A stretch of DNA of 64,000 nt. Source: Claveliimonas bilis. Its GTDB lineage: Bacteria > Bacillota > Clostridia > Lachnospirales > Lachnospiraceae. This document shows, piece by piece, positions 1-64,000 of the stretch (its first letter is position 1; each line of letters opens with the position of its first letter). Both the position numbers and the translations under genes were made by a program. The notes below the pieces were generated by a model. It saw nothing but the letters and a program-made list of their open reading frames with translations. It was not told the DNA's origin and did not search any database. The stretch covers positions 2,790,001-2,854,000 of the forward strand of contig NZ_AP024845.1 of NCBI RefSeq assembly GCF_020892095.1. The letters run 5' to 3'.

Positions 1-3000
1 AACATCTTCCGGATGAAAATGGATCGCACTTTCTTCTGGGAAGGAAGAGAGAATGCGGGACAGATCAATGCCGCGTCGGGAGGAACCGTCCGGTTCATGA
101 CGCATAGTCAGGCATTCTGTATGACCTGTCATTTCAGCGAGAGTTGCAAAGCCAAGTTTTGCCATGATCTCTCGTAATTCCTCTGCAATAAACAACATAA
201 AATTCATGACATATTCCGGTTTCCCGCGGAAGCGCTTCCGCAGACATTCGTTCTGTGTAGCCACACCGACAGGACAGGTGTCCAGATTGCAGACGCGCAT
301 CATCATGCAGCCCAGTGTAACAAGGGGTGCGGTGGCAAATCCAAATTCCTCTGCACCAAGAAGAGATGCGATGGCAACATCACGGCCGCTCATGAGTTTG
401 CCGTCCGTTTCAAGGATGACACGGCTTCTTAAATGGTTTCGGATCAGCGTCTGATGAGTTTCAGACAGTCCCAGTTCCCAGGGCAGTCCTGCATGGTGGA
501 TGGAGCTTTGGGGAGCGGCGCCCGTTCCTCCGTCGTGACCGGAGATAAGAACAACCTGTGCGCCTGCCTTTGCAACACCGGATGCAATGGTGCCGACGCC
601 TGCCTCGGAGACAAGTTTCACGGCGATACGTGCTTTCCGGTTTGCATTTTTCAGATCATAAATAAGCTGCGCCAGATCTTCAATGGAATAAATATCGTGA
701 TGAGGCGGAGGCGAGATCAGGGATACGCCGGGGGTAGAGTGCCTGGTCTTGGCAATCCACGGATACACCTTTTTACCGGGCAGATGTCCGCCTTCGCCGG
801 GCTTTGCGCCCTGTGCCATTTTGATCTGAATTTCTTTGGCGCTGACCAGATATTCACTGGTGACTCCAAATCGTCCTGAAGCGACCTGCTTGATGGCGCT
901 GTTTTTTTCTGTACCCAGCCGTTCCGGTTTTTCGCCGCCTTCACCGGAGTTAGATTTTCCGCCCAGGCGGTTCATGGCGATTGCCAGACATTCGTGGGCT
1001 TCTTCGGAGATAGAGCCGTAGGACATTGCTCCGGTTTTAAAATGTTTTACAATTTCGGATGCAGGCTCCACCTCTTCAATGGGAATCCCGCCGTTTTCCG
1101 GATACTGAAATTTAAGAAGTCCTCGGAGTGTATGCGGTTTATTTTCATCATCTACCATGGCAGTATATTCCTTGAAGCGTTTGTAATCTCCAGTTTGGAC
1201 TGCCTGCTGCAGAGCGACGATAACAGCCGGATTATAGAGGTGATCTTCTTTGTCATCGCCGGTTCTTAAACGGTGGAAGCCGGTACTGTCCAAAGTGGTA
1301 TCCACACCCAGACCCAGGGGGTCAAAGGCATGGTTGTGCCGTGCAATGACATCCTCATTGATTTCCTTCAGGCCGATTCCGCCCACACGGCTTACAGTGT
1401 TGGTGAAATAGCGGTCAATGACCTCCCGGCTGATTCCCACGGCTTCAAAAATCTGGGCAGACTGATAAGACTGAAGGGTGGAAATTCCCATTTTCGCCGC
1501 GATTTTGACAATGCCGTGAAGGATAGCTTCATTGTAATCGTGGATGGCTGTGTGGTAGTCTTTGTCCAGCACACCTTTGTCGATCATTTCTGAAATACAT
1601 TCGTGAGCCAGATAGGGGTGTACTGCTCTTGCGCCGTAGCCCAGGATTGCTGCAAACTGATGCACATCTCTTGGTTCAGCGCTTTCCAGAATGATGGAAA
1701 CAGCTGTCCTTTTCTTTGTGCGCACAAGATGCTGCTCCATGGCAGAGACAGCCAGTAAAGAAGGAATGGCTACATGATTTTCATCCACGCCACGGTCAGA
1801 GAGAATGAGAATATTTGCCCCCTTTGTATAGGCCCGGTCACAGCTGACAAAAAGCTGATCCAAAGCCCGATCCAGCGATGTGTTTTTAAAGTATAAAAGA
1901 GAAATGACAGCGCTTTTAAAGCCGGGGCGATCCAGAGATTTGATCTTCATCAGGTCAACGCCGGTCAGGATAGGATTTTGTACCTCCAGAACTGTACAGT
2001 TTTCACTGGATTCTTCCAGTAAGTTACCGTCCGATCCGATATAAACAGTGGTATCGGTAACGATTTCTTCTCGAAGAGAATCGATAGGAGGATTTGTTAC
2101 CTGTGCAAACAGCTGCTTAAAATAGTGGGAAAGAGGAGGGTGTTTCCTGGAAAGCACGGCAAGAGGAATGTCCGTTCCCATAGATGCGATCGCTTCAGAA
2201 GCATTTTGAGCCATGGGAAGAAGCACGTTTTTGATATCTTCATAAGTGTAGCCAAATACTTTATAGAGCTGATCCCGTCTGTGCTGATCATAGGTAGGAA
2301 CCTTCTTGTTAGGAGTGGGAATATCTTTCAGATATAAAAGGTTCAGATCCAGCCATTCCCCGTAAGGCTGGCGGGAGGCATAATAGTTTTTGCATTCCTC
2401 GTCAGAGATGACCCGTTTCTGTTTCGTGTCCACCAGGAGGATTCGTCCGGGCTGAAGCCTGGATTTTTCCACAATATGCTCGGATGGAATATCCAGTACG
2501 CCAACCTCGGAAGAAAGGATCAGATGGCGGTCGTCTGTAATATAATAGCGGGAGGGACGAAGACCGTTCCGATCCAGTACAGCGCCCATAATGTCACCGT
2601 CAGAGAAAAGGATAGCAGCCGGTCCGTCCCAGGGTTCCATCATGGTGGCATAATAATGATAGAAATCTTTTTTGGAGGAATCCATATACCGGTCATGCTT
2701 CCACGGTTCCGGAATCGTGATCATGACAGCCAGAGGAAGTTCCATGCCGTTCATGTAGAGAAACTCTAAGGTATTGTCCAGCATGGCAGAGTCGGAACCG
2801 CTGCTGTTGATCACAGGGAGCACTTTGTCAATGTTGTCAGAGATCACGGGAGAATGCATGGTTTCTTCCCTTGCCAGCATACGGTCCGCATTGCCCCGTA
2901 TGGTATTGATCTCCCCGTTATGGAGGATCAGCCGGTTAGGATGAGCCCGCTCCCAGCTGGGGGTTGTATTGGTTGAAAAACGCGAGTGGACCATAGCGAT

Positions 3001-3648
3001 GGCCGTCTGATAGCAGGGATCCTGCATATCGTCATAGAAGCGGCGAAGCTGGCCTACAAGGAACATGCCCTTATATACGATTGTCCGGGAGGATAAAGAA
3101 GCCACATAGGTATCCTCACAGCTTTGTTCAAATTCCCGTCTCGCAATGTATAGAAGGCGGTCGAAGGGCAGTCCGGCCGGGCAGTTTTTCGGGCGCTCAA
3201 TAAAACACTGTGTGATATAGGGCATTCTCTCTCTTGCATAATCTCCCAGGATTTCCGGATGGACAGGAACCTTTCTCCAGCCAAGTAAATGCAGGCTGTT
3301 TTTTTGCAATATGACTTCAAACATTTTGCGCGAAAAATTGCGTTTTAACGTATCCTGCGGAAAAAAGAACATGCCGACTCCGTAATCACCGGCTTTTCCA
3401 AGACTGATTCCCAGCGAAGAAGCAGCTTTTTTAAAAAAGGAGTGGGAAATCTGTGTGAGTATTCCCACCCCGTCACCGACTTGACCCGTTGCGTCTTTCC
3501 CGGCACGGTGCTCCAATTTCTCTACAATCGTAAGAGCATCATCCAGGACTTTATGTTCTTGAATGCCGTCAATACTGACAACGGCACCGATACCGCAGGC
3601 ATCGTGTTCAAAACGATCTTGATAGAGGGTTGATTGATTTTGTTTCAT
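1..3648 (-). CDS. gltB: Glutamate synthase large subunit (C-terminus cut by window edge)
   Basis: The large subunit of glutamate synthase makes two glutamates from glutamine and 2-oxoglutarate in the cytoplasm. About 1216 codons are present; the family is usually about 1500, so roughly the last fifth lies outside the window. The start at 3648 has an AAGGAG site just upstream. The N-terminal glutamine amidotransferase domain begins with DACGIG (nucleophile Cys18, after a short propeptide). Towards the window edge the FMN/3Fe-4S region shows [15 protein letters not shown] with its three cluster cysteines. It is the last visible gene of the leftward glnN-asnB-gltB group, 18 bp after asnB. The small NADPH-oxidising subunit is not in view. 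Confidence 0.93.
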
Positions 3649-3666
3649 AGTAAACTCCTTTTATTT

Positions 3667-5247
3667 TTATATACCGCTGGCACCATAATTGGAAAGTACC
3701 CTTGCGGAGGGATCATCCACATCACAGCCTTTCCAGGAACGGTTGGGCATCCAGAAATCTTTGATCATTTCGCCCTGACCGGGATAGAATTGTTCGAAAA
3801 TCTCCCGGTACAGAAGAGATTCCTTGGTGAAAGGCGCAGCATGTGTAAATGTTTTGCATTTTTTTTCAAACTCGTCATCTGTATAAGAGTTTTCGGCATA
3901 TTCTTTCAGATAATCTACCAGGGAATGACCGACAGCGTCTGAGAATGCAGCCTTTTCACGCATGAGAATATCATAGGGAAGATAGTCGCCTTCAAAAGCA
4001 TGGCGGAGAAGATATTTTCCTTTCTGATAGATATTCATCTTTTTAGCGGGATCGACAGACATTACATAGGAAACAAAGTCCAGATCGCCGAAGGGAACCC
4101 TTGCTTCCATAGAGTTGACGCTGATGCAGCGGTCAGCTCTTAAGACATCGTACATATGAAGTTCCCTTATTCTTTTTGCGGACTCCTCCTGAAAGGCCTC
4201 TTTGGAAGGGGCAAAATCCGTATATTTATAGCCGAACAGCTCATCGGATATTTCTCCGGTCATCAGGACACGGATATCGGTAGTCTCATGGATTGCCTTG
4301 CAGATCAGATACATACCGACAGATGCGCGGATCGTTGTAATGTCAAATGTGCCAAGAGCCTGGATCACATCAGGCAGAGAAGAGATAACATCCTCTTTTG
4401 TGATGATGATTTCCGTATGCTCGCTTCCAATGTGGTCGGCCACTTCTTTTGCATATTTCAGATCAATAGCGTCCTCGCTCATGCCGATGGCAAAGGTGCG
4501 GATAGGACGATCCAGTATGCGGGCGGAAATGGCGCAGACCAGGGAAGAATCCAGTCCTCCGCTCAACAGAAAGCCGAGAGGTGCGTCCGAATCCAGTCTT
4601 TTCCGGATTCCTTCCGTTAATTTGTCATGAATATTCCGGCAGACAGTTTCTGTGTCATCCAGACAGACGGAAGGGACTTTTGTCATGTCACGGTAACAGA
4701 CAAATTTGCCGTCTTTATAATAATGACCGGGAGGAAACGGAAGGATGTGGTCTGCGATTCCTATAAGATTTTTGGGCTCACTGGCAAAAACAATGGCGCC
4801 CTTTTTATCATACCCGTAATAGAGGGGACGTATACCGATAGGATCCCTTGCAGCCAGATAGGAGTGCGTGTTTCCGTCAAAAAGGACGAGGGCATACTCG
4901 GCGTCCAGCATGCGAAACATATCAGTGCCGTACTCCTCATAAAGGGGAAGAAGGATTTCACAATCGCTGTCACTTTTAAATGTGTATCCTTTTGTTTCCA
5001 GTTTTTTCTTTAAAGAACGGAAGCCGTAAATCTCCCCGTTGCATACAAGATAATGGCGGGAAAGGGAGAAGGGCTGCATCCCTTCTCCCGTAAGTCCCAT
5101 AATTGCAAGTCTGTGAAAACCAAGAAGTCCAAAGCCGGTATCTGTGATCCTGCTGTCGTCAGGACCACGGGAAATCGTACGGTCAAATCCCTCCTTAAAT
5201 AAATCATAATCAGCATCGGCTGTACAATAGCCCATAATTGAACACAT
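3667..5247 (-). CDS. asnB: Asparagine synthase, glutamine-hydrolysing
   Basis: Asparagine synthetase B, 526 aa, which amidates aspartate using glutamine and ATP. Cys2 right after the initiator Met is the class II amidotransferase nucleophile, and NGEIYG follows in the same domain. The synthetase domain has the PP-loop SGGLDSS near residue 230. The start at 5247 has a GGAGGT site. It sits 25 bp after glnN and 18 bp before gltB, so all three are probably one nitrogen-assimilation transcript: glutamine made by GlnN is the amide donor for both downstream enzymes. Expression is probably set by the glnN promoter and leader. Confidence 0.93.
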   Translation of the reverse strand: MCSIMGYCTADADYDLFKEGFDRTISRGPDDSRITDTGFGLLGFHRLAIMGLTGEGMQPFSLSRHYLVCNGEIYGFRSLKKKLETKGYTFKSDSDCEILLPLYEEYGTDMFRMLDAEYALVLFDGNTHSYLAARDPIGIRPLYYGYDKKGAIVFASEPKNLIGIADHILPFPPGHYYKDGKFVCYRDMTKVPSVCLDDTETVCRNIHDKLTEGIRKRLDSDAPLGFLLSGGLDSSLVCAISARILDRPIRTFAIGMSEDAIDLKYAKEVADHIGSEHTEIIITKEDVISSLPDVIQALGTFDITTIRASVGMYLICKAIHETTDIRVLMTGEISDELFGYKYTDFAPSKEAFQEESAKRIRELHMYDVLRADRCISVNSMEARVPFGDLDFVSYVMSVDPAKKMNIYQKGKYLLRHAFEGDYLPYDILMREKAAFSDAVGHSLVDYLKEYAENSYTDDEFEKKCKTFTHAAPFTKESLLYREIFEQFYPGQGEMIKDFWMPNRSWKGCDVDDPSARVLSNYGASGI

Positions 5248-5272
5248 AACAGTAACCTCCAGGAACTTATTT

Positions 5273-7366
5273 TTATAAAATGCCGAACAAAAGCTCCCCG
5301 TAAGACGGGAATGGCCATGCGGAAGATGCAGTCATAGATTCCAGCGCATCGATATCTGTCCGGAGTTTTTCCATTGCCGGAATAACAAAATCGCGGTAAT
5401 GGAAGGCCTCTTTCTCAAAATCAGAGATTCCTTCTGCTTCTTCCAATACAGTTTTCAAACTCTCCAGTTTCATGTAGGCAGAAGCAGTCAGACTAGAAAG
5501 CTTTTTAACGGATGTATACTCATAGCTGCAATCTATGTCAGCGCCGAGCGATTGTTTGGCGAGGACCGCATCTGTCATGGAATGACAGTAAACGGACACA
5601 GCAGGAAGAATATCCTTTTCTGCCATATCTGCCATAGTAAGGGCTTCAATATGCAGAACTTTGACATAGTTTTCCATTAAAATTTCATACCGTGCTTCCA
5701 TTTCTTCTTTGCTGAATACTTTGTGAGAGGTAAAAAGCCGGATATTTTTCTCATCCAAAAAGCGGGGCAGGGCATCTGGAGTTGTACGCAAGTTTAAAAG
5801 TCCCCGTTTTTCAGCTTCTTTGATCCACGCATCATCATAACCGTTTCCATTGAAAATGATGCGTTTGTGATCCCGGATTGTCTTGCGGATCAGATCATGG
5901 AGTGTGAGGTCAAAATCGTCGGCACCTTCCAGAATATCTGCAAACTCTTTCAGTTCTTCCGCCACTGCAGTGTTCAGGATGATGTTGGGACCGGAGATGG
6001 ATTCAGAAGATCCCAGCATGCGGAACTCGAACTTATTTCCTGTAAATGCAAAAGGAGAAGTACGGTTCCGGTCAGTTGCATCTTTCGGGAATTTAGGAAG
6101 CACATGTACGCCGACCCGCATCAGTTCTTTTTCCCGTCCGTCATAAGATTCTTCCTTTTCAATAGCATTAAGGACATCAGTCAGTTCAGAGCCAAGGAAC
6201 ATGGAAATGATGGCAGGTGGAGCCTCATTTGCGCCCAGCCTGTGGTCGTTTCCGGCGGAAGCGGCAGATAAACGAAGAAGATCCTGATATTCATCTACTG
6301 CTTTGATGACTGCACACAGGAACAGAAGAAACTGGGCATTTTCAGACGGAGTGTCTCCGGGTTCCAGAAGGTTCATGCCGGTATCTGTAGAAATAGACCA
6401 GTTGTTGTGTTTTCCGCTTCCGTTGATTCCTTCAAATGGCTTTTCGTGAAGAAGACAGACAAGATCGTGCTTTTTCGCAATCCTTTGCATCAGCTCCATA
6501 GTCAGCTGGTTATGGTCGGTCGCAATGTTGGTAGTAGTAAAAATGGGGGCCAGTTCATGCTGAGCGGGAGCCACCTCATTGTGTTCTGTTTTGGCAAGAA
6601 TACCCAGTTTCCATAATTCTTCATTGAGTTCTTTCATATAGGCCTGGACGCGGGATTTGATAGTGCCGAAATAATGATCCTCCAGTTCCTGCCCTTTTGG
6701 AGCAGGAGCGCCAAAAAGTGTTCTTCCTGTGTAGATGAGATCTTTTCGTTTTTCGTAAAATTTTTTATCTACCAGGAAATATTCCTGCTCAGGTCCTACG
6801 GTTGTCTTGACGGAAGTTACATCCTCGTTCCCAAACAGACGGATTACACGCATAGCCTGGCGGTTGATTGCCTGCATACTGCGAAGAAGAGGGGTCTTTT
6901 TGTCAAGAGCATGGCCGCTGTAGGAGCAGAAAGCAGTGGGGATGCAAAGCACGCCGTTTTTAATGAACGCATAAGCAGTGGGATCCCAGGCAGTATACCC
7001 GCGGGCCTCAAAGGTTGCCCGAAGTCCTCCGGAAGGGAAGGAAGAAGCATCCGGTTCGCCCTGTACCAGTTCTTTGCCGGAGAACTCCATGATCACTTTT
7101 CCATCCTGGTCAGGCGAAATAAAACTGTCATGCTTTTCAGCGGTTCTTCCTGTCATAGGCTGGAACCAGTGGGTATAATGGGTTACGCCTTTTTCGATGG
7201 CCCAGTCCTTCATGGCGTTTGCAACTACATTTGCAATATTGATGTCCAGGCTTCTTCCGTCTTTCATTGTTCTTTGAAGCTGGCGGAATGTTTCTTTTGG
7301 AAGCCGCTCTTTCATGACAGATTCATCGAAAACCATGGAACCGAATTTTTCTGTAACTGTACTCAT
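5273..7366 (-). CDS. glnN: Glutamine synthetase, type III
   Basis: Type III glutamine synthetase (ATP + glutamate + ammonium to glutamine), 697 aa, the usual large size of this class. Visible motifs are [26 protein letters not shown] and the ATP/glutamate region [10 protein letters not shown], with a long C-terminal extension typical of GSIII. The ATG at 7366 has an AAAGGAG site. First gene of the leftward glnN-asnB-gltB operon. Its promoter and a 130-nt leader with a hexaloop hairpin and terminator-like stem lie upstream, consistent with regulation by the ANTAR protein encoded at 8989. A second, type I synthetase is divergently transcribed. Confidence 0.95.
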
Positions 7367-7429
7367 ATACTCTGCATCTCCTTTTTCATTTTATTAACGT
7401 TATTAAACGAAGAAAGTCTTTAGACTTTT

Positions 7430-7540
7430 CTGTAAAAGAACAGAAACGACAAAAGCGCCGCCTTCCCTTACATGAAGGGAAAACAGCGCCTTTGCCGTTT
7501 CTATGCCTATGACTATACTGCTCAAAAGCAAGTTTGTCAA
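7430..7540 (-). promoter_or_regulatory. glnN promoter and ANTAR-like attenuator leader
   Basis: Seen on the minus strand: TTGACA (7540-7535), 17 bp, TATAGT (7517-7512). The transcript then forms a hairpin with a 6-bp stem AACGGC/GCTGTT and hexaloop AAAGGC (7499-7482), which has A at loop position 1 and G at position 4, the signature of ANTAR-protein RNA targets. The same bases also form the 5' arm of a 17-bp stem (7502-7486 with 7458-7442, two G-U pairs) followed by a T-rich run, which looks like a terminator. The two folds exclude each other, as expected for antitermination. A clear second hexaloop was not found, so this is inference. Confidence 0.6.
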
Positions 7541-7593
7541 ATGATTTCTATGTATTTATTTCCATACAATCTTTAGCCGGAGGCAGACAAAAG

Positions 7594-7722
7594 TTGACAA
7601 ATAACAGGAAATCCGTTATATTTCACCTATATAAAAAGAGTAAGGGCAAAGGTGTTCTTCACGGGGGAAGATGGCAAAAAGGGGTCAGCTTGCCCTGTGG
7701 ACGAATACCTTTTTATTTTATC
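7594..7722 (+). promoter_or_regulatory. Promoter and ANTAR-like leader of type I glutamine synthetase
   Basis: TTGACA (7594-7599), 17 bp, TATATT (7617-7622) forms a near-consensus promoter. In the leader, stem AAGGGC/GTTCTT holds hexaloop AAAGGT (7642-7659), nearly the same loop as in the glnN leader. A second possible stem TCTTC/GAAGA encloses ACGGGG (7656-7671); both loops have A1 and G4. The first loop plus its 3' arm (AAAGGTGTTC) is also complementary, with one wobble, to GAATACCTTT at 7703-7712, which is followed by a T-rich run, giving a competing terminator-like fold. This matches the ANTAR antitermination layout. The two small stems overlap by a few bases, so the exact fold is uncertain. 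Confidence 0.6.
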
Positions 7723-7740
7723 CGTGAAAGGAAGGGTTTT

Positions 7741-8964
7741 ATGAGCGCATATGAATATGAAAAGGTCATGGATTTTGTGGACGAGGAGGATGTGAAATTT
7801 ATCCGACTTGCCTTTTTTGATGTATTCGGAATACAGAAAAATATTTCCATTATGCCGGGACAGCTGGAGAGAGCGTTCCGGGAGGGGATTTCTTTTGATG
7901 CATCAGCGGTGGAAGGTTTTGGAGATGAAGTGAAAAGCGACCTTTTCCTCCATCCTGATCCATCTACATTTTCCATTCTTCCGTGGAGACCGTCTGTGGG
8001 AAGAGTGGCCAGGATGTATTGTGACATTCGGTATCCGGACGGTACTTTGTACGAGAAAGACAGCAGGTATATTTTGAAAAAGGCTGTAGAGAAGGCAAAA
8101 GAGAAAGGACTGACAGTTTACTTTGGTACAGAAGTAGAGTTTTATCTGTTTGAGACAGACGAAAAGGGCAGACCTACCAGGATTCCATTTGATCATGCAG
8201 GATATATGGATATTGCGCCGGAGGATAAAGGGGAAAATATACGGCGGGAGATCTGTTTTACACTGATTGATATGGGAATCGAGCCGGAAGCTTCTCACCA
8301 TGAGGAAGGACCGGGGCAAAATGAGATTGATTTTCAGTACAGCGATGCTCTGAGCGCTGCTGACAACACATCTTCTTTTAAATGGATCGTGCGAACAGCG
8401 GCAATGGGGAATGGGCTTAGCGCTGATTTTTCGCCAAAACCGGTGAAAGAATATGCAGGAAACGGGATGCATATTAACATGTCGGTACAAAGCGAAGATG
8501 GTGAGGATTATAACAGGCAGTTTATGAGCGGAATTTTGGAGCATATCCGGGAAATCACTCTGTTTTTAAATCCGTCTGAAGATTCTTATATGAGACTTGG
8601 GGAAAAGAAAGCACCCAAATATATTACCTGGTCGCCGGAAAACCGGTCGCAGTTAATCCGGATTCCGGCTGTAAAAAACGGCCGCAAACGAATCGAGCTG
8701 CGCTCACCGGATCCGACAGCCAATCCATATCTGGCATTTGCCCTTTTGATCTATGCAGGTCTGGATGGAATAGAGAATGATCTTCCTTTGATGGAGCCGG
8801 CGAACGTTAACCTTTACAGAGCCGGAAATGAAGTAACCGACCATCTGAAAAAGCTGCCGGAGAGCAGAGGTGAAGCATGGGATGCGGCAAGTGCAAGTCC
8901 GCTTATAAAAGAAGTTTTACCGGAAGCTTACCTGGAAGTATACAAGAAACCTTTGAAAGCCTAG
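7741..8964 (+). CDS. glnA: Glutamine synthetase, type I
   Basis: Type I glutamine synthetase family, 407 aa from the ATG at 7741, which has a GGAAGGG site; the open frame extends further upstream but through the leader. Motifs: GTEVEFYLF (metal-binding Glu), HHEEGPGQNEIDF, NGMHINMS and RIELRSPDPTANPYL. It is slightly shorter than the usual 440-470 aa. It lies 24 bp upstream of an ANTAR regulator gene and is divergent from glnN, so the cell has two different glutamine synthetases controlled from one intergenic region. A role as a related gamma-glutamyl ligase cannot be excluded from sequence alone, but the glutamine synthetase motifs are well kept. Confidence 0.85.
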   Translation: MSAYEYEKVMDFVDEEDVKFIRLAFFDVFGIQKNISIMPGQLERAFREGISFDASAVEGFGDEVKSDLFLHPDPSTFSILPWRPSVGRVARMYCDIRYPDGTLYEKDSRYILKKAVEKAKEKGLTVYFGTEVEFYLFETDEKGRPTRIPFDHAGYMDIAPEDKGENIRREICFTLIDMGIEPEASHHEEGPGQNEIDFQYSDALSAADNTSSFKWIVRTAAMGNGLSADFSPKPVKEYAGNGMHINMSVQSEDGEDYNRQFMSGILEHIREITLFLNPSEDSYMRLGEKKAPKYITWSPENRSQLIRIPAVKNGRKRIELRSPDPTANPYLAFALLIYAGLDGIENDLPLMEPANVNLYRAGNEVTDHLKKLPESRGEAWDAASASPLIKEVLPEAYLEVYKKPLKA

Positions 8965-8988
8965 AACGATCAGAAAAGGAGAGAGGAC

Positions 8989-9573
8989 ATGCTCACAGAA
9001 AAAGAAAGATACCGCATATTGATCGTGTCCAGGGCAGAAAAAATGGCTGACCTCTTTAGAGAGACATTTCCGGGGCCGCAATATAAGGATGTATCATGCA
9101 CGGCGGCTGCCGGAGATGCCAAACGTCTCTGTGTCAGCCATATGTACGATATTCTTATTATAAACACACCTCTGGCCGATGATTTTGGCGTGCGCACAGC
9201 AATTGATCTGTCAGAGCAGCATCACAATATGGGGATTCTTCTGCTTGTAAAAAATGAAATGTACGAGCAGGTTGTCTGTCAGGTGGAAGATTATGGAATT
9301 ATAGCGCTTCCCAAGCCGACGACAAAACAGAACCTGTATATAGCGGTTAAAATGCTAAGCGCTCTGCAGATGAAAATAAAGAGGATGGAAAAGGAATCCA
9401 GACGGCTGAAAGAAAAGATGCAGGAGCTTCGCACCATTGACCGTGCAAAATGGATCCTGGTGGATCAAAGGAAAATGAGCGAACCCGACGCCCACAGATA
9501 CATTGAAAGAAAGGCAATGGACCGCTGTGTCCGGAAAATAGAAATTGCAGAGGAAATCCTGAAAGAGATGTAA
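8989..9573 (+). CDS. ANTAR-domain RNA-binding antiterminator with degenerate receiver
   Basis: A 194-aa protein with a response-regulator-like domain (about 1-115), a charged coiled-coil linker (about 122-148) and a C-terminal ANTAR domain (149-194, AKWILVDQRKMSEPDAHRYI). ANTAR domains bind paired hexaloop RNA hairpins and prevent termination. In the receiver domain the position expected for the phospho-accepting Asp is Asn59 (DILIINTPL), while Lys109-Pro110 is kept, so it probably responds to something other than phosphorylation. NitR-type ANTAR proteins next to glutamine synthetase genes are known in clostridia. The gene follows glnA by 24 bp with a GGAGAG site, and both nearby leaders carry candidate target loops. 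Confidence 0.85.
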   Translation: MLTEKERYRILIVSRAEKMADLFRETFPGPQYKDVSCTAAAGDAKRLCVSHMYDILIINTPLADDFGVRTAIDLSEQHHNMGILLLVKNEMYEQVVCQVEDYGIIALPKPTTKQNLYIAVKMLSALQMKIKRMEKESRRLKEKMQELRTIDRAKWILVDQRKMSEPDAHRYIERKAMDRCVRKIEIAEEILKEM

Positions 9574-9614
9574 CATATGATATATAAAGTGAGGGGATAC
9601 CAGTTTTTACCAGT

Positions 9615-9641
9615 GTAAAAGTTTTCCTTCTTCGCATACTA
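9615..9641 (+). promoter_or_regulatory. Possible forespore sigma F/G promoter of spoIVB
   Basis: GTAAA at 9615-9619, a 15-bp gap and CATACTA at 9635-9641 resemble the -35 and -10 elements used by sigma F/G in endospore formers. The expected target, spoIVB, starts at 9702. The -10 fits better than the -35. Confidence 0.4.
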
Positions 9642-9701
9642 ACATAGGAAATGAACTTTTCTATACGATGAAAAAAGACAGATGGATAGTGGAGAGACAG
9701 T

Positions 9702-10766
9702 ATGAGAAGATTTTGGTACAGACGAATGATTGTGATGATACTGGTATTTGCCTTTTCTGTAGGAGGCAGCTGGTATGTGATCCGAACAAATCAGAAAGCT
9801 TTGGAGAAAGAGGTGGGGGCCGATACTTCCAATGAGCTTTTGATTCCCGGAGGAATGCCGGTGGGGATTTACCTGGAAACGGAAGGAGCTCTTGTATTGG
9901 GAACAGAAGGAGTAACCGGTGAAGATGGAGAGGAACATGAACCGGCCGCTCATCTTGTAAAAGAGGGTGATTATATTATTGCCCTGGATGACGAGGAGAT
10001 TAAAAATAAATCCCAGCTGATCGAGGCGGTGGCAGCTCTGGAAAGCGATGATATTGTTCTGACTGTACTGCGGAATAATCAAAAGATTGATATTCGTATG
10101 AAAGCCGTGCGGTGTGAAAGGAACGAATATAAGCTCGGGATATGGGTAAGAGACAATGCACAGGGACTTGGCACAGTGACATTTTTAAATGCCGACAGTC
10201 AGTTCGGCGCTCTGGGACACGGTATTCGCGACACAGATACAGGGCAGCTTCTGAATGCAGCAGACGGTCTTTTGTATACCACAAGCATCAAAGATATACA
10301 GAAAGGAGAAAATGGAACACCGGGTGGCATGGAAGGAATTATCGTGTACAATAATTATAATATTCTGGGGACGATACAGGAGAATACAAGTGAGGGAATA
10401 TACGGAAAACTTGACCGGGTAGATACGCTTTTTACGGATACCACGCCCATGGAACCGGTTCTTGACGAGTCAGAGGTGAAAGAAGGAGAAGCCGTGGTAC
10501 ACTGCGCAGTAAGCGGCAGCGTAAAAGATTATGAGATTCGTATTACAAAAGTCGACGAAAACGCCAAAGAATCCAATAAAAAACTGCAGATTGAAGTGAC
10601 AGATAAAGAGCTTTTGGAGCTGACTGGAGGAATTGTGCAGGGGATGAGTGGAAGTCCCATCATTCAGGACAATAAGATCGTTGGAGCGGTGACGCACGTG
10701 TTTGTAAATAACCCCAAAGAAGGATACGGAATTTTTATACAGGATATGTTGAAACATATCGAATAA
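9702..10766 (+). CDS. spoIVB: SpoIVB sporulation serine peptidase
   Basis: SpoIVB is secreted from the forespore into the intermembrane space and triggers processing of pro-sigma K. The 354-aa protein has an N-terminal membrane anchor (about 8-27), a PDZ domain (about 70-135, HLVKEGDYIIALDDEEI) and an S55 peptidase domain with GHGI (His173) and GMSGSP (314-319). The length is a little below that of Bacillus SpoIVB. The ATG at 9702 has a GGAGAG site. It sits directly upstream of spo0A, the conserved order in endospore formers, but a separate promoter lies between them. Confidence 0.93.
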   Translation: MRRFWYRRMIVMILVFAFSVGGSWYVIRTNQKALEKEVGADTSNELLIPGGMPVGIYLETEGALVLGTEGVTGEDGEEHEPAAHLVKEGDYIIALDDEEIKNKSQLIEAVAALESDDIVLTVLRNNQKIDIRMKAVRCERNEYKLGIWVRDNAQGLGTVTFLNADSQFGALGHGIRDTDTGQLLNAADGLLYTTSIKDIQKGENGTPGGMEGIIVYNNYNILGTIQENTSEGIYGKLDRVDTLFTDTTPMEPVLDESEVKEGEAVVHCAVSGSVKDYEIRITKVDENAKESNKKLQIEVTDKELLELTGGIVQGMSGSPIIQDNKIVGAVTHVFVNNPKEGYGIFIQDMLKHIE

Positions 10767-10785
10767 TCTGAAAATGGAAGAACCC

Positions 10786-10840
10786 TGTCGAGATTTTACG
10801 ACCTTAATTTCTTGATTTCGCGACTTGTGGATTCTATAAT
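10786..10840 (+). promoter_or_regulatory. spo0A promoter with possible 0A box
   Basis: TTGATT (10812-10817), 17 bp, TATAAT (10835-10840) gives a good sigma-A-type promoter 44 bp before spo0A. TGTCGAG at 10786-10792 is one base from the Spo0A-binding core TGTCGAA, which suggests autoregulation. The promoter is seen in sequence; binding is inferred. Confidence 0.6.
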
Positions 10841-10883
10841 TTTCCTTGACAGTTTTTCAAGAAAAAGATAGGAGGATTATGGA

Positions 10884-11675
10884 ATGGGAGAGATTCGCGT
10901 AGCGATCGCCGACGACAATGAAAGAATCCTGGAACTGCTTGGCGAAATTATAAACAGCGACCGGGAGTTAAATCTGGTGGGAAAGGCAAATAACGGGGAA
11001 GACATGTGCAGTGTCATAAGGGAAAAGGAGCCGGATGTTGTCCTTCTTGATCTGATCATGCCAAAGATGGATGGTCTAAGTGTGATGGACCATGTGAATC
11101 ATGACAAAACCTTGAAAAAGAGACCGAATTTTATTGTAGTAACAGCTGTGGGGCAGGAAAGAATTACGGAAGATGCATTTAATAAAGGGGCAGTGTACTA
11201 TGTGATGAAGCCTTTTAATAATGAGATGATACTGGATAGGATCAAGCAGGTGGGGCAGAAAGGGACAAATGCATTTTCTCATATCAGCGAAGCCGGCCAT
11301 TCTAAAGAAGAAGATCCGCAGGTAAGTCTGGAAACCCGGGTGACTGATATGATCCATGAAATTGGTATACCGGCCCATATCAAAGGATATCACTATCTTA
11401 GAGATGCTATTATGATGGCCGTGGAAGATATGGATGTGCTCAATGCGGTGACAAAAGTATTGTATCCCACTGTGGCCAAACACCATCAAACCACCGCGAG
11501 CAGAGTAGAAAGAGCCATCCGCCATGCGATCGAGGTGGCATGGAGCAGAGGAAAACTGGATACCCTGGATGAACTGTTTGGATATACTGTAAGCAATGGA
11601 AAGGGAAAACCGACCAATTCGGAGTTTATTGCGCTTATTGCAGACACACTCAGATTGGAATATAAAAACAGATAA
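10884..11675 (+). CDS. spo0A: Stage 0 sporulation response regulator Spo0A
   Basis: Master regulator of entry into sporulation, 263 aa. The receiver domain (1-120) has the acidic pair Asp10-Asp11, phospho-acceptor Asp56 ([13 protein letters not shown]), Thr87 and Lys109. After a linker, the DNA-binding domain (about 145-263) keeps the Spo0A recognition region [18 protein letters not shown]. The start at 10884 follows an AGGAGG site. It lies 117 bp after spoIVB with its own promoter. The full length and all key residues point to a functional protein, so the organism should be able to sporulate. Confidence 0.97.
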
Positions 11676-11748
11676 CTCTTTTCATCTGAAAAAAAATACG
11701 ATATAATATTTTTATAGCGTATATTGTGAGGATGGGAGGATCTTGATC

Positions 11749-13185
11749 ATGAAAAAAATACTTTTTGCGGCGTCAGAATCTGTACCGTTTATAAAGACGG
11801 GAGGACTGGCAGATGTAGTCGGCTCTTTGCCGAAATATTTTGATAAAGAAAAATATGATGTCCGGGTGATGCTTCCGAAGTATCTTTGCATCAAGGAAGA
11901 ATGGAGAAACCAGATGCAGTATCGGACACATTTTTACATGGATCTGAACTGGAGAACGGAATATGTTGGGATTCTGGAGTTGGAGTATGAAGGGATAACG
12001 TTTTATTTTATAGATAATGAATACTATTTCAGCGGCTGGGCTCCCTATGGAGATATTTATGCTGATATTGAAAAATTTGCATTCTTTTCAAAAGCAGTGC
12101 TCTCGGCCCTTCCGGTGATTGATTTCCGTCCGGATATCATCCACTGTCATGACTGGCAGACAGGACTTGTGCCGGTGTATCTGGATAATTTCCGCTATGG
12201 GAACGAATATTACAGAGGAATCAAGACCATCATGACAATACATAACCTGAAATTCCAGGGTACATGGGACACAAAGAGGGTACAGGATATTACAGGACTT
12301 CCGCCCTACTATTTTGTACCGGACAAGCTGGAAGCCTATAAGGATGCAAATTATCTGAAGGGCGGTATTGTCTATGCAGACCGCATTACAACTGTAAGTA
12401 ATACCTATGCAGAGGAAATTAAAATGCCGTTCTACGGAGAAAAGCTGGACGGTCTCATGAATGCCAGGTCAAACTGTCTGTCAGGTATTGTAAACGGGAT
12501 TGATTATGATGATTACAATCCGGAGACAGACAAGCATATTGCAAGAAATTATTCGGTAGATAATTTCCGTAAAGAAAAGATCAAAAATAAAATGGCTCTG
12601 CAGCAGGAACTGAACCTGGAACAGGATCATCATGTTATGATGATCGGTATTGTTTCCCGTCTGACAGATCAGAAAGGATTTGATCTGATTTCCTGTGTGA
12701 TGGACGAGCTTTGTCAGGATGCTGTACAGATCGTGGTTCTCGGTACCGGAGAAGCACAGTATGAGAATATGTTCCGCCATTTTGCATGGAAATACCCGGG
12801 AAAAGTATCGGCCAATATTTATTATTCCGAGCCTATGTCTCACAAGATTTATGCTTCCTGCGACGCTTTTCTCATGCCGTCGCTGTTTGAGCCATGCGGC
12901 TTAAGCCAGCTTATGAGCCTTCGATACGGGACAGTGCCGATCGTACGTGAAACCGGCGGACTGAAAGATACGGTAGAGCCCTATAACGAATATGAGAAAA
13001 CCGGAACAGGATTCAGTTTTATGAATTATAATGCACATGAAATGCTTGCCACAGTGCGCTATGCACAAAGGATCTTCTATGACCGCAAGAGGGACTGGAA
13101 TAAGATTGTGGAAAGAGGCATGGAAAAAGATTTTTCATGGAACAGTTCAGCGAAACAGTATGAGCAGCTCTATGATGAACTGTAA
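11749..13185 (+). CDS. glgA: Glycogen synthase (ADP-glucose)
   Basis: GT5 glycogen synthase, 478 aa, which extends alpha-1,4-glucan from ADP-glucose. The N-terminus has the KTGGLAD motif that binds the ADP-glucose pyrophosphate; HCHDWQTG and the C-terminal FEPCGLSQL (the EX7E region) are also present. The ATG at 11749 is chosen because a GGGAGGA site lies 8 bp upstream; a TTG two codons earlier would be too close to it. A TATAAT at 11702-11707 may be its -10, though the -35 is poor. No other glycogen genes are nearby. Confidence 0.94.
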   Translation: MKKILFAASESVPFIKTGGLADVVGSLPKYFDKEKYDVRVMLPKYLCIKEEWRNQMQYRTHFYMDLNWRTEYVGILELEYEGITFYFIDNEYYFSGWAPYGDIYADIEKFAFFSKAVLSALPVIDFRPDIIHCHDWQTGLVPVYLDNFRYGNEYYRGIKTIMTIHNLKFQGTWDTKRVQDITGLPPYYFVPDKLEAYKDANYLKGGIVYADRITTVSNTYAEEIKMPFYGEKLDGLMNARSNCLSGIVNGIDYDDYNPETDKHIARNYSVDNFRKEKIKNKMALQQELNLEQDHHVMMIGIVSRLTDQKGFDLISCVMDELCQDAVQIVVLGTGEAQYENMFRHFAWKYPGKVSANIYYSEPMSHKIYASCDAFLMPSLFEPCGLSQLMSLRYGTVPIVRETGGLKDTVEPYNEYEKTGTGFSFMNYNAHEMLATVRYAQRIFYDRKRDWNKIVERGMEKDFSWNSSAKQYEQLYDEL

Positions 13186-13243
13186 CCATAAAAATGAAAT
13201 AAAAAATGAAAGAAAAATTACACAGCATTAGGAGAGGACGGAC

Positions 13244-14113
13244 ATGAAGATAAAAGATATTTTGAAAGAAGAGAAAGTACATATTTCCTTTGAGGTATTT
13301 CCGCCAAAAACAGACGCCGGATATGAATCGGTTTTAAGAGCTACCGAGAAGATCGCAGCGCTGAAACCGGCATTTATGAGCGTGACATACGGCGCCGGCG
13401 GAGGAACCAGCAAAAATACAGCCAGTATCGCTTCACAGATCCAGGATGATTTCCATGTAACAAGCCTGGCACACTTGACCTGTGTATCTTCTACTAAAGA
13501 AGAAGTACATACGGTGATAGAAAATCTGAAAGAAAAGGGAATAGAAAATATACTGGCTCTTCGGGGAGATATACCGGCAGATACAGAGTTCCCTCTTCCG
13601 AATCACTATAAATATGCAAGCGAGTTGATTGAAGATATCAAGCAGCAGGGCGATTTTTGTATCGGGGCAGCATGCTACCCGGAGGGACATGTTGACACAG
13701 AACATAAGAAAGATGATATCCGGAATCTGAAAAAGAAGGTGGACTGCGGAGTAGATTTTCTGACAACGCAAATGTTTTTTGATAATAATATCTTCTACAA
13801 TTTTCTGTACCGTATTCGGGAGCAGGGAATTACAATTCCGGTACTTCCGGGAATTATGCCGGTGACAAATGGAAAGCAGATTGCCAGAATCTGCCAGCTT
13901 TCCGGAACAATTCTTCCGGAGCGCTTCCGTGCAGTGGTAGACTACTTTGGAGACAATCCGGCTGCTATGCAGCAGGCAGGCATTGCCTATGCAACAGATC
14001 AGATTGTAGATCTGATTGCCAATGGAATCCGCAATATTCATATTTATTCCATGAATAAGCCGGAAATTGCAGGAGCGATCATGGAAAACTTGTCAGAAAT
14101 TATAAAGGCGTAA
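13244..14113 (+). CDS. metF: Methylenetetrahydrofolate reductase
   Basis: MetF family flavoenzyme, 289 aa, reducing 5,10-methylene-THF to 5-methyl-THF, the methyl donor for MetH. It begins with the TIM-barrel signature SFEVFPPKTD and contains YGAGGG, LALRGD and the TTQMFFDN segment. The start has an AGGAGAGG site. It lies 58 bp after glgA and 10 bp before the MetH activation-domain gene, so the metF, activation protein and metH genes form one methionine-methyl module. In anaerobes it can also serve a methyl branch of one-carbon metabolism. Confidence 0.94.
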   Translation: MKIKDILKEEKVHISFEVFPPKTDAGYESVLRATEKIAALKPAFMSVTYGAGGGTSKNTASIASQIQDDFHVTSLAHLTCVSSTKEEVHTVIENLKEKGIENILALRGDIPADTEFPLPNHYKYASELIEDIKQQGDFCIGAACYPEGHVDTEHKKDDIRNLKKKVDCGVDFLTTQMFFDNNIFYNFLYRIREQGITIPVLPGIMPVTNGKQIARICQLSGTILPERFRAVVDYFGDNPAAMQQAGIAYATDQIVDLIANGIRNIHIYSMNKPEIAGAIMENLSEIIKA

Positions 14114-14123
14114 GAGGAGATAT

Positions 14124-14774
14124 ATGGATACGAGGACAAAAGAAGCAGTCCGGTATCTTGGCTATGGCAGACATGCGGTAGATGAGGCGACACTGAACCT
14201 GATCCAACATTCCTTTCAGGAATTGGAGAAGGTAGCAAACGCCCGGATCGTCTACCGCATTTTTCTTGTATCTGACATAACAGATGACCGGTTAAAGATT
14301 GGTGGAATGGAAATAAAAAGCAAAAGTCTCGGGAAAAATATGAAGGGGTGTCAGGAAGCAGTTATGCTGGGAGCTACATTGGGAACAGGAGTGGATATCC
14401 TTATGCGCCGGGCTTCTTTGACTGATATGGCCAAAGCTGTGGTTCTGCAGGCCTGTGCGGCCGCTATGCTGGAGGAGTATCTGGATGAGAGACAAGATCA
14501 GATTGCAGAAGAACTTCTGAAGGAAGGGAAATACCTGCGCCCCAGGTTCAGTCCGGGGTATGGGGATTTTTCCATTGAGCATCAGGGGCAGATCCTTGGA
14601 ATGCTGGATGCACCGAAAAAGATCGGCCTTACCATGACAGACGGGAATATGCTGACTCCTATAAAATCAGTGACAGCGGTGATTGGAGTCAGTACCCACA
14701 GGGAACCCTGCCACAGAAAAGGCTGCGAGGAATGTGAAAAAAGAGACTGTATGTATCGGAGGAACGAAGGATGA
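14124..14774 (+). CDS. Stand-alone MetH activation-domain protein
   Basis: A 216-aa protein resembling the reactivation domain that is normally the C-terminal part of B12-dependent methionine synthase, which binds SAM and remethylates oxidised cobalamin. Visible segments are the alpha-helical start with EAVRYLGYGRHAVDE, the glycine-rich EAVMLGATLGTGVD and RFSPGYGDF (SAM-binding region in the family). The C-terminus is rich in Cys (HRKGCEECEKRDC). It overlaps the metH start by 4 bp (ATGA), suggesting translational coupling. The adjacent MetH lacks this domain, so the two probably act together in trans. Confidence 0.88.
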   Translation: MDTRTKEAVRYLGYGRHAVDEATLNLIQHSFQELEKVANARIVYRIFLVSDITDDRLKIGGMEIKSKSLGKNMKGCQEAVMLGATLGTGVDILMRRASLTDMAKAVVLQACAAAMLEEYLDERQDQIAEELLKEGKYLRPRFSPGYGDFSIEHQGQILGMLDAPKKIGLTMTDGNMLTPIKSVTAVIGVSTHREPCHRKGCEECEKRDCMYRRNEG

Positions 14775-17158
14775 TATTAGATCGGCTTGGAAAGGAACTG
14801 CTGTTTTTTGATGGAGGAATGGGAACTCTCCTTCAGGAAAAAGGATTAAAACCGGGAGAACTGCCGGAAAACTGGAATATTGAACACACTGAAGAGGTAT
14901 TGGATATCCATCGCCAGTATTTTGAGGCGGGCAGCGATATTGTCCTTACCAATACCTTTGGAGCAAATGCTCTGAAATTTCACGGCAGCCAGTATGAGTT
15001 GGAGGACATTATTACAGCAGCAGTAGTGAACGCGAAAGAAGGAGCCAATTTCGGTGTTCATGACGGGAGAGAAGTTTATGTGGCTCTGGATATCGGCCCT
15101 ACGGGAAAGCTTTTGAAGCCCCTTGGAGATCTGAGTTTTGAGGAAGCTTATGATGCCTTTAAAGAGGCGGCGGTGTATGGAGAGGCGGCAGGAGCTGATC
15201 TGATCCACATTGAGACTATGAGTGACACCTACGAGATCAAAGCCGCAGTCCTTGCGGCGAAAGAGAATACTTCTCTGCCTGTTTTTGCGACAATGATTTT
15301 TGATGAAAAGGGCAAACTTCTCACAGGAGGGGATGTTCCATCTGTTGTAGCATTGCTGGAAGGACTTAGGGTAGATGCACTGGGTATTAACTGCGGTCTG
15401 GGACCGGAGCAGATGATGCCCGTATTGGAAGAGATCATGCGCTATACATCCCTGCCTGTGATCGTGAAGCCTAATGCCGGGCTCCCGAAGCAGAGGGATG
15501 GAAAGACATGGTATGACGTGGAGCCGGAAGCTTTTGCAGAAGCTATGGAAAATATTGTAAAAAAAGGTGCCTGTGTCATTGGCGGCTGCTGCGGAACAAC
15601 TCCGGCACATATCCTCCGTATGACAAAGAGATGCCGCGATCTGCCGGTAAAAGCACCTGTGCCGAAAACAGATACCATCGTGTCCTCTTATGGAAAGGCT
15701 GTTGTGATCGGAGAGAAGCCGGTTATCATTGGAGAACGGATCAATCCTACCGGGAAGAAGAAATTCCGTCAGGCTTTGAAAGAGCATGACCTTGATTATA
15801 TTTTGAAAGAAGCAGTGACACAGCAGGATAAGGGCGCGCATATTCTTGATGTCAATGTGGGACTTCCTGATATTGATGAGAAAGAAATGATGACGGATGT
15901 GGTGAGCAGTCTCCAGAGCATTACCAGCCTTCCTCTTCAGATCGACACTGTAAACACCGAAGCTATGGAGGCGGCTATGCGTCTGTATAATGGAAAGCCT
16001 ATGATCAATTCTGTCAACGGGAAACAGGAATCAATGGATCAGGTATTTCCTCTGATACAGAAATACGGTGGAGTAGTCGTTGGACTTACGCTGGACGAAA
16101 ATGGGATACCGGATACAGCAGAAGGGCGGCTTGCAATTGCGGGGAAAATTATTCGTGAAGCGAAAAAATACGGAATCGAGGCAAAGAATATCGTTATCGA
16201 CGTACTTGCCATGACGATCAGCTCTGATCCGGAAGGTGCAAAGACGACGTTGGAGGCGCTGGAACTGGTGAGAAAAACCTATGGCGTCCGTACAGTGCTG
16301 GGAGTATCCAATATTTCGTTCGGTCTTCCTTACCGTCCTGCAGTTAATTCCAATTTCTTTACTATGGCAATGCAGAGAGGTTTGAGTGCGGGCATTATCA
16401 ATCCTTCATCAGAAGAAATGATGCGCTCTTACTATTCTTACTGTGCGCTGATGAATTATGACAAGAACTGTGAAGAATATATCCGTCAGTATGGGAATAT
16501 TTCAGCAGCTTTCGGGGCAGCTTCTGAAGTTTCCGGACTTACCCTGAAGCAGACCATAGAAAAAGGACTGAAGGAAGAAGCCCATTTGCTCACAGCAAGG
16601 ATGGTGGAAGAAAAGCAGCCTCTTTCTATAATAGATGAGGAATTGATTCCGGCTCTCGACCAGGTGGGGAAAGGATTCGAGAAAGGTACGGTATTTCTTC
16701 CGCAGCTTTTGATGAGTGCAGATGCCGCCAAGGAGGCGTTTGCAGTTCTGAAAGATAAAATGGCTGCAGAGGGAAAAGAAAAAGAGAAGAAGGCCAAGAT
16801 TATTCTTGCAACAGTAAAAGGCGATATCCATGATATTGGAAAAAATATTGTAAAAGTACTTCTGGAAAATTACGGTTTTGATATCATCGACATGGGAAAG
16901 GACGTTCCTCCGGAAGAAATCGTGGAAAAAGCGGTGGAGCAGAATATACGCCTTGTAGGATTAAGCGCTTTGATGACAACAACGGTAGGAAGCATGGAAG
17001 AAACCATAAAGCAGCTTCGTAAGGCAAAGCCGGACTGCAAAGTCATGGTGGGAGGAGCAGTACTTAACCAGGAATATGCGGATATGATCGGCGCCGATTT
17101 CTATGGAAAGGATGCGATGCAGTCTGTCTATTACGCACAGGAACTTTTCGGAGAATGA
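14771..17158 (+). CDS. metH: Cobalamin-dependent methionine synthase, short form
   Basis: Methionine synthase, 795 aa against about 1200 for the four-domain enzyme. Order: homocysteine-binding barrel (about 1-290; INCGLGPEQ and zinc pair GGCCGTTP), pterin-binding barrel (about 315-560; GERINPTGKK), B12 cap helices (about 590-670) and cobalamin-binding Rossmann domain (about 675-795; GDIHDIGKNIV, with the Co-coordinating His). The reactivation domain is missing and is supplied by the gene just upstream, with a 4-bp overlap. metF upstream makes its methyl donor. No SAM-responsive riboswitch is seen in the short gaps of this group. Confidence 0.94.
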   Translation: MILDRLGKELLFFDGGMGTLLQEKGLKPGELPENWNIEHTEEVLDIHRQYFEAGSDIVLTNTFGANALKFHGSQYELEDIITAAVVNAKEGANFGVHDGREVYVALDIGPTGKLLKPLGDLSFEEAYDAFKEAAVYGEAAGADLIHIETMSDTYEIKAAVLAAKENTSLPVFATMIFDEKGKLLTGGDVPSVVALLEGLRVDALGINCGLGPEQMMPVLEEIMRYTSLPVIVKPNAGLPKQRDGKTWYDVEPEAFAEAMENIVKKGACVIGGCCGTTPAHILRMTKRCRDLPVKAPVPKTDTIVSSYGKAVVIGEKPVIIGERINPTGKKKFRQALKEHDLDYILKEAVTQQDKGAHILDVNVGLPDIDEKEMMTDVVSSLQSITSLPLQIDTVNTEAMEAAMRLYNGKPMINSVNGKQESMDQVFPLIQKYGGVVVGLTLDENGIPDTAEGRLAIAGKIIREAKKYGIEAKNIVIDVLAMTISSDPEGAKTTLEALELVRKTYGVRTVLGVSNISFGLPYRPAVNSNFFTMAMQRGLSAGIINPSSEEMMRSYYSYCALMNYDKNCEEYIRQYGNISAAFGAASEVSGLTLKQTIEKGLKEEAHLLTARMVEEKQPLSIIDEELIPALDQVGKGFEKGTVFLPQLLMSADAAKEAFAVLKDKMAAEGKEKEKKAKIILATVKGDIHDIGKNIVKVLLENYGFDIIDMGKDVPPEEIVEKAVEQNIRLVGLSALMTTTVGSMEETIKQLRKAKPDCKVMVGGAVLNQEYADMIGADFYGKDAMQSVYYAQELFGE

Positions 17159-17188
17159 TATGTTTTTAATTTTGTACATGCAGTTGTA

Positions 17189-17217
17189 TTGACAGAAAAT
17201 TAACGTTTGTCTATAGT
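17189..17217 (+). promoter_or_regulatory. Promoter of [FeFe]-hydrogenase gene
   Basis: TTGACA at 17189-17194, 17 bp, TATAGT at 17212-17217: a near-consensus housekeeping promoter 41 bp before the chosen start codon. Confidence 0.75.
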
Positions 17218-17257
17218 GAGAGTGAAAGATGAGAGAAGAATAGGAGGAAACTGTTCT

Positions 17258-18772
17258 ATGATGAGAGGTCTGAATACCACAGTCCGTCAGATACGCAGAA
17301 AGGTATTTGAGGAGGTGGCCCGTCTTGGATTCCAGTCCAATGACGAAACGCTCAACGATGACATGGAAGCGATTCCGTATGCAATTGTTAATGAAGATTC
17401 AAAAGTAAAATACAGGGAAAGCGTGTACCGTGCACGTGCGATTGTGCGTGAGCGTCTGCGGCTTGCAATGGGACTTTCTCTGCGGCCGGAAAACCGTCCG
17501 GTACATTTGACAGCCGGAGTAGAAGCCAGCAATATTTCCGACAAATATTATGAGCCGCCTCTTATGCAGGTAATTCCATCGGCGTGCGAGGCCTGCGAGG
17601 AGAGAGGGTACGAAGTCAGCAACATGTGTAAGGGATGTCTTGCTCACCCATGTATGGAAGTCTGTCCGAAAAATGCGATTTCTTTTGTGAAAGGCAGATC
17701 TTATATTGACCAGGAGAAATGCATCAAATGCGGCAAGTGTAAAGCAGTCTGTCCCTATGATGCGATTTCCAAGAAAGAGCGTCCCTGTCAGAAAGCCTGC
17801 GGAGTAGGCGCTATTGAGTCAGATAAGATGGGACGAGCCTATATTAATACAGAGAAATGCGTATCCTGCGGTATGTGTATGGTAAACTGCCCATTTGGTG
17901 CTATTTCCGATAAGTCACAGATTTTCCAGCTTGCACATGCGTTAAAGAAGGGAGATAAGGTGATTGCTGAGATTGCGCCGGCATATGCAGGGCAGTTTGG
18001 AGACAACATCACTCCAAGGAATTTAAAAGCAGCGCTTCAGGAGCTGGGGTTTGAAGGATTTTATGAAGTGGCGCTGGGAGCGGATATCGGAGCTGTAGCG
18101 GAAGCCCACCACTATGTGAACAAGGTGACGACAGGAGAGTTGCCTTTCCTTCTGACATCCTACTGTCCTTCCTGGGCGATGCTGGCGAAGAAATATTTCC
18201 CGGATCTGATTGAAGAGGTGTCACAGGAGCTGACGCCTATGGTGGCAACGGCGCGTACCATCAAACAGCAGCACCCGGATTCCAAAGTTGTATTTATAGG
18301 TCCCTGTGCGGCCAAGAAACTGGAGGCAATGCGGCGTACTGTGCGAAGTGACGTGGATTTTGTCATTACCTTTGAAGAACTGCAGGCCATGTTTGACGCC
18401 AAGGGAATCGACCTGGAGAAATATGAGGCAGAGTCCTCGTTCCACAATGCAACAGGTGCAGGCCGTGGCTATGCCGTAGCGGGAGGCGTTGCGGAAGCGA
18501 TTGAAAAATGCATCAACGCCTATTATCCGGATGTGGAGGTCAAGATTGAACATGCGGAAGGACTTGCGGAATGTAAAAAGGTACTGGCTCTGGCAAAGGC
18601 AGGCAAGATGAACGGATGCCTTATTGAAGGAATGGGCTGTCCGGGAGGATGTGTAGCAGGAGCAGGAACTAATATTCCGGTGGCAAAAGCACAGAAAAAG
18701 ATTAAAGATTTTGTAAAAGCTTCCTCCAGGCAGATTCCGCCAAAAGAACTGGAAGAAATTGAACTGAAGTAG
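17258..18772 (+). CDS. Monomeric [FeFe]-hydrogenase, group B type
   Basis: A 504-aa iron hydrogenase. Four-cysteine clusters occur at about 124-136 (CKGCLAHPCMEVC), 155-165 (CIKCGKCKAVC) and 201-211 (CVSCGMCMVNC). The H-cluster motifs are TSYCPSW (Cys303), GPCAAKK (Cys350) and EGMGCPGGC (Cys461, Cys465). These differ from the classical TSCCPxW and MPCxxKK of group A and fit the group B family common in Clostridia, whose physiological role is less clear. The start at 17258 follows an AGGAGG site; upstream in-frame starts lack one. It is a single-gene unit with its own promoter and terminator. Confidence 0.9.
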   Translation: MMRGLNTTVRQIRRKVFEEVARLGFQSNDETLNDDMEAIPYAIVNEDSKVKYRESVYRARAIVRERLRLAMGLSLRPENRPVHLTAGVEASNISDKYYEPPLMQVIPSACEACEERGYEVSNMCKGCLAHPCMEVCPKNAISFVKGRSYIDQEKCIKCGKCKAVCPYDAISKKERPCQKACGVGAIESDKMGRAYINTEKCVSCGMCMVNCPFGAISDKSQIFQLAHALKKGDKVIAEIAPAYAGQFGDNITPRNLKAALQELGFEGFYEVALGADIGAVAEAHHYVNKVTTGELPFLLTSYCPSWAMLAKKYFPDLIEEVSQELTPMVATARTIKQQHPDSKVVFIGPCAAKKLEAMRRTVRSDVDFVITFEELQAMFDAKGIDLEKYEAESSFHNATGAGRGYAVAGGVAEAIEKCINAYYPDVEVKIEHAEGLAECKKVLALAKAGKMNGCLIEGMGCPGGCVAGAGTNIPVAKAQKKIKDFVKASSRQIPPKELEEIELK

Positions 18773-18805
18773 AGTAAAACGGCAAAAGGAATGCCAAGGG
18801 AATGA

Positions 18806-18840
18806 AACCCTGACGTTGACAAACGTCAGGGTTCTCTTTA
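18806..18840 (+). terminator. Hydrogenase gene terminator
   Basis: A perfect 12-bp stem AACCCTGACGTT/AACGTCAGGGTT with a 4-nt loop, followed by CTCTTTA. The T run is short but the stem is strong. The alaS promoter -35 lies inside it. Confidence 0.75.
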
Positions 18841-18844
18841 TAAT
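18816..18844 (+). promoter_or_regulatory. alaS promoter inside the upstream terminator
   Basis: TTGACA at 18816-18821, 17 bp, TATAAT at 18839-18844. Consensus at both hexamers. The -35 is formed by the loop-side bases of the hydrogenase terminator hairpin and the -10 by its T-rich tail. Confidence 0.75.
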
Positions 18845-18876
18845 TAGGAAATAGTTGAAAAATTTAGGAGGAAATT

Positions 18877-21516
18877 ATGCAGAAATACGGTGTAAATGAA
18901 CTAAGAAGAATGTTCCTTGAGTTTTTTGAGAGTAAGGATCATCTTGCCATGAAAAGTTTTTCACTGGTGCCTCACAACGATAAAAGTCTTTTACTTATTA
19001 ATTCGGGAATGGCGCCATTAAAACCATATTTTACAGGTCAGGAAATCCCGCCGAGAAAACGCGTGACAACCTGTCAGAAATGCATCCGGACAGGAGATAT
19101 TGAAAATGTGGGAAAAACAGCACGCCACGGTACATTTTTTGAGATGCTTGGGAATTTTTCTTTTGGCGATTATTTTAAAAAAGAATCCATTGCCTGGACA
19201 TGGGAATTTTTAACAGAGGTAGTAGGACTTGATCCGGATCGGCTTTATCCGTCTGTTTATCTGGAAGACGACGAAGCATGGGAGATCTGGAATAAGCAGA
19301 TTGGTATTCCGGCAGATCGGATTTTCCGTTTCGGGAAAGAAGATAACTTCTGGGAACATGGGTCTGGTCCCTGCGGTCCCTGCTCGGAAGTTTACTATGA
19401 CCGCGGAGAGGAATATGGATGCGGAAAGCCTGACTGTACAGTAGGCTGCGACTGTGACCGTTATATGGAAATTTGGAATAATGTGTTTACCCAGTTTGAT
19501 AATGACGGACATAATCATTATACAGAATTGGAACAGAAAAATATTGATACGGGAATGGGACTGGAACGTCTGGCGTGTGTGGTACAGGATGTGGATTCCA
19601 TGTTTGATGTGGATACGATCCGTGACCTTCGGGAGCATGTCTGCAGGATTGCAGGAAAGGAATACGGGAAGGAATATAAAACCGATGTATCAGTACGTGT
19701 GATCACAGATCATATCCGTTCTGTCACATTTATGATTTCCGATGGGATCCTTCCTTCCAACAGTGGAAGAGGCTATGTTCTTCGCCGTCTGCTGCGTCGA
19801 GCCTGCCGCCATGGACGCCTTCTTGGCATAGAGGGAGAATTTCTGGTTCAGCTTGCGCAGACAGTGATCGATGGATCCAAGGACGGATATCCGGAACTGG
19901 AAGAGAAAAAGGATTTTATCTTTAAGGTTATTACAAAAGAAGAAGAACAGTTTAACAGGACTATTGATCAGGGACTTTCCATTTTGGAAGGACTGGAAGA
20001 GAAGATGGAGAAGGAGCATACAAAGGTACTTTCCGGTACAGAGGCTTTCCGGCTGTATGACACTTACGGCTTCCCGGTTGATCTGACAAGAGAAATCCTG
20101 GAAGAAAAGGGAATGAAGATCGACGAGGAAGGCTTTGAAAAAGCTATGGAAGAGCAAAGAGAGACTGCTAAGGGAACCTTCGGAGAGACAAACTACATGG
20201 GAGCTGATGTGACAATCTATGAGTCTATTGATCCGTCTGTCACATCAACCTTTGTCGGCTATGAGCACCTTTCCTGGGAATCTGATATTATTGTTCTGAC
20301 AACAGATGATGCGATTGTGGATGCCCTTTCCGATGGGGAGAAGGGAACTGTTTTCGTGAAAGAGACACCGTTCTATGCCACAAGCGGCGGACAGGAAGCG
20401 GACAGAGGATTTATCCGTACCAAGGACGGCGTGTTTGAGGTGGAAGATACAATTAAGCTTCTGGGCGGTAAGATCGGTCATGTAGGACATGTTGTAAGCG
20501 GCATGCTGAAGGTAGGCGACCATGTTTCTTTGGAAATCGATCAGGAGAAAAGAGCGCTTTCCGCACGGAATCACAGTGCTACACATTTATTGCAGCAGGC
20601 ACTGCGGACGGTACTTGGCACCCATGTGGAGCAGGCGGGATCTTCTGTCAATGAGAACAGACTGCGCTTTGACTTTACGCATTTTTCCGCCCTTACAAAA
20701 GAAGAGATCAAAGAAGTAGAGCGGATTGTTAACGAGCAGATCATGAACGCTCTGCCGGTAAAAGCAGAAAATATGCCTATCGAAGAAGCAAAAAAGACAG
20801 GTGCTGCTGCTCTTTTTGGAGAGAAGTACGGTGATATTGTCCGGGTTGTCAGCATGGGAGAATTTTCCAAAGAGTTCTGCGGCGGAACACATGTGGACAA
20901 TACTGGAGTGATCACAGCATTTAAGATCATTTCCGAGACCGGAGTTGCTGCCGGAGTACGGAGGATAGAAGCACTGACCTCAAAGGGATTGCTGAAATAT
21001 TACGATGAAATGGAAGAAAAACTGGAGCAGGCTGCCAAACTTGTAAAGGCGTCTCCGGATCATCTTGCAGAAAAGATTTCCCATCTTCTTGCAGAAAATA
21101 AGGAACTTCACAGCGAAGTAGAAAGTCTGAAGAGCAAGCTGGCTCAAGAGTCCATGGGAGATGTGACAGATCAGGTGAAGGAAGTGGCAGGCATGAAACT
21201 TCTGGCTGTGCGTACAGACGGAGTGGATATGAACGGACTTCGTGATCTTGGGGATCAGATGAAAGAAAAGCTGGGAGAGGGAGTTGTGGTGATCGCTTCT
21301 CAGATTGACGGCAAAGTTAATCTTATGGCTACTGCCACAGAAGGCGCTGTAAAAGCAGGTGCTCATGCAGGAAATCTCATTAAGGCCATCGCTTCCTTTG
21401 TAGGCGGAGGCGGAGGCGGACGTCCGAATATGGCTCAGGCCGGAGGAAAAAATCCGGACGGTATTGCAGAAGCGCTGGAAAAGGCAGAGGAAGTGCTGGC
21501 AGAGCAGATTTCTTAA
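18877..21516 (+). CDS. alaS: Alanyl-tRNA synthetase
   Basis: Charges tRNA-Ala in the cytoplasm. The 879-aa protein has the full bacterial architecture: class II catalytic domain (LRRMFLEFF start, RNSGRGY-type segment as PSNSGRGYVLRR), the editing domain with zinc ligands HSATH and CGGTH (residues about 569-573 and 668-672), and a C-terminal glycine-rich domain (FVGGGGGGRPNMAQAGG). The start has an AGGAGG site. It is monocistronic, with a promoter embedded in the preceding terminator. No T-box leader fits in the short gap. Confidence 0.97.
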   Translation: MQKYGVNELRRMFLEFFESKDHLAMKSFSLVPHNDKSLLLINSGMAPLKPYFTGQEIPPRKRVTTCQKCIRTGDIENVGKTARHGTFFEMLGNFSFGDYFKKESIAWTWEFLTEVVGLDPDRLYPSVYLEDDEAWEIWNKQIGIPADRIFRFGKEDNFWEHGSGPCGPCSEVYYDRGEEYGCGKPDCTVGCDCDRYMEIWNNVFTQFDNDGHNHYTELEQKNIDTGMGLERLACVVQDVDSMFDVDTIRDLREHVCRIAGKEYGKEYKTDVSVRVITDHIRSVTFMISDGILPSNSGRGYVLRRLLRRACRHGRLLGIEGEFLVQLAQTVIDGSKDGYPELEEKKDFIFKVITKEEEQFNRTIDQGLSILEGLEEKMEKEHTKVLSGTEAFRLYDTYGFPVDLTREILEEKGMKIDEEGFEKAMEEQRETAKGTFGETNYMGADVTIYESIDPSVTSTFVGYEHLSWESDIIVLTTDDAIVDALSDGEKGTVFVKETPFYATSGGQEADRGFIRTKDGVFEVEDTIKLLGGKIGHVGHVVSGMLKVGDHVSLEIDQEKRALSARNHSATHLLQQALRTVLGTHVEQAGSSVNENRLRFDFTHFSALTKEEIKEVERIVNEQIMNALPVKAENMPIEEAKKTGAAALFGEKYGDIVRVVSMGEFSKEFCGGTHVDNTGVITAFKIISETGVAAGVRRIEALTSKGLLKYYDEMEEKLEQAAKLVKASPDHLAEKISHLLAENKELHSEVESLKSKLAQESMGDVTDQVKEVAGMKLLAVRTDGVDMNGLRDLGDQMKEKLGEGVVVIASQIDGKVNLMATATEGAVKAGAHAGNLIKAIASFVGGGGGGRPNMAQAGGKNPDGIAEALEKAEEVLAEQIS

Positions 21517-21557
21517 ATCGATAAAAGCATCAATAAGTGGTAAGAAAATAACAATGG

Positions 21558-21586
21558 TTGACGAATAGAGTTTCATCCTTTATACT
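21558..21586 (+). promoter_or_regulatory. Promoter of the glycine riboswitch-permease unit
   Basis: TTGACG at 21558-21563, 17 bp, TATACT at 21581-21586, about 35 bp before the first riboswitch aptamer. Confidence 0.7.
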
Positions 21587-21619
21587 GGACACACAAAAGA
21601 GATCAGACCAGATGAAGCA

Positions 21620-21811
21620 GTAAGGGAGATTTCCGCTGTGCAGGCGGAAAACCGACGAAGCAATTTCGAAGCTCTGCCCGGGGCTTGAGAGAAACTTTCA
21701 GGTACTGTACCTGCTGCTGATGGAACTCTGGAAAGACCAGCGCCGATTCCTTGCAGTTGTCAGGTGCAGGCACCGACGGGGTAATGCTTTCAGGTAAAAG
21801 AAACAGAGATA
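21620..21811 (+). ncRNA. Tandem glycine riboswitch
   Basis: Two successive aptamer-like modules. The first runs from GATTTCCG/CGGAAA (about 21629-21651) through ACCGACGAAGCAA to CTTTCAGGTA at about 21707. The second includes CTCTGGAAAGACC (about 21726-21738), GCACCGACGGGGTAA and CTTTCAGGTAAAAG, ending in ACAGAG near 21808. These are the conserved blocks of the glycine (gcvT) riboswitch. A terminator-like hairpin follows at once, and then an amino-acid permease gene, so glycine probably controls permease transcription. Whether glycine turns it on or off cannot be read from sequence with certainty. Confidence 0.85.
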
Positions 21812-21844
21812 CAGGGTGTTCCTTTTTGATGCCCTGTATTTTTT
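21809..21844 (+). terminator. Riboswitch expression-platform terminator
   Basis: Stem ATACAGGG/CCCTGTAT (21809-21816 with 21832-21839) followed by TTTTTT. It begins directly at the 3' end of aptamer 2, where an alternative pairing with the aptamer could block it. Confidence 0.75.
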
Positions 21845-21926
21845 GTACGCATTTTTAAGGTTCATTTCGGCGCGGAGCACGCCGGAAGAAGAATTGGTGA
21901 TTTCAAAAGAAAAGGAGATGAGAAAA

Positions 21927-23270
21927 ATGAATGAGAACAAAGGATTGAAAAAAAATCTTGGAGTGGCTACCGCGATGGCCACAGTAGTAGGTTGTGTGAT
22001 CGGCTCCGGCGTGTTTTTTAAGCCACAGGCAATCTATACGGTGACTGGAGGTGCACCGGGGCTGGGAATACTGGCATGGGTGATCACAGGACTTGCCAGT
22101 ATTGCAGCGGCTCTTACCTTTGCAGAAGTTGCGATCATGATACCAAAGACCGGAGGGATGGTGGCCTATCTGGAAGAGATTTATAGTCCGATTGTTGGCT
22201 TTCTTGCAGGATGGATACAGACACTGGTGTTTTATCCGGCTATGATTTCCGCGCTGGCAGTGGCTTTTGCCCAGCAGGCGGCGTTGTTTGTGGGTGAGAG
22301 CTTTATGATCCCCATTGCTGTGGGTGTGATCATTCTTATTATTTTTCTTAACAGCCTCGGTTCCAGCGTGGGTGGCGGCGTGCAGGTTATTTTTACTGTA
22401 TGTAAATTAATTCCTCTGCTTCTTCTTATGGTATTTGGTTTCCTGAAAGGCGGCGGCGGAAATGCAATCTTTACTCCAATGGTGGGAGAGGGACTGAATC
22501 CGGCAGTTGTGCTGGGGCAGCTGATGGTTGCAATTCTTTTTGCATTTGAAGGATGGACAAATGTAGGGGCTATTGCAGGAGAAATGAAAAAGCCGGGAAG
22601 AGATCTTCCTATTGCAATTGTAGGTGGCGTATCTGTGATCATGGCAGTTTATTTTGTAATCAATATCGCTTATCTCTGGGTACTTCCGGCAGATCAGCTG
22701 GCGTCTCTTTCAGCTCCGGCTTCGGCGGTGGCGCTTGAATTGTTTGGAGAGATGGGCGGAAAGCTGGTGGCAGTAGGAATTATGATTTCTGTATTTGGAG
22801 CCTGCAACGGATTTGTACTTTCCGGATCCAGAGTGGCATATTCCTTGGCAGCAACAAAGAGCCTTCCGTTTTCAGACACACTGGCTGTTCTTAATAAAGC
22901 GCAGGTACCGGTCAACTCCATTATCCTTGTAGGAGGAATCGGCTGCATATATGCAGTCAGCGGAAGATTTAATCTCCTGACAGACTTGGCGGTCATATCA
23001 AGCTGGATGTTCTATACTTTGACATTTATTGGTGTTATGAAACTTCGCCGGGACTGGCCGGACGCTGTCCGCACATATAAAGTTCCTCTTTATCCGGTGG
23101 TTCCTATTATTGCGATCGTAAGCGGCATTTATGTAATCATAAATCAGATTTTCCTTGCAGGAATACAGTCTACACTACTGTCTGCCGGAAGCATACTTGT
23201 GACGCTTATTGGCATTCCGGTGTACAGGAATGTCAGGAAAAGAGCGGTGCTGCAGGAAAAAAAGCGATAA
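21927..23270 (+). CDS. APC-family amino-acid permease under glycine riboswitch control
   Basis: A 447-aa integral membrane transporter of the amino acid/polyamine/organocation superfamily, closest in look to the LAT/SteT-like branch: about 12 hydrophobic segments, with GSGVFFKPQ in helix 1 and FAFEGWTNVGAIAGEMKKPGRDLP around helix 6. The ATG at 21927 is chosen because of an AAGGAG site; the open frame starts earlier but overlaps the riboswitch terminator. The riboswitch suggests that glycine, or a related small amino acid such as alanine or serine, is the substrate; exchange or uptake direction is unknown. Confidence 0.88.
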   Translation: MNENKGLKKNLGVATAMATVVGCVIGSGVFFKPQAIYTVTGGAPGLGILAWVITGLASIAAALTFAEVAIMIPKTGGMVAYLEEIYSPIVGFLAGWIQTLVFYPAMISALAVAFAQQAALFVGESFMIPIAVGVIILIIFLNSLGSSVGGGVQVIFTVCKLIPLLLLMVFGFLKGGGGNAIFTPMVGEGLNPAVVLGQLMVAILFAFEGWTNVGAIAGEMKKPGRDLPIAIVGGVSVIMAVYFVINIAYLWVLPADQLASLSAPASAVALELFGEMGGKLVAVGIMISVFGACNGFVLSGSRVAYSLAATKSLPFSDTLAVLNKAQVPVNSIILVGGIGCIYAVSGRFNLLTDLAVISSWMFYTLTFIGVMKLRRDWPDAVRTYKVPLYPVVPIIAIVSGIYVIINQIFLAGIQSTLLSAGSILVTLIGIPVYRNVRKRAVLQEKKR

Positions 23271-23277
23271 AAAACCA

Positions 23278-23305
23278 TTGACGTACAGGAAAAATGTGCT
23301 ATAAT
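23278..23305 (+). promoter_or_regulatory. rpsU promoter
   Basis: TTGACG at 23278-23283, 16 bp, TATAAT at 23300-23305, followed by an 80-nt leader containing GGAGGGGAGG well upstream of the start. Confidence 0.65.
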
Positions 23306-23384
23306 CTTATGTAGTGCAATAAATATACCCGAACAGTCGTATGATGCACAATATAGGGCTGGAGGGGAGGTTAGGTGTGAGACT

Positions 23385-23561
23385 ATGTCAAATGTAATCG
23401 TTAAAGAAAACGAGACGTTAGATAGTGCTTTACGCAGATTTAAAAGAAACTGCGCGAAAGCTGGTATTCAGCAGGAGATTCGTAAAAGAGAACATTACGA
23501 GAAACCAAGCGTAAGACGTAAAAAGAAATCTGAAGCAGCTAGAAAACGTAAGTATAATTAA
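23385..23561 (+). CDS. rpsU: 30S ribosomal protein S21
   Basis: A 58-aa basic protein starting [20 protein letters not shown] and ending in a Lys/Arg-rich tail, the normal size and composition of S21 of the small ribosomal subunit. It has its own promoter and a terminator with eight T residues. The IS4-family element lies directly after this terminator, leaving the gene intact. Confidence 0.95.
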
Positions 23562-23577
23562 TATGTGCAAAAGTGAA

Positions 23578-23608
23578 GGTGGCACGATTAAGTGCCATCT
23601 TTTTTTGT
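23578..23608 (+). terminator. rpsU terminator
   Basis: Stem GGTGGCAC/GTGCCATC with one G-T pair and a short loop, followed by a run of T. The IS left end begins at its downstream edge. Confidence 0.85.
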
Positions 23609-25255
23609 GCAATTTGGGACGTAACACTTTTAAAGTTCAATGTCATTAAGTTTAGAAATTAAGATTCGAAAAGCATGGAACAAGAAATATTCCATGCTTT
23701 TTTGATGAAAACACTTGACAAATCATACAAAATTTGTGGCGAAGCCATTTGAATATATACTTTTTTGGAGGTTTCAAATGGCTGATTATTCCCTTATCAC
23801 AAAACAAAAATTAATACACATTATGAAAAAAATGTCCCGTAGTTCTGATTCTTATGTAAAACGTCCCGGAAAAGATTTTTCCCGTTCCAGAAAAATTTCC
23901 TTTTTTGATACCTTACGTTTCCTTCTTTCTTTAGGCGCTAAGTCTTTGGATAAGGAACTTTTGGACTTTTTCTCCTATCGCCCGGATCTTCCTACCTCTT
24001 CCGCCATGCTGCAACAGCGCGGCAAACTCAAGCCCAATACTATGAAAGTCCTCTTTTCTGTTTTTACGGCCTCTCTCCCCAAACATTCCAACTTCCATGG
24101 CTATCATCTTCTTGCTGCTGACGGTTCAGAGCTCTCCTTCCCGGAAAATAAAAAAGAACCTCTCTGCCATCGAAAGATCCCTAACACACAAAAAGGGAAA
24201 AACGCAATCCATCTAAACGCTTTATACCATCTAAACAGCGGTATTTTTGATCAGGTCCTGTTTCAGCCTGTCCATGAAAAAGATGAACACTCCGCCCTTA
24301 TTACCATGCTGGCACAAACGGAAATTTCCAGCAAAGTCATCCTTACTGCCGACCGGGGATATGAAAGTTATAATACCTTTGCACATATCTTGGAAAAAGG
24401 ATGGAATTTTGTGATCCGGGGACGGCAGGGAGACAGGGGGATCCTTTCCAGTTTAGCCATTCCCGATCAGGAACAATTCGATGTGGAATGTCCTGTCGTC
24501 ATCTGTAAAAAACACTGCCGTGGCACCAAAGAACAGCCGGAACTCTACAAACGGATCCGATCCGGTGCAAAGTTTGACTTTTTTACGGAAGAGCAAACGG
24601 AATATCCGATGAAACTACGAGTGATAAAGTTGAAAGTAAACGAAGATCTTTCCGAGATCCTTTTTACGAATCTGTCCAAAGAAGAAATGCCCGTTGGAAT
24701 GCTCCAGGAACTCTACCGTATGCGTTGGATGATAGAGACAGCATTTTCCCAGCTAAAATATAATCTTGGGGCCAGTGCGCTTCATTCAAAAAGAATAGAG
24801 TATGTCCTGCAGGAACTGTATGCAAAAGTCATCATGTTCAATTATTGTAAAAGCATCCTGTTTCACATCTCGCTTCCCCAAAAAACATCTTGGAAATATG
24901 ATTATCAGATCAGCCTGAGTACAGCAGTAGATATCTGCTTAAAATCATGGCGCTGTCCAAATGGGACAGCGCCGCCAGATGTTGAAATATTACTGCTTAA
25001 ATATAAAGTCCCAATAAGAAGGGAAAGAAGTTTTCCCAGAACACCTTCCCCAAAAGCAGTGATCTATTTCACTTATAGGATAGCATAAAAGGGGAAAATA
25101 CGGAACAGGAATTTGAAGCAGACAGCGGTCTGCTTTATCGGTCTGCATAAAAGAATGACAGCGTAGATTTGGATATCAACACTGTCTTTCTTTTGAGGAC
25201 TCATTTTCTAAACTTAATGACATTGCTTTTTAAAAGTGTTACGTCCCAAATTGCA
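23608..25255 (+). mobile_element. IS4-family insertion sequence, intact
   Basis: A 1.65-kb element. Its ends are inverted repeats of about 50 bp: TGCAATTTGGGACGTAACAC at 23608 is matched by the reverse complement ending at 25255, and similarity continues inward through TCATTAAGTTTAGAAA. A single full-length transposase gene lies between. No flanking target duplication of 9-12 bp is visible (left ...TTTTTTG, right GTAAATGG...), which suggests rearrangement at one end. A mini-copy of the ends occurs at 36676. Confidence 0.88.
23778..25088 (+). CDS. IS4-family transposase
   Basis: A DDE transposase of 436 aa from the ATG with a GGAGG site at 23778. The catalytic triad is visible: Asp115 (LLAADGSEL), Asp192 (ILTADRGYE) and Glu320 within the IS4 signature Y-x2-R-x3-E-x6-K (Tyr313, Arg316, Glu320, Lys327). 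No frameshift or stop interrupts it, so the element may still be active. The coding strand is rich in C and T, unlike its neighbours, consistent with a mobile origin. Confidence 0.93.
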   Translation: MADYSLITKQKLIHIMKKMSRSSDSYVKRPGKDFSRSRKISFFDTLRFLLSLGAKSLDKELLDFFSYRPDLPTSSAMLQQRGKLKPNTMKVLFSVFTASLPKHSNFHGYHLLAADGSELSFPENKKEPLCHRKIPNTQKGKNAIHLNALYHLNSGIFDQVLFQPVHEKDEHSALITMLAQTEISSKVILTADRGYESYNTFAHILEKGWNFVIRGRQGDRGILSSLAIPDQEQFDVECPVVICKKHCRGTKEQPELYKRIRSGAKFDFFTEEQTEYPMKLRVIKLKVNEDLSEILFTNLSKEEMPVGMLQELYRMRWMIETAFSQLKYNLGASALHSKRIEYVLQELYAKVIMFNYCKSILFHISLPQKTSWKYDYQISLSTAVDICLKSWRCPNGTAPPDVEILLLKYKVPIRRERSFPRTPSPKAVIYFTYRIA

Positions 25256-25297
25256 GTAAATGGTGTCCAAAATTGAGAATAAGGGTGGGATTTTTTG
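25241..25297 (+). repeat. IS right end plus flank, direct repeat copy 1
   Basis: A 57-bp segment starting ACGTCCCAAATTGCAGTAAA. It matches 36708-36764 with six differences, in the same orientation. The match runs about 42 bp beyond the inverted-repeat end of the IS. Its last part, read on the minus strand, resembles the final codons of maf. Confidence 0.8.
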
Positions 25298-25310
25298 AAA
25301 ATATCACAAC

Positions 25311-25385
25311 ATATAGATGAAATCTATATACACAACTATATATTGTTCTTATCTATTGGACGAAGACGAGCTGTATAGCTATAAT
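25311..25385 (+). promoter_or_regulatory. Promoter of first rhodanese gene with upstream inverted repeat
   Basis: TTGGAC (25356-25361), 18 bp, TATAAT (25380-25385). Upstream lies an inverted repeat ATATAGAT-GAA-ATCTATAT (25311-25329), a candidate operator. The 25089-25426 stretch otherwise holds the IS end and a repeat, and no gene. Confidence 0.55.
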
Positions 25386-25426
25386 AAACGAGGATATATT
25401 AGTCTCAAGGAGGTTTGAAAGGTATT

Positions 25427-26512
25427 ATGAAAAAAAGAGTATTAGCTGCATTTTTATGTATGGCTATGACAGCTTCCGTACTGGCAGGCTGCGGCTCTAA
25501 CACATCCACAGAGGAGGAGACTACCCAGGAGTCTACGGATGAGACAACAGATGAGAGCGCAGAAAGTGAACCTGTAGAGGCAGTGGAGACAAAAACTGTC
25601 TACGTAACCCCACAGTGGGTAAACAGCGCATTAAATGGCGAGCAGGAAGGATACGAGGACATTCTGATTGCGGAGGTAGGATATGGCGATGTGGCAGACA
25701 GTACGTCATATCAGGAAGGTCATATTCCGGGAGCCATATATGTGGATCTTTGTGAAGTTGAGGATGCCACAGGAAGTGAGGAAGGAAAATATAATCTCTT
25801 GTCAGCAGATGAAGTAGTAGATAATCTCTTGAGTCATGGTATTACTAAAGATACAAAAGTAGTACTTTATGGTTCGGGCTGTCCGGAAAGACAGGCTTAC
25901 GGATATATATGGGCAGGTGTTGAGGATGTCAAGATTATTAATGGCGGCATTGATGCTTGGAAGAGTGCAGGATATGACACAGAGACAGAAGCAAACGAGG
26001 GCGAGCCGGTTGAAGATTTTGGAACAGAAGCTCCCGTACACCCGGAATATTGGGTAAGTATTGAAACTGCAAAAGAAAAGTTGGAAACAGATGATAATTT
26101 TAAGCTTGTCAGTATTCGGAGCGAAGAAGAATGGCTTGGAGAAACAAGCGGATATAACTATATGGATAAGGCGGGAGAACCAGAAGGCGCCGTATGGGGG
26201 AAAGACAGTGATGCATATAAAAACGATGACGGTACAGTAAAAAGCTTGGAGGAAGTAAAAAAAGATGTATGGGCTGATGCGGATTTTACTTTAGATAATG
26301 AACTTTCTTTCTACTGTGGTACAGGATGGAGAGCATGTGTTCCTTTCCTTGTTCTTTATGAGAACGGTTATGAAAATATTTCGGTATATGATGGCGGATG
26401 GTATGAATGGCTGATGCATGATGATTATCCGGTACAGGTAGGCGATCCTGCAAGTGATGACTGTGAGCACACAACTGTAGGAGAGCTTCCGACAGGCAAA
26501 GCTGCCAAATAG
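25427..26512 (+). CDS. Secreted rhodanese lipoprotein 1 (sulfurtransferase-like)
   Basis: A 361-aa lipoprotein: basic start, hydrophobic core and lipobox LAGC (Cys22), followed by an acidic Ser/Thr/Glu linker (about 25-56). Two rhodanese-like domains follow. The first (about 57-190) has YGSGCPERQ, with Gly where the catalytic Cys would sit and Cys152 three residues later. The second (about 205-335) has the active-site loop CGTGWRA (Cys297) and ends in a DGGWYEW motif. An inactive first and active second domain is the layout of two-domain thiosulfate sulfurtransferases. The ATG at 25427 is chosen for its AAGGAGG site. It has its own promoter and terminator; the true sulfur or selenium donor is unknown. 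Confidence 0.85.
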   Translation: MKKRVLAAFLCMAMTASVLAGCGSNTSTEEETTQESTDETTDESAESEPVEAVETKTVYVTPQWVNSALNGEQEGYEDILIAEVGYGDVADSTSYQEGHIPGAIYVDLCEVEDATGSEEGKYNLLSADEVVDNLLSHGITKDTKVVLYGSGCPERQAYGYIWAGVEDVKIINGGIDAWKSAGYDTETEANEGEPVEDFGTEAPVHPEYWVSIETAKEKLETDDNFKLVSIRSEEEWLGETSGYNYMDKAGEPEGAVWGKDSDAYKNDDGTVKSLEEVKKDVWADADFTLDNELSFYCGTGWRACVPFLVLYENGYENISVYDGGWYEWLMHDDYPVQVGDPASDDCEHTTVGELPTGKAAK

Positions 26513-26526
26513 ATATGATTAATAAC

Positions 26527-26564
26527 AAAATGCTGCCGGCAAGTAAAGCGGCAGCATTTTTATT
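26527..26564 (+). terminator. Terminator after rhodanese 1
   Basis: Perfect 12-bp stem AAAATGCTGCCG/CGGCAGCATTTT with a 10-nt loop, followed by TATT. The stem also has A and T runs on both sides, so it could work in both directions. Confidence 0.85.
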
Positions 26565-26657
26565 CTACCATATAGAAATGCCATCTGTGTTTACTCCTAC
26601 GCGAAAATCCTCTGGGAGATCTATGTAATATGCCAAGAAAAGAATATGGAGGAAATT

Positions 26658-27092
26658 ATGAAAAAAATAGCATATATTTTGGCGCTTATTCTGGAGATTG
26701 CTGCTCTGACCGGCGCCGGTATTATACACTATTTTGCAGAACGGAAACTGGGAATGGTTCGGTATCTGAATTATAAGAATATGACATGGGAGCGGGATTA
26801 TCCTGTAGGTACTTTGAAAACAGTATCCTTACTAATAGCTGCAGTATTAACGGTGCTTATTTTCCTTCTCTTTCTGAAGAAAAGAAAGGAAGTTTCCCGG
26901 CTTACAATGGTTATGAATATTTGTATGATTGCTCTGACTGCGCTGTACGGGGGATATACACTTATAAACTCTACTGACACTATGGCAGATTATTATTTTA
27001 TCAGTATTCTCTTTCTTTTGGCGGCTGTAATTCAGATCGTTAAAACAGGCATCGCAGTGTTGATGGCAAAAAGAGGAGAAGAGGGAAAGTAA
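26658..27092 (+). CDS. Small four-helix membrane protein, unknown function
   Basis: A 144-aa protein not recognised as a named family. It has about four hydrophobic helices (roughly 5-22, 55-75, 85-105 and 115-138) and a short polar loop containing WERDYPVG between the first two. The ATG at 26658 is used because a GGAGG site lies 6 bp upstream; an ATG 12 bp earlier overlaps that site. It is first in a tightly packed run (next gene 1 bp away) leading to the VTT proteins and the radical SAM gene, so it probably belongs to that system's membrane part. Confidence 0.7.
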   Translation: MKKIAYILALILEIAALTGAGIIHYFAERKLGMVRYLNYKNMTWERDYPVGTLKTVSLLIAAVLTVLIFLLFLKKRKEVSRLTMVMNICMIALTALYGGYTLINSTDTMADYYFISILFLLAAVIQIVKTGIAVLMAKRGEEGK

Positions 27093-27093
27093 A

Positions 27094-27768
27094 GTGAAAA
27101 ATAAGAAACTTTGGCTTTTCATTAGCCTTGTGATTCTGATCCTGATACTCAATCACATATTTAAATGGTCCTCTTATCTTGGAGACACCGATAATCTGAC
27201 ATTTTTGAAAGCAATGATACAGGATAATCTGGCGGGAGCCATTGCAATCTATATGCTGGTAACGATTGTAGGAAGTGTTGTTCTGGCACTGCCGGGCGTT
27301 ACTTTTGCCATTTTGGCAGGGCTTTTGTTCGGTCCTGTATTGGGAACAATATTATGTACGATATCTGCCACAGCAGGTGCCGTCCTGGCATTTCTTGCAG
27401 GAAGATTTTTTTTAAGGGACAGTATAAGGCCTGCAGCCATGAAAAACCAATATCTGAAAAAATGGCTGTTTGATGAATCGGGGAAAAATCAGCTTTTCGT
27501 TCTTATGATCACAAGGCTTGTGCCGGTGTTTCCCTATAATCTGCAGAATTTTGCCTATGGTGTAACAGATATCGGATTTGTTGCTTATACAGTAGGTTCT
27601 TTTGTATTTATGATTCCGGGGACGGCTATGTACACAATCGGAACTGCCGGACTTGCAGATGCAAAAAACAGAATAATGTACATTGGAATTGCTGTAATAA
27701 TAGCGGTAGTGGTGATCCTGGCAGGAGTGTTTTTGAAGAAACGCTATATAGAAAATGTGGAGGAATAA
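27094..27768 (+). CDS. TVP38/TMEM64-type (VTT domain) membrane protein 1
   Basis: A 224-aa membrane protein of the DedA/TVP38 VTT family. Family marks are LPGVTFAILAGLLFGPVLGT (re-entrant region), a glycine/alanine-rich helix, and the second half RLVPVFPYNLQNFAYGVTDI. VTT proteins are linked to lipid scrambling or transport, but their substrates here are unknown. The GTG start lies 1 bp after the previous stop with a GAGGGA site. A second, diverged VTT protein follows at 28747, with an Fe-S protein between them. Confidence 0.85.
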   Translation: MKNKKLWLFISLVILILILNHIFKWSSYLGDTDNLTFLKAMIQDNLAGAIAIYMLVTIVGSVVLALPGVTFAILAGLLFGPVLGTILCTISATAGAVLAFLAGRFFLRDSIRPAAMKNQYLKKWLFDESGKNQLFVLMITRLVPVFPYNLQNFAYGVTDIGFVAYTVGSFVFMIPGTAMYTIGTAGLADAKNRIMYIGIAVIIAVVVILAGVFLKKRYIENVEE

Positions 27769-27769
27769 G

Positions 27770-28750
27770 ATGGAAAGCAGATATCCCGGGGAGGCATGTA
27801 TTCACTGCCACCTGTGCCAAAAGAACTGTATGTTTCTTTCAAAATATAAAATAGATATCGGTGATACCGAAAAGTTAAAAAAGCTTTCCATGCACTGCTT
27901 CTTGTGCGGAAAATGTACCAGGGTATGCCCTAAAGGAATTGATGGAAGGAAGATCATTCTGGAGATGAGAAGGCAGGCAGCAACAGAAAATGGGGAAAAA
28001 CCGGCGGAAAAAGGATATGGTATGCTGCTTTGGGAAAAGAGGAATTACCGTTTTCGGAATTATAAAAATGCCGGTGGGAAAAGCGTGCTGTTTCCCGGAT
28101 GTAACTTCCCGTCCTTTTACCCGGAGACAACAAAATATCTGGCTGAATTACTGAAAAAAGAGGCAGATATAGGAATTGTTTTTGATTGCTGCGGAAAGCC
28201 GGTATCAGAGTTGGGGTTAGAGAAAGAGGAAAAAAGAATTCTGGCAGATATGAATAAACGTCTGGATCAGCTTGGAGCGGAAGAAGTAGTTATGGTCTGC
28301 CCCAACTGTTATCATTTTCTGAAAGGGCGTCTTCATGCCAGGGTGACAGATATTTACAGTAAACTGCTGGAGCTGGGGCTGGGCAGAAAAATTCCCGGTG
28401 AGATCCGGATTTTTCCGCCATGTCCGGACCGTAAAGGAAAAGAGCTTCTTGAAAAAATGTCTGTATTTTTGGAAGGTGAACCGTGCCTGGAGGAAAAGGT
28501 TCAGTGCTGTGGTCTGGGAGGATGTGCGAGTGTGAAAGAACCAAAGCTTGCGGCAGAAATAACGGAGGATCTTGACAGGAGACAGACAGTATATACTTAT
28601 TGTGCATCCTGCAGCGGGGCTTTCACAAGAAAAGGATATAAAGCAGAACATCTGCTTTTGAAAATACTGGGAAGAGAGGAGACAGCCGATGTGAAGAAAT
28701 CTCTTTTAAACAGAGTAAAGTCGAGGTACTGGAGGAAGAAAAAAAGATGA
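27770..28750 (+). CDS. Fe-S oxidoreductase with CCG domains (HdrB/GlpC-like)
   Basis: A 326-aa cytoplasmic redox protein. The N-terminus carries two 4Fe-4S motifs, CIHCHLCQKNC and CFLCGKCTRVCPKG. Two cysteine-rich CCG-type modules follow: FPGCNFP with FDCCGKP, and CCGLGGC with YCASCSG. This is the plan of the electron-transfer subunits of heterodisulfide reductase and anaerobic glycerol-3-phosphate dehydrogenase. The ATG at 27770 has a GGAGG site in the end of the previous gene. It overlaps the next gene by 4 bp. It could supply electrons to the radical SAM or thiol chemistry of the island; that is inference. Confidence 0.82.
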   Translation: MESRYPGEACIHCHLCQKNCMFLSKYKIDIGDTEKLKKLSMHCFLCGKCTRVCPKGIDGRKIILEMRRQAATENGEKPAEKGYGMLLWEKRNYRFRNYKNAGGKSVLFPGCNFPSFYPETTKYLAELLKKEADIGIVFDCCGKPVSELGLEKEEKRILADMNKRLDQLGAEEVVMVCPNCYHFLKGRLHARVTDIYSKLLELGLGRKIPGEIRIFPPCPDRKGKELLEKMSVFLEGEPCLEEKVQCCGLGGCASVKEPKLAAEITEDLDRRQTVYTYCASCSGAFTRKGYKAEHLLLKILGREETADVKKSLLNRVKSRYWRKKKR

Positions 28751-29454
28751 AACAGAAAAACTGGGTAAAAAAAGGAATCATACTGGGGATCATTCTTGTA
28801 TGTGCGGCGGTTTATTTTTTTGTGCCGCCGGTAAAAAGCGGTATGAATAAGGTATTCAGCATGTTTGCCAGTGGAGATTTTGATGTAGTAAGAGAGTTTG
28901 TGGCATCCTATGGTGGCTATGCAGCGTTGGTGTCCTTCCTCCTTATGATCTTCCAGTCTGTGGCGGCGCCGCTTCCGGCTTTCCTGCTTACTTTGGCAAA
29001 TGCCAATCTTTTTGGATGGTGGCAGGGGGCTGCCCTTTCCTGGAGCAGCGCTATGGCAGGGGCAGCTGTGTGTTTCTTTATTGCCCGTATATTGGGGAGG
29101 GATGTTGCAGAAAAGCTGACCAGCAAGGCAGGGATCGCGCAGATCGATACCTTTTTTGAAAAATACGGAAGGAATACGATTCTGATCTGCCGTCTTCTGC
29201 CTTTTGTGTCCTTTGACATTGTCAGCTATGCTGCGGGACTTACTTCTATGTCTTTTAAATCATTTTTTATTGCTACAGGCATCGGACAGCTGCCGGCCAC
29301 TATTGTGTATTCTTATGTGGGAGGAATGCTGACAGGAGGAGCACAGCTTCTGATGACAGGACTATTGATATTGTTTGCCTTATCAGCTCTTATTGTAATG
29401 CTAAGGAAGATATACATGGACAGACAGAAAAAGACAAAAGGAGGAAATGAATAA
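28747..29454 (+). CDS. TVP38/TMEM64-type (VTT domain) membrane protein 2
   Basis: A 235-aa membrane protein of the VTT family. Key segments: PLPAFLLTLANANLFGWWQG, the helix WSSAMAGAAVCFFIARILGR and RLLPFVSFDIVSYAAGLTSM. Its start overlaps the preceding stop by 4 bp and its stop overlaps the next start by 1 bp, so it is translated in one coupled operon with the Fe-S protein and the AhpD-like protein. Having two diverged VTT proteins in one operon suggests handling of a lipid-linked or membrane-permeant product. Confidence 0.83.
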   Translation: MKQKNWVKKGIILGIILVCAAVYFFVPPVKSGMNKVFSMFASGDFDVVREFVASYGGYAALVSFLLMIFQSVAAPLPAFLLTLANANLFGWWQGAALSWSSAMAGAAVCFFIARILGRDVAEKLTSKAGIAQIDTFFEKYGRNTILICRLLPFVSFDIVSYAAGLTSMSFKSFFIATGIGQLPATIVYSYVGGMLTGGAQLLMTGLLILFALSALIVMLRKIYMDRQKKTKGGNE

Positions 29455-29786
29455 TGGAAACTTATTATAACCCGGAAGATCTTGCGAAATTTGGGACTAT
29501 CGGCGAGGAAGCGCCACAGCTGGCAGAGAAATTTTTTGATTACTATGGAGCTGTATTTGAAGAAGGAGCTTTGACAGCCAGGGAGAAATCCTTGATCGCT
29601 CTTGCGGTTGCTCATGCAGTGCAGTGTCCTTACTGCATTGACTCCTACACAAATGACTGCCTCAATAAAGGAGTCAGTGAGGAGCAGATGACAGAAGCCG
29701 TACATGTGGCTGCTGCAATCCGAGGAGGGGCCACTTTGGTACATGGAGTACAGATGAAAAATATTGTAAAGAAACTGGAGCTGTAA
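29454..29786 (+). CDS. AhpD-like CxxC protein (arsenosugar-cluster peroxidase-like)
   Basis: A 110-aa single-domain protein of the carboxymuconolactone decarboxylase/AhpD fold. It holds the redox pair Cys58-Pro-Tyr-Cys61 in AHAVQCPYCIDSYTND. It resembles the small peroxidase-like protein found beside ArsS radical SAM genes; some relatives carry selenocysteine in this motif, whereas here both positions are ordinary Cys codons. The start overlaps the previous stop by 1 bp and the radical SAM gene follows after 4 bp, so the two products are likely made together. Confidence 0.82.
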   Translation: METYYNPEDLAKFGTIGEEAPQLAEKFFDYYGAVFEEGALTAREKSLIALAVAHAVQCPYCIDSYTNDCLNKGVSEEQMTEAVHVAAAIRGGATLVHGVQMKNIVKKLEL

Positions 29787-29790
29787 GGGT

Positions 29791-30774
29791 ATGAATCAGG
29801 CATTGGAAGATTTAAAGAATTTGACCAATATTCCGGATTTTGAAGAGAGGATCACGGAAGAAGAGTACAGGTATACGACTGACAGGCTGGAAGTGATGCA
29901 GATTAATGTGGGAAAGCTCTGCAATCTTGCCTGCAAGCACTGCCATGTGGAAGCAGGGCCTGCAAGGACAGAGGTTATGGACCGGAAAGTGATGGAAGCC
30001 TGTCTTAAAGTATGCAAAGAGCAGAAGGTAGAAACAATCGATATTACCGGCGGTGCGCCGGAGATGAATCCGAATTTTGAATGGCTGGTAGATGAGGCAT
30101 GCAAAATATGCAGCCATGTAATTGTACGGACGAACCTTGTTATATTAAAGGAAGAGAAATACAGGCATCTGCCGAAATTTTATGCAGATCACAAGGTGGA
30201 GATTGTCTGTTCGCTTCCCTACTACCGCGCAAAAGAAATGAATCGTGTCAGAGGAGAGGGAACATTTGAGACAGCCATTGAAATGATCCGGGAGCTGAAT
30301 GAGCTGGGATACGGGAAAGAGAACGATCTGGTGCTTAATATGGTCTACAACCCGGCCGGAGCCTTTTTCCCTCCTGTGCAAAGTGCCATGGAGAAAGAGT
30401 ACAAGTCCAGACTGTGGCAGGATTATGAAATAGTGTTTCACAATCTCTTTACTATAACCAATAACCCGACGGGGCGTTTTGAGGCTTTCCTGAAACGAAG
30501 CGGAAATCTGGAAAGTTATATGAAAAAACTGTCTGACGCATTTAACGCGGCTACCCTTCCGGGGCTTATGTGCCGTTTTCAGATTTCAGTAGGTTATGAC
30601 GGGCAGGTATATGACTGTGATTTCAATCAGGCTGCGGACCTGCCGGTCCTGACGGGGGAGACAATTTTTAATATGGTTGGGAAATCTTTCAAAAAGCGGA
30701 AAATCTGTCTGGCAAATCACTGTTACGGATGTACTGCAGGACAGGGATCCAGCTGCGGCGGCGCTACAGAATAA
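29791..30774 (+). CDS. arsS: Radical SAM/Cys-rich protein, ArsS family
   Basis: A 327-aa radical SAM enzyme. The cluster motif is Cys44-x3-Cys48-x2-Cys51 (CNLACKHC), followed by DITGGAPEMNP. The C-terminal domain is cysteine-rich, with Cys306, Cys311, Cys314 and Cys322 in CLANHCYGCTAGQGSSCGG, the family mark. Characterised relatives (ArsS) attach the 5'-deoxyadenosyl group to dimethylarsinous acid on the way to arsenosugars. Here no arsenite methyltransferase accompanies it, so the acceptor may be another group such as a sulfur or selenium compound. No selenocysteine codon is needed. The symbol is by family, not proven function. Confidence 0.85.
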   Translation: MNQALEDLKNLTNIPDFEERITEEEYRYTTDRLEVMQINVGKLCNLACKHCHVEAGPARTEVMDRKVMEACLKVCKEQKVETIDITGGAPEMNPNFEWLVDEACKICSHVIVRTNLVILKEEKYRHLPKFYADHKVEIVCSLPYYRAKEMNRVRGEGTFETAIEMIRELNELGYGKENDLVLNMVYNPAGAFFPPVQSAMEKEYKSRLWQDYEIVFHNLFTITNNPTGRFEAFLKRSGNLESYMKKLSDAFNAATLPGLMCRFQISVGYDGQVYDCDFNQAADLPVLTGETIFNMVGKSFKKRKICLANHCYGCTAGQGSSCGGATE

Positions 30775-30808
30775 AGGAAAAGACAGACAGGATAAAAAGG
30801 AGAAGAAG

Positions 30809-31237
30809 ATGACAAAAGAAGAGATTAAAGATCTTTTTATGCAGGGAATTGACTGTTCCCAGGTGGTGACAACAGAATTCGCAGAAAAAATGCAGCTGAC
30901 AGAAGAACAGGCAAGAAAAGTGTCTGCCTGTTTTGGAGGCGGCATGATGTGCGGAGAAACATGCGGGGCAGTGACAGGAGCTTTGATGGTCATCGGTATG
31001 GTCTATGGGCACAGCAGGGAAGGGGATCAGGAGCAAAAGGACAGGATGACTGCCAAAACAGCAGAATTTAAACGGCTTTTTGCTCAAAAGTATCCTTCCT
31101 GCATGTGCAAAGAACTTCTCGGACATGATATATCAAAGCCGGGTGAAATGGAAAAAGTTATGGGAAAAGGACTTTTGTTTGATTTCTGCCCTCAAGTGGT
31201 AGCAGATACAATTGAGATACTGGAGAAGATTCTGTAA
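30809..31237 (+). CDS. C_GCAxxG_C_C family putative redox protein
   Basis: A 142-aa protein of the C_GCAxxG_C_C family, small proteins of unknown role often linked to redox functions. Seen: CSQVV near residue 16, the central FGGGMMCGETCGAVTGALMVIG, then CMCKELLG and a last Cys in FDFCPQVV. The spaced cysteines suggest a metal or disulfide site. The ATG at 30809 has an AAGGAG site; the frame is open further upstream into the radical SAM gene, but that part lacks family similarity. It lies 34 bp after arsS and 2 bp before the transferase fusion gene. Confidence 0.82.
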   Translation: MTKEEIKDLFMQGIDCSQVVTTEFAEKMQLTEEQARKVSACFGGGMMCGETCGAVTGALMVIGMVYGHSREGDQEQKDRMTAKTAEFKRLFAQKYPSCMCKELLGHDISKPGEMEKVMGKGLLFDFCPQVVADTIEILEKIL

Positions 31238-31239
31238 CA

Positions 31240-32571
31240 ATGAAAAGAGCAGTCATTATTTTTACAAGAGTTCCAGAGCCGGGAAAGACGAAAACCAGGA
31301 TGATGCCTCATCTTTCCCCGGTTCAGTGCGCCCGTCTTCACACCTGCTTTCTCAAAGATATTGTTATGGAGTGCCGAAACGGCGGGGCGGATGTCTTTGT
31401 CAGTTATACGCCGGAAGAAGGGTGGAAAACACTGAAAAACATTCTGGGAGAGGTAAAGGGATGGATTCCGCAGACAGGAAAGCATCTTGGAGAGCGGATG
31501 TATGGAGCTATGAAAGAGGTGCTGGATCAGAAATATGATTCCTGCCTTCTCATAGGTGCCGATGTACCGGAACTTGAGGTTAAAATTCTTAAAAAAGCGT
31601 TTGATGTACTTGAAACAGAAGATGTAGTCTTTGGAAAAACCGTAGATGGAGGATATTATCTGACAGGAATGAAACAGCCTGTGAAAGAAGTTTTTTCCCT
31701 GGATACTTACGGACATGGGAAGGTACTGGAAGAGACAGTGTTAAAAATCGAATCGGCCGGATTTTCCGTTGGATTTACAGACACGTTATCCGATATGGAT
31801 ACACCAAAGGACTTAAGAGGCTATAAAAAGCGGATGCTGGAAGATGTTCGTTTGAAGGAGAGTTTTACAGGCAGATATCTGGCAAAGATTAGTAAGATTT
31901 CCATTATCATTCCTATCTACAATGAGAGCCGTACCATTGAAAAAATGCAAAGACAGCTTTTGCCTCTTCTTGGAAAGTGTGAGATTCTATTTGTGGACGG
32001 GGGAAGCACAGACGATACACTGGAGAAAATTTCTCCTAGATTCCAGGTGATACGGTCAGAAAAAGGCCGGGCCTGGCAGATGAATAAAGGGGCGGAGCAA
32101 AGTACCGGAGATATTCTGTTTTTCCTGCACTGCGACAGTGAGCTGCCGGATCATCCATTGGAGAGAATGCGCAAGGTCATGAGAGATTACAGGGCAGGGT
32201 GTTTCGGTATTGCTTTCCACTCCAGAAATTTCTTCATGTTTACATGCAGGGTGATCTCTAATCACAGGATCAAAGATCGCAAAGTCATGTTCGGGGATCA
32301 GGGTATTTTTCTGGATCGAGACCTCTTTTTTGAAGCAGGGAGATTTCCGGAGATACCTATCATGGAAGACTATCAGTTTTCTCTTACTTTAAAAGAGATG
32401 GGAGTAAAGCTTGGGATGGCAGACAGGCGTATCTACACGTCAGATCGCAGGTTTCCGAAAGGGACGATTCCGAAATTGAAACTTATGTGGAGAATGAATC
32501 GATTAAGGAAAATGTACAGAGACCAGGAAGATATAGGAAAGATTGCTCAAATGTACCGGGATGTAAGGTAG
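31240..32571 (+). CDS. Fused TIGR04282-type and TIGR04283-type transferase
   Basis: A 443-aa fusion of two proteins that are usually separate genes. Residues about 1-200 match the TIGR04282/DUF2064 nucleotidyl- or glycosyltransferase-like domain (FTRVPEPGKTKTRM, GADVPEL, VFGKTVDGGYYL). Residues about 213-443 are a GT2-type glycosyltransferase of the TIGR04283 kind (SIIIPIYNESRTI, LFVDGGSTDDT, FFLHCDSELP, GDQGIF, MEDYQFSLTL). Both families are known neighbours of ArsS-type radical SAM genes and are thought to add the sugar part. The fusion supports their acting on one substrate. It has no membrane helices. Confidence 0.85.
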   Translation: MKRAVIIFTRVPEPGKTKTRMMPHLSPVQCARLHTCFLKDIVMECRNGGADVFVSYTPEEGWKTLKNILGEVKGWIPQTGKHLGERMYGAMKEVLDQKYDSCLLIGADVPELEVKILKKAFDVLETEDVVFGKTVDGGYYLTGMKQPVKEVFSLDTYGHGKVLEETVLKIESAGFSVGFTDTLSDMDTPKDLRGYKKRMLEDVRLKESFTGRYLAKISKISIIIPIYNESRTIEKMQRQLLPLLGKCEILFVDGGSTDDTLEKISPRFQVIRSEKGRAWQMNKGAEQSTGDILFFLHCDSELPDHPLERMRKVMRDYRAGCFGIAFHSRNFFMFTCRVISNHRIKDRKVMFGDQGIFLDRDLFFEAGRFPEIPIMEDYQFSLTLKEMGVKLGMADRRIYTSDRRFPKGTIPKLKLMWRMNRLRKMYRDQEDIGKIAQMYRDVR

Positions 32572-32594
32572 CGCTGTATACAGGGAGGAAGATT

Positions 32595-33638
32595 ATGGGA
32601 AGTCAGACAGGAAACAGTACAGAAAAAGACATCGAAAAGACAAAGGGTCTAAGCAGCTATATCCAAACAGCAGGCTACAGAAGAGGGCTTCATCTTCCTG
32701 ATAATGTGCAGGAAGAGTACAGTCTGCTGGGACAGGGAGAATACAACAGAAACTATTTATTTACACACCCGGTGACGGGACAAAAGCTGGTCCTGCGGAT
32801 TAATTTTGGAAGTCAGATGCACCTTGCTCATCAGATTGAATATGAGTACAATGCGCTGAAGCTTCTGGAAGAATCAGGACGTACGCCGCGTCCTTTCTAT
32901 GTAGATGGAAGTCTGAAAGATTTTACAAATGGGGTTATGGTTATGGAATATCTGCCGGGACATGCACTGGATTATCACACAGAACTTTTTCGGGCAGCGG
33001 GATGTCTTGCAGATATACACAGCGTTTCTCTTCCGAAATGCACCCATCTGATAGTGCCTGAAAATCCAGTCCGAGCGATATTGGAAGAGTGCGAGCAGAT
33101 GGTATGCACTTATATGGAAAGCAATCTGGCAGATGCGGATAAAAAGCAGAAGATACGTCTGCTGCTTGATCTTGCCTGGAAACAGGCGGACGCACTTGCC
33201 GCGGCTTCCTATCAGTGTTGCATCAACACAGAACTCAATTCCACCAATTTTCTCATGAATGGAACAGAAGGCCCGGATTATCTGATCGACTGGGAAAAAC
33301 CGATCTGCGGGGAACCGGCCCAGGATCTGGGACATTTTCTTGCGCCTACCACTACCTTCTGGAAGACGGATGTTATCCTTGATGAGATGGAGATGAAGGC
33401 ATTTGTAGAGAAGTATATAGAGGAAGTGAATGGGAGATTTCCGGTAAATGATCTGTGGGAGAGGACAAACACCTATATGACAGTTACCTGTCTTAGGGGA
33501 ATTACCTGGTGTGCCATGGCCTGGGTGGAATACCAGCAGCCGGGGAGGGAACTTGTCAATGAATCGACCTGGCGGAAGCTGGAGGCTTATTTGACAGATG
33601 AATTTTTGGGGAAAATGAAGAGGTTTATTGAAAAATGA
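32595..33638 (+). CDS. APH/choline-kinase-fold phosphotransferase-like protein, altered active site
   Basis: A 347-aa protein with the aminoglycoside phosphotransferase fold: N-lobe GQGEYNRNYLF and LVLRINF (lysine/arginine of the ATP site), MVMEYLPG hinge, then the catalytic loop and metal-binding LIDWEKP (Asp232). The loop that normally reads HGDxxxxN is Asn211-Thr-Glu213-x4-Asn218, so the catalytic Asp is Glu and the His is Asn. It may be a slow kinase, a related transferase or a binding protein. The ATG at 32595 has a GGGAGG site. It ends with a 4-bp overlap into a membrane-protein gene, suggesting a shared substrate. Confidence 0.75.
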   Translation: MGSQTGNSTEKDIEKTKGLSSYIQTAGYRRGLHLPDNVQEEYSLLGQGEYNRNYLFTHPVTGQKLVLRINFGSQMHLAHQIEYEYNALKLLEESGRTPRPFYVDGSLKDFTNGVMVMEYLPGHALDYHTELFRAAGCLADIHSVSLPKCTHLIVPENPVRAILEECEQMVCTYMESNLADADKKQKIRLLLDLAWKQADALAAASYQCCINTELNSTNFLMNGTEGPDYLIDWEKPICGEPAQDLGHFLAPTTTFWKTDVILDEMEMKAFVEKYIEEVNGRFPVNDLWERTNTYMTVTCLRGITWCAMAWVEYQQPGRELVNESTWRKLEAYLTDEFLGKMKRFIEK

Positions 33639-34243
33639 AAAAACGGAACATCATAAAAGGAATACTGTCGCTGATAATTGCCGCGGTCATTACCGCACTG
33701 ACAGCCATTATACCAATTGTGGCTTCAGTGGGAAAAGCAGTTTACGCCAATAATGTTGCAGTAATATTTATTGGAATGGAATTAGGACCTGCAGCAGGTA
33801 TCGTTTATACAATACTGTCGAGTTTTATATTAAACAATATCGGAATGGGAAGCGGGGTACTTCTTTATGTCCTGCTGTTTCAGATTGTGGAGGCCGGACT
33901 GCTGGGTCTTCTATGGCATAAAAAGCGTATGCATATGGGGAGATACTTATTGACAGTAATTGGAGGGACCTTCCTTTTAAAACCGCTTTCATATATGCTG
34001 TTTTATATCTTTAACAGCAGCATACTGGGAGATATAACATTTCTGGAATATATGAAAAGTAATTATCTTCTCTATCTTCAAAATGGGTGGACAGATACAC
34101 TGATCATATATGCAACAGGAATTATCATAGCCTATATACTTCAGTATATTTTGGATATGATATTTGAAAAAATGGAAAAAAGGAGAAAAACAAATGAAAT
34201 AGAAGGTATTAATTGCAGTGCTCACCGCGCTGACAGCTATTAG
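33635..34243 (+). CDS. Six-helix membrane protein, possibly ECF-type substrate-binding component
   Basis: A 202-aa hydrophobic protein with about six membrane segments (near 8-30, 38-58, 60-85, 95-118, 120-140 and 150-172). The segment VAVIFIGMELGPAAGIVYTILS resembles the layout of small ECF transporter S components, but I cannot name a substrate. It starts inside the stop of the kinase-like gene (ATGA). Its last 16 codons overlap the best start of rhodanese 2, which is unusual, and the tail after EKRRK looks non-conserved. It might import a molecule used or phosphorylated by its upstream partner. Confidence 0.55.
   Translation: MKKRNIIKGILSLIIAAVITALTAIIPIVASVGKAVYANNVAVIFIGMELGPAAGIVYTILSSFILNNIGMGSGVLLYVLLFQIVEAGLLGLLWHKKRMHMGRYLLTVIGGTFLLKPLSYMLFYIFNSSILGDITFLEYMKSNYLLYLQNGWTDTLIIYATGIIIAYILQYILDMIFEKMEKRRKTNEIEGINCSAHRADSY
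34194..34202 (+). other. In-frame TAG at codon 3 of the best start of rhodanese 2
   Basis: An AGGAG site (34181-34185) is placed 8 bp before ATG-AAA-TAG (34194-34202), and the frame then continues without a break for 486 codons. With one base changed (T to A) the product would begin MKKKVLIAVLTALTAISVAAC, a normal lipoprotein signal like those of the two sister genes. Confidence 0.85.
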
Positions 34244-35660
34244 TGTGGCGGCATGCGGAAAGCAGGAAACAGAAAAAGAAAGTGAAGAAACAATCACGCC
34301 TGCAACAGGTGAAATAACAGCAGTAACAGTTGATGATCTGGATCCGGAAAAGGTGCAGATTATTGATGTGAGAGAAGAAGAACAGTATATCGGTTGGACA
34401 ACAGAAGAAGGTTCTGGCGGACATATTGAAAATGCTGTGGATTTCCCGGAAAGCTGGCTGGATATGGATCTGGAGAAGGAAGCAGCTATCGGAACGACCA
34501 TGCAGCTGGAATTAGAAAGACGCGGTCTGGATGTGACAAAAGAAACGGTTCTCTATGATAATGATACTGTTTCACAGGAGACAGCAGAAAAGTATCAGGC
34601 TATCGGTTTTGAAAATTTATCTGTTCTGGACGGCGGATACAATGCATATGTGGAAAGCGGAAAAGCAACAGAAAGTCTGGAACATTATGAGATGTATGTG
34701 TATCCGCAGTGGGTGCAGGATCTTGCAGACGGTAAAAATCCTGAGACTTTCGATGGAGGTGATTTCCAGATCATAGAAGTGTCTTTGGCCAGCGAAGAGG
34801 ATGAATATGCAAATGGTCATATACCGGGAGCTATCAACGTAAACGCAGATGAGATCAATCATGTGCCGGGTCCCCGTGCTCTTGCAGATTATGAAGTAAT
34901 TCCGATGGAAGAACAGTTAAAATACTGGAACCGTCCTTCTGACGAAGAGATACAGAAGAAACTGGAAGATCTGGGAATCCAAAAAGACACTACAGTAGTG
35001 CTTTATGGTACAACAGCAGCGACTACAGCATCAGCCAGAATGGGACTGATCCTGAAATATGCAGGTGTTGAGGATATCAGACTTCTGAATGGTGGAAAGA
35101 CACTGTGGACATTGGAAGGAAGAGAACTGGATACAGAGAAACACGAACCGGAACACGTGGAATTTGGTGCAGAAGTACCTGTAAATCCTGAAGTTATTTA
35201 TGACTACGATGAAGAGCTGGAAGTTGTAAACAATGAAAACGCTGTTGTTGCGTCTATCAGAAGCTGGCCGGAATACACAGGAGAAGTAAGCGGTTATACT
35301 TATATAGGAGAAGCAGGAGATATTGCCAATGCACGCTTTGGTTATGCAGGATCCGATCCTTACAGCATGGAAGATTTCAGAAATGTTGACAATACAATGT
35401 TCAACTATGAAATGATCGCAGATCGCTGGGAATTATGGGGAATCACACCAGATAAAGAGGTGTCCTTCCACTGCGGAACCGGCTGGAGAGCAAGTGAAAC
35501 CTATTTTTATGCGTATGCATTAGGCTGGGAGGACATTCATGTATATGACGGAGGCTGGTATGAATGGCATAAAATTGCCGACAGTCCGAGAAAAGCTGAC
35601 GGACTTCCGGATGATGCACCGGAACAGGAACCACAGGAATATTTTATTGTTTCAGAATAA
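34218..35660 (+). CDS. Rhodanese lipoprotein 2, three domains, signal peptide disrupted
   Basis: 480 aa if read from GTG 34218. Three rhodanese-like domains are visible: about 40-150 (IIDVREEEQY, VLDGGYNAY), about 165-310 (GHIPGAINVNADE, VVLYGTTAATT with no Cys) and about 325-460 (HCGTGWRASE active-site loop, VYDGGWYEW). Only the last has the catalytic Cys. A lipobox-like VAAC is near the N-terminus, but the Lys-rich start of the signal is cut off by a TAG at 34200. From GTG the signal would be hydrophobic but uncharged, with only a weak AGAAGG site upstream. It may be poorly exported, made by readthrough, or a fresh pseudogene. Confidence 0.75.
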   Translation: MLTALTAISVAACGKQETEKESEETITPATGEITAVTVDDLDPEKVQIIDVREEEQYIGWTTEEGSGGHIENAVDFPESWLDMDLEKEAAIGTTMQLELERRGLDVTKETVLYDNDTVSQETAEKYQAIGFENLSVLDGGYNAYVESGKATESLEHYEMYVYPQWVQDLADGKNPETFDGGDFQIIEVSLASEEDEYANGHIPGAINVNADEINHVPGPRALADYEVIPMEEQLKYWNRPSDEEIQKKLEDLGIQKDTTVVLYGTTAATTASARMGLILKYAGVEDIRLLNGGKTLWTLEGRELDTEKHEPEHVEFGAEVPVNPEVIYDYDEELEVVNNENAVVASIRSWPEYTGEVSGYTYIGEAGDIANARFGYAGSDPYSMEDFRNVDNTMFNYEMIADRWELWGITPDKEVSFHCGTGWRASETYFYAYALGWEDIHVYDGGWYEWHKIADSPRKADGLPDDAPEQEPQEYFIVSE

Positions 35661-35750
35661 ATGGCATTGCCCCTTGTACACCAACGCTATACTTATTGAA
35701 AAAGCCTATATTAATATGTCATAAATCTATAAACAATTCTGACAATTCGC

Positions 35751-35779
35751 TTGAATGGAAAAGAATAACCTTTTATAAT
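35751..35779 (+). promoter_or_regulatory. Promoter of rhodanese 3
   Basis: TTGAAT (35751-35756), 17 bp, TATAAT (35774-35779), 35 bp before the start codon. The rhodanese 3 gene can therefore be transcribed on its own. Confidence 0.65.
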
Positions 35780-35813
35780 TCTTATAAACCGAAAGATAAG
35801 GAGGAAAGGTTTT

Positions 35814-36671
35814 ATGAAAAAAAGAATTGTGGCAATTTTAATGGCGGCTGCTATGGCATCCGCAATGATTACAGCATGTGGATCAGAAGAAACACAGACA
35901 ACTTCAGAGGAATCTACAGATTCCGAATCAGGCAGTGAAAGTACGGAAGGGGATTACCAGTATGTGTCTGCCGCTGATGCTGTGGCTGCAGCAAAAGAGG
36001 GAGGGACTCATGTATTGGATGTTCGCGAATGGAACAATTATGTGAGCGGAAGAGTAGTAAATTCTGAATGGTGTCCGATTTTCCCTCTGGAAGATGACTC
36101 TCTTGTAGAGACAATGACTGCCTATGCAGAAGAAAACTTTGGAGATGATGAAGATATTTATATTATCTGCAACAGCGGACAGCGTGGAGCACAGAAGGCA
36201 ACAGGTGTTCTGGAAGATGCAGGTATTGACGCTTCCCGCATTTATACAGTAGAAGGCGGGGCGGAGGCTCTGGCAGAGGAGAGTGGCGCGCTTACTACAA
36301 ATCGTACGGAGGATAGTATTGAGTGGCAGTATGTATCCGGTGCGGAAGCAGTGGAAGCCGTTGGAAATGAAGACATTCAGATTCTGGATGTAAGAGACGA
36401 TGATACATATGCGCAAGGGCATCTGGAAGGTTCATTGCAGTGCAATCTGAAGGAGATTGAGGATGCAGATGCACAGACTGCTCTCTATGAAATGGCTACA
36501 TCAGAGATGGATCCGGAGAAACCGGTATATCTTTTGTGCTACAGCGGAAATAACTGTGCAAAGACCGGTATTTCTGTACTGAAAGATGCAGGATATGATG
36601 TATCCAATCTTTATATTATTGAAAACGGAGCAAAAGATGCTGATGTAGCGGCTGCTTTTGTGACAGAGTAG
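35814..36671 (+). CDS. Secreted rhodanese lipoprotein 3, two catalytic-type domains
   Basis: A 285-aa lipoprotein with signal start MKKRIVAILM, lipobox ITAC (Cys22) and a Ser/Glu-rich linker. Two single-domain-type rhodanese modules follow. The first (about 48-155) has LDVREW and the loop CNSGQRG with Cys119. The second (about 172-280) has LDVRDDDTYAQGH and the loop CYSGNNC with Cys242. Unlike its two sister proteins, both domains keep the Cys. An AAGGAGG site precedes the ATG. It would act outside the membrane, perhaps passing sulfane sulfur or selenium to a partner; substrates are unknown. Confidence 0.85.
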   Translation: MKKRIVAILMAAAMASAMITACGSEETQTTSEESTDSESGSESTEGDYQYVSAADAVAAAKEGGTHVLDVREWNNYVSGRVVNSEWCPIFPLEDDSLVETMTAYAEENFGDDEDIYIICNSGQRGAQKATGVLEDAGIDASRIYTVEGGAEALAEESGALTTNRTEDSIEWQYVSGAEAVEAVGNEDIQILDVRDDDTYAQGHLEGSLQCNLKEIEDADAQTALYEMATSEMDPEKPVYLLCYSGNNCAKTGISVLKDAGYDVSNLYIIENGAKDADVAAAFVTE

Positions 36672-36675
36672 TATT

Positions 36676-36764
36676 AATTTGGGACGTAACACTTTTAAAG
36701 TTTGTTACGTCCCAAATTGCATTAAACGGTGTCCCAAATTGCGATTAAGGGTGGGTTTTTTTGA
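36676..36764 (+). repeat. Miniature IS-end element, direct repeat copy 2
   Basis: Five bases after the rhodanese 3 stop, a perfect 16-bp inverted repeat AATTTGGGACGTAACA / TGTTACGTCCCAAATT (36676-36691 and 36703-36718) with an 11-nt loop. The arms equal the outer ends of the IS at 23608-25255. Beyond the right arm, the sequence to 36764 matches the right flank of that IS in direct orientation. It contains two near-identical CCCAAATTGC-ATTAA units. The end of this segment is the 3' coding end of maf. It could be a MITE or an internally deleted IS. Confidence 0.8.
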
Positions 36765-37326
36765 GTTCCTGATATAATCTTGCGATGGGAAGTCCTACGA
36801 CGTTATTGTAATCGCCGCGGATTCCTTTTACATGAACCGCAAATTTTCCCTGGATCCCATAAGCGCCGGCTTTATCCATAGGATCGCCGGTAGCAATATA
36901 GCTTTTCAGATCTTCTCTTGAAATGGGATAAAAAGTAACTTCTGTACATTCGCCGAAGCTGCAGGTATGATACCTGCCGCCTCGGCGGGATAGAAGGGAA
37001 ACTCCGGTATATACCTGATGTGTACGGTCTGAAAGCATGGAAAGCATGTCCATGGCTTCCGATTCATCTTCAGGTTTTCCGAGAATTTCGCCCCGGTAAA
37101 CAACCACTGTGTCAGCGCCGATAACGGTAAAATCTCCGTCAAGAGAGGGAACCAGTTTTTTGTAAACATCATCTGCCTTTTGAAAAGCCAGATCCATGAC
37201 TGCTGCCGCAGGATCCTCCACAGTGATTTTTTCATCCGTATCTGACGGGTAAACTTCAAAGTCTATTCCTGCCTGTTTCAAAAGTTCTTTTCGGCGGGGT
37301 GATGCAGATGCAAGTATGTATTTCAT
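36745..37326 (-). CDS. maf: Maf-like nucleotide pyrophosphatase
   Basis: Maf/YhdE-family nucleoside triphosphate pyrophosphatase, 193 aa from the ATG at 37326, linked to removal of modified nucleotides and to septum control. Motifs: LASASPRRKELL near the start, GADTVVVY with LGKPEDE in the middle, and DKAGAYGIQG towards the end. The frame extends upstream but the family start is clear. Its last six codons lie inside the 36676-36764 repeat, so the repeat copy at 25241 carries a faint image of the maf 3' end. Confidence 0.9.
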   Translation of the reverse strand: MKYILASASPRRKELLKQAGIDFEVYPSDTDEKITVEDPAAAVMDLAFQKADDVYKKLVPSLDGDFTVIGADTVVVYRGEILGKPEDESEAMDMLSMLSDRTHQVYTGVSLLSRRGGRYHTCSFGECTEVTFYPISREDLKSYIATGDPMDKAGAYGIQGKFAVHVKGIRGDYNNVVGLPIARLYQELKKTHP

Positions 37327-37383
37327 CACATTTTCAACCTCGTTCTTTCCTGTTTTTCGAAAAAATTCTTCCGGCCCTTGTTC

Positions 37384-37412
37384 TTGCCAACGGAAGAGTT
37401 GTCCTCTATAAT
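37384..37412 (+). promoter_or_regulatory. Promoter of the YbaK/ProX-type deacylase
   Basis: TTGCCA (37384-37389), 17 bp, TATAAT (37407-37412), ahead of the rightward gene starting at 37452. Confidence 0.7.
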
Positions 37413-37451
37413 GTCTATTATAAAACAAAAATGAAAGGGAGGGAATACCCT

Positions 37452-37994
37452 GTGTATATCAGTGAAATTACGACAACAGTGCCTGACAATGTAAAAGAAA
37501 GAGCGCCGCTGGAACAGGAAGTGTATAAGGTTTTTACAAAACTGGGAATTAAATTTGAGCGGGTTGACAATGATGCGGCTTCCTCCATGGAGGAATGTGC
37601 CGAAATAGGAGAAGTGCTTCAGGCGCCGGTCCGCAAGGACGTTTTTTTGTGTAATCAGAAGAAGACGTCATTCTTTCTGCTTTTAATGCCGGACGATAAA
37701 GCCTTTGACACCGCATCTTTCAGCAAAAAGCTGGGAGTTTCTCATATGTCTTTTGCACCGCCGGAACTCATGGAAAAGCATATCGGATGTACGCCGGGAT
37801 CAGCCAGTGTAGTGGGGCTTTTAAATGATGAAGATGACTATGTGCAGCTGATTATTGATAAGGAAGTGGCGGAAGCGGAGTGGTTTGTCTGCAATACCGG
37901 TATCAATACAACCCATCTGAAATTTAAGACTCAGGATCTGCTGAAAAAATTCCTGCCTTATACCCATCACAGACCAAGGATCGTTGATCTGTAG
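37452..37994 (+). CDS. YbaK/ProX-type aminoacyl-tRNA deacylase
   Basis: A 180-aa protein of the YbaK/PrdX-like editing domain family, which hydrolyses mischarged tRNA, typically Ala-tRNA-Pro. Seen: LEQEVYKVFTKLGIKFERVDND at the start, the lysine-bearing KDVFLCNQKKTSFFLLLMPDD, GCTPGSASVVGLLND and CNTGINTTHLKF near the end. The GTG at 37452 is preferred because a GGGAGGG site lies 8 bp upstream; an ATG at 37431 is possible. It is free-standing, divergent from maf, and shares a two-way terminator with the convergent DUF4317 gene. Confidence 0.85.
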   Translation: MYISEITTTVPDNVKERAPLEQEVYKVFTKLGIKFERVDNDAASSMEECAEIGEVLQAPVRKDVFLCNQKKTSFFLLLMPDDKAFDTASFSKKLGVSHMSFAPPELMEKHIGCTPGSASVVGLLNDEDDYVQLIIDKEVAEAEWFVCNTGINTTHLKFKTQDLLKKFLPYTHHRPRIVDL

Positions 37995-38026
37995 AAAACA
38001 GGCAATCAGTTTTTAAAAAGAAAAGA

Positions 38027-38095
38027 GGCAGAACCGGTACAAAGGCAGCGAATATTCCAAATATTCATATTTGCCTCTTTGTACCAGCTCTGCCT
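38027..38095. terminator. Bidirectional terminator
   Basis: A long hairpin pairs GGCAGAACCGGTACAAAGGCA with TGCCTCTTTGTACCAGCTCTGCC, with small bulges, between two converging genes. It is bordered by an A run on the left and TTTT on the right, so it can serve both strands. Confidence 0.8.
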
Positions 38096-38096
38096 T

Positions 38097-39224
38097 TTAT
38101 AATGTTACCTTTACTTCCATACCGTTCACTTCCACCTGATCATCTACAGGGATCACAAGGCATTTCCGCCCGTCGATCATCTGAATATCTACCAGATCTG
38201 TGCGTTCAGGATTCACGTTAATGACAATGTCCGGCGTCCTGATGTTAAATTTCTTTGTATTTGTCAGATTGGAGGCAAGAAGAGAAGTTTTGGGCCCCAC
38301 AGTCTCGTCAAAGTCTTTTTCAAAATCTTCCAGCTTTTCATCCGGCACGCCACTCAAAGAAAAAAGGCGTTTCATTTCCTGTTTCCCCAGCTCAAGAGGT
38401 TCCTCCGCCTCTTTATTTTCTTCAATTAAAGTATTGAGATTTTCATGGATGTTCCGTATGACAGTATATTCACAGTCATCCCCCAGCGTTTCTTCAATGA
38501 CAGTCTGAAAAGATTCCTTCTGGCAACCGGCACTCATCACTTCTGTGCAGCCAAGTACCTGTTCAAGGAAGGTATCCTGAAGTTCTTCCGGTTTTTTAGA
38601 GTAGTACAGGACGCTATGTATGTCATCGGCCCGGTCATGGAAGGCAGGAAACAGAAAACCGTTCGCCGGTACATTGACGATCCAGTCCCGGATACGATCC
38701 TCAATGCTGTTGTGCTCTGCATTGTAACACAGTCCGGCTTTGGAAAGATTTACCGGGCAGATGCTGCAGAGAATATAATCGTAGACGGAATCTGAAGCAT
38801 CAAACATTTCCGTTCCGTCGGAAGCTTTTCCAGGCACATCGTAGGCGGCATGGATCAGCAGGATAAGATAGTGCTCGGCAAAGTCATAGTTTTCGATCAC
38901 TTTGTCATAGAATTCCGAAAGAAGCATATCGTCCGTCAGACGGCTGTCCCGGAGCTGCAGCAAAAATTCCTGAGTTCCGCCGCTTTTTTCCTGTTCCAGC
39001 GGAAATTCCATGTTGATGAGATTTTTTCCGACAGTGCCGGAGAGAGTCTTTTTAAAAAGATCAAAGTATTTAAAAGCTTCCTCTTCCGGCAGAGAGAGGA
39101 ATGCTTCTTTAAATTCCAGTTTCTTTTCCTTGTCCCCGTTCACATAGCAGCCGCAGAGTCTTGTGATCGCACAGTTCTGAGGTGAGAATTGTTTACGGAT
39201 TTCAAGGACTTCCTTTTTATTCAT
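38097..39224 (-). CDS. DUF4317 family protein
   Basis: A 375-aa protein of the DUF4317 family, found widely in Lachnospiraceae, with no known function. It begins MNKKEVLEIRKQFSP and contains ITRLCGCYVNGD near residue 25, a feature of the family, plus a C-terminal stretch FNIRTPDIVINVNPERTDLV. There is no signal peptide or membrane helix, so it is cytoplasmic. The ATG at 39224 has an AAGGGG site; a TTG two codons earlier is less likely. It is a single gene convergent with the tRNA deacylase gene. Confidence 0.85.
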   Translation of the reverse strand: MNKKEVLEIRKQFSPQNCAITRLCGCYVNGDKEKKLEFKEAFLSLPEEEAFKYFDLFKKTLSGTVGKNLINMEFPLEQEKSGGTQEFLLQLRDSRLTDDMLLSEFYDKVIENYDFAEHYLILLIHAAYDVPGKASDGTEMFDASDSVYDYILCSICPVNLSKAGLCYNAEHNSIEDRIRDWIVNVPANGFLFPAFHDRADDIHSVLYYSKKPEELQDTFLEQVLGCTEVMSAGCQKESFQTVIEETLGDDCEYTVIRNIHENLNTLIEENKEAEEPLELGKQEMKRLFSLSGVPDEKLEDFEKDFDETVGPKTSLLASNLTNTKKFNIRTPDIVINVNPERTDLVDIQMIDGRKCLVIPVDDQVEVNGMEVKVTL

Positions 39225-39353
39225 ATACAAAACCCCTTTTCATTTACCTGTTTTTCCCCTATGTACGGGGAAAATGACAGGAATAATCTTAGCATATTGA
39301 AGGTGAATTTACAATATATTGTTAACAGACGACTAGGCTAAGGAGAGGTAAGA

Positions 39354-40571
39354 ATGAAAAGAGTCCTGGCAGCGCTGGTATGTGCTTTTTTGCTCATACA
39401 GCAGGCAGGAGAAGTCCAGGCGGCAGGTATCCTGCAGTTTGAAGAAGAAACGGATGCGATACAGAATACAGAGAATACAGAAGCAAAAAAAGATAAGGTA
39501 AGCGCTCCGTCGGCGCTCCTCATGGAAGCATCCACCGGGAAAGTGATTTATGAAAAAAATGCAGATGAGCAAAGGCATCCTGCAAGTGTAACAAAGATTA
39601 TGACCCTTCTTCTCATTTTTGATGCATTAGAAGAGGGGAAGATCTCTCTGGAGGACAAAGTAACGGTCTCAGAGTATGCGGCCTCTATGGGAGGCTCCCA
39701 GGTGTTTCTGGAACCGGGAGAAGAGCAGACTGTCGATACGATGATCAAATGTATTGCCGTAGCCAGCGCAAATGACGCTTCCGTGGCCATGGCGGAATTT
39801 GTCTGGGGAAGCGAGGAAGAATTTGTAAAACATATGAATGAGAGAGCGAAGGGCCTGGGCATGGAAAATACCAGCTTCGTAAATTGCAATGGTCTGGACA
39901 CAGAAGGGCATCTGACAACAGCAAGAGATATTGCTCTGATGTCAAGAGAATTGATTCTTACATACCCGCAGATCCGGGATTACGTCACGATATGGATGGA
40001 AAATATTACTCATACAACGGCAAAGGGTGCCAGTGAGTTCGGTCTTGCAAATACGAACAAACTAATCCGGCAGTACGCCTATGCTACCGGGCTGAAAACA
40101 GGCTCCACAGGGGAAGCCGGATTTTGCATGTCAGCGACAGCTGAAAAAAATCAGATGCAGATGATAGCGGTGGTCATGGGAGCCAAAGATTCCAAGTCAA
40201 GATTTCAGGATGCAGTTACACTTTTGGATCACGGATTTGCATCCTGTGTCAAGTATACGGATGACGGTCTGGAGGGAATGAAACCGGTAAAAGTAGAAGG
40301 AGGGATGAAGGATCAGGTGCCGGTGAAGCAGAAAGAATCGTTCTCTTATATTGATACAGAAGGGGCAGATCTGACAGCGATTGAAAAGGATTACCAGACA
40401 GTTGAAAAGTTAAAGGCTCCTGTAAAGACAGGAGAGAAGGCGGGAAGCGTTGTCTATACGCTGGAAGGGAAGACGATTGGAAGCATTGATGTTATTACAG
40501 TGGAAAATGTCAGAGAAGCGACTTATACAAGTATACTTGAAAAGGTTTTGAAGTCATTTTTTATCGGATAA
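39354..40571 (+). CDS. dacF: D-alanyl-D-alanine carboxypeptidase 1
   Basis: A 405-aa low-molecular-weight penicillin-binding protein that trims the terminal D-Ala from cell-wall stem peptides. It has a signal peptide (cleavage likely after VQA, about residue 23) and the triad motifs Ser78-Val-Thr-Lys81, Ser138-Ala-Asn140 and Lys248-Thr-Gly250. The C-terminal beta domain (about 310-385) precedes a short tail that may anchor to the membrane. An AGGAGAGG site precedes the ATG. Similar DacF proteins act in spore or vegetative wall maturation. A second, more distant copy is at 45354. Confidence 0.88.
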   Translation: MKRVLAALVCAFLLIQQAGEVQAAGILQFEEETDAIQNTENTEAKKDKVSAPSALLMEASTGKVIYEKNADEQRHPASVTKIMTLLLIFDALEEGKISLEDKVTVSEYAASMGGSQVFLEPGEEQTVDTMIKCIAVASANDASVAMAEFVWGSEEEFVKHMNERAKGLGMENTSFVNCNGLDTEGHLTTARDIALMSRELILTYPQIRDYVTIWMENITHTTAKGASEFGLANTNKLIRQYAYATGLKTGSTGEAGFCMSATAEKNQMQMIAVVMGAKDSKSRFQDAVTLLDHGFASCVKYTDDGLEGMKPVKVEGGMKDQVPVKQKESFSYIDTEGADLTAIEKDYQTVEKLKAPVKTGEKAGSVVYTLEGKTIGSIDVITVENVREATYTSILEKVLKSFFIG

Positions 40572-40573
40572 AC

Positions 40574-40603
40574 TTTACAATTGCCGGGGAATAATTATAT
40601 AAT
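40574..40603 (+). promoter_or_regulatory. Promoter upstream of the deoC leader
   Basis: TTTACA (40574-40579), 18 bp, TATAAT (40598-40603), just after the dacF stop. A terminator-like hairpin lies between this promoter and deoC. Confidence 0.55.
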
Positions 40604-40638
40604 CAGTATACATATATCATTCAGGACACAGCGCCAGC

Positions 40639-40676
40639 AAAAGGAGAAAAAGGTTTTGGGCGTTTTTCTCCTTTTT
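40639..40676 (+). terminator. Terminator or attenuator before deoC
   Basis: A 13-bp stem AAAAGGAGAAAAA/TTTTTCTCCTTTT with an 11-nt loop ends in TTTTT. It probably ends dacF transcripts and would also stop transcripts from the 40574 promoter, leaving a short RNA unless read through. Confidence 0.75.
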
Positions 40677-40720
40677 GATTGCGCACTGATATTAGGGAAA
40701 ACGGCAAAGGAGAGATTAAA

Positions 40721-41368
40721 ATGAAACTTGCATCAATGATCGATCATACAATACTGAAACCAGAAGCAGGCAAAGAGCAGGTGGAAACAATATGCCGGGA
40801 GGCCAGGGAGTATGGTTTTGCATCTGTATGTGTAAATTCATCCTATGTACCACTGTGTGCAGAACTTTTAAGGGATACTGAAGTTAAGGTATGTACAGTG
40901 ATCGGATTCCCTCTGGGGGCAATGTCAACGGCGGCAAAAGCAGCGGAAGCCCGCCAGGCTATTCTTGACGGAGCGGAAGAACTGGATATGGTCATTCATA
41001 TCGGGATGCTGAAAGATGGGAACAATGAATATGTAGAGCAGGATATTCATTCTGTCGTGGAAGAAGCCAGAGGGAAAGCAGCTGTGAAGGTAATCATTGA
41101 AACATGTCTGCTCTCAGAAGAAGAAAAGATAAGAGCCTGCCTGCTGGCGAAAAAGGCAGGAGCAGATTATGTGAAAACGTCCACCGGATTCTCTACAGGC
41201 GGTGCTACAGCAGAGGATATTGCCCTTATGAAGAAAACGGTTGGAAAGGACATGAAAGTAAAGGCTTCCGGAGGAATCCGCACCAGGGAAAAGGCGGAGG
41301 AAATGAGAAAGGCGGGAGCTGACCGGATTGGTACAAGCTCTGGAATTCGGATTGTGGAGGCAATGTGA
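40721..41368 (+). CDS. deoC: Deoxyribose-phosphate aldolase
   Basis: Class I aldolase splitting 2-deoxyribose-5-phosphate into glyceraldehyde-3-phosphate and acetaldehyde in nucleoside catabolism. 215 aa from the ATG at 40721, which has an AAAGGAG site. Active residues are visible: Asp89, Schiff-base Lys152 ([14 protein letters not shown]) and Lys181 (VKASGGIRT). It is joined to a phosphoesterase gene by a TGATG overlap. No other nucleoside catabolism genes are nearby. Confidence 0.95.
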
Positions 41369-42243
41369 TGAAAAACTTCCTGGCAGGAGCAACGGTGGCA
41401 TGCATCCTGGCAAGTGCGGAGATACTTCGGGAGCTTCACACTTTTGAGGTGTGCCATTACAGTATTCCTCTTCCAAAAATGAAAAAAGAAGAGAAAAGAA
41501 AAGTTTTGTTTTTAACAGATCTTCACGGGAAAGAGTACGGAAAAGAGAATAGAAGACTGATAAAGAAAATTCGGGAAGAGAAGCCGGACTATATACTCAT
41601 CGGCGGAGATATGCTGACAAGGACAAAAAAAGAAACAGAGCAGAAAGCTTTACGGCTTTTTTCTCATCTTGCCGGTATTTGCCCGGTCTATGCGGCAAAC
41701 GGAAACCACGAACAGAAAATGAAAGAGAACCTGGAAGATTATGGAACTCGTTATGAAAAATACAAAGAAGCGGTAAAAAGTACAGGGGTGCATCTGCTGG
41801 AAAACGATTCCGTCAGCCTGCATTTTGGGGGACAGCCGGTAAAAGTCACCGGTCTGGAGATCCCTCTGTCCTGTTACAGCCGGGTGAAGAGGGAGGAGCT
41901 GCGGGTTTCACAGATTTCAGAGAGAGTCGGAGTATCTGAAAAAGAAGAATACCAGATTCTGCTTGCCCATAATCCGGCCTTTATCTCACAGTATTGGGAG
42001 TGGGGGGCAGATCTTGTGCTGTCCGGACATCTTCATGGAGGAATCGTCCGAATCCCGGGAATCGGCGGCGTTATTACGCCGCAGTTTAAGCTGTTCCCAA
42101 GATATTCCGGAGATATGTATCAAAAAGACGGACATATTTCCGTTGTCAGCAAAGGGCTTGGGACCCACACGGTCAATGTCCGTCTCTTTAATCCGGCAGA
42201 ACTGACTGCCGTTACTTTTTATGGAAGCAAGTCCCAGGATTAA
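41368..42243 (+). CDS. Membrane-anchored metallophosphoesterase
   Basis: A 291-aa calcineurin-like phosphoesterase. An N-terminal hydrophobic helix (about 3-20) may anchor it. Metal-binding motifs are all present: TDLHG (about residue 49), GGDML, NGNHEQ, AHNP and SGHLHGG. This pattern resembles the YkuE/YpbG-like group. The ATG at 41368 overlaps the deoC stop; a GTG one codon earlier is possible. The stop overlaps the convergent degV stop by 4 bp, so no terminator fits between them. Confidence 0.85.
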   Translation: MKNFLAGATVACILASAEILRELHTFEVCHYSIPLPKMKKEEKRKVLFLTDLHGKEYGKENRRLIKKIREEKPDYILIGGDMLTRTKKETEQKALRLFSHLAGICPVYAANGNHEQKMKENLEDYGTRYEKYKEAVKSTGVHLLENDSVSLHFGGQPVKVTGLEIPLSCYSRVKREELRVSQISERVGVSEKEEYQILLAHNPAFISQYWEWGADLVLSGHLHGGIVRIPGIGGVITPQFKLFPRYSGDMYQKDGHISVVSKGLGTHTVNVRLFNPAELTAVTFYGSKSQD

Positions 42244-43118
42244 GGGGTGTGTACGCGAAAAACGCCTACGCCAAGAGCGCCCGGGCCTGTATGACAGCCG
42301 ATGCTCATAGTGAGAGGGTAGTGGACAATTTCCATGTCCGGGAAATATTCCTGGAAACGCTGCTTCCAGGAGGCGAATTCCTTCTCCGGCATGAGAGTTT
42401 CGGCCATACCGACTTTTAAAAGTCCTTTCTCTTTCAGAGGAAGAAAACGGGTATCCATATCGTGCTGTACTGCTTTGCACATGGTGCGGAAAGCGGACTT
42501 CATCCCCCGTACTTTAGCAAAAGCATCCAGCTTGTCGCCTTGAATAGTAAGAACGGGCTTCAGATTTAATACAGTTCCGATCGCGGCAGCGGCAGGGGTG
42601 ACTCTGCCGCCTCTTTTCAGATATTCCAATGTATCTACTGCGATGTAGATACTGGCATCCAGGGATTCCCTCTCAAGTGTTTCCTGAATCTGCCTGCCGG
42701 ATAATCCTTCAGCGGCAAGATCACAGGCGTCCAGAACAGACTGCATCTGCGTGACGGAAATCCGATGATTATCCACCACATGTACCCGCCCTGCAAAAGG
42801 TTCGTCAGAAGCCAGCATAGCTGCATTTGCGCAGGAATTGGAAAGTCCGCTGGACATGGGGATATACACGATTTCATCATAGGATTTCAGGAGGGCTGTC
42901 CACATACTGATCACATCCCCCGGAGAGGGAAGGGATGTGCTGACTTTGGAACCGCCGGAAAGTTTCTGGTAAAACGTATCCGTTGTGATACTGGTTCCTT
43001 CAAAAAAGATCTCTCCGTCAATTAGTACGGGCATAGGAATAATATGAATATTCGGGCGGGGTTCACTGCCTGGCATAATTCCACAGTTACTGTCCGTCAT
43101 GATTGCTATTTCTGACAT
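42240..43118 (-). CDS. DegV family fatty-acid-binding protein
   Basis: A 292-aa DegV/FakB-like protein. These bind a fatty acid, and in many Firmicutes present it to the kinase FakA. Family marks: MTDSNCGIMPG at the start, PMSSGLSNS (fatty-acid carboxylate site), VVDNHRIS, YLKRGGRV, LKPVLTIQGDKLD and a final GCHTGPGALGVGV. An AAGGAG site precedes the ATG. It is divergent from a TetR-type regulator and has a good promoter with an inverted repeat at its start, suggesting control by that regulator. Confidence 0.9.
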   Translation of the reverse strand: MSEIAIMTDSNCGIMPGSEPRPNIHIIPMPVLIDGEIFFEGTSITTDTFYQKLSGGSKVSTSLPSPGDVISMWTALLKSYDEIVYIPMSSGLSNSCANAAMLASDEPFAGRVHVVDNHRISVTQMQSVLDACDLAAEGLSGRQIQETLERESLDASIYIAVDTLEYLKRGGRVTPAAAAIGTVLNLKPVLTIQGDKLDAFAKVRGMKSAFRTMCKAVQHDMDTRFLPLKEKGLLKVGMAETLMPEKEFASWKQRFQEYFPDMEIVHYPLTMSIGCHTGPGALGVGVFRVHTP

Positions 43119-43142
43119 AAAAATCTCCTTTTGACTGTAATC

Positions 43143-43192
43143 TTAACAGGTGTTAAAATTATAGCAAAACGTATATGGAATCTCAATTGACA
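43143..43192. promoter_or_regulatory. Divergent degV/tetR control region with operator-like repeat
   Basis: Minus strand: TTGAGA (43186-43181), 17 bp, TATAAT (43163-43158) driving degV. Just downstream, at the degV transcript start, lies the inverted repeat TTAACA-GG-TGTTAA (43143-43156), a likely operator. Plus strand: TTGACA at 43187-43192 is a -35 for the regulator gene; its -10 is less clear (TTATTT around 43211). Confidence 0.6.
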
Positions 43193-43239
43193 AAACCTGC
43201 TATTTGTAAGTTATTTATACAAAATAAGGAAAGTGTAAA

Positions 43240-43824
43240 ATGGAAGACAAGCGAATCACAAAAACAAAAAAGAATTTAAAATATACATTAGTTGATATGC
43301 TGGCAGAGCAGCCTTTTGAGAAGATCACCATTACTGAGCTCTGCAGCCGCACAGAAATCAGCAGGATTACTTTTTACTCTCACTATAGTGATAAATATGC
43401 CCTTGTGGATGAGATGTTTCAGGATATGATAGTTCTCGGGACAAAGGAATATGAAAAAAAGCAAAATGAAACGAATCCTGACCGTAATGAAATAAAGAGT
43501 TACTGCAATATTCTGGATAGTATCCTGGATATATATTATGGAAATTTTGACTTTTTCCGTCACACAGCTCCGGATAAAAACCCTTATTTGGCTTTCGCGC
43601 TTTATAGTATTATTCTGGAAACAGTGGAAGGACATACAAGGCGGATGGAATCGCGTACGCCCTTGAAATATTCCGCGAAAAAGATTGCGGGATTTCTTTG
43701 CTATGGAATGATCGGATTTATTAACGAAAGTCACGAAGAAAAGGTTCCTGTAGAACAGATACGGGAGGAGGCAAGGGAACTGCTGGTAGGAGTCCTGGGT
43801 TCGAAAGCCCTGATTCGTCTGTAG
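43240..43824 (+). CDS. TetR/AcrR-family regulator
   Basis: A 194-aa transcription regulator. The N-terminal helix-turn-helix (about 8-55) reads KNLKYTLVDMLAEQPFEKIT...CSRTEISRITFYSHYSDKYAL, typical of TetR proteins. The C-terminal ligand domain resembles the DhaS/TetR_C type often seen in clostridia. It is divergent from degV across a 120-bp gap with an inverted repeat, so regulation of degV and of itself, perhaps by a fatty acid, is inferred. Confidence 0.85.
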   Translation: MEDKRITKTKKNLKYTLVDMLAEQPFEKITITELCSRTEISRITFYSHYSDKYALVDEMFQDMIVLGTKEYEKKQNETNPDRNEIKSYCNILDSILDIYYGNFDFFRHTAPDKNPYLAFALYSIILETVEGHTRRMESRTPLKYSAKKIAGFLCYGMIGFINESHEEKVPVEQIREEARELLVGVLGSKALIRL

Positions 43825-43859
43825 AAAACAGAGGGGATTTTCGCCAGGAGAAAAAGATA

Positions 43860-43888
43860 TTGTATAAAGACAAAAAGTCCGATATAAT
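43860..43888 (+). promoter_or_regulatory. scpA promoter
   Basis: TTGTAT (43860-43865), 17 bp, TATAAT (43883-43888), 29 bp before scpA. Confidence 0.65.
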
Positions 43889-43917
43889 AGGATGGTTAGA
43901 AAAAGGGCGGAGGATTT

Positions 43918-44670
43918 ATGGGTATACCGGTTAAGCTTCAGGTGTTTGAAGGTCCGCTTGACCTTCTCCTTCATCTGATTGATAAAAATAAAATAGATAT
44001 CTATGATATACCGATCGTGGAGATCACCAATCAGTATATGGAATACATTCGGGCTATGGAAAAGGAAGATTTGAATGTTATGAGTGAATTTCTCCTCATG
44101 GCAGCTACTCTCCTGGACATCAAATGCCGGATGCTGCTTCCGAAAGAGATAAATGAAGAGGGGCAGGAGGAAGATCCCCGGCAGGAACTGGTAGAGCAGC
44201 TTTTGCAGTATAAGATGTATAAATATATGGCTTACGAACTTCGCGACAGGCAGGTGGAGGGAGAAAGAGCAATCTATCGGGAACCAGATATACCGGAGGA
44301 GGTTCAGGAATATGTGGAGCCGGTAAACCTGGAAGAACTTCTCGGAGACCTGACCCTGGCAAAGCTGAACCGCATCTTCAGGGATGTTATGCGGCGGCAG
44401 GATGAAAAGATCGATCCGATCCGGAGCGGATTTGGAAAAATAGAAAAAGAAGAAGTATCGCTTCCGGAAAAACTGGATTATGTGGAGGAATACGCAGTAA
44501 ACCACTCTATATTCAGTTTCCGGCAGCTTTTGAAAAAGCAGGGATCGAAAGTGCAGCTTGTGGTGACATTTCTTGCTGTATTGGAACTGATGAAGACCGG
44601 AAAAATCAAAATAGAACAGAAACAGCCTTTTGATGATATCTGTATTACATCAATGGTGTATCGGCAATAA
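43918..44670 (+). CDS. scpA: Segregation and condensation protein A
   Basis: ScpA, the kleisin subunit of the SMC-ScpAB chromosome condensin, 250 aa. The N-terminal signature FEGPLDLLLHLIDKNKIDIYDIPI and the conserved EFLLMAATLLDIKCRMLLP are both present; the C-terminal winged helix (about 190-250) binds the SMC head. An GGAGG site precedes the ATG. It is followed by scpB after 27 bp, the standard pair. Confidence 0.95.
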   Translation: MGIPVKLQVFEGPLDLLLHLIDKNKIDIYDIPIVEITNQYMEYIRAMEKEDLNVMSEFLLMAATLLDIKCRMLLPKEINEEGQEEDPRQELVEQLLQYKMYKYMAYELRDRQVEGERAIYREPDIPEEVQEYVEPVNLEELLGDLTLAKLNRIFRDVMRRQDEKIDPIRSGFGKIEKEEVSLPEKLDYVEEYAVNHSIFSFRQLLKKQGSKVQLVVTFLAVLELMKTGKIKIEQKQPFDDICITSMVYRQ

Positions 44671-44697
44671 GCCGAATATAGAAAGGGAAGTATAAAA

Positions 44698-45267
44698 GTG
44701 GAGATCAGCAGACTGGAAGGTATAATAGAAGCCATTCTTTTTACAATGGGAGATTCAGTGGAGCTGTCCAGGATTGCGGCGGCCATTGAACACGATGAGG
44801 ATACGACACGAAAGATCATACATAATATGATGGATAAATATGAGGCGTCTGATCGGGGAATGCGGATCATAGAGCTGGAAAATTCCTTTCAGATGTGTAC
44901 AAAAACGGATATGTATGAATATTTGATCAAAGTGGCCAGACAGCCCAGAAAATATGTATTGACGGATGTACAGCTGGAGACTTTATCTATTATTGCATAT
45001 AAGCAGCCGGTGACAAAACTGGAGATCGAAAAGATAAGAGGAGTAAAGTCGGATCATGCAGTAAACCGTCTGGTTGAGTATAATCTTGTATGTGAAGTAG
45101 GCAGACTGGACGCTCCCGGACGTCCGCTTCTCTTTGGGACAACGGAGGAGTTCCTTAGAAGATTCAGCATCCATTCGCTGGATGAACTTCCAAGCCTCAA
45201 TTCAGAACAGGTAGAAACTTTTAAACATGAAGCAGAGGAAGAGGTACAGATGAAACTGGATATCTGA
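44698..45267 (+). CDS. scpB: Segregation and condensation protein B
   Basis: ScpB, partner of ScpA in the SMC complex, 189 aa. Two winged-helix domains are predicted; the family segments ILFTMGDSVELSRIA, TLSIIAYKQPVTKLEIEKIRG and GRPLLFGTTEEFLRRFSI are visible. The start is GTG at 44698 with an AAAGGGAAG site. Downstream is a cell-wall carboxypeptidase gene, as in many Lachnospiraceae. Confidence 0.94.
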   Translation: MEISRLEGIIEAILFTMGDSVELSRIAAAIEHDEDTTRKIIHNMMDKYEASDRGMRIIELENSFQMCTKTDMYEYLIKVARQPRKYVLTDVQLETLSIIAYKQPVTKLEIEKIRGVKSDHAVNRLVEYNLVCEVGRLDAPGRPLLFGTTEEFLRRFSIHSLDELPSLNSEQVETFKHEAEEEVQMKLDI

Positions 45268-45353
45268 TATAGAATTTCATAGCAGATTCGGAATATCAGC
45301 AGCTGCAGGCGCATAGACTGGAAAAGAATAAAAAGAATCTGGTGTGACTTAAG

Positions 45354-46559
45354 ATGGTGAGATCAAAATATAAAATGATATTGGCAACAGCAGTTCTTTT
45401 ACTGGAAGTTTTCTTTGCCCCGGCTCAGGCAAAAGCCAGCAAGACTCCCGAAGAACTGTCACAGCTTTACGCCCGGTCAGCGGTTTTGATGGACGCTGAC
45501 AGCGGGCGTGTTTTATTTGGAAAAGAAGAAAAGACTGTTCGCCCCATGGCAAGTACAACAAAAATTATGACCTGTATTCTTGTCTTGGAATCCGATATGG
45601 AGGAGATTTGCACAGCTTCTGATCATGCAGCGTCACAGCCGCAGGTCCGACTTGGAGTAAAAGAAGGGGAACAGTACTTTACAGAGGATCTTCTCTACTC
45701 CCTGATGCTGGAATCCCATAACGACAGCGCTGTGGTCTTGGCGGAAAATCAGGCCGGAACCGTGGAAGCTTTTGCAGATCAAATGAATAAAAAGGCAAAA
45801 GAAATCGGATGCAAAAATACACATTTTGTCACCCCAAACGGACTGGACGGGAAAGACGAAGAAGACATTCATGGGACAACAGCCGCTGATCTTGCGCGCA
45901 TCATGCGTTATTGTATTAAGATTTCGCCGGAAAGAGAACGGTTTCTCGAAATAACCAGAACAAAAAGTTATCAGTTTACAGATGTTTCAGGAAACCGCAG
46001 CTTCTCCTGTTTAAATCATAATGCCTTTTTTGATATGATGGAGGGGGCCCTTACCGGAAAGACAGGATTTACCGCGGCTGCAGGCTACTGTTATGTAGGG
46101 GCATTAAAGAGGGACAATAGAACCTTCATTGTTGCCCTGCTTGCATGCGGATGGCCCAACAATAAAAACTATAAGTGGTCTGATACAAAAAAACTGATGC
46201 AGTACGGAATTGATAATTATCAGTATGAAAAAATAGAGAGGGCAGATACGCTGCCGGACCTTCCGGTCAGAAACGGAGTGCCGGACAGAGGAGTTGGGAG
46301 AGATTCCAGGGTCAGCTTATCCGTAAAGGGAAATAGTCGTCTGTTTTTGATGGCTGAAGACGAAAAAGTGGAGACAGTTGTGACTCTTCCGGACTATATA
46401 GAAGCCCCGGTTGAAAAGGGAGAGACAGTTGGAAAGATACGCTATATTGTGGATGATTTTGTGGTATCCGGTGATGAAATATATGCGGCAGAGCCGATTT
46501 TGAAACGGGATTTTTTCTGGTGTTTTACAAAGATAACAGAATTGTTTTTCGTGATATAA
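45354..46559 (+). CDS. dacB: D-alanyl-D-alanine carboxypeptidase 2
   Basis: A 401-aa penicillin-binding protein 5-like carboxypeptidase. It has a signal peptide (cleavage likely after AQA, about residue 26) and the motifs Ser67-Thr-Thr-Lys70, Ser121-His-Asn123 and Lys236-Thr-Gly238. The SHN form of the second motif and KTGFTAAAGYC place it nearer the DacB/sporulation group than the copy at 39354. A C-terminal beta domain and a hydrophobic end (FFWCFTKITELFFVI) suggest membrane attachment. The ribosome binding site is weak. Confidence 0.86.
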   Translation: MVRSKYKMILATAVLLLEVFFAPAQAKASKTPEELSQLYARSAVLMDADSGRVLFGKEEKTVRPMASTTKIMTCILVLESDMEEICTASDHAASQPQVRLGVKEGEQYFTEDLLYSLMLESHNDSAVVLAENQAGTVEAFADQMNKKAKEIGCKNTHFVTPNGLDGKDEEDIHGTTAADLARIMRYCIKISPERERFLEITRTKSYQFTDVSGNRSFSCLNHNAFFDMMEGALTGKTGFTAAAGYCYVGALKRDNRTFIVALLACGWPNNKNYKWSDTKKLMQYGIDNYQYEKIERADTLPDLPVRNGVPDRGVGRDSRVSLSVKGNSRLFLMAEDEKVETVVTLPDYIEAPVEKGETVGKIRYIVDDFVVSGDEIYAAEPILKRDFFWCFTKITELFFVI

Positions 46560-46710
46560 AAATGAAAATATATTAAAATAAATCAATTAAAATGATTAAA
46601 TTTGTCACTTCTATTTTTTGAATATGTATGTTAGGATAAACAAGTATTAAAAAAAGACAAGAAAGTTGATTAATATTTAACTTTTGGAAGATAGTAAGGG
46701 AGATGGCAAG

Positions 46711-48699
46711 ATGAAAAATTGTGAAAAGTATGAACGGCAGTATTTTATGCCGCCGGAAGTAACATATGACTGGGTAAAGAAGGAATACATTGATCAGCCG
46801 CCCATCTGGTGCAGCGTGGATCTTAGAGACGGAAACCAGGCGCTGATCGAACCTATGAGCTTAGAAGAAAAACTGGAATTTTTTGAGTTGCTTATAAAAG
46901 TTGGTTTTAAGGAAATTGAAGTGGGATTTCCGGCTGCTTCTGAGACAGAATACCGCTTTATGAGAGCATTGATCGAGCGGAAGATGATTCCTGATGACGT
47001 GACAGTCCAGGTACTGACACAGGCAAGAGAACATATCATCAAAAAGACATTTGAAGCCGTTAAAGGAGCTCCTCACGCTGTGATCCATCTTTACAACTCC
47101 ACATCTGTTGCGCAGAGGGAACAGGTATTTAAAAAAGATAAGGAACAGGTGAAAAAAATTGCCGTTGACGGGGCGAAGCTGTTAAAAAAACTGGCAGATG
47201 AAACAGAAGGTAATTTTACGTTCGAGTACAGTCCGGAGAGTTTTTCCGGAACAGAGGTTGACTATGCTGTAGAGGTATGTAACGCAGTACTGGATGTCTG
47301 GAATCCCCAGGCGGACAATAAAGCCATTATTAACATTCCGACTACAGTGGAAAATGCCATGCCTCATGTGTTCGCATCTCAATTAGAATATGTACATAAG
47401 CATCTCGCTTACCGGGAAAATGTTGTTCTGTCTCTTCATCCTCACAATGACAGAGGATGTGGGGTTGCAACTGCGGAGCTTGGCATTTTGGCAGGGGCAG
47501 ACCGGATTGAAGGAACACTGTTCGGGAATGGAGAGAGAACCGGAAATGTAGATGTCATTACATTGGGAATGAACATGTTTTCTCACGGTGTTGATCCCAA
47601 GCTTGATTTTTCCAACATGGAAGAAATCAAAGAGACTTATGAACGGCTGACAAGAATGACGGTCGATGTGCGGCAGCCTTATGCAGGAGAACTTGTATTT
47701 ACTGCATTTTCAGGATCACATCAGGATGCGATTGCAAAAGGAATGGCATGGAGAGATGAGAAGAAATGCAATACATGGACAGTACCTTATCTTCCGATCG
47801 ATCCGCAGGATGTGGGAAGAAAATATGACTCTGATGTGATCCGTATCAACAGCCAGTCCGGAAAGGGCGGCGTAAACTATATCCTGAAACAGAGCTATGG
47901 CATTAACCTTCCGGAAAAAATGAGGGAGGAAGTAGGATATCTGGTAAAAGGGGTATCTGACAAAGCTCATAAAGAGCTGACTCCGGAATGGATTTATCAG
48001 ATCTTTACCGATAATTATGTGAATGCTAAAACAGTATTTTCTATTGATGAATGTCATTTCCACCAGGCAGACGGTATTATCGCTGACGCCACCATCCATC
48101 ATGGAAAGGATGAAAGAGTGGTAACTGCATCGGGGAACGGACGGCTGGATGCAGTGAGCAATGCCATTAAACAGTATTTCAATATCAGCTATGAGCTGAC
48201 GTTTTATGAGGAACATTCTCTGACAAGAGGATCTTCTTCTAAAGCAGTGGCTTACGTGGGGATCATTGCTCATGGAAAGACATGCTGGGGAGTGGGAATC
48301 GATGCTGATATCATCCGCGCTTCCATAGAAGCTCTGATCGTGGCTGTCAACAAAATTGAAGAGATCGGAAATGCTGATCCGTGTAAAGATGCAAGAATGA
48401 TTGAGATCATGAATTATCTGCAGGCAAATTATATAGACGTTACTTTGGATGATCTGGCAGAAAAGTTTTACCTTTCCAAGCCATATCTTTCCAAATATAT
48501 TAAAGAAAAATCCGGAATGACTTTTGGAGAACTTGTGAAAAAGATTCGGATGAAAAAAGCCAGAGCAATGCTGAAAAGCAGCAGTATGACAGTAGAAAAT
48601 ATTGCTTTGTCCGTGGGTTATCAAAACGTGGAGCATTTTAACAGACTGTTTAAAAAAGCATACGATATGACTCCGGTACAATTCAGAAATCAGAAGTAG
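46711..48699 (+). CDS. leuA: 2-isopropylmalate synthase fused to an AraC-type DNA-binding domain
   Basis: 662 aa from the ATG at 46711 (AAGGGAG site). Residues about 1-555 are a complete LeuA of the long, class II-type (first step of leucine synthesis from 2-ketoisovalerate and acetyl-CoA): [24 protein letters not shown] (metal site), [10 protein letters not shown], plus the LeuA C-terminal regulatory dimer domain (about 420-545). Residues about 560-662 are an AraC/XylS double helix-turn-helix, with [21 protein letters not shown] and [20 protein letters not shown]. No stop or frame break separates the parts. It may be an enzyme that also senses leucine and binds DNA. No other leucine genes lie beside it. 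Confidence 0.88.
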
Positions 48700-48709
48700 A
48701 TCAAAAGGA

Positions 48710-48753
48710 AAGAAGATGCTGAAAAGAGAAGGATTTTTGGCGTCTTCTTTTTT
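48710..48753 (+). terminator. leuA terminator
   Basis: Stem AAGAAGATGC/GCGTCTTCTT (48710-48719 with 48740-48749; one G-T pair), followed by TTTTTT. Confidence 0.85.
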
Positions 48754-48784
48754 GCTAATTTTTTAACGATTTTTTCAAAAACAG

Positions 48785-48813
48785 TTGAATAATGCAGAAA
48801 AAGAATATATAAT
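48785..48813 (+). promoter_or_regulatory. Promoter of the sodium decarboxylase cluster
   Basis: TTGAAT (48785-48790), 17 bp, TATAAT (48808-48813); a second overlapping TATAAT is 5 bp further on. Confidence 0.65.
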
Positions 48814-48831
48814 ATAATCGGCAGAAAATTT

Positions 48832-48895
48832 GGTTTAACTTTTTGCAATTGTCTGGCGTTAGCGGCTCTGACGCAACTATATGCAATAGAAAACC
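48832..48895 (+). ncRNA. Structured 5' leader of decarboxylase cluster (unassigned)
   Basis: Three nested helices lie within the leader: GGTTT/AAACC (48832-48836 with 48891-48895), TTGCA/TGCAA (48843-48847 with 48882-48886) and GCGTTAG/CTGACGC (48856-48862 with 48868-48874, loop CGGCT). They start about 12 nt after the expected transcript start and end 35 nt before the first gene. I do not recognise a known riboswitch class; it could be regulatory or only stabilise the message. Confidence 0.45.
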
Positions 48896-48930
48896 TGATT
48901 TAAATATGTAAGAAAATGGAGGGCTAGGTT

Positions 48931-50370
48931 ATGAGCAACATGGCAACAGAAAATGCAGCAAGTCAGAGAATTGCCTCCCTACTTGATGCAGGCAGCTTTG
49001 TTGAGATCGGCGGCGGCGTGACTGCCAGAGCGACTGATTTCAACATGCAGAAAACAGAAACGCCGGGAGATGGCGTCATTACCGGTTACGGAGTGATCGA
49101 TGGCAATCTGGTATATGTATACAGCCAGGATGCGTCTGTGTTGGGCGGATCGATCGGAGAAATGCATGCGAAAAAGATTGTAGCGCTTTATGACATGGCA
49201 ATGAAAATGGGAGCGCCGGTGATCGGACTGGTTGACTGTGCCGGAATCCGGCTTCAGGAGGCGACAGATGCGTTGGACGGATTTGGAAAGCTTTATCTGA
49301 AACAGTCTATGGCGTCGGGTGTGATCCCGCAGATTACTGCGATTTTCGGAAACTGCGGCGGTGGACTGGCTGTTATTCCGGCATTGACAGATTTCACATT
49401 TATGGAAACAGAGCATGCAAAATTATTTGTCAATTCCCCTAATGCGATCCCGGGAAATACTGTCCAGAAATGCAACACGGCTTCTGCCAAGTTTCAGAGC
49501 AGTGAGGCCGGTCTTGTTGACGAAACAGGAACAGAAGAGGAAATTCTGGCGAAGATCCGGGCTCTGATCTGTATGCTGCCGTGCAACAATGAAGAAGATG
49601 TATCTTATGAGGAATGCACCGATGACCTGAACCGTCTGTGTGAGGGTATCGAAAATGCTGCAGAAGATACGGCTGTCGCTCTGTCCTCTATTTCTGACAA
49701 TGGTGTTTTCTTTGAAGTGAAAAAGGATTACGCAAAAGACATGGTTACAGGATTTATCCGCCTGAATGGAATGACAGTAGGTGCAGTGGCAAACCGTTCT
49801 AAGGTCTACAATGAGGATGCGGAAGTGACTGCTGAATTTGACGGATCGCTGACAGCAGCGGGAGCAGGAAAAGCGGCGGATTTTGTAAGATTCTGCGATG
49901 CATTTAATATTCCTGTGCTTACTCTTACAAATGTAACGGGATTTGATGCGTCAACATGCGGAGAAAAAGCGCTGGCTGCACAGACAGCAAAACTTATCTA
50001 TACTTTTACTGATGCGACGGTGCCGAAAGTGAACGTGATCATTGGAAAGGCTTATGGAAGCGCATATGTGGCGATGAACAGCAAATCCATTGGAGCAGAT
50101 ATGGTTTACGCATGGCCGAATGCGGAAATCGGCATGATGGATGCAGATCTGGCTGCAAAGATTATGTATGCAGATTCTGATATGCAGACTCAAAGAGAGA
50201 AAGCGGCAGAATACCGTGCTCTTCAGTCAAGTCCGGCTTCAGCGGCGGGACACGGCTATGTGGATGCAGTGATCAGTCCGGCAGATACAAGAAAATATAT
50301 TATTGGAGCATTTGAGATGCTTTTTACAAAAAGAGAGGATCGTCCGGCAAAGAAACATGGAACAGTTTAG
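48931..50370 (+). CDS. mmdA: Biotin-dependent carboxyltransferase, MmdA type
   Basis: A 479-aa acyl-CoA carboxyltransferase with two crotonase-like halves. Seen: DGVITGYGVIDGNLVYVYSQD, the oxyanion region GNCGGGLAVIPALTDF in the first half, and LTNVTGFDAS with GKAYGSAYVAMNSKSIGAD in the second. These match the alpha subunit of methylmalonyl-CoA (or glutaconyl/propionyl-CoA) decarboxylase. It starts a five-gene cluster encoding a gamma-like membrane protein, a biotin carrier, the sodium-pumping beta subunit and a 5S-type carboxyltransferase. The acyl-CoA substrate is not certain from sequence. Confidence 0.85.
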   Translation: MSNMATENAASQRIASLLDAGSFVEIGGGVTARATDFNMQKTETPGDGVITGYGVIDGNLVYVYSQDASVLGGSIGEMHAKKIVALYDMAMKMGAPVIGLVDCAGIRLQEATDALDGFGKLYLKQSMASGVIPQITAIFGNCGGGLAVIPALTDFTFMETEHAKLFVNSPNAIPGNTVQKCNTASAKFQSSEAGLVDETGTEEEILAKIRALICMLPCNNEEDVSYEECTDDLNRLCEGIENAAEDTAVALSSISDNGVFFEVKKDYAKDMVTGFIRLNGMTVGAVANRSKVYNEDAEVTAEFDGSLTAAGAGKAADFVRFCDAFNIPVLTLTNVTGFDASTCGEKALAAQTAKLIYTFTDATVPKVNVIIGKAYGSAYVAMNSKSIGADMVYAWPNAEIGMMDADLAAKIMYADSDMQTQREKAAEYRALQSSPASAAGHGYVDAVISPADTRKYIIGAFEMLFTKREDRPAKKHGTV

Positions 50371-50384
50371 TGAGGTGAAACAAA

Positions 50385-51185
50385 TTGAAGAAGAAAATTA
50401 GCTTATTAATGTGTATGCTTGCTGCTGTATTTACCCTGGCCGGATGTAGCAATAATGAAACAGGTGTAGAATATGATCAGGCGGCGATGGAGGAAGCTAC
50501 CGAGTTTCTGATCGCCTACTGTTCCAGTGTAGATGACGCCACGATTGAGCAGTGGAAGAGTCTGACAGACGAGCAGCTGAACTATCAGCTTATGCAGTCA
50601 GGATATCCTTTTACAGCGGAAAGTTTTCTTAGCTCAATGGATGCATGGCAGGCAGGAGTTGAGGAGTGCGGAGCTTACATCGGGCACGGCGACCTGACTT
50701 ATGAGGCAGGCAATTCAGAACTTTCAATTACAACGACAGCAGAGTTTGAAGACCGGCAGGCGGATCTTGAGATCATTTACGAGACAGACCTTCGGGGAAA
50801 TCTTCAGCTGGACAGTCTGACGGTGAGCGGAAAATATTCCATGGGAGAAATCCTTCAGAAAGCAGGACTGAATACTCTTCTTGGAATGGGAACTGTATTC
50901 GTTGTACTGATTATTATTTCTGTTATTATTTCTCTGTTGAAATATATTCCGAAACTTCAGGCGGCTTTCACAAAGAAAGCAGAGCCGCAGCAGGTGGCAC
51001 CGGCATCAGTCTCTGAAACGCCGGCGGCTGAAGTGGCGGAGGAAGTTGTTGTAGAAGAAACACAGGAAGATGACACAGAACTTGTAGCAGTCATCGCAGC
51101 AGCGATCGCGGCATCAGAAGGTACAAGTACCGACGGCTTTGTTGTTCGGAGCATTCGTCGCCGCAGGTCAAATAAATGGAATTAA
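50385..51185 (+). CDS. OadG-like gamma subunit with an N-terminal lipoprotein domain
   Basis: 266 aa, much longer than the usual 80-130 aa OadG. It has a lipoprotein signal (LAGC, Cys21), an outer domain (about 25-155), one membrane helix (about 167-187: GMGTVFVVLIIISVIISLL) and an inner Pro/Ala/Glu-rich linker. The end DTELVAVIAAAIAASEG...FVVRSIRRR matches the OadG/MmdD tail of sodium decarboxylases. The start is TTG at 50385 with a GAGGTG site. The outer domain is not recognised. It probably joins the carboxyltransferase and biotin carrier to the membrane pump. Confidence 0.78.
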   Translation: MKKKISLLMCMLAAVFTLAGCSNNETGVEYDQAAMEEATEFLIAYCSSVDDATIEQWKSLTDEQLNYQLMQSGYPFTAESFLSSMDAWQAGVEECGAYIGHGDLTYEAGNSELSITTTAEFEDRQADLEIIYETDLRGNLQLDSLTVSGKYSMGEILQKAGLNTLLGMGTVFVVLIIISVIISLLKYIPKLQAAFTKKAEPQQVAPASVSETPAAEVAEEVVVEETQEDDTELVAVIAAAIAASEGTSTDGFVVRSIRRRRSNKWN

Positions 51186-51212
51186 GGATAACCGGATCAG
51201 GAGGATATAAAA

Positions 51213-51593
51213 ATGAAAAATTATACAATTACTGTGAATGGAAACGTATATGATGTAACTGTAGAAGAAAACGCAGGCGGAGCAGCACCGGCACCAGCCG
51301 CAGCGCCGGCTCCGAAAGCACCGGCGGGTCCGAAGGCGGCGCCGGCACCGAAACCGGCTGCAAAACCAGCAGGAGCGGGAGCAATCCAGGTAAAAGCAGG
51401 CGCGGCAGGAAAAGTATTTAAAATCGAGGCAAATGTCGGACAGAATGTAAAAAGAGGTGACGCTGTTGTCATTATTGAAGCCATGAAAATGGAAATTCCG
51501 GTTGTGGCACCAGAAGACGGAACAGTTGCAAGCATTGATGTGGCTGTCGGTGATGCGATTGAGGCTGGAGCAGTGCTGGCTACCTTAAACTAG
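51213..51593 (+). CDS. Biotin carboxyl carrier protein of the decarboxylase
   Basis: A 126-aa biotin carrier: short N-terminal strand, a Pro/Ala-rich swinging linker (about 21-56), and the biotinyl domain with Glu-Ala-Met-Lys92-Met, where Lys92 takes the biotin. It carries CO2 from the carboxyltransferase to the beta subunit. It corresponds to MmdC or the detached C-terminal part of OadA. A GGAGG site precedes the ATG. Confidence 0.93.
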   Translation: MKNYTITVNGNVYDVTVEENAGGAAPAPAAAPAPKAPAGPKAAPAPKPAAKPAGAGAIQVKAGAAGKVFKIEANVGQNVKRGDAVVIIEAMKMEIPVVAPEDGTVASIDVAVGDAIEAGAVLATLN

Positions 51594-51648
51594 GCAGTAT
51601 ATGTGAGCACTGCAGAGGTACTTTTGAAACACGACTGGAGGTTAAAAA

Positions 51649-52800
51649 ATGGATTATATTATAACAACATTGGGAAACCTCGTGCAGCAGACAGCTTTCC
51701 TCAATCTGACATGGGGAAATCTTATCATGATTGCTGTTGCATGTTTTTTCCTGTTTCTTGCAATCAGACATGGATTTGAACCTCTGCTGTTAGTGCCGAT
51801 CGCTTTTGGTATGCTGCTTGTTAATATCTATCCCGATATTATGCTGCATGCAGATGAGGCTGCTAACGGTACAGGTGGACTTCTCTATTATTTCTATGTG
51901 TTGGATGAGTGGTCTATCCTTCCGTCACTGATTTTCCTGGGTGTCGGAGCGATGACAGACTTTGGACCATTGATCGCAAATCCGAAGAGTTTTCTTCTCG
52001 GGGCAGCGGCGCAGTTTGGTATTTTTGCAGCATATCTGGGAGCGATGGCTATGGGCTTTTCAGACAAAGCTGCAGCGGCTATTGCAATTATCGGAGGGGC
52101 AGACGGACCGACTTCTATCTTCCTTGCAGGTAAATTGCAGCAAACAGCTATTTTGGGACCGATTGCCGTAGCGGCTTACTCCTATATGGCGCTTGTTCCT
52201 ATTATTCAACCGCCTGTTATGAAGCTTTTGACAACGGAAAAAGAGCGGAAGATTAAGATGGAGCAGCTTCGTCCTGTTTCCAAGCTGGAGAGAATCCTGT
52301 TCCCGATCATCGTAACGATCGTTGTTTGTATGATTCTTCCTACAACGGCACCACTGGTTGGTATGCTTATGCTTGGCAACCTGTTCCGCGAATCCGGTGT
52401 GGTAAGACAGCTTACGGAGACTGCATCCAATGCACTGATGTATATCGTAGTTATTCTGCTTGGCACATCGGTAGGAGCGACTACAAGTGCAGGGGCATTT
52501 TTGAATCTGGATACCCTTAAGATCGTAGCCCTTGGACTGATCGCCTTTATTTTCGGTACAGCAGCCGGTGTCCTTCTTGGAAAGCTGATGTGTGTACTGA
52601 CAAAGGGCAAGGTTAATCCGCTGATCGGTTCTGCGGGAGTATCGGCAGTTCCTATGGCGGCCAGAGTTTCACAGAAGGTCGGATCAGAGGCTGACCCTAC
52701 AAACTTCCTTCTGATGCACGCTATGGGACCAAACGTTGCAGGTGTAATCGGTACGGCAGTTGTTGCCGGAACATTCATGGCTATTTTCGGTGTAATGTAA
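51649..52800 (+). CDS. Sodium-translocating decarboxylase, beta subunit
   Basis: A 383-aa integral membrane protein with about nine to eleven helices, which decarboxylates carboxybiotin and pumps Na+ outward. The family marks are the first re-entrant region [20 protein letters not shown] (with the Asp that binds Na+), [22 protein letters not shown] and the end [21 protein letters not shown]. It is the OadB/MmdB/GcdB family; sequence does not tell which substrate. A GGAGG site precedes the ATG. It is the energy-conserving core of this cluster. Confidence 0.93.
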
Positions 52801-52823
52801 TAAGATAAATGGAGGAAGAAATA

Positions 52824-54239
52824 ATGGCAGAAATTCAGAAAAAACCAATTAAAATAACAGAAACCATTCTGCGTGATGCCCATCAGTCTCTGATCGCTAC
52901 CCGCATGACAACGGAACAGATGCTGCCGATCATTGATAAAATGGATAAAGTAGGGTATCACTCTGTAGAGTGCTGGGGCGGTGCTACTTTTGATGCGTCC
53001 CTCCGTTTCCTGAAGGAAGATCCGTGGGACCGTCTTCGTAAATTCCGTGACGGATTTAAGAACACCAAGCTTCAGATGCTCTTCCGGGGACAGAATATTC
53101 TTGGATACCGTCCTTATGCAGATGACGTTGTAGAATATTTTGTTCAGAAATCTGTAGCAAATGGAATTGATATTATACGCATTTTTGACTGTCTGAACGA
53201 TCTTCGTAATCTGCAGACAGCAGTAAAAGCAGCAAATAAGGAAAAGGCAGATGCACAGGTTGCGCTTTCCTATACCCTTGGGGATGCCTATACACTGGAA
53301 TACTGGGTAGATATTGCCAAGAGAATTGAGGATATGGGTGCAAATTCTATCTGTATCAAGGATATGGCGGGACTTCTTCTGCCATATGAGGCTACAGAGC
53401 TTATTACCGCGCTGAAAGAGGCGGTTGATCTTCCGATCCAGCTGCATACACATTACACATCCGGCGTAGCATCTATGACTTATCTGAAAGCAGTAGAGGC
53501 AGGTGTGGATGTGATCGATACTGCAATGTCTCCGTTTGCGCTTGGAACTTCACAGCCGGCTACGGAAGTTATGGTAGAGACCTTCCGCGGAACTCCTTAT
53601 GATTCCGGGCTGGATCAGAAACTTCTTGCAGAGATTGCAGATTACTTCCGTCCGATCCGCGACGAAGCGTTGGACAGCGGACTTCTGAATCCGAAGAACC
53701 TTGGAGTAAATATCAAGACACTTCTCTATCAGGTGCCTGGAGGAATGCTTTCCAATCTGACTTCCCAGCTGAAGGAGCAGGGAGCAGAGGATCGTTACTA
53801 TGAAGTGCTTGAAGAAGTTCCGAAAGTAAGAAAGGATCTTGGAGAACCGCCTCTTGTCACACCTTCTTCACAGATCGTAGGAACACAGGCTGTGTTTAAT
53901 GTTCTGATGGGAGAACGATATAAGATGGCAACAAAGGAGACAAAGGATGTGCTAAGCGGAAAATACGGCGCTACAGTTAAGCCTTTTAATCCGGATGTTG
54001 TAAAGAAAGTTCTGGGAGATAATCCGGAGATCATTACCTGCCGTCCGGCCGACCTTCTTGAGGATGAGCTGGATACGCTCCGCAAAGAGTGTGAACAGTG
54101 GATTCAGCAGGATGAGGATGTCCTGACTTACGCATTATTCCCGCAGGTTGCAACGGATTTCTTCAAGTACCGTGAAGCACAGCAGACAAAGATAGATGTA
54201 GATATGGCAGATACAAAGAGCGGAAGTTATCCGGTATAA
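52824..54239 (+). CDS. oadA: Oxaloacetate/pyruvate carboxyltransferase, 5S type
   Basis: 471 aa, lacking a biotin domain. It starts with KITETILRDAHQSLIATR and has WGGATFDASLRFL, the metal-binding histidines in QLHTHYTSG and the C-terminal PYC/OadA-type domain (about 300-471, QVPGGMLSNLTSQL). It carboxylates or decarboxylates biotin with pyruvate/oxaloacetate, as the 5S part of transcarboxylase or OadA without its carrier. The ATG at 52824 has a GGAGG site; the frame opens five codons earlier. With the separate carrier and beta subunit it forms an oxaloacetate decarboxylase; with MmdA it could form a transcarboxylase. Confidence 0.9.
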   Translation: MAEIQKKPIKITETILRDAHQSLIATRMTTEQMLPIIDKMDKVGYHSVECWGGATFDASLRFLKEDPWDRLRKFRDGFKNTKLQMLFRGQNILGYRPYADDVVEYFVQKSVANGIDIIRIFDCLNDLRNLQTAVKAANKEKADAQVALSYTLGDAYTLEYWVDIAKRIEDMGANSICIKDMAGLLLPYEATELITALKEAVDLPIQLHTHYTSGVASMTYLKAVEAGVDVIDTAMSPFALGTSQPATEVMVETFRGTPYDSGLDQKLLAEIADYFRPIRDEALDSGLLNPKNLGVNIKTLLYQVPGGMLSNLTSQLKEQGAEDRYYEVLEEVPKVRKDLGEPPLVTPSSQIVGTQAVFNVLMGERYKMATKETKDVLSGKYGATVKPFNPDVVKKVLGDNPEIITCRPADLLEDELDTLRKECEQWIQQDEDVLTYALFPQVATDFFKYREAQQTKIDVDMADTKSGSYPV

Positions 54240-54253
54240 TCGGTATAATGTTG

Positions 54254-54306
54254 AAAAAATCCGGTGAAGGCATGCCTCTTGGAGGCTGCTTTCGCCGGAT
54301 TTTTTT
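54254..54306 (+). terminator. Decarboxylase cluster terminator
   Basis: Stem AAAAAATCCGGTGAA paired with TTCGCCGGATTTTTT (one G-C/T-G variation), with an inner smaller stem GCCTCTTGGAGGC and a final T run. Confidence 0.88.
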
Positions 54307-54440
54307 GGTTGGTGAAATAAGTCATTACGCCATACCCTTGCAAATTCGGGGGCGAATATAGTAGAATGTCTTTGGATCTGTATAAGCGGACCTGCTGTTT
54401 GATAATATACAGGATGAAATACAGGAAAAGGATCGATAAA

Positions 54441-55370
54441 ATGGGAATTAATAATGAATTACTGCGAAAGATAGACCAGGGGTATCTTAAATTCAGTAAG
54501 GGACAGAAAAAGCTTGCCGATTATATTCGCAAAAATTACGATAAAGCTGCTTTTTTAACAGCGGCGAAAATGGGAGAAGTCGTAGGCGTCAGTGAATCGA
54601 CAGTGGTGCGTTTTGCTACAGCCCTGGGATATAAGGGATATCCGGAATTTCAAAAAGCGCTGGAAGAACTTGTCCGTACAAGACTGAATTCTATTCAGCG
54701 GATGGAAGTGACATACGGAAGGATCAGCCAGGGAGAGATACTGGCATCCGTTCTTCAGTCAGATATTGAAAAGATCAAAATGACAATGGAAAGTATTGAT
54801 CAGGAAGCGTTCGAGCTTGCCGTAGAAACCATTCTTTCTGCAAGAAAGGTGTATGTAGTGGGAATACGAAGCTGTGCTCCGCTTGCCAGCTTTTTAAGTT
54901 TTTATCTGAATCTTCTGCGGGGGGATGTAACTGCAGTTCATACAAACAGTGCCAGTGAGATATTCGAACAGTTGATCCGCATCGGAGAAAAGGATGTGAT
55001 CATAGGAATCAGCTTTCCAAGATATTCCATGCGTACATTGAAGGCGCTGGAATTTGCAAGCAACCGGAAGGCTAAAGTCATCACTTTGACAGACAGCGTC
55101 CATTCCCCGATGAATCTCTATTCTTCCTGCAACCTGATCGCAAGAAGTGATATGGCATCTATTGTAGATTCCCTTGTGGCGCCCTTGAGTGTGGTAAATG
55201 CCCTTGTAGTTGCCCTTTGTATGAAAAAGCAGAAAGAAGTAGTGTCTACGCTGGAAATGTTGGAGCAGATCTGGGACGAGTACCAGGTGTACAGCGGCGA
55301 TGAGCTGAATATGGTAAGAGACAGCGTAGAGATTACAGGAGATATAAGCGGCGGGGAGGAAAAAAGATGA
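54441..55370 (+). CDS. MurR/RpiR-family transcription regulator
   Basis: A 309-aa regulator with an N-terminal RpiR helix-turn-helix (about 1-77, including KKLADYIRKNYDKAAFLTAAKMGEVVGVSESTVVRFATALGY in the frame) and a C-terminal SIS sugar-phosphate-binding domain (about 125-255; VGIRSCAPLASF, GISFPRYSMRTL, TLTDS). It is usually a sensor of phosphosugars. The ATG at 54441 has an AAAGGA site. It overlaps the following flavoprotein gene by 4 bp. Its target genes are not evident here. Confidence 0.88.
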   Translation: MGINNELLRKIDQGYLKFSKGQKKLADYIRKNYDKAAFLTAAKMGEVVGVSESTVVRFATALGYKGYPEFQKALEELVRTRLNSIQRMEVTYGRISQGEILASVLQSDIEKIKMTMESIDQEAFELAVETILSARKVYVVGIRSCAPLASFLSFYLNLLRGDVTAVHTNSASEIFEQLIRIGEKDVIIGISFPRYSMRTLKALEFASNRKAKVITLTDSVHSPMNLYSSCNLIARSDMASIVDSLVAPLSVVNALVVALCMKKQKEVVSTLEMLEQIWDEYQVYSGDELNMVRDSVEITGDISGGEEKR

Positions 55371-56620
55371 GCAGAGTTCTGATCGTCGGCGCCGGAGCAG
55401 CCGGAATGTATGCTGCTGTATGGGCGGCACGGAATGGACAGGAAGTGTGCGTGTTTGAAAAAAATGAAAAGGCCGGAAAAAAACTGTTTATTACCGGAAA
55501 GGGACGCTGCAATCTTACCAATGCCTGCGATGTAGAGGATTTGTTTGAGGCGGCAAGAAGCAACCCTAAATTTCTGTACAGCAGCTTTTACACCCATACA
55601 AATCAGGATGTGATCGATTTTTTTGAAGAACTCGGTATGAAGACAAAAACGGAGCGGGGAGGCAGAGTGTTTCCGGCTTCCGACCACTCGTCAGATGTGA
55701 TCCGGACACTGGAGCAGGAAATGAAACGTCTGAAGGTAGAACTTAGGCTGAACTGCCGGGTGGAAAAAATTTGCCAGGAAAATGGAACGTTTACGGGAGT
55801 TTTACTTGCAGACGGTACGATGGAAACGGGAGATGCATGTATTGTGGCGACCGGAGGAATGTCCTACCCTTCTACAGGTGCTTCCGGAGACGGCTACCGT
55901 TTCGCAGGGGAAATGGGCCATGCCATTACAGAACTTAAGCCTTCTCTTGTTCCGATACAGACAGAAGAAGAATGGGTTCCCCAGCTTATGGGTCTTTCCC
56001 TTCGCAATGTGGAACTTAAGGTCTTAGATGGAAAAAGACAGCTTTTTTGCGAAATGGGAGAGATGCTCTTTACCCATTATGGAGTCAGCGGGCCCCTTGT
56101 TATCAGTGCAAGCGCGGATGTAGGTGCCAGATTGGAGCAAAGGAAGTTGAAACTTTCAGTGGACTTAAAGCCGGCTCTTTCGGAAGAACGCCTGGACCAG
56201 CGGATCTTAAGAGATTTTCAGGAGCAGAAAAACAAGCAGTTCAAAAATTCCCTTGGAAAGCTGCTCCCTTCAAAGTTGATCCCTGTTATCGTAAAGTTAT
56301 CTGAAATACCTCCGGAAAAGAAAATTAACGAGATTTCCAGAGAAGAAAGAGGAAGGCTGGTTTATCTCATTAAACATCTGGAAATGACAGCAGTAAATCT
56401 TAGAGGATGGAACGAGGCTATTATTACAAAAGGTGGTGTATCCGTGAAGGAAATTGATCCCGGAACTATGGAATCGAGAAAAATAAAAAATCTTTATTTT
56501 GTCGGAGAAGTGCTGGATCTGGATGCGGTGACAGGAGGGTTTAATCTTCAGATTGCCTGGTCTACTGCATATGCGGCAGCGTCAAATTTAGAAAATAAGT
56601 ACACAGACAGGAGAGAGTAG
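55367..56620 (+). CDS. HI0933/BaiN-like flavoprotein
   Basis: A 417-aa FAD-dependent oxidoreductase of the HI0933 family, to which the bile-acid gene product BaiN was assigned. Marks: N-terminal dinucleotide fold VGAGAAGMYAA, GRCNLTNAC near residue 48, TGGMSYPSTGASGDGY and the C-terminal FVGEVLDLDAVTGGFNLQIAWSTG-like region (ending AWSTAYAAA). The family is widespread and its true substrate is mostly unknown, so a bile-acid role should not be assumed. It is translationally coupled to rpiR and leads to cmk-ispH. Confidence 0.85.
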   Translation: MSRVLIVGAGAAGMYAAVWAARNGQEVCVFEKNEKAGKKLFITGKGRCNLTNACDVEDLFEAARSNPKFLYSSFYTHTNQDVIDFFEELGMKTKTERGGRVFPASDHSSDVIRTLEQEMKRLKVELRLNCRVEKICQENGTFTGVLLADGTMETGDACIVATGGMSYPSTGASGDGYRFAGEMGHAITELKPSLVPIQTEEEWVPQLMGLSLRNVELKVLDGKRQLFCEMGEMLFTHYGVSGPLVISASADVGARLEQRKLKLSVDLKPALSEERLDQRILRDFQEQKNKQFKNSLGKLLPSKLIPVIVKLSEIPPEKKINEISREERGRLVYLIKHLEMTAVNLRGWNEAIITKGGVSVKEIDPGTMESRKIKNLYFVGEVLDLDAVTGGFNLQIAWSTAYAAASNLENKYTDRRE

Positions 56621-56622
56621 TT

Positions 56623-57066
56623 ATGGAACCTCTATTTTATATGGAATATAAAGAATCCAGAAAAATAGTGCTGGAAATGTTTATTGCTTATTATAAGTAT
56701 CAGAATCTGAAAGCGTGGGGACCTTTTAAGATCAGCGATATAAAGGCAAAAGCGGAAGAGAAAACCCAGAAGCACTGGAAAGAGATTAAAATGATCAGCC
56801 GAAAAGAAAGAACAGTGCAAGTGGAATTTTATGAAGATTCTTTTTCCTGTGTCACTGGTGATGTGAAGCAGGAATACAGATATGATGAACTGGAGGCAAT
56901 CTGCGAGACGGATACCACCTTTGTTCTGGTAGCAGGTAAAAAGCGTAAGAAAGATGCTTTTCTCGGACTGAAGAAGGGAAGTGTAAAAGGCAGGAGCCTT
57001 GCAGATCTCAAAGCATTCCTTTTGGAAAAATGTCCGAAGATAACGAAGATTACATATCTGGAATAA
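56623..57066 (+). CDS. Hypothetical protein, PH/YcxB-like
   Basis: A 147-aa soluble protein of uncertain family. The segment TVQVEFYEDSFSCVTGDVKQEYRYDELEAICETDTTFVLVAGKKRK in the middle has the alternating strand pattern of YcxB-like (pleckstrin-homology-type) domains: a TEDG-like turn, then a tyrosine-rich strand and a loop. The membrane helices usually found before this domain are absent. It starts 2 bp after the flavoprotein gene and precedes cmk by 24 bp. Function unknown. Confidence 0.6.
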   Translation: MEPLFYMEYKESRKIVLEMFIAYYKYQNLKAWGPFKISDIKAKAEEKTQKHWKEIKMISRKERTVQVEFYEDSFSCVTGDVKQEYRYDELEAICETDTTFVLVAGKKRKKDAFLGLKKGSVKGRSLADLKAFLLEKCPKITKITYLE

Positions 57067-57090
57067 AAATACAGTGAGTGAGGAGAAAAA

Positions 57091-57747
57091 ATGGGATATA
57101 ATATAGCGATCGATGGACCGGCCGGAGCCGGAAAGAGTACGATTGCCAAACAGGTGGCAAAAGAAAAAGGATTTATTTACGTAGATACAGGGGCAATGTA
57201 CCGCGGGCTTGCCGTACATTTTCTTCAGAGTGGGATTGATCCTCAGGATACAAAAGAAATCGAAGAAGCATGCCGGAATGCGGAAGTGACAATCGGGTAT
57301 GAAGACGGAAACCAGCAGATCTATCTGAATGGAGAAAATATTACCTCGAGGCTTCGGCAGGAAGAGGTTGGGAATATGGCCTCTAAAAGCTCGGCAGTCC
57401 CCAAAGTAAGAGAGAAACTCCTGGATCTGCAAAGAACCCTTGCAGCAGAAAAAGATGTAGTGATGGATGGAAGGGATATTGGCACTAACGTGTTGCCCCG
57501 GGCAGATGTGAAAGTCTTTTTGACAGCTGACGCAAGAACAAGGGCAAAAAGACGGTATGATGAACTTACTGCCAAAGGAATTTCCTGTAATCTGGATGAA
57601 ATCGAGTCGGATATCAGGGAGAGGGATGAAAGGGATATGAATCGGGAGACTGCTCCTCTTAAGCAGGCAGAAGATGCTGTGCTGATCGACAGTTCTCATA
57701 TGAGCATACCGGAAGTGGTTTCAAAAATACTCTCTCTTTGCAAATAG
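57091..57747 (+). CDS. cmk: Cytidylate kinase
   Basis: (d)CMP kinase, 218 aa, making CDP or dCDP from ATP. The P-loop GPAGAGKST is at residues 8-16, followed by YVDTGAMYRG (CMP site), DGRDIGTNVLP and the lid region RDERDMNRETAPL. A GAGGAG site precedes the ATG. It stands before ispH and the S1-like gene, a conserved order in Clostridia. Confidence 0.95.
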   Translation: MGYNIAIDGPAGAGKSTIAKQVAKEKGFIYVDTGAMYRGLAVHFLQSGIDPQDTKEIEEACRNAEVTIGYEDGNQQIYLNGENITSRLRQEEVGNMASKSSAVPKVREKLLDLQRTLAAEKDVVMDGRDIGTNVLPRADVKVFLTADARTRAKRRYDELTAKGISCNLDEIESDIRERDERDMNRETAPLKQAEDAVLIDSSHMSIPEVVSKILSLCK

Positions 57748-57762
57748 AAAGGAAAGAACAAG

Positions 57763-58617
57763 ATGGAAATAAAACTGGCAAAATCAGCAGGATTTTGTTT
57801 TGGTGTAAAGCGGGCGGTAGAGACTGTCTATGAACAGATCCGGGAACAAAAGGAACAAAAAATCTACACTTACGGACCTATTATCCATAATGATGAGGTG
57901 ATCCGAGATCTGAAAGAAAAAGGAGTCTGTGTCCTGGAAACAGAAGAAGAACTGGGGAAAGTGAAAGATGGTGTTGTTATCATACGTTCCCATGGCGTTC
58001 CGAAAAGAGTCTGCAGTATGCTTGAAAAAAAAGGGATTCCTTATGTAGATGCTACTTGTCCGTTTGTAAAAAAAATACATCGGATTGTTTCAGAACAAAG
58101 TGCAAGAGGCGCGTATATCATTATCATCGGAAATCCCGACCACCCGGAGGTGAAAGGGATACAGGGATGGGCAAAAGAAGATGTAAAGGTTGTTTTTACA
58201 GCAGAAGATGCACAGGCTGTTACGGTAGAAGAGGGAAAACCCGTGTGCGTCGTGGCCCAAACGACATATAATTACAATAAATTCAAAGATTTAGTTGAAA
58301 TTATCTCGAAAAAGGGGTATGATATAACTGTTTTAAATACGATTTGCAGTGCGACAAAAGAGCGTCAGGAGGAGGCGGAACGTATTGCAAAAGAGGTGGA
58401 TGCAATGATCGTGATTGGCGACAAAAAGAGCTCAAACACCCAGAAGTTATTTGAAATATGTAATCATGCATGTAACAATACGTACTACATACAGACACTT
58501 GACGATTTGGATATGAATCAATTAAGGTCCGTGGAAACAGTAGGTATTACAGCAGGGGCATCCACGCCCAACAAAATAATTGAGGAGGTTCAAAATAATG
58601 TCAGAATTAACATTTGA
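57763..58617 (+). CDS. ispH: HMBPP reductase (isoprenoid synthesis)
   Basis: IspH, 284 aa, an Fe-S enzyme making IPP and DMAPP in the last step of the MEP pathway. The three cluster cysteines are Cys12 (GFCFGVKRA), Cys99 (VDATCPFVKK) and Cys195 (NTICSATKERQ); SHGVP and TTYN are also seen. Its last 20 bp overlap the start of the S1 protein gene in another frame. In some clostridia these two are one fused protein; here they are separate but coupled. Confidence 0.96.
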   Translation: MEIKLAKSAGFCFGVKRAVETVYEQIREQKEQKIYTYGPIIHNDEVIRDLKEKGVCVLETEEELGKVKDGVVIIRSHGVPKRVCSMLEKKGIPYVDATCPFVKKIHRIVSEQSARGAYIIIIGNPDHPEVKGIQGWAKEDVKVVFTAEDAQAVTVEEGKPVCVVAQTTYNYNKFKDLVEIISKKGYDITVLNTICSATKERQEEAERIAKEVDAMIVIGDKKSSNTQKLFEICNHACNNTYYIQTLDDLDMNQLRSVETVGITAGASTPNKIIEEVQNNVRINI

Positions 58618-59677
58618 ACAGATGTTAGACGAGTCATTCAAGACAATACGAAACGGAGAGGTGGTTGACGGTACAGTCATTGATGTAAAGCCGGATGAGA
58701 TCATTCTGAATATCGGTTACAAAGCAGACGGTATCATCACAAGAAGCGAATATACGAATGAGCCGGGTGTGGACCTTACTACTCTTGTTTCTGTTGGTGA
58801 TACAATGACTGCAAAAGTATTAAAGGTTAATGACGGAGAAGGTCAGGTGCTGCTTACTTATAGAAGGCTTGCTGCTGAGAAAGGAAATGAGCGCCTCAAA
58901 GAAGCGTTTGAAAACAAAGAAGTACTGAAGGCACCTGTCGCACAGATTCTGGGCGGCGGACTCAGTGTGGTTGTTGATGAAGCCAGAGTATTCATCCCTG
59001 CAAGCCTGGTTTCTGACACATATGAAAAAGATCTGAGCAAGTATCAGGGACAGGAAATTGAATTTGTGATCAGTGAATTTAATCCTCGCCGCAACCGTAT
59101 TATCGGTGACAGAAGACAGCTTCTTGTAGCAGAAAGGGCAGAAAAGCAAAAAGAGCTTTTTGAAAAATTGCAGATCGGTGACAGAATTGAAGGAACAGTA
59201 AAGAATGTGACAGATTTTGGAGCATTTATCGATCTTGGCGGTGTGGATGGACTCCTTCATATTTCTGAAATGTCATGGGGCAGAATTGAAAATCCGAAGA
59301 AGGTATTCCAGGTTGGCGAGAAAGTGACAGTTCTTGTAAAAGATATTCATGATACAAAGATTGCGCTCAGCTTGAAATTCCCGGAGACAAATCCTTGGGC
59401 AAACGCACAGGAAGATTATGCGGTTGGCAAGGAGATCACAGGAAAGGTTGCCAGAATGACAGATTTCGGAGCTTTTGTTGAACTTGCACCAGGAGTGGAC
59501 GCACTTCTTCATGTATCCCAGATTTCCAGAGCGCATGTTGAAAAACCATCAGATGTTCTGACAGTAGGACAGGAGATTACTGCAAAGATCGTTGATCTCA
59601 ATGTGGAAGAGAAGAAGATCAGTCTGAGTATGAAGGCTTTGGAGCCTGCTGAAGCAGAAGAAGGATCTGATGAATAA
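58598..59677 (+). CDS. rpsA: S1 RNA-binding-domain protein (ribosomal S1-like)
   Basis: A 359-aa protein with four S1 repeats, shorter than the six-repeat S1 of E. coli. Repeats begin about residues 20, 105, 190 and 275; the last two have the typical GTVKNVTDFGAFIDLGGVDGLLHISEMS and GKVARMTDFGAFVELAPGVDALLHVSQIS. It likely helps mRNA bind the ribosome or protects RNA. The ATG at 58598 has a GAGG site inside ispH. A terminator follows. Confidence 0.9.
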   Translation: MSELTFEQMLDESFKTIRNGEVVDGTVIDVKPDEIILNIGYKADGIITRSEYTNEPGVDLTTLVSVGDTMTAKVLKVNDGEGQVLLTYRRLAAEKGNERLKEAFENKEVLKAPVAQILGGGLSVVVDEARVFIPASLVSDTYEKDLSKYQGQEIEFVISEFNPRRNRIIGDRRQLLVAERAEKQKELFEKLQIGDRIEGTVKNVTDFGAFIDLGGVDGLLHISEMSWGRIENPKKVFQVGEKVTVLVKDIHDTKIALSLKFPETNPWANAQEDYAVGKEITGKVARMTDFGAFVELAPGVDALLHVSQISRAHVEKPSDVLTVGQEITAKIVDLNVEEKKISLSMKALEPAEAEEGSDE

Positions 59678-59718
59678 GTAACTGATAAACCGTATGGAAT
59701 ATCATAAAGTGTTTTCGG

Positions 59719-59748
59719 ATAGAGACTAGAATATAGTCTCTATCTTTG
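59719..59748 (+). terminator. Terminator after S1 gene
   Basis: Perfect 10-bp stem ATAGAGACTA/TAGTCTCTAT (59719-59728 with 59734-59743), loop GAATA, followed by CTTTG. The T run is short. Confidence 0.65.
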
Positions 59749-59882
59749 TGTGTGAGACATTGTTAAACAAACATCAAGATGTACTTGGAAATGTACAATA
59801 AAATTGCCGAAAAAAGCTAGATAGAGTCGGCGTTTTCTTGTATAGTATATACAGATTAAAGTTAGGAAGGAAGGAAAACGAG

Positions 59883-61202
59883 ATGGCATTATTAACATTT
59901 AAGGGTGGTATTCATCCCGATGATGGTAAGCGCCTGGCCAAGGACAAGGCGATTACTGAAGTTAAGCCAAAAGGGAACCTGGTTTATCCGCTCTCACAGC
60001 ATATCGGTGCTCCGGCAGCTCCGGTTGTGTCTGTCGGTGATCATGTACTCAGGGGGCAGAAAATTGCGGAGGCCGGCGGATTTGTCTCAGCTCCGATCTA
60101 TGCATCTGTTTCCGGAACAGTGAAAGCGATCGAGCCTCATTTTAATCCTACAGGAGCAAAAGTAAACTGTATTGTAGTTGAAAATGACGAACAGTACGAA
60201 GAAGTAGAATACGGCCCTGTAAAGCCTTTGGAAGAAATGACAAAGGAAGAGATCTTAAATGCGATCGGCGAAGCCGGTATTGTAGGTATGGGAGGTGCAG
60301 GATTCCCCACAAGAGTGAAACTGTCCCCGAAAGAGCCTGATAAAATTGACTACATTATAGCAAACTGTGCGGAATGTGAGCCGTACATCACTGCTGACTA
60401 CAGAAGAATGATTGAGACGCCGGAGCTGCTTGTAGGCGGAATGAAGGTGATCTTATCTCTGTTTGACAATGCAAAAGGTATTTTTGCTGTAGAAGATAAT
60501 AAACCAGACTGTATCGCAAAGCTTCAGGAACTTGTGAAAGATGAGAAACGCATGGAAGTTATGCCTCTGAAAACGAAGTATCCCCAGGGAGCAGAGCGTC
60601 AGCTCATCTATGCAACAACCGGACGGGCAATTAATTCCACTATGCTTCCGGCCGATGCAGGATGCGTGGTAGACAACGTTGAGACAATGATCAATGTATA
60701 CCAGGCAGTTGTAAAAGGTATCCCGTCTATGGAGCGAGTTGTAACAGTCAGTGGCGATGGAGTGAATGAACCTGGCAATTTTAAGGCCTTATTTGGAACA
60801 AACCAGATGGAACTTGTGGAAGCTGCAGGCGGATTCAAGGGTGAACCGGAGAAGGTCATCTCCGGCGGTCCGATGATGGGATTTGCTATGTTTACTCTGG
60901 ATACTCCTGTGACAAAGACATCTTCATCTATCCTTTGTCTTTCAAAAGACGAGGTGGCGAAATTTGAGCCGACAGCCTGCATTAACTGCGGAAGGTGTGT
61001 AGAGGTCTGTCCGAGCAGGCTGATCCCTTCCAGACTTGCGGATTATGCAGAGCATCATGATGAAGAGCTCTTTACAAAGCAGAATGGGCTGGAATGTGTG
61101 GAATGCGGCTGCTGCAGTTACGTATGTCCGGCAAAACGCCAGCTGAAACAGTCTATAGGATCTATGAGGAAAATTGCTCTTGCGAACCGCAAGAAAAAGT
61201 AA
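59883..61202 (+). CDS. rnfC: Rnf complex subunit C
   Basis: RnfC, 439 aa, the NADH- and FMN-binding peripheral subunit of the Rnf complex, which couples ferredoxin oxidation by NAD+ to ion pumping. Marks: GGIHPDDGK, GMGGAGFPTRVKL (nucleotide site), CAECEPYIT and the two 4Fe-4S motifs CINCGRCVEVC and CVECGCCSYVC near the C-terminus. The ATG at 59883 has a GGAAGGA site. First gene of the rnfCDGEA(B) operon. Confidence 0.95.
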   Translation: MALLTFKGGIHPDDGKRLAKDKAITEVKPKGNLVYPLSQHIGAPAAPVVSVGDHVLRGQKIAEAGGFVSAPIYASVSGTVKAIEPHFNPTGAKVNCIVVENDEQYEEVEYGPVKPLEEMTKEEILNAIGEAGIVGMGGAGFPTRVKLSPKEPDKIDYIIANCAECEPYITADYRRMIETPELLVGGMKVILSLFDNAKGIFAVEDNKPDCIAKLQELVKDEKRMEVMPLKTKYPQGAERQLIYATTGRAINSTMLPADAGCVVDNVETMINVYQAVVKGIPSMERVVTVSGDGVNEPGNFKALFGTNQMELVEAAGGFKGEPEKVISGGPMMGFAMFTLDTPVTKTSSSILCLSKDEVAKFEPTACINCGRCVEVCPSRLIPSRLADYAEHHDEELFTKQNGLECVECGCCSYVCPAKRQLKQSIGSMRKIALANRKKK

Positions 61203-61227
61203 TAAAGAGAGGAAGAGGTGAACAAAA

Positions 61228-62181
61228 GTGGAGAATCAGTTAAATATTTCGTCTTCACCACATATACGTTCCAAGGTTACTTCTGGCAATATCATGCTCA
61301 TGGTAGTTATTGCACTGCTTCCGGCATCTGCTTTCGGAGTATATAACTTTGGCGTACCTGCTCTGCTTATGCTGATCAGCACAACGGCAGCGGCAGTATT
61401 AACAGAATTTATTTATGAGAAACTTATGCACAAAAAAGTAACGGTAGGAGATTTCAGTGCTGTTGTTACCGGTCTTCTGCTGGGGCTTAACATGCCTCCG
61501 ACAGCGCCGCTTTGGATGGGCGCGCTGGGAAGCGTATTCGGTATTCTTATTGTAAAACAGCTTTTCGGAGGACTTGGACAGAACTTTATGAACCCGGCTC
61601 TGGGAGCAAGATGTTTCCTTTTGCTTTCCTTTACCGGACCAATGACAAGCTTTGTCTATGACGGCATTACCGGACCGACCCCGCTTGCCTATGTAAAAGA
61701 GGGCGCTTTGGATCAGGTCAACACAATGGATATGCTGATCGGAAATATTCCGGGAACCATTGGTGAGACTTCTGTGATTGCCATTGTGATCGGAGCTATT
61801 TTCCTGATCTTAATGGGAGTCATTGATCTTAGGATCCCAGGTACATATATTGTGACATTCGTGATTTTTGTAGGAATTTTCGGACATGTAGCGCATCCGG
61901 AGATTGGATTTTTTGATCCGCAGTATATCACAGCTCATCTGTGCGGCGGTGGTCTGATGCTTGGTGCATGGTTCATGGCAACAGACTATGTAACATCACC
62001 GATCACGAAGAAAGGACAGTATGTCTATGGTATCGTGCTTGGTCTTTTGACAGGTCTGTTCCGTATTTTCGGCGGATCGGCAGAAGGTGTGTCCTATGCA
62101 ATCATCATCAGTAACCTTCTGGTTCCGTTGATTGAGAAGGTTACTCTTCCAAAACCATTTGGTAAAGGAGGAGAGAAATAA
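61228..62181 (+). CDS. rnfD: Rnf complex subunit D
   Basis: RnfD, 317 aa, a membrane subunit with about nine helices. It carries covalent FMN on Thr in the segment GPTPLAY (SxTPL-type site), plus LGLNMPPTAPLWMGALGS and FGGLGQNFMNPALGARCFL, typical of the NqrB/RnfD family. The start is GTG at 61228 with an AGAGGTG site. Its stop overlaps the rnfG start by 1 bp. Confidence 0.95.
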   Translation: MENQLNISSSPHIRSKVTSGNIMLMVVIALLPASAFGVYNFGVPALLMLISTTAAAVLTEFIYEKLMHKKVTVGDFSAVVTGLLLGLNMPPTAPLWMGALGSVFGILIVKQLFGGLGQNFMNPALGARCFLLLSFTGPMTSFVYDGITGPTPLAYVKEGALDQVNTMDMLIGNIPGTIGETSVIAIVIGAIFLILMGVIDLRIPGTYIVTFVIFVGIFGHVAHPEIGFFDPQYITAHLCGGGLMLGAWFMATDYVTSPITKKGQYVYGIVLGLLTGLFRIFGGSAEGVSYAIIISNLLVPLIEKVTLPKPFGKGGEK

Positions 62182-62765
62182 TGAACAAGATTATCAGAAA
62201 TACGATTATCCTTACAGTTATCACATTGGTTTCCGGACTTTTGCTTGGAGTGGCATATGAAGTGACAAAGGATCCGATCGCTCAGGCGAACGAGGAGGCA
62301 AAGAAGGAAGCATGGCAGGCGGTATTCCCGGACGCTGATATTGATGCGTTTGAGACAGTAGATGTAGATCAGGATATCGCAAAGCAGGCAATTTCCGACG
62401 CGGGAATTGAGGGATCGATTGATGAAGTAAGCGCTGTGGACGGCGGTGAAGCAGGATATGTCATTACGGTTACAGACGGGGAAGGTTACGGCGGAGATAT
62501 CCAGATGACAGTGGGTATCACAGCCGATGGAAGCATCAGCGGAATTTCTTTCCTTTCAATATCTGAGACAGCAGGTCTCGGTATGAAAGCAAGGGAAGAG
62601 TCCTTTTACGGACAGTATGTAGGCGTACAGGCAGATCAGTTCTACGTTTCCAAAGACGGCGGAGAAGGGGAACCTATCGATGCTATCAGCGGTGCCACTA
62701 TCACATCAAGAGCGGTGACAGGCGGTGTAAACGCAGCAATCGCTTATTTCCAGAATGCATTTTAG
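62181..62765 (+). CDS. rnfG: Rnf complex subunit G
   Basis: RnfG, 194 aa, one N-terminal membrane helix (about 8-26) and a soluble FMN domain outside the membrane. The covalent flavin motif SGATITSRAV (Thr) is near residue 177, and LSISETAGLG is the usual family stretch. It starts at the rnfD stop with a GGAGGAG site. Confidence 0.95.
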   Translation: MNKIIRNTIILTVITLVSGLLLGVAYEVTKDPIAQANEEAKKEAWQAVFPDADIDAFETVDVDQDIAKQAISDAGIEGSIDEVSAVDGGEAGYVITVTDGEGYGGDIQMTVGITADGSISGISFLSISETAGLGMKAREESFYGQYVGVQADQFYVSKDGGEGEPIDAISGATITSRAVTGGVNAAIAYFQNAF

Positions 62766-62777
62766 GAGGTAGTTGAG

Positions 62778-63494
62778 ATGAATACATGTGGCGAGAGACT
62801 GAAAAATGGTATTATAGATGAAAACCCTATTTTTGTGTTGTTGCTCGGTATGTGTCCGACACTTGCTGTAACAACTTCTGCCATGAATGGTATCGGTATG
62901 GGACTTTCCACCACCTTCGTGCTTGTTATGTCCAACATGCTGATTTCCATGCTGCGCAAGATTATTCCGGATTCTGTCCGGATGCCGGCTTTCATCGTAG
63001 TTGTAGCTTCTTTTGTAACAATTGTTGATTTCATGATGGAAGGATTTACCCCGGATCTTTACGATTCGCTGGGACTTTATATTCCGTTGATCGTAGTAAA
63101 CTGTATTATTCTGGGACGTGCAGAAAGCTATGCATCCAAAAATCCTGTCCTTCCGTCCATTTTTGACGGACTTGGAATGGGACTTGGATTCACAGTTGCC
63201 CTTATTGCTATCGGTATTGTGCGGGAAATCCTCGGAGCAGGACAGGCTTTTGGCTATCAGATCCTCCCTCTGGCAGATGAGGCGACAGGAGCAGCAGGAT
63301 ACACACCGATCACGATCTTTATCCTGGCGCCTGGGGCATTCCTTGTATTAGCGCTTCTTGCGGCAATCCAGAACAAAGTGAAGATCAACATGGAAAAGAA
63401 AGGCAAAGATGCGTCCAAGATTCAGTCAGGATGTGGCTCAGACTGTGCAACATGCGGCGGATGTCCGTCAGTGGCCGGAAAAGATAAGGAATAG
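62778..63494 (+). CDS. rnfE: Rnf complex subunit E
   Basis: RnfE, 238 aa, a six-helix membrane subunit. It begins LKNGIIDENPIFVLLLGMCPTLAVT and has VNCIILGRAESYASKN with a membrane Cys that takes part in the buried Fe-S cluster shared with RnfA. The C-terminus has an added Cys-rich tail CGSDCATCGGCPS that may bind metal; such tails are not universal in the family. An GGAGG site precedes the ATG. Confidence 0.94.
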   Translation: MNTCGERLKNGIIDENPIFVLLLGMCPTLAVTTSAMNGIGMGLSTTFVLVMSNMLISMLRKIIPDSVRMPAFIVVVASFVTIVDFMMEGFTPDLYDSLGLYIPLIVVNCIILGRAESYASKNPVLPSIFDGLGMGLGFTVALIAIGIVREILGAGQAFGYQILPLADEATGAAGYTPITIFILAPGAFLVLALLAAIQNKVKINMEKKGKDASKIQSGCGSDCATCGGCPSVAGKDKE

Positions 63495-63505
63495 GAGGGG
63501 AAATG

Positions 63506-64000
63506 ATGGGAAATTTGATTTTAATTGCAGTAGGTTCTGCACTTGTAAGTAACGTCGTGCTCAGCCAGTTCCTTGGAATCTGTTCCTTCCTCGGTGTTTC
63601 AAAAAAGACTGAGACTGCTGTCGGCATGGGCGGAGCTGTTATCTTTGTAATTACGCTGGCTTCTCTGGTTGCCAGCCTCCTGTATGATTTTATTTTGGAA
63701 CCGTTAGGATTTGATTACCTGAAGACAATTGTCTTTATTCTTGTAATCGCTGCTCTGGTTCAGATCGTGGAGATGTTCCTGAAAAAGTTTGTAAAATCTC
63801 TCTACAATGCATTGGGCGTTTATCTGCCGCTGATCACAACAAACTGTGCAGTGCTTGGTGTTGCGATCAACAATGCTCAGGACGGCTATAATCTGATCGA
63901 GAGTGTGGTAAACGGATTTGCCACCGGCGTTGGTTACCTGATCGCCATCGTACTTCTGGCAGGAATCAGAGAGAAAATGGAATACAATGATATTCCGGAG
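63506..64000 (+). CDS. rnfA: Rnf complex subunit A (cut by window edge)
   Basis: RnfA, 165 codons of the usual 190-195 are in view; no stop is reached. It is a six-helix membrane subunit: SALVSNVVLSQFLGICSFLG with Cys in helix 1, and PLITTNCAVLGVAINN with the second cluster Cys. Start: ATG at 63506 with AGGAGGGG; a preceding ATG at 63503 is too close to the site. rnfB is expected next, beyond the window. Confidence 0.93.
   Translation, partial: MGNLILIAVGSALVSNVVLSQFLGICSFLGVSKKTETAVGMGGAVIFVITLASLVASLLYDFILEPLGFDYLKTIVFILVIAALVQIVEMFLKKFVKSLYNALGVYLPLITTNCAVLGVAINNAQDGYNLIESVVNGFATGVGYLIAIVLLAGIREKMEYNDIPE

Follow-up and report, generated by a model that had tools for sequence, protein, structure and literature searches.

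The locus lies in a 64,000-nucleotide stretch of the Claveliimonas bilis genome (contig NZ_AP024845.1), referred to below as the window. It comprises a gene island at 26658-36671 together with a rhodanese gene at 25427-26512, and its gene families were called by family scans as follows.

25427-26512, + strand: rho1, secreted rhodanese lipoprotein with two rhodanese domains, a YnjE relative (PF00581, 85 bits)
26658-27092, + strand: mem1, small membrane protein, no family over cut-off
27094-27768, + strand: VTT-A, the YdjX counterpart (PF09335, 76 bits)
27755-28750, + strand: HdrB-like Fe-S protein combining a dicluster ferredoxin region with a cysteine-rich CCG region (PF02754)
28747-29454, + strand: VTT-B, the YdjZ counterpart (PF09335; 55% identity to YdjZ)
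29454-29786, + strand: CMD/AhpD-like CxxC protein of the ArsS system (TIGR04169, 205.3 bits, cut-off 120)
29791-30774, + strand: ArsS-family radical SAM enzyme (TIGR04167, 443.2 bits, cut-off 300)
30809-31237, + strand: C_GCAxxG_C_C redox protein (PF09719, 103 bits; TIGR01909, 70.4 bits)
31240-32571, + strand: DUF2064-GT2 fusion (TIGR04282, 190.6 bits, and TIGR04283, 221.5 bits, both over cut-off)
32595-33638, + strand: small-molecule kinase of the APH/choline-kinase fold (PF01636, 58.8 bits)
33635-34243, + strand: membrane protein, weakly ECF-S-like (PF12822, 18.5 bits, below the cut-off of 30.7)
34218-35660, + strand: rho2, three-domain rhodanese of the YnjE type, with an uncertain start codon (2wlr, E=1.5e-83)
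35814-36671, + strand: rho3, two-domain rhodanese lipoprotein (PF00581, 82.5 bits)

It was found that the genes named in the initial annotation of 26658-36671 are confirmed by these scans; the membrane protein at 33635-34243 is only weakly ECF-S-like and has no homologue at E<=1e-4 in the neighbourhoods searched outside the window. The mem1 family has 15 labelled members including the window's own, and adjoins rho1 and VTT-A in relatives. The tight packing described earlier is real in that the genes from 26658 to 35660 are closely spaced (1, -14, -4, -1, 4, 34, 2, 23, -4 and -26 bp), but not every overlap is one of 1-4 bp; and the three flanking rhodaneses are all present, but the first (rho1) lies just outside 26658-36671. 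The outer rhodaneses are separated from the block by 145 and 153 bp. A promoter and terminator scan, which was not used to draw the operon boundary, gave 28 promoter-like sites against 25.0 in shuffles and 21 terminator-like sites against 8.5. Between positions 20000 and 42000 no riboswitch over the island was found at gathering thresholds, save a glycine riboswitch upstream of it. There was also no sign of selenocysteine readthrough in the island: the ArsS, CMD and C_GCAxxG genes end in TAA, and the frames beyond the TGA stops of the hdrB and kinase genes run for five codons each.

A satellite cluster (L158) lies in the same genome about 4-6 kb outside the window. Consecutive genes there encode an ArsR-type regulator (over cut-off with NF033788, at 80 bits), a C_GCAxxG_C_C protein, a rhodanese that is secreted, and a VTT-B-like protein. 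The lack of ArsR first annotated is correct for the island.

ArsS, arsenic genes and the rhodanese association

ArsS was reportedly characterised by Cheng et al. 2021. The window's enzyme carries the radical SAM CxxxCxxC motif as C44, C48 and C51, the alignment-conserved cysteines C261, C276, C311, C314 and C322, and a GSS[C/U]GG motif in its C-terminal part, with TGA at that site in several relatives. The conserved cysteines are identical in the window's group and in the ArsM-linked group, so ArsS shows no sign of an altered acceptor, and the idea of an altered active site in the ArsM-less group was rejected. In the alignment, 11 columns differ in majority residue between the groups, none of them cleanly and none at a conserved cysteine; at each of these columns where it is aligned, the ArsM-linked ArsS of Suipraeoptans (L030) has the residue of the rhodanese group.

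The island could be an arsenosugar pathway, in which ArsS acts on methylated or inorganic gut arsenic from neighbours or food, and the rhodaneses thiolate the product to thio-arsenosugars or protect in a sulfidic setting. PMC12159101, citing Cheng et al. 2021, reports that ArsS adenosylates arsenic in arsenosugar biosynthesis, and the shared cysteines agree with this reading, as do the ArsR-type regulator beside the satellite rhodanese cluster and two loci, L140 and L030, which join an ArsM-like gene to the same core. In L140 that gene (189 bits with its best model, against a cut-off of 263) shares an operon with CMD, C_GCAxxG, kinase, DUF2064, GT2 and nucleoside hydrolase genes. In Suipraeoptans (L030; G014/G157) it adjoins ArsS and CMD, with a VTT-HdrB-GT cassette and rhodaneses all distant from ArsS. 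Against it, no ArsM was found in the window's single-contig genome (NF008823 at best 48.5 bits; two ArsM-profile matches at E<=1e-10 are read as generic methyltransferases) and no Acr3 genome-wide. The lack of ArsM and of an arsenite pump described earlier thus extends to the whole genome, for the pump as far as Acr3 is concerned. Nor do 24 of the 39 ArsS genomes of the window's group have ArsM at E<=1e-30, and many lineages retain a conserved block of about a dozen genes while lacking the enzyme by which the known substrate is produced. E. coli, too, has the YdjX-YdjZ-YnjE part and, in a control search, no ArsS match at E<=1e-60. We consider this explanation somewhat unlikely.

Both rho1 (lipobox LAGC, loop CGTGWRAC) and rho3 (loop CNSGQR) have a lipobox. 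At 57 bits against a cut-off of 200, rho1 was rejected as an ExtH selenite/tellurite rhodanese. A rhodanese accompanies ArsS in 26 of the 40 loci that belong to the window's group, mostly Bacillota and Coriobacteriia, the weakest being checked by Pfam, against 0 of 40 other ArsS loci; this count leaves out L017 (a 4.3-kb contig), and many of the loci end early at contig ends. One locus, L063, is placed by the tree in the window's group for this count and in the other group in two other comparisons, from which the L056 genome is absent. Among 145 relatives, a rho1-type rhodanese at E<=1e-40 occurs in 9/9 genomes with ArsS and in 3/136 without it. The neighbourhood comparison proposed in the initial annotation therefore shows a recurrent association rather than a strain-specific one; as far as sequence tells, neither a strain-unique rhodanese nor an ArsM elsewhere in the genome with dependent arsenosugar production was found.

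The wording that rhodaneses stand "instead of ArsM" is nevertheless too strong, because L140, Suipraeoptans and seven more genomes combine ArsM or an ArsM-like gene with the core or with a rhodanese. In the seven, the ArsS locus or a cassette belonging to it contains the rhodanese; with Suipraeoptans, whose rhodaneses are distant, the rhodanese-bearing genomes with ArsM number eight. Since Suipraeoptans and L069, which has rhodanese and ArsM in one locus, carry both, a clean swap of rhodanese for ArsM was rejected. In three Eggerthellaceae-type genomes, one ArsS is fused to ArsM and another is encoded separately as a stand-alone protein. The rhodanese/ArsM split tracks the two halves of the ArsS tree, from which L117 was left out as a copy of L140, and an independent-pairs test of the two had only 6 pairs and no power.

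SelD over cut-off is present in 37 of the 39 ArsS genomes of the window's group and in 42 of 136 ArsS-negative relatives, counts which are not phylogenetically independent. As all 37 over-cut-off SelD genes have an in-frame TGA, the link may reflect selenoprotein synthesis rather than a selenium product. In an order-wide survey, ArsS turned up in 3 of 392 genomes, a number too small for testing SelD again. The first suggestion, an acceptor made of sulfur or selenium, is partly supported, by the recurrent rhodanese link and the lack of ArsM in the genome, and stays a candidate. The rhodaneses, the HdrB-like protein and the co-occurrence with SelD favour sulfur or selenium; the shared ArsS cysteines, the ArsM-like pairing in L140 and the eight rhodanese-bearing genomes with ArsM speak against it.

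Relatives of YdjX, YdjZ and YnjE

By homology, the VTT pair and the rhodaneses are related to YdjX, YdjZ and YnjE of the E. coli ydjXYZ-ynjABCDE stretch, a relation which is new here. The VTT-A profile matches YdjX at 1.3e-49; VTT-B aligns with YdjZ without gaps at 55% identity over 229 residues (profile 1.2e-98); the rho1 profile matches YnjE at 9.4e-83, and rho2 has 37% identity to YnjE. The strongest figure for a profile match to YnjE is 7.3e-110. The HdrB-like protein has conserved cysteines (alignment A3), and its profile does not match YdjY. YdjY, YnjB and YnjC have no window match at E<=1e-8, nor does YnjD among the best 14 matches listed, and YnjA has no match to the island's CMD family profile at E<=10. 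Sister loci do contain YdjY homologues (L028, L044, L124-L126, L131), YnjB homologues (L123, L128, L164, L167; the YnjB-type binding protein is over cut-off in L123, L164 and L167) and homologues of YnjF and YnjBCD. The E. coli stretch, ydjXYZ-ynjABCDE(F), lies 6 kb from selD. This counterpart had been missed by the initial annotation, and the role of the stretch appears unsettled.

In both E. coli and L167 no ArsS genes adjoin the YdjX/YnjE-type part, and no rhodanese occurs in the 40 other ArsS loci. These observations would fit two independent neighbours, a sulfur/selenium redox-transport system (YdjX, YdjZ, HdrB-like protein, rhodaneses) and, with no link to it other than genomic neighbourhood, an ArsS sugar pathway. 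Such a reading is improbable in view of the VTT-DUF2064-HdrB fusions in L026 and L044 and the coupling of rhodanese and ArsS at genome level. Moreover, the VTT, HdrB and GT genes, often with the kinase and rhodanese genes, remain clustered where ArsS lies elsewhere, and one genome (G131) holds VTT, rhodanese, DUF2064, kinase, GT2, hydrolase and a YnjB-type importer in one stretch.

Putative sugar-building genes and a proposed route

The DUF2064 part of the fusion has a nucleotidyltransferase-type fold (profile match to 3cgx at 4.2e-43), the best profile match of the GT2 part is dolichol-P-mannose synthase 5mlz (1.8e-10), and the structure model of the fusion matches 3cgx and 2i5e. DUF2064 is present at E<=1e-12 in 38 of the 39 ArsS genomes of the window's group (33 over cut-off), although in 17 of them it falls beyond the ends of the ArsS locus as retrieved, and about 1 Mb or more away in two of these. 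Besides the fusions above, DUF2064-kinase (L053, L096) and YdjY-rhodanese (L044) fusions were found. The kinase model (pLDDT 90.1) gives VIA-align Z values of 22.1 to 3dxp, 21.4 to choline kinase and 20.2 to N-acetylhexosamine 1-kinase. Kinases for choline, sugars and homoserine score alike at Z 20-22, and an MtnK entry comes at Foldseek rank 49; the fold search does not single MtnK out, and this assignment was set aside.

A nucleoside hydrolase is encoded in eight loci and in L164, and none in the window's island. Its presence elsewhere makes a route readable: adenosylate an acceptor X, remove adenine, phosphorylate, activate and glycosylate. The same genes could instead serve salvage, with kinase, hydrolase and ABC importer taking up and recycling X-nucleosides or X-sugars that other organisms make, ArsS then being no more than one of the sources. 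The YnjB-type importer adjoins the hydrolase in L123, L128 and L164, and G131 has the importer/hydrolase set with no ArsS at E<=1e-60. The island itself has neither importer nor hydrolase, and DUF2064 and GT2 imply building rather than breakdown, which leaves salvage very doubtful.

We tentatively prefer to read the island as two joined modules, one for ArsS-type biosynthesis and one of the YdjX-YdjZ-YnjE kind, possibly making an X-ribose-derived product. The gene families, their recurrence, the fusions, the genomic lack of ArsM and the YdjX/YdjZ/YnjE homology beneath this reading are established by sequence comparison. ArsS would attach the 5'-deoxyadenosyl radical to X, a soft acceptor atom held close to Cys322, a residue that is Sec in some relatives. 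Adenine would be taken off by the nucleoside hydrolase that stands beside the system in other genomes, another nucleosidase being needed here, and the freed 5-X-ribose would be phosphorylated by the kinase, activated by DUF2064 as a nucleotide sugar and transferred by GT2 to a lipid carrier or glycan. Transport of a lipid-phosphate or of the product across the membrane may fall to the YdjX/YdjZ-type proteins, while CMD, C_GCAxxG_C_C and the HdrB-like protein may hold X reduced. The secreted rhodaneses would supply or use X extracellularly, and sulfur or selenium would thus be its most likely identity. The E. coli stretch may represent this chemistry in an uptake-type branch that lacks ArsS.

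We count as pointing to the joined modules the rhodanese counts, the DUF2064 distribution, the fusions, the hydrolases, the YdjX/YdjZ/YnjE/YnjB and GT2 matches, the lack of ArsM and Acr3, the SelD counts and the three ArsM-ArsS fusion genomes. Arguing against them are the ArsS cysteines, L140, Suipraeoptans, the seven ArsM genomes, the tree-following split, the kinship and TGA behind the SelD counts, G131 without ArsS and the missing island hydrolase. A more specific version is unlikely: that ArsS of gut anaerobes adenosylates sulfur or selenium and the resulting 5-thio- or 5-seleno-ribose becomes a lipid- or glycan-linked surface cofactor, loaded or used by YnjE-type rhodaneses, with the E. 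coli stretch as uptake branch.

Should the joined-module reading be true, ArsS sugars would have a step-by-step route, the ArsS toolkit would be one kept by many ArsM-less relatives (gut and rumen records among them) and tied to the E. coli ydjXYZ-ynjABCDE stretch, and the result would bear on how gut bacteria handle dietary sulfur, selenium and arsenic. Through the E. coli link, the question becomes testable by deletions in a laboratory strain.

Comparison with known systems

Compared with arsenosugar biosynthesis, the island has the same radical SAM family, CMD partner, DUF2064 and GT2 families and conserved cysteines, whereas its genome lacks ArsM and it adds an APH kinase, an HdrB-like protein, a YdjX/YdjZ-type VTT pair and secreted rhodaneses. 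In E. coli, the YdjX and YdjZ counterparts likewise flank a different protein, followed by an AhpD-like gene and a YnjE-type rhodanese, but ArsS, DUF2064, kinase and GT2 are missing there, and YdjY and YnjBCD are missing from the island. Selenium handling with a selenosugar step (SenB of the selenoneine pathway SenABC) or with a rhodanese-like protein (ExtH of the Geobacter cluster) is also similar, while the chemistry proposed here is radical adenosylation and rho1 falls below the ExtH cut-off. In open-access literature, a single paper was found to bring together ArsS, radical SAM and arsenosugar, and none was found uniting four of ArsS, rhodanese, gut, Lachnospiraceae, radical SAM and arsenosugar, or joining nucleoside hydrolase with arsenosugar. 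Finally, the salvage of MTA and 5'-deoxyadenosine uses a nucleosidase and an MTR-type kinase, and the proposed route resembles it in depurination followed by an APH-fold kinase acting on a 5-modified ribose. The difference is that the kinase is not specifically MtnK-like and that the route would continue with nucleotidyltransferase-type and glycosyltransferase domains, and it therefore appears to be anabolic.

Layout of the island

The window (2790001-2854000) belongs to a one-contig genome of 3.04 Mb, and the gene list of the initial annotation for its island was correct. The order is rho1 (25427-26512), mem1, VTT-A, HdrB-like, VTT-B, CMD, ArsS, C_GCAxxG_C_C, DUF2064-GT2 fusion, APH-fold kinase, membrane protein, rho2 and rho3; rho1 to rho3 are secreted rhodaneses and the VTT pair are DedA-type membrane proteins. 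From 26658 to 35660 the ten intergenic distances are 1, -14, -4, -1, 4, 34, 2, 23, -4 and -26 bp, and the gaps to the outer rhodanese genes are 145 and 153 bp. Each of the rhodaneses has retained a catalytic-type loop (CGTGWR in rho1 and rho2, CNSGQR in rho3), and a lipobox is present in rho1 and rho3. The start of rho2 is uncertain (window 34194-34218): an ATG after AGGAG meets a stop two codons on, and the listed start is the downstream GTG. An IS4-family transposase gene (window 23715-25088; NF033592, 154.9 bits) lies immediately upstream of rho1, and a glycine riboswitch aptamer (window 21718-21816; RF00504, 36.1 bits) lies immediately 5' of an amino-acid permease gene (21816-23270).

Recurrence of the ArsS-based system

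The ArsS-based system is real and recurrent. A scan of genome contigs yielded 118 relatives of the window's ArsS, the close named ones including Claveliimonas monacensis and Lachnoclostridium sp. An118. The best 80 of the 118 were kept, and the window with 39 fetched loci (L-numbers below; mostly Bacillota and Coriobacteriia) was compared with 40 others, L017, a short contig, being excluded. The neighbourhood comparison called for by the initial annotation found the rhodanese association to be recurrent: a rhodanese homologue (phmmer, >25 bits) occurs in 26/40 ArsS loci of the window's group and 0/40 of the others, and an ArsM homologue (>60 bits) in 2/40 (L030, from Suipraeoptans, and L069) and 11/40, all of these counts being lower bounds because contig ends cut many loci. 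In a Pfam check of ten rhodanese proteins, including those of the two weakest rhodanese loci, all ten held.

The ArsS tree, built by a quick method and rooted at its midpoint, with labels taken from the locus plus the cassette (the VTT-HdrB-GT gene group), splits into the same two halves with 96% SH-aLRT. The window's half has 43 rows (27 rhodanese, 4 ArsM, 12 neither) and the other 41 (1 rhodanese, 12 ArsM, 28 neither); since the split follows the tree, these labels do not count as separate evolutionary events (6 informative pairs). Three Eggerthellaceae-type genomes have both an ArsM-ArsS fusion and a second, stand-alone ArsS. The two kinds lie in the window's half on separate branches, that of the fusions being long; they may have two roles. 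A BioB/PylB/HydE-like radical SAM protein also recurs near ArsS (L025:6011-7072, L047:10959-12017, L069:14469-15464; model scores from the L025 copy), and very large surface rhodaneses with Big_2, fibronectin III, transglutaminase or choline-binding repeats were seen in L032, L035, L027 and L038.

The coupling extends to whole genomes. ArsS is found in 9/145 relatives, and a rho1-type rhodanese in 9/9 of these ArsS genomes against 3/136 others at E<=1e-40, or 9/136 at E<=1e-10. One of the three ArsS-negative rho1 genomes, G001, is of the window's genus, and its ArsS may simply be absent from the assembly, because the genome is 82% complete and its cluster (rho1, mem1, VTT-A, HdrB, DUF2064) runs off a contig end. 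DUF2064 (TIGR04282) is present at E<=1e-12 in 38 of the 39 ArsS genomes of the window's group (33 over the cut-off, two below it at 132.8 and 116.2 bits, three weak at 57-59 bits), with none in the remaining one. Seventeen genomes have it elsewhere than in the fetched ArsS locus: 12-17 kb off on the same contig in five (L032-L035, L094), about 1 Mb or more off, again on the same contig, in two (L030, L039), and on another contig in ten, of which L080 and L086 look like a single operon split by a contig end. Away from ArsS, its company is mostly VTT, HdrB and kinase genes, often with a rhodanese. Among 14 control genomes, ArsS (E<=1e-60) or DUF2064 (E<=1e-12) was matched only in Synechococcus elongatus. 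Genome G131, where ArsS gave no match at E<=1e-60, carries VTT, rhodanese, DUF2064, kinase, GT2, hydrolase and a YnjB-type importer at locus L164.

The acceptor atom and a possible route

The initial annotation proposed that the adenosyl acceptor may be a sulfur or selenium compound. We infer the chemistry of the system, including the acceptor X of the 5'-deoxyadenosyl group, from sequence; the secreted catalytic-type rhodaneses, the HdrB-like protein, the lack of ArsM here and in many genomes of the group and the co-occurrence of SelD are arguments for sulfur or selenium, and others speak for arsenic. The own genome has no ArsM: model NF008823 gave two matches there at E<=1e-10 (48.5 and 44.2 bits), which look like generic methyltransferases by their sequence, and Acr3 gave none. 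The claimed lack of ArsR holds for the island and not for the genome, since an ArsR-type regulator sits in a satellite cluster outside the window (contig ~2783677-2786197; L158:11678-14198) with a C_GCAxxG_C_C protein, a secreted rhodanese and a VTT-B-like protein. This gene set also adjoins the main island in L021.

At E<=1e-30, 24/39 ArsS genomes of the window's group have no ArsM and 15/39 have it (8 over the cut-off), as do 21/40 of the other-loci genomes (12 over the cut-off), these counts being lower bounds because the model misses the ArsM-like genes of L066, L084 and L090. Arsenic as X is argued for by the chemistry reported for ArsS (PMC12159101), by conserved ArsS cysteines common to both groups, by L140 and Suipraeoptans, which have an ArsM-like gene plus the same core, and by seven further genomes that have ArsM and whose ArsS locus or cassette includes a rhodanese (L027, L043, L044, L053, L069, L080, L086). 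For selenium, SelD is over the cut-off in 37/39 ArsS genomes of the window's group, against 42/136 ArsS-negative relatives and 24/40 other-loci ArsS genomes (Fisher value 1.4e-13, overstated as genomes are treated as independent). This link may be one to selenocysteine use, because 37/37 over-cut-off SelD genes of the ArsS genomes carry an in-frame TGA; 27/51 do in the relatives. In the own genome a selD with in-frame TGA lies beside a selA-like gene (~909430-911950; L120), and from this pair the strain appears to decode selenocysteine. In vitro binding of selenium by a rhodanese is reported (PMC9369223), and a gene for the rhodanese-like ExtH belongs to a Geobacter cluster associated with selenite/tellurite reduction (PMC5877670).

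With sulfur, selenium or arsenic as X, fusions and extra genes suggest a five-step route with inferred substrates: ArsS would adenosylate X, adenine would be removed, and phosphorylation, nucleotide activation and glycosyl transfer would follow. DUF2064 is fused to GT2 in the window, to the kinase in L053 and L096, and to VTT and HdrB (VTT-DUF2064-HdrB) in L026 and L044. A nucleoside hydrolase is found in the ArsS locus or cassette of L047 and L086 (PF01156); homology to the set found adds L123, L125, L126, L128, L134, L140 and L164. Transcription order in L140 is DUF2064, kinase, C_GCAxxG, CMD, ArsS, ArsM-like, GT2, hydrolase; the ArsM-like gene of this locus and that of L030 both score highest with NF008823, at 189 bits against a cut-off of 263. 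The structural model of DUF2064 resembles 3cgx (TM 0.86 on target) and, at 0.76, 2i5e, a probable nucleotidyltransferase. The kinase has the APH/choline-kinase fold and matches choline, sugar and homoserine kinases about equally well, and the GT2 profile matches dolichol-phosphate mannose synthase best and also reaches ArnC-type undecaprenyl transferases. Polysaccharide genes between ArsS and the cassette of L032/L124, on one contig (Wzy-type ligase, sugar transferase, flippase, UDP-galactopyranose mutase), suggest a surface glycan as the product's destination. DedA-type proteins have been described as undecaprenyl-phosphate flippases (PMC11474028, PMC12893004); such a role for the VTT pair is a guess, because VTT-B scores only 38 bits against the UptA model, whose cut-off is 250.

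Relation to the E. coli ydj-ynj genes

In E. coli K-12, ydjX (DedA), ydjY (annotated 4Fe-4S ferredoxin-type), ydjZ (DedA), ynjA (AhpD-like), ynjB, ynjC and ynjD (ABC importer) and ynjE (rhodanese) form a row, presumably one operon, followed by ynjF, a CDP-alcohol transferase gene on the opposite strand. selD (1846965-1848008) lies ~6 kb from ynjE (1839467-1840774); in the one genome looked at this closeness may be chance. Profiles were run against the 13 proteins of the region, other E. coli DedA proteins being outside this set. The HdrB profile matched none of the 13, and the CMD profile left YnjA unmatched. YdjX was matched by the VTT-A profile (1.3e-49), YdjZ by that of VTT-B (1.2e-98), and YnjE by the rhodanese profiles (7.3e-110 and 9.4e-83). 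YdjY homologues are present in sister loci, one fused to a rhodanese (L044); a YnjB-type binding protein adjoins the nucleoside hydrolase in L123, L128 and L164, and L167 has one as well as a YnjF homologue that scores weakly (54.5 bits). The architecture of the module and its connection to E. coli are both grounded in direct sequence evidence. For the connection, rho2 shares 37% identity with YnjE, and VTT-B aligns with YdjZ at 55% identity over 229 residues without a gap.
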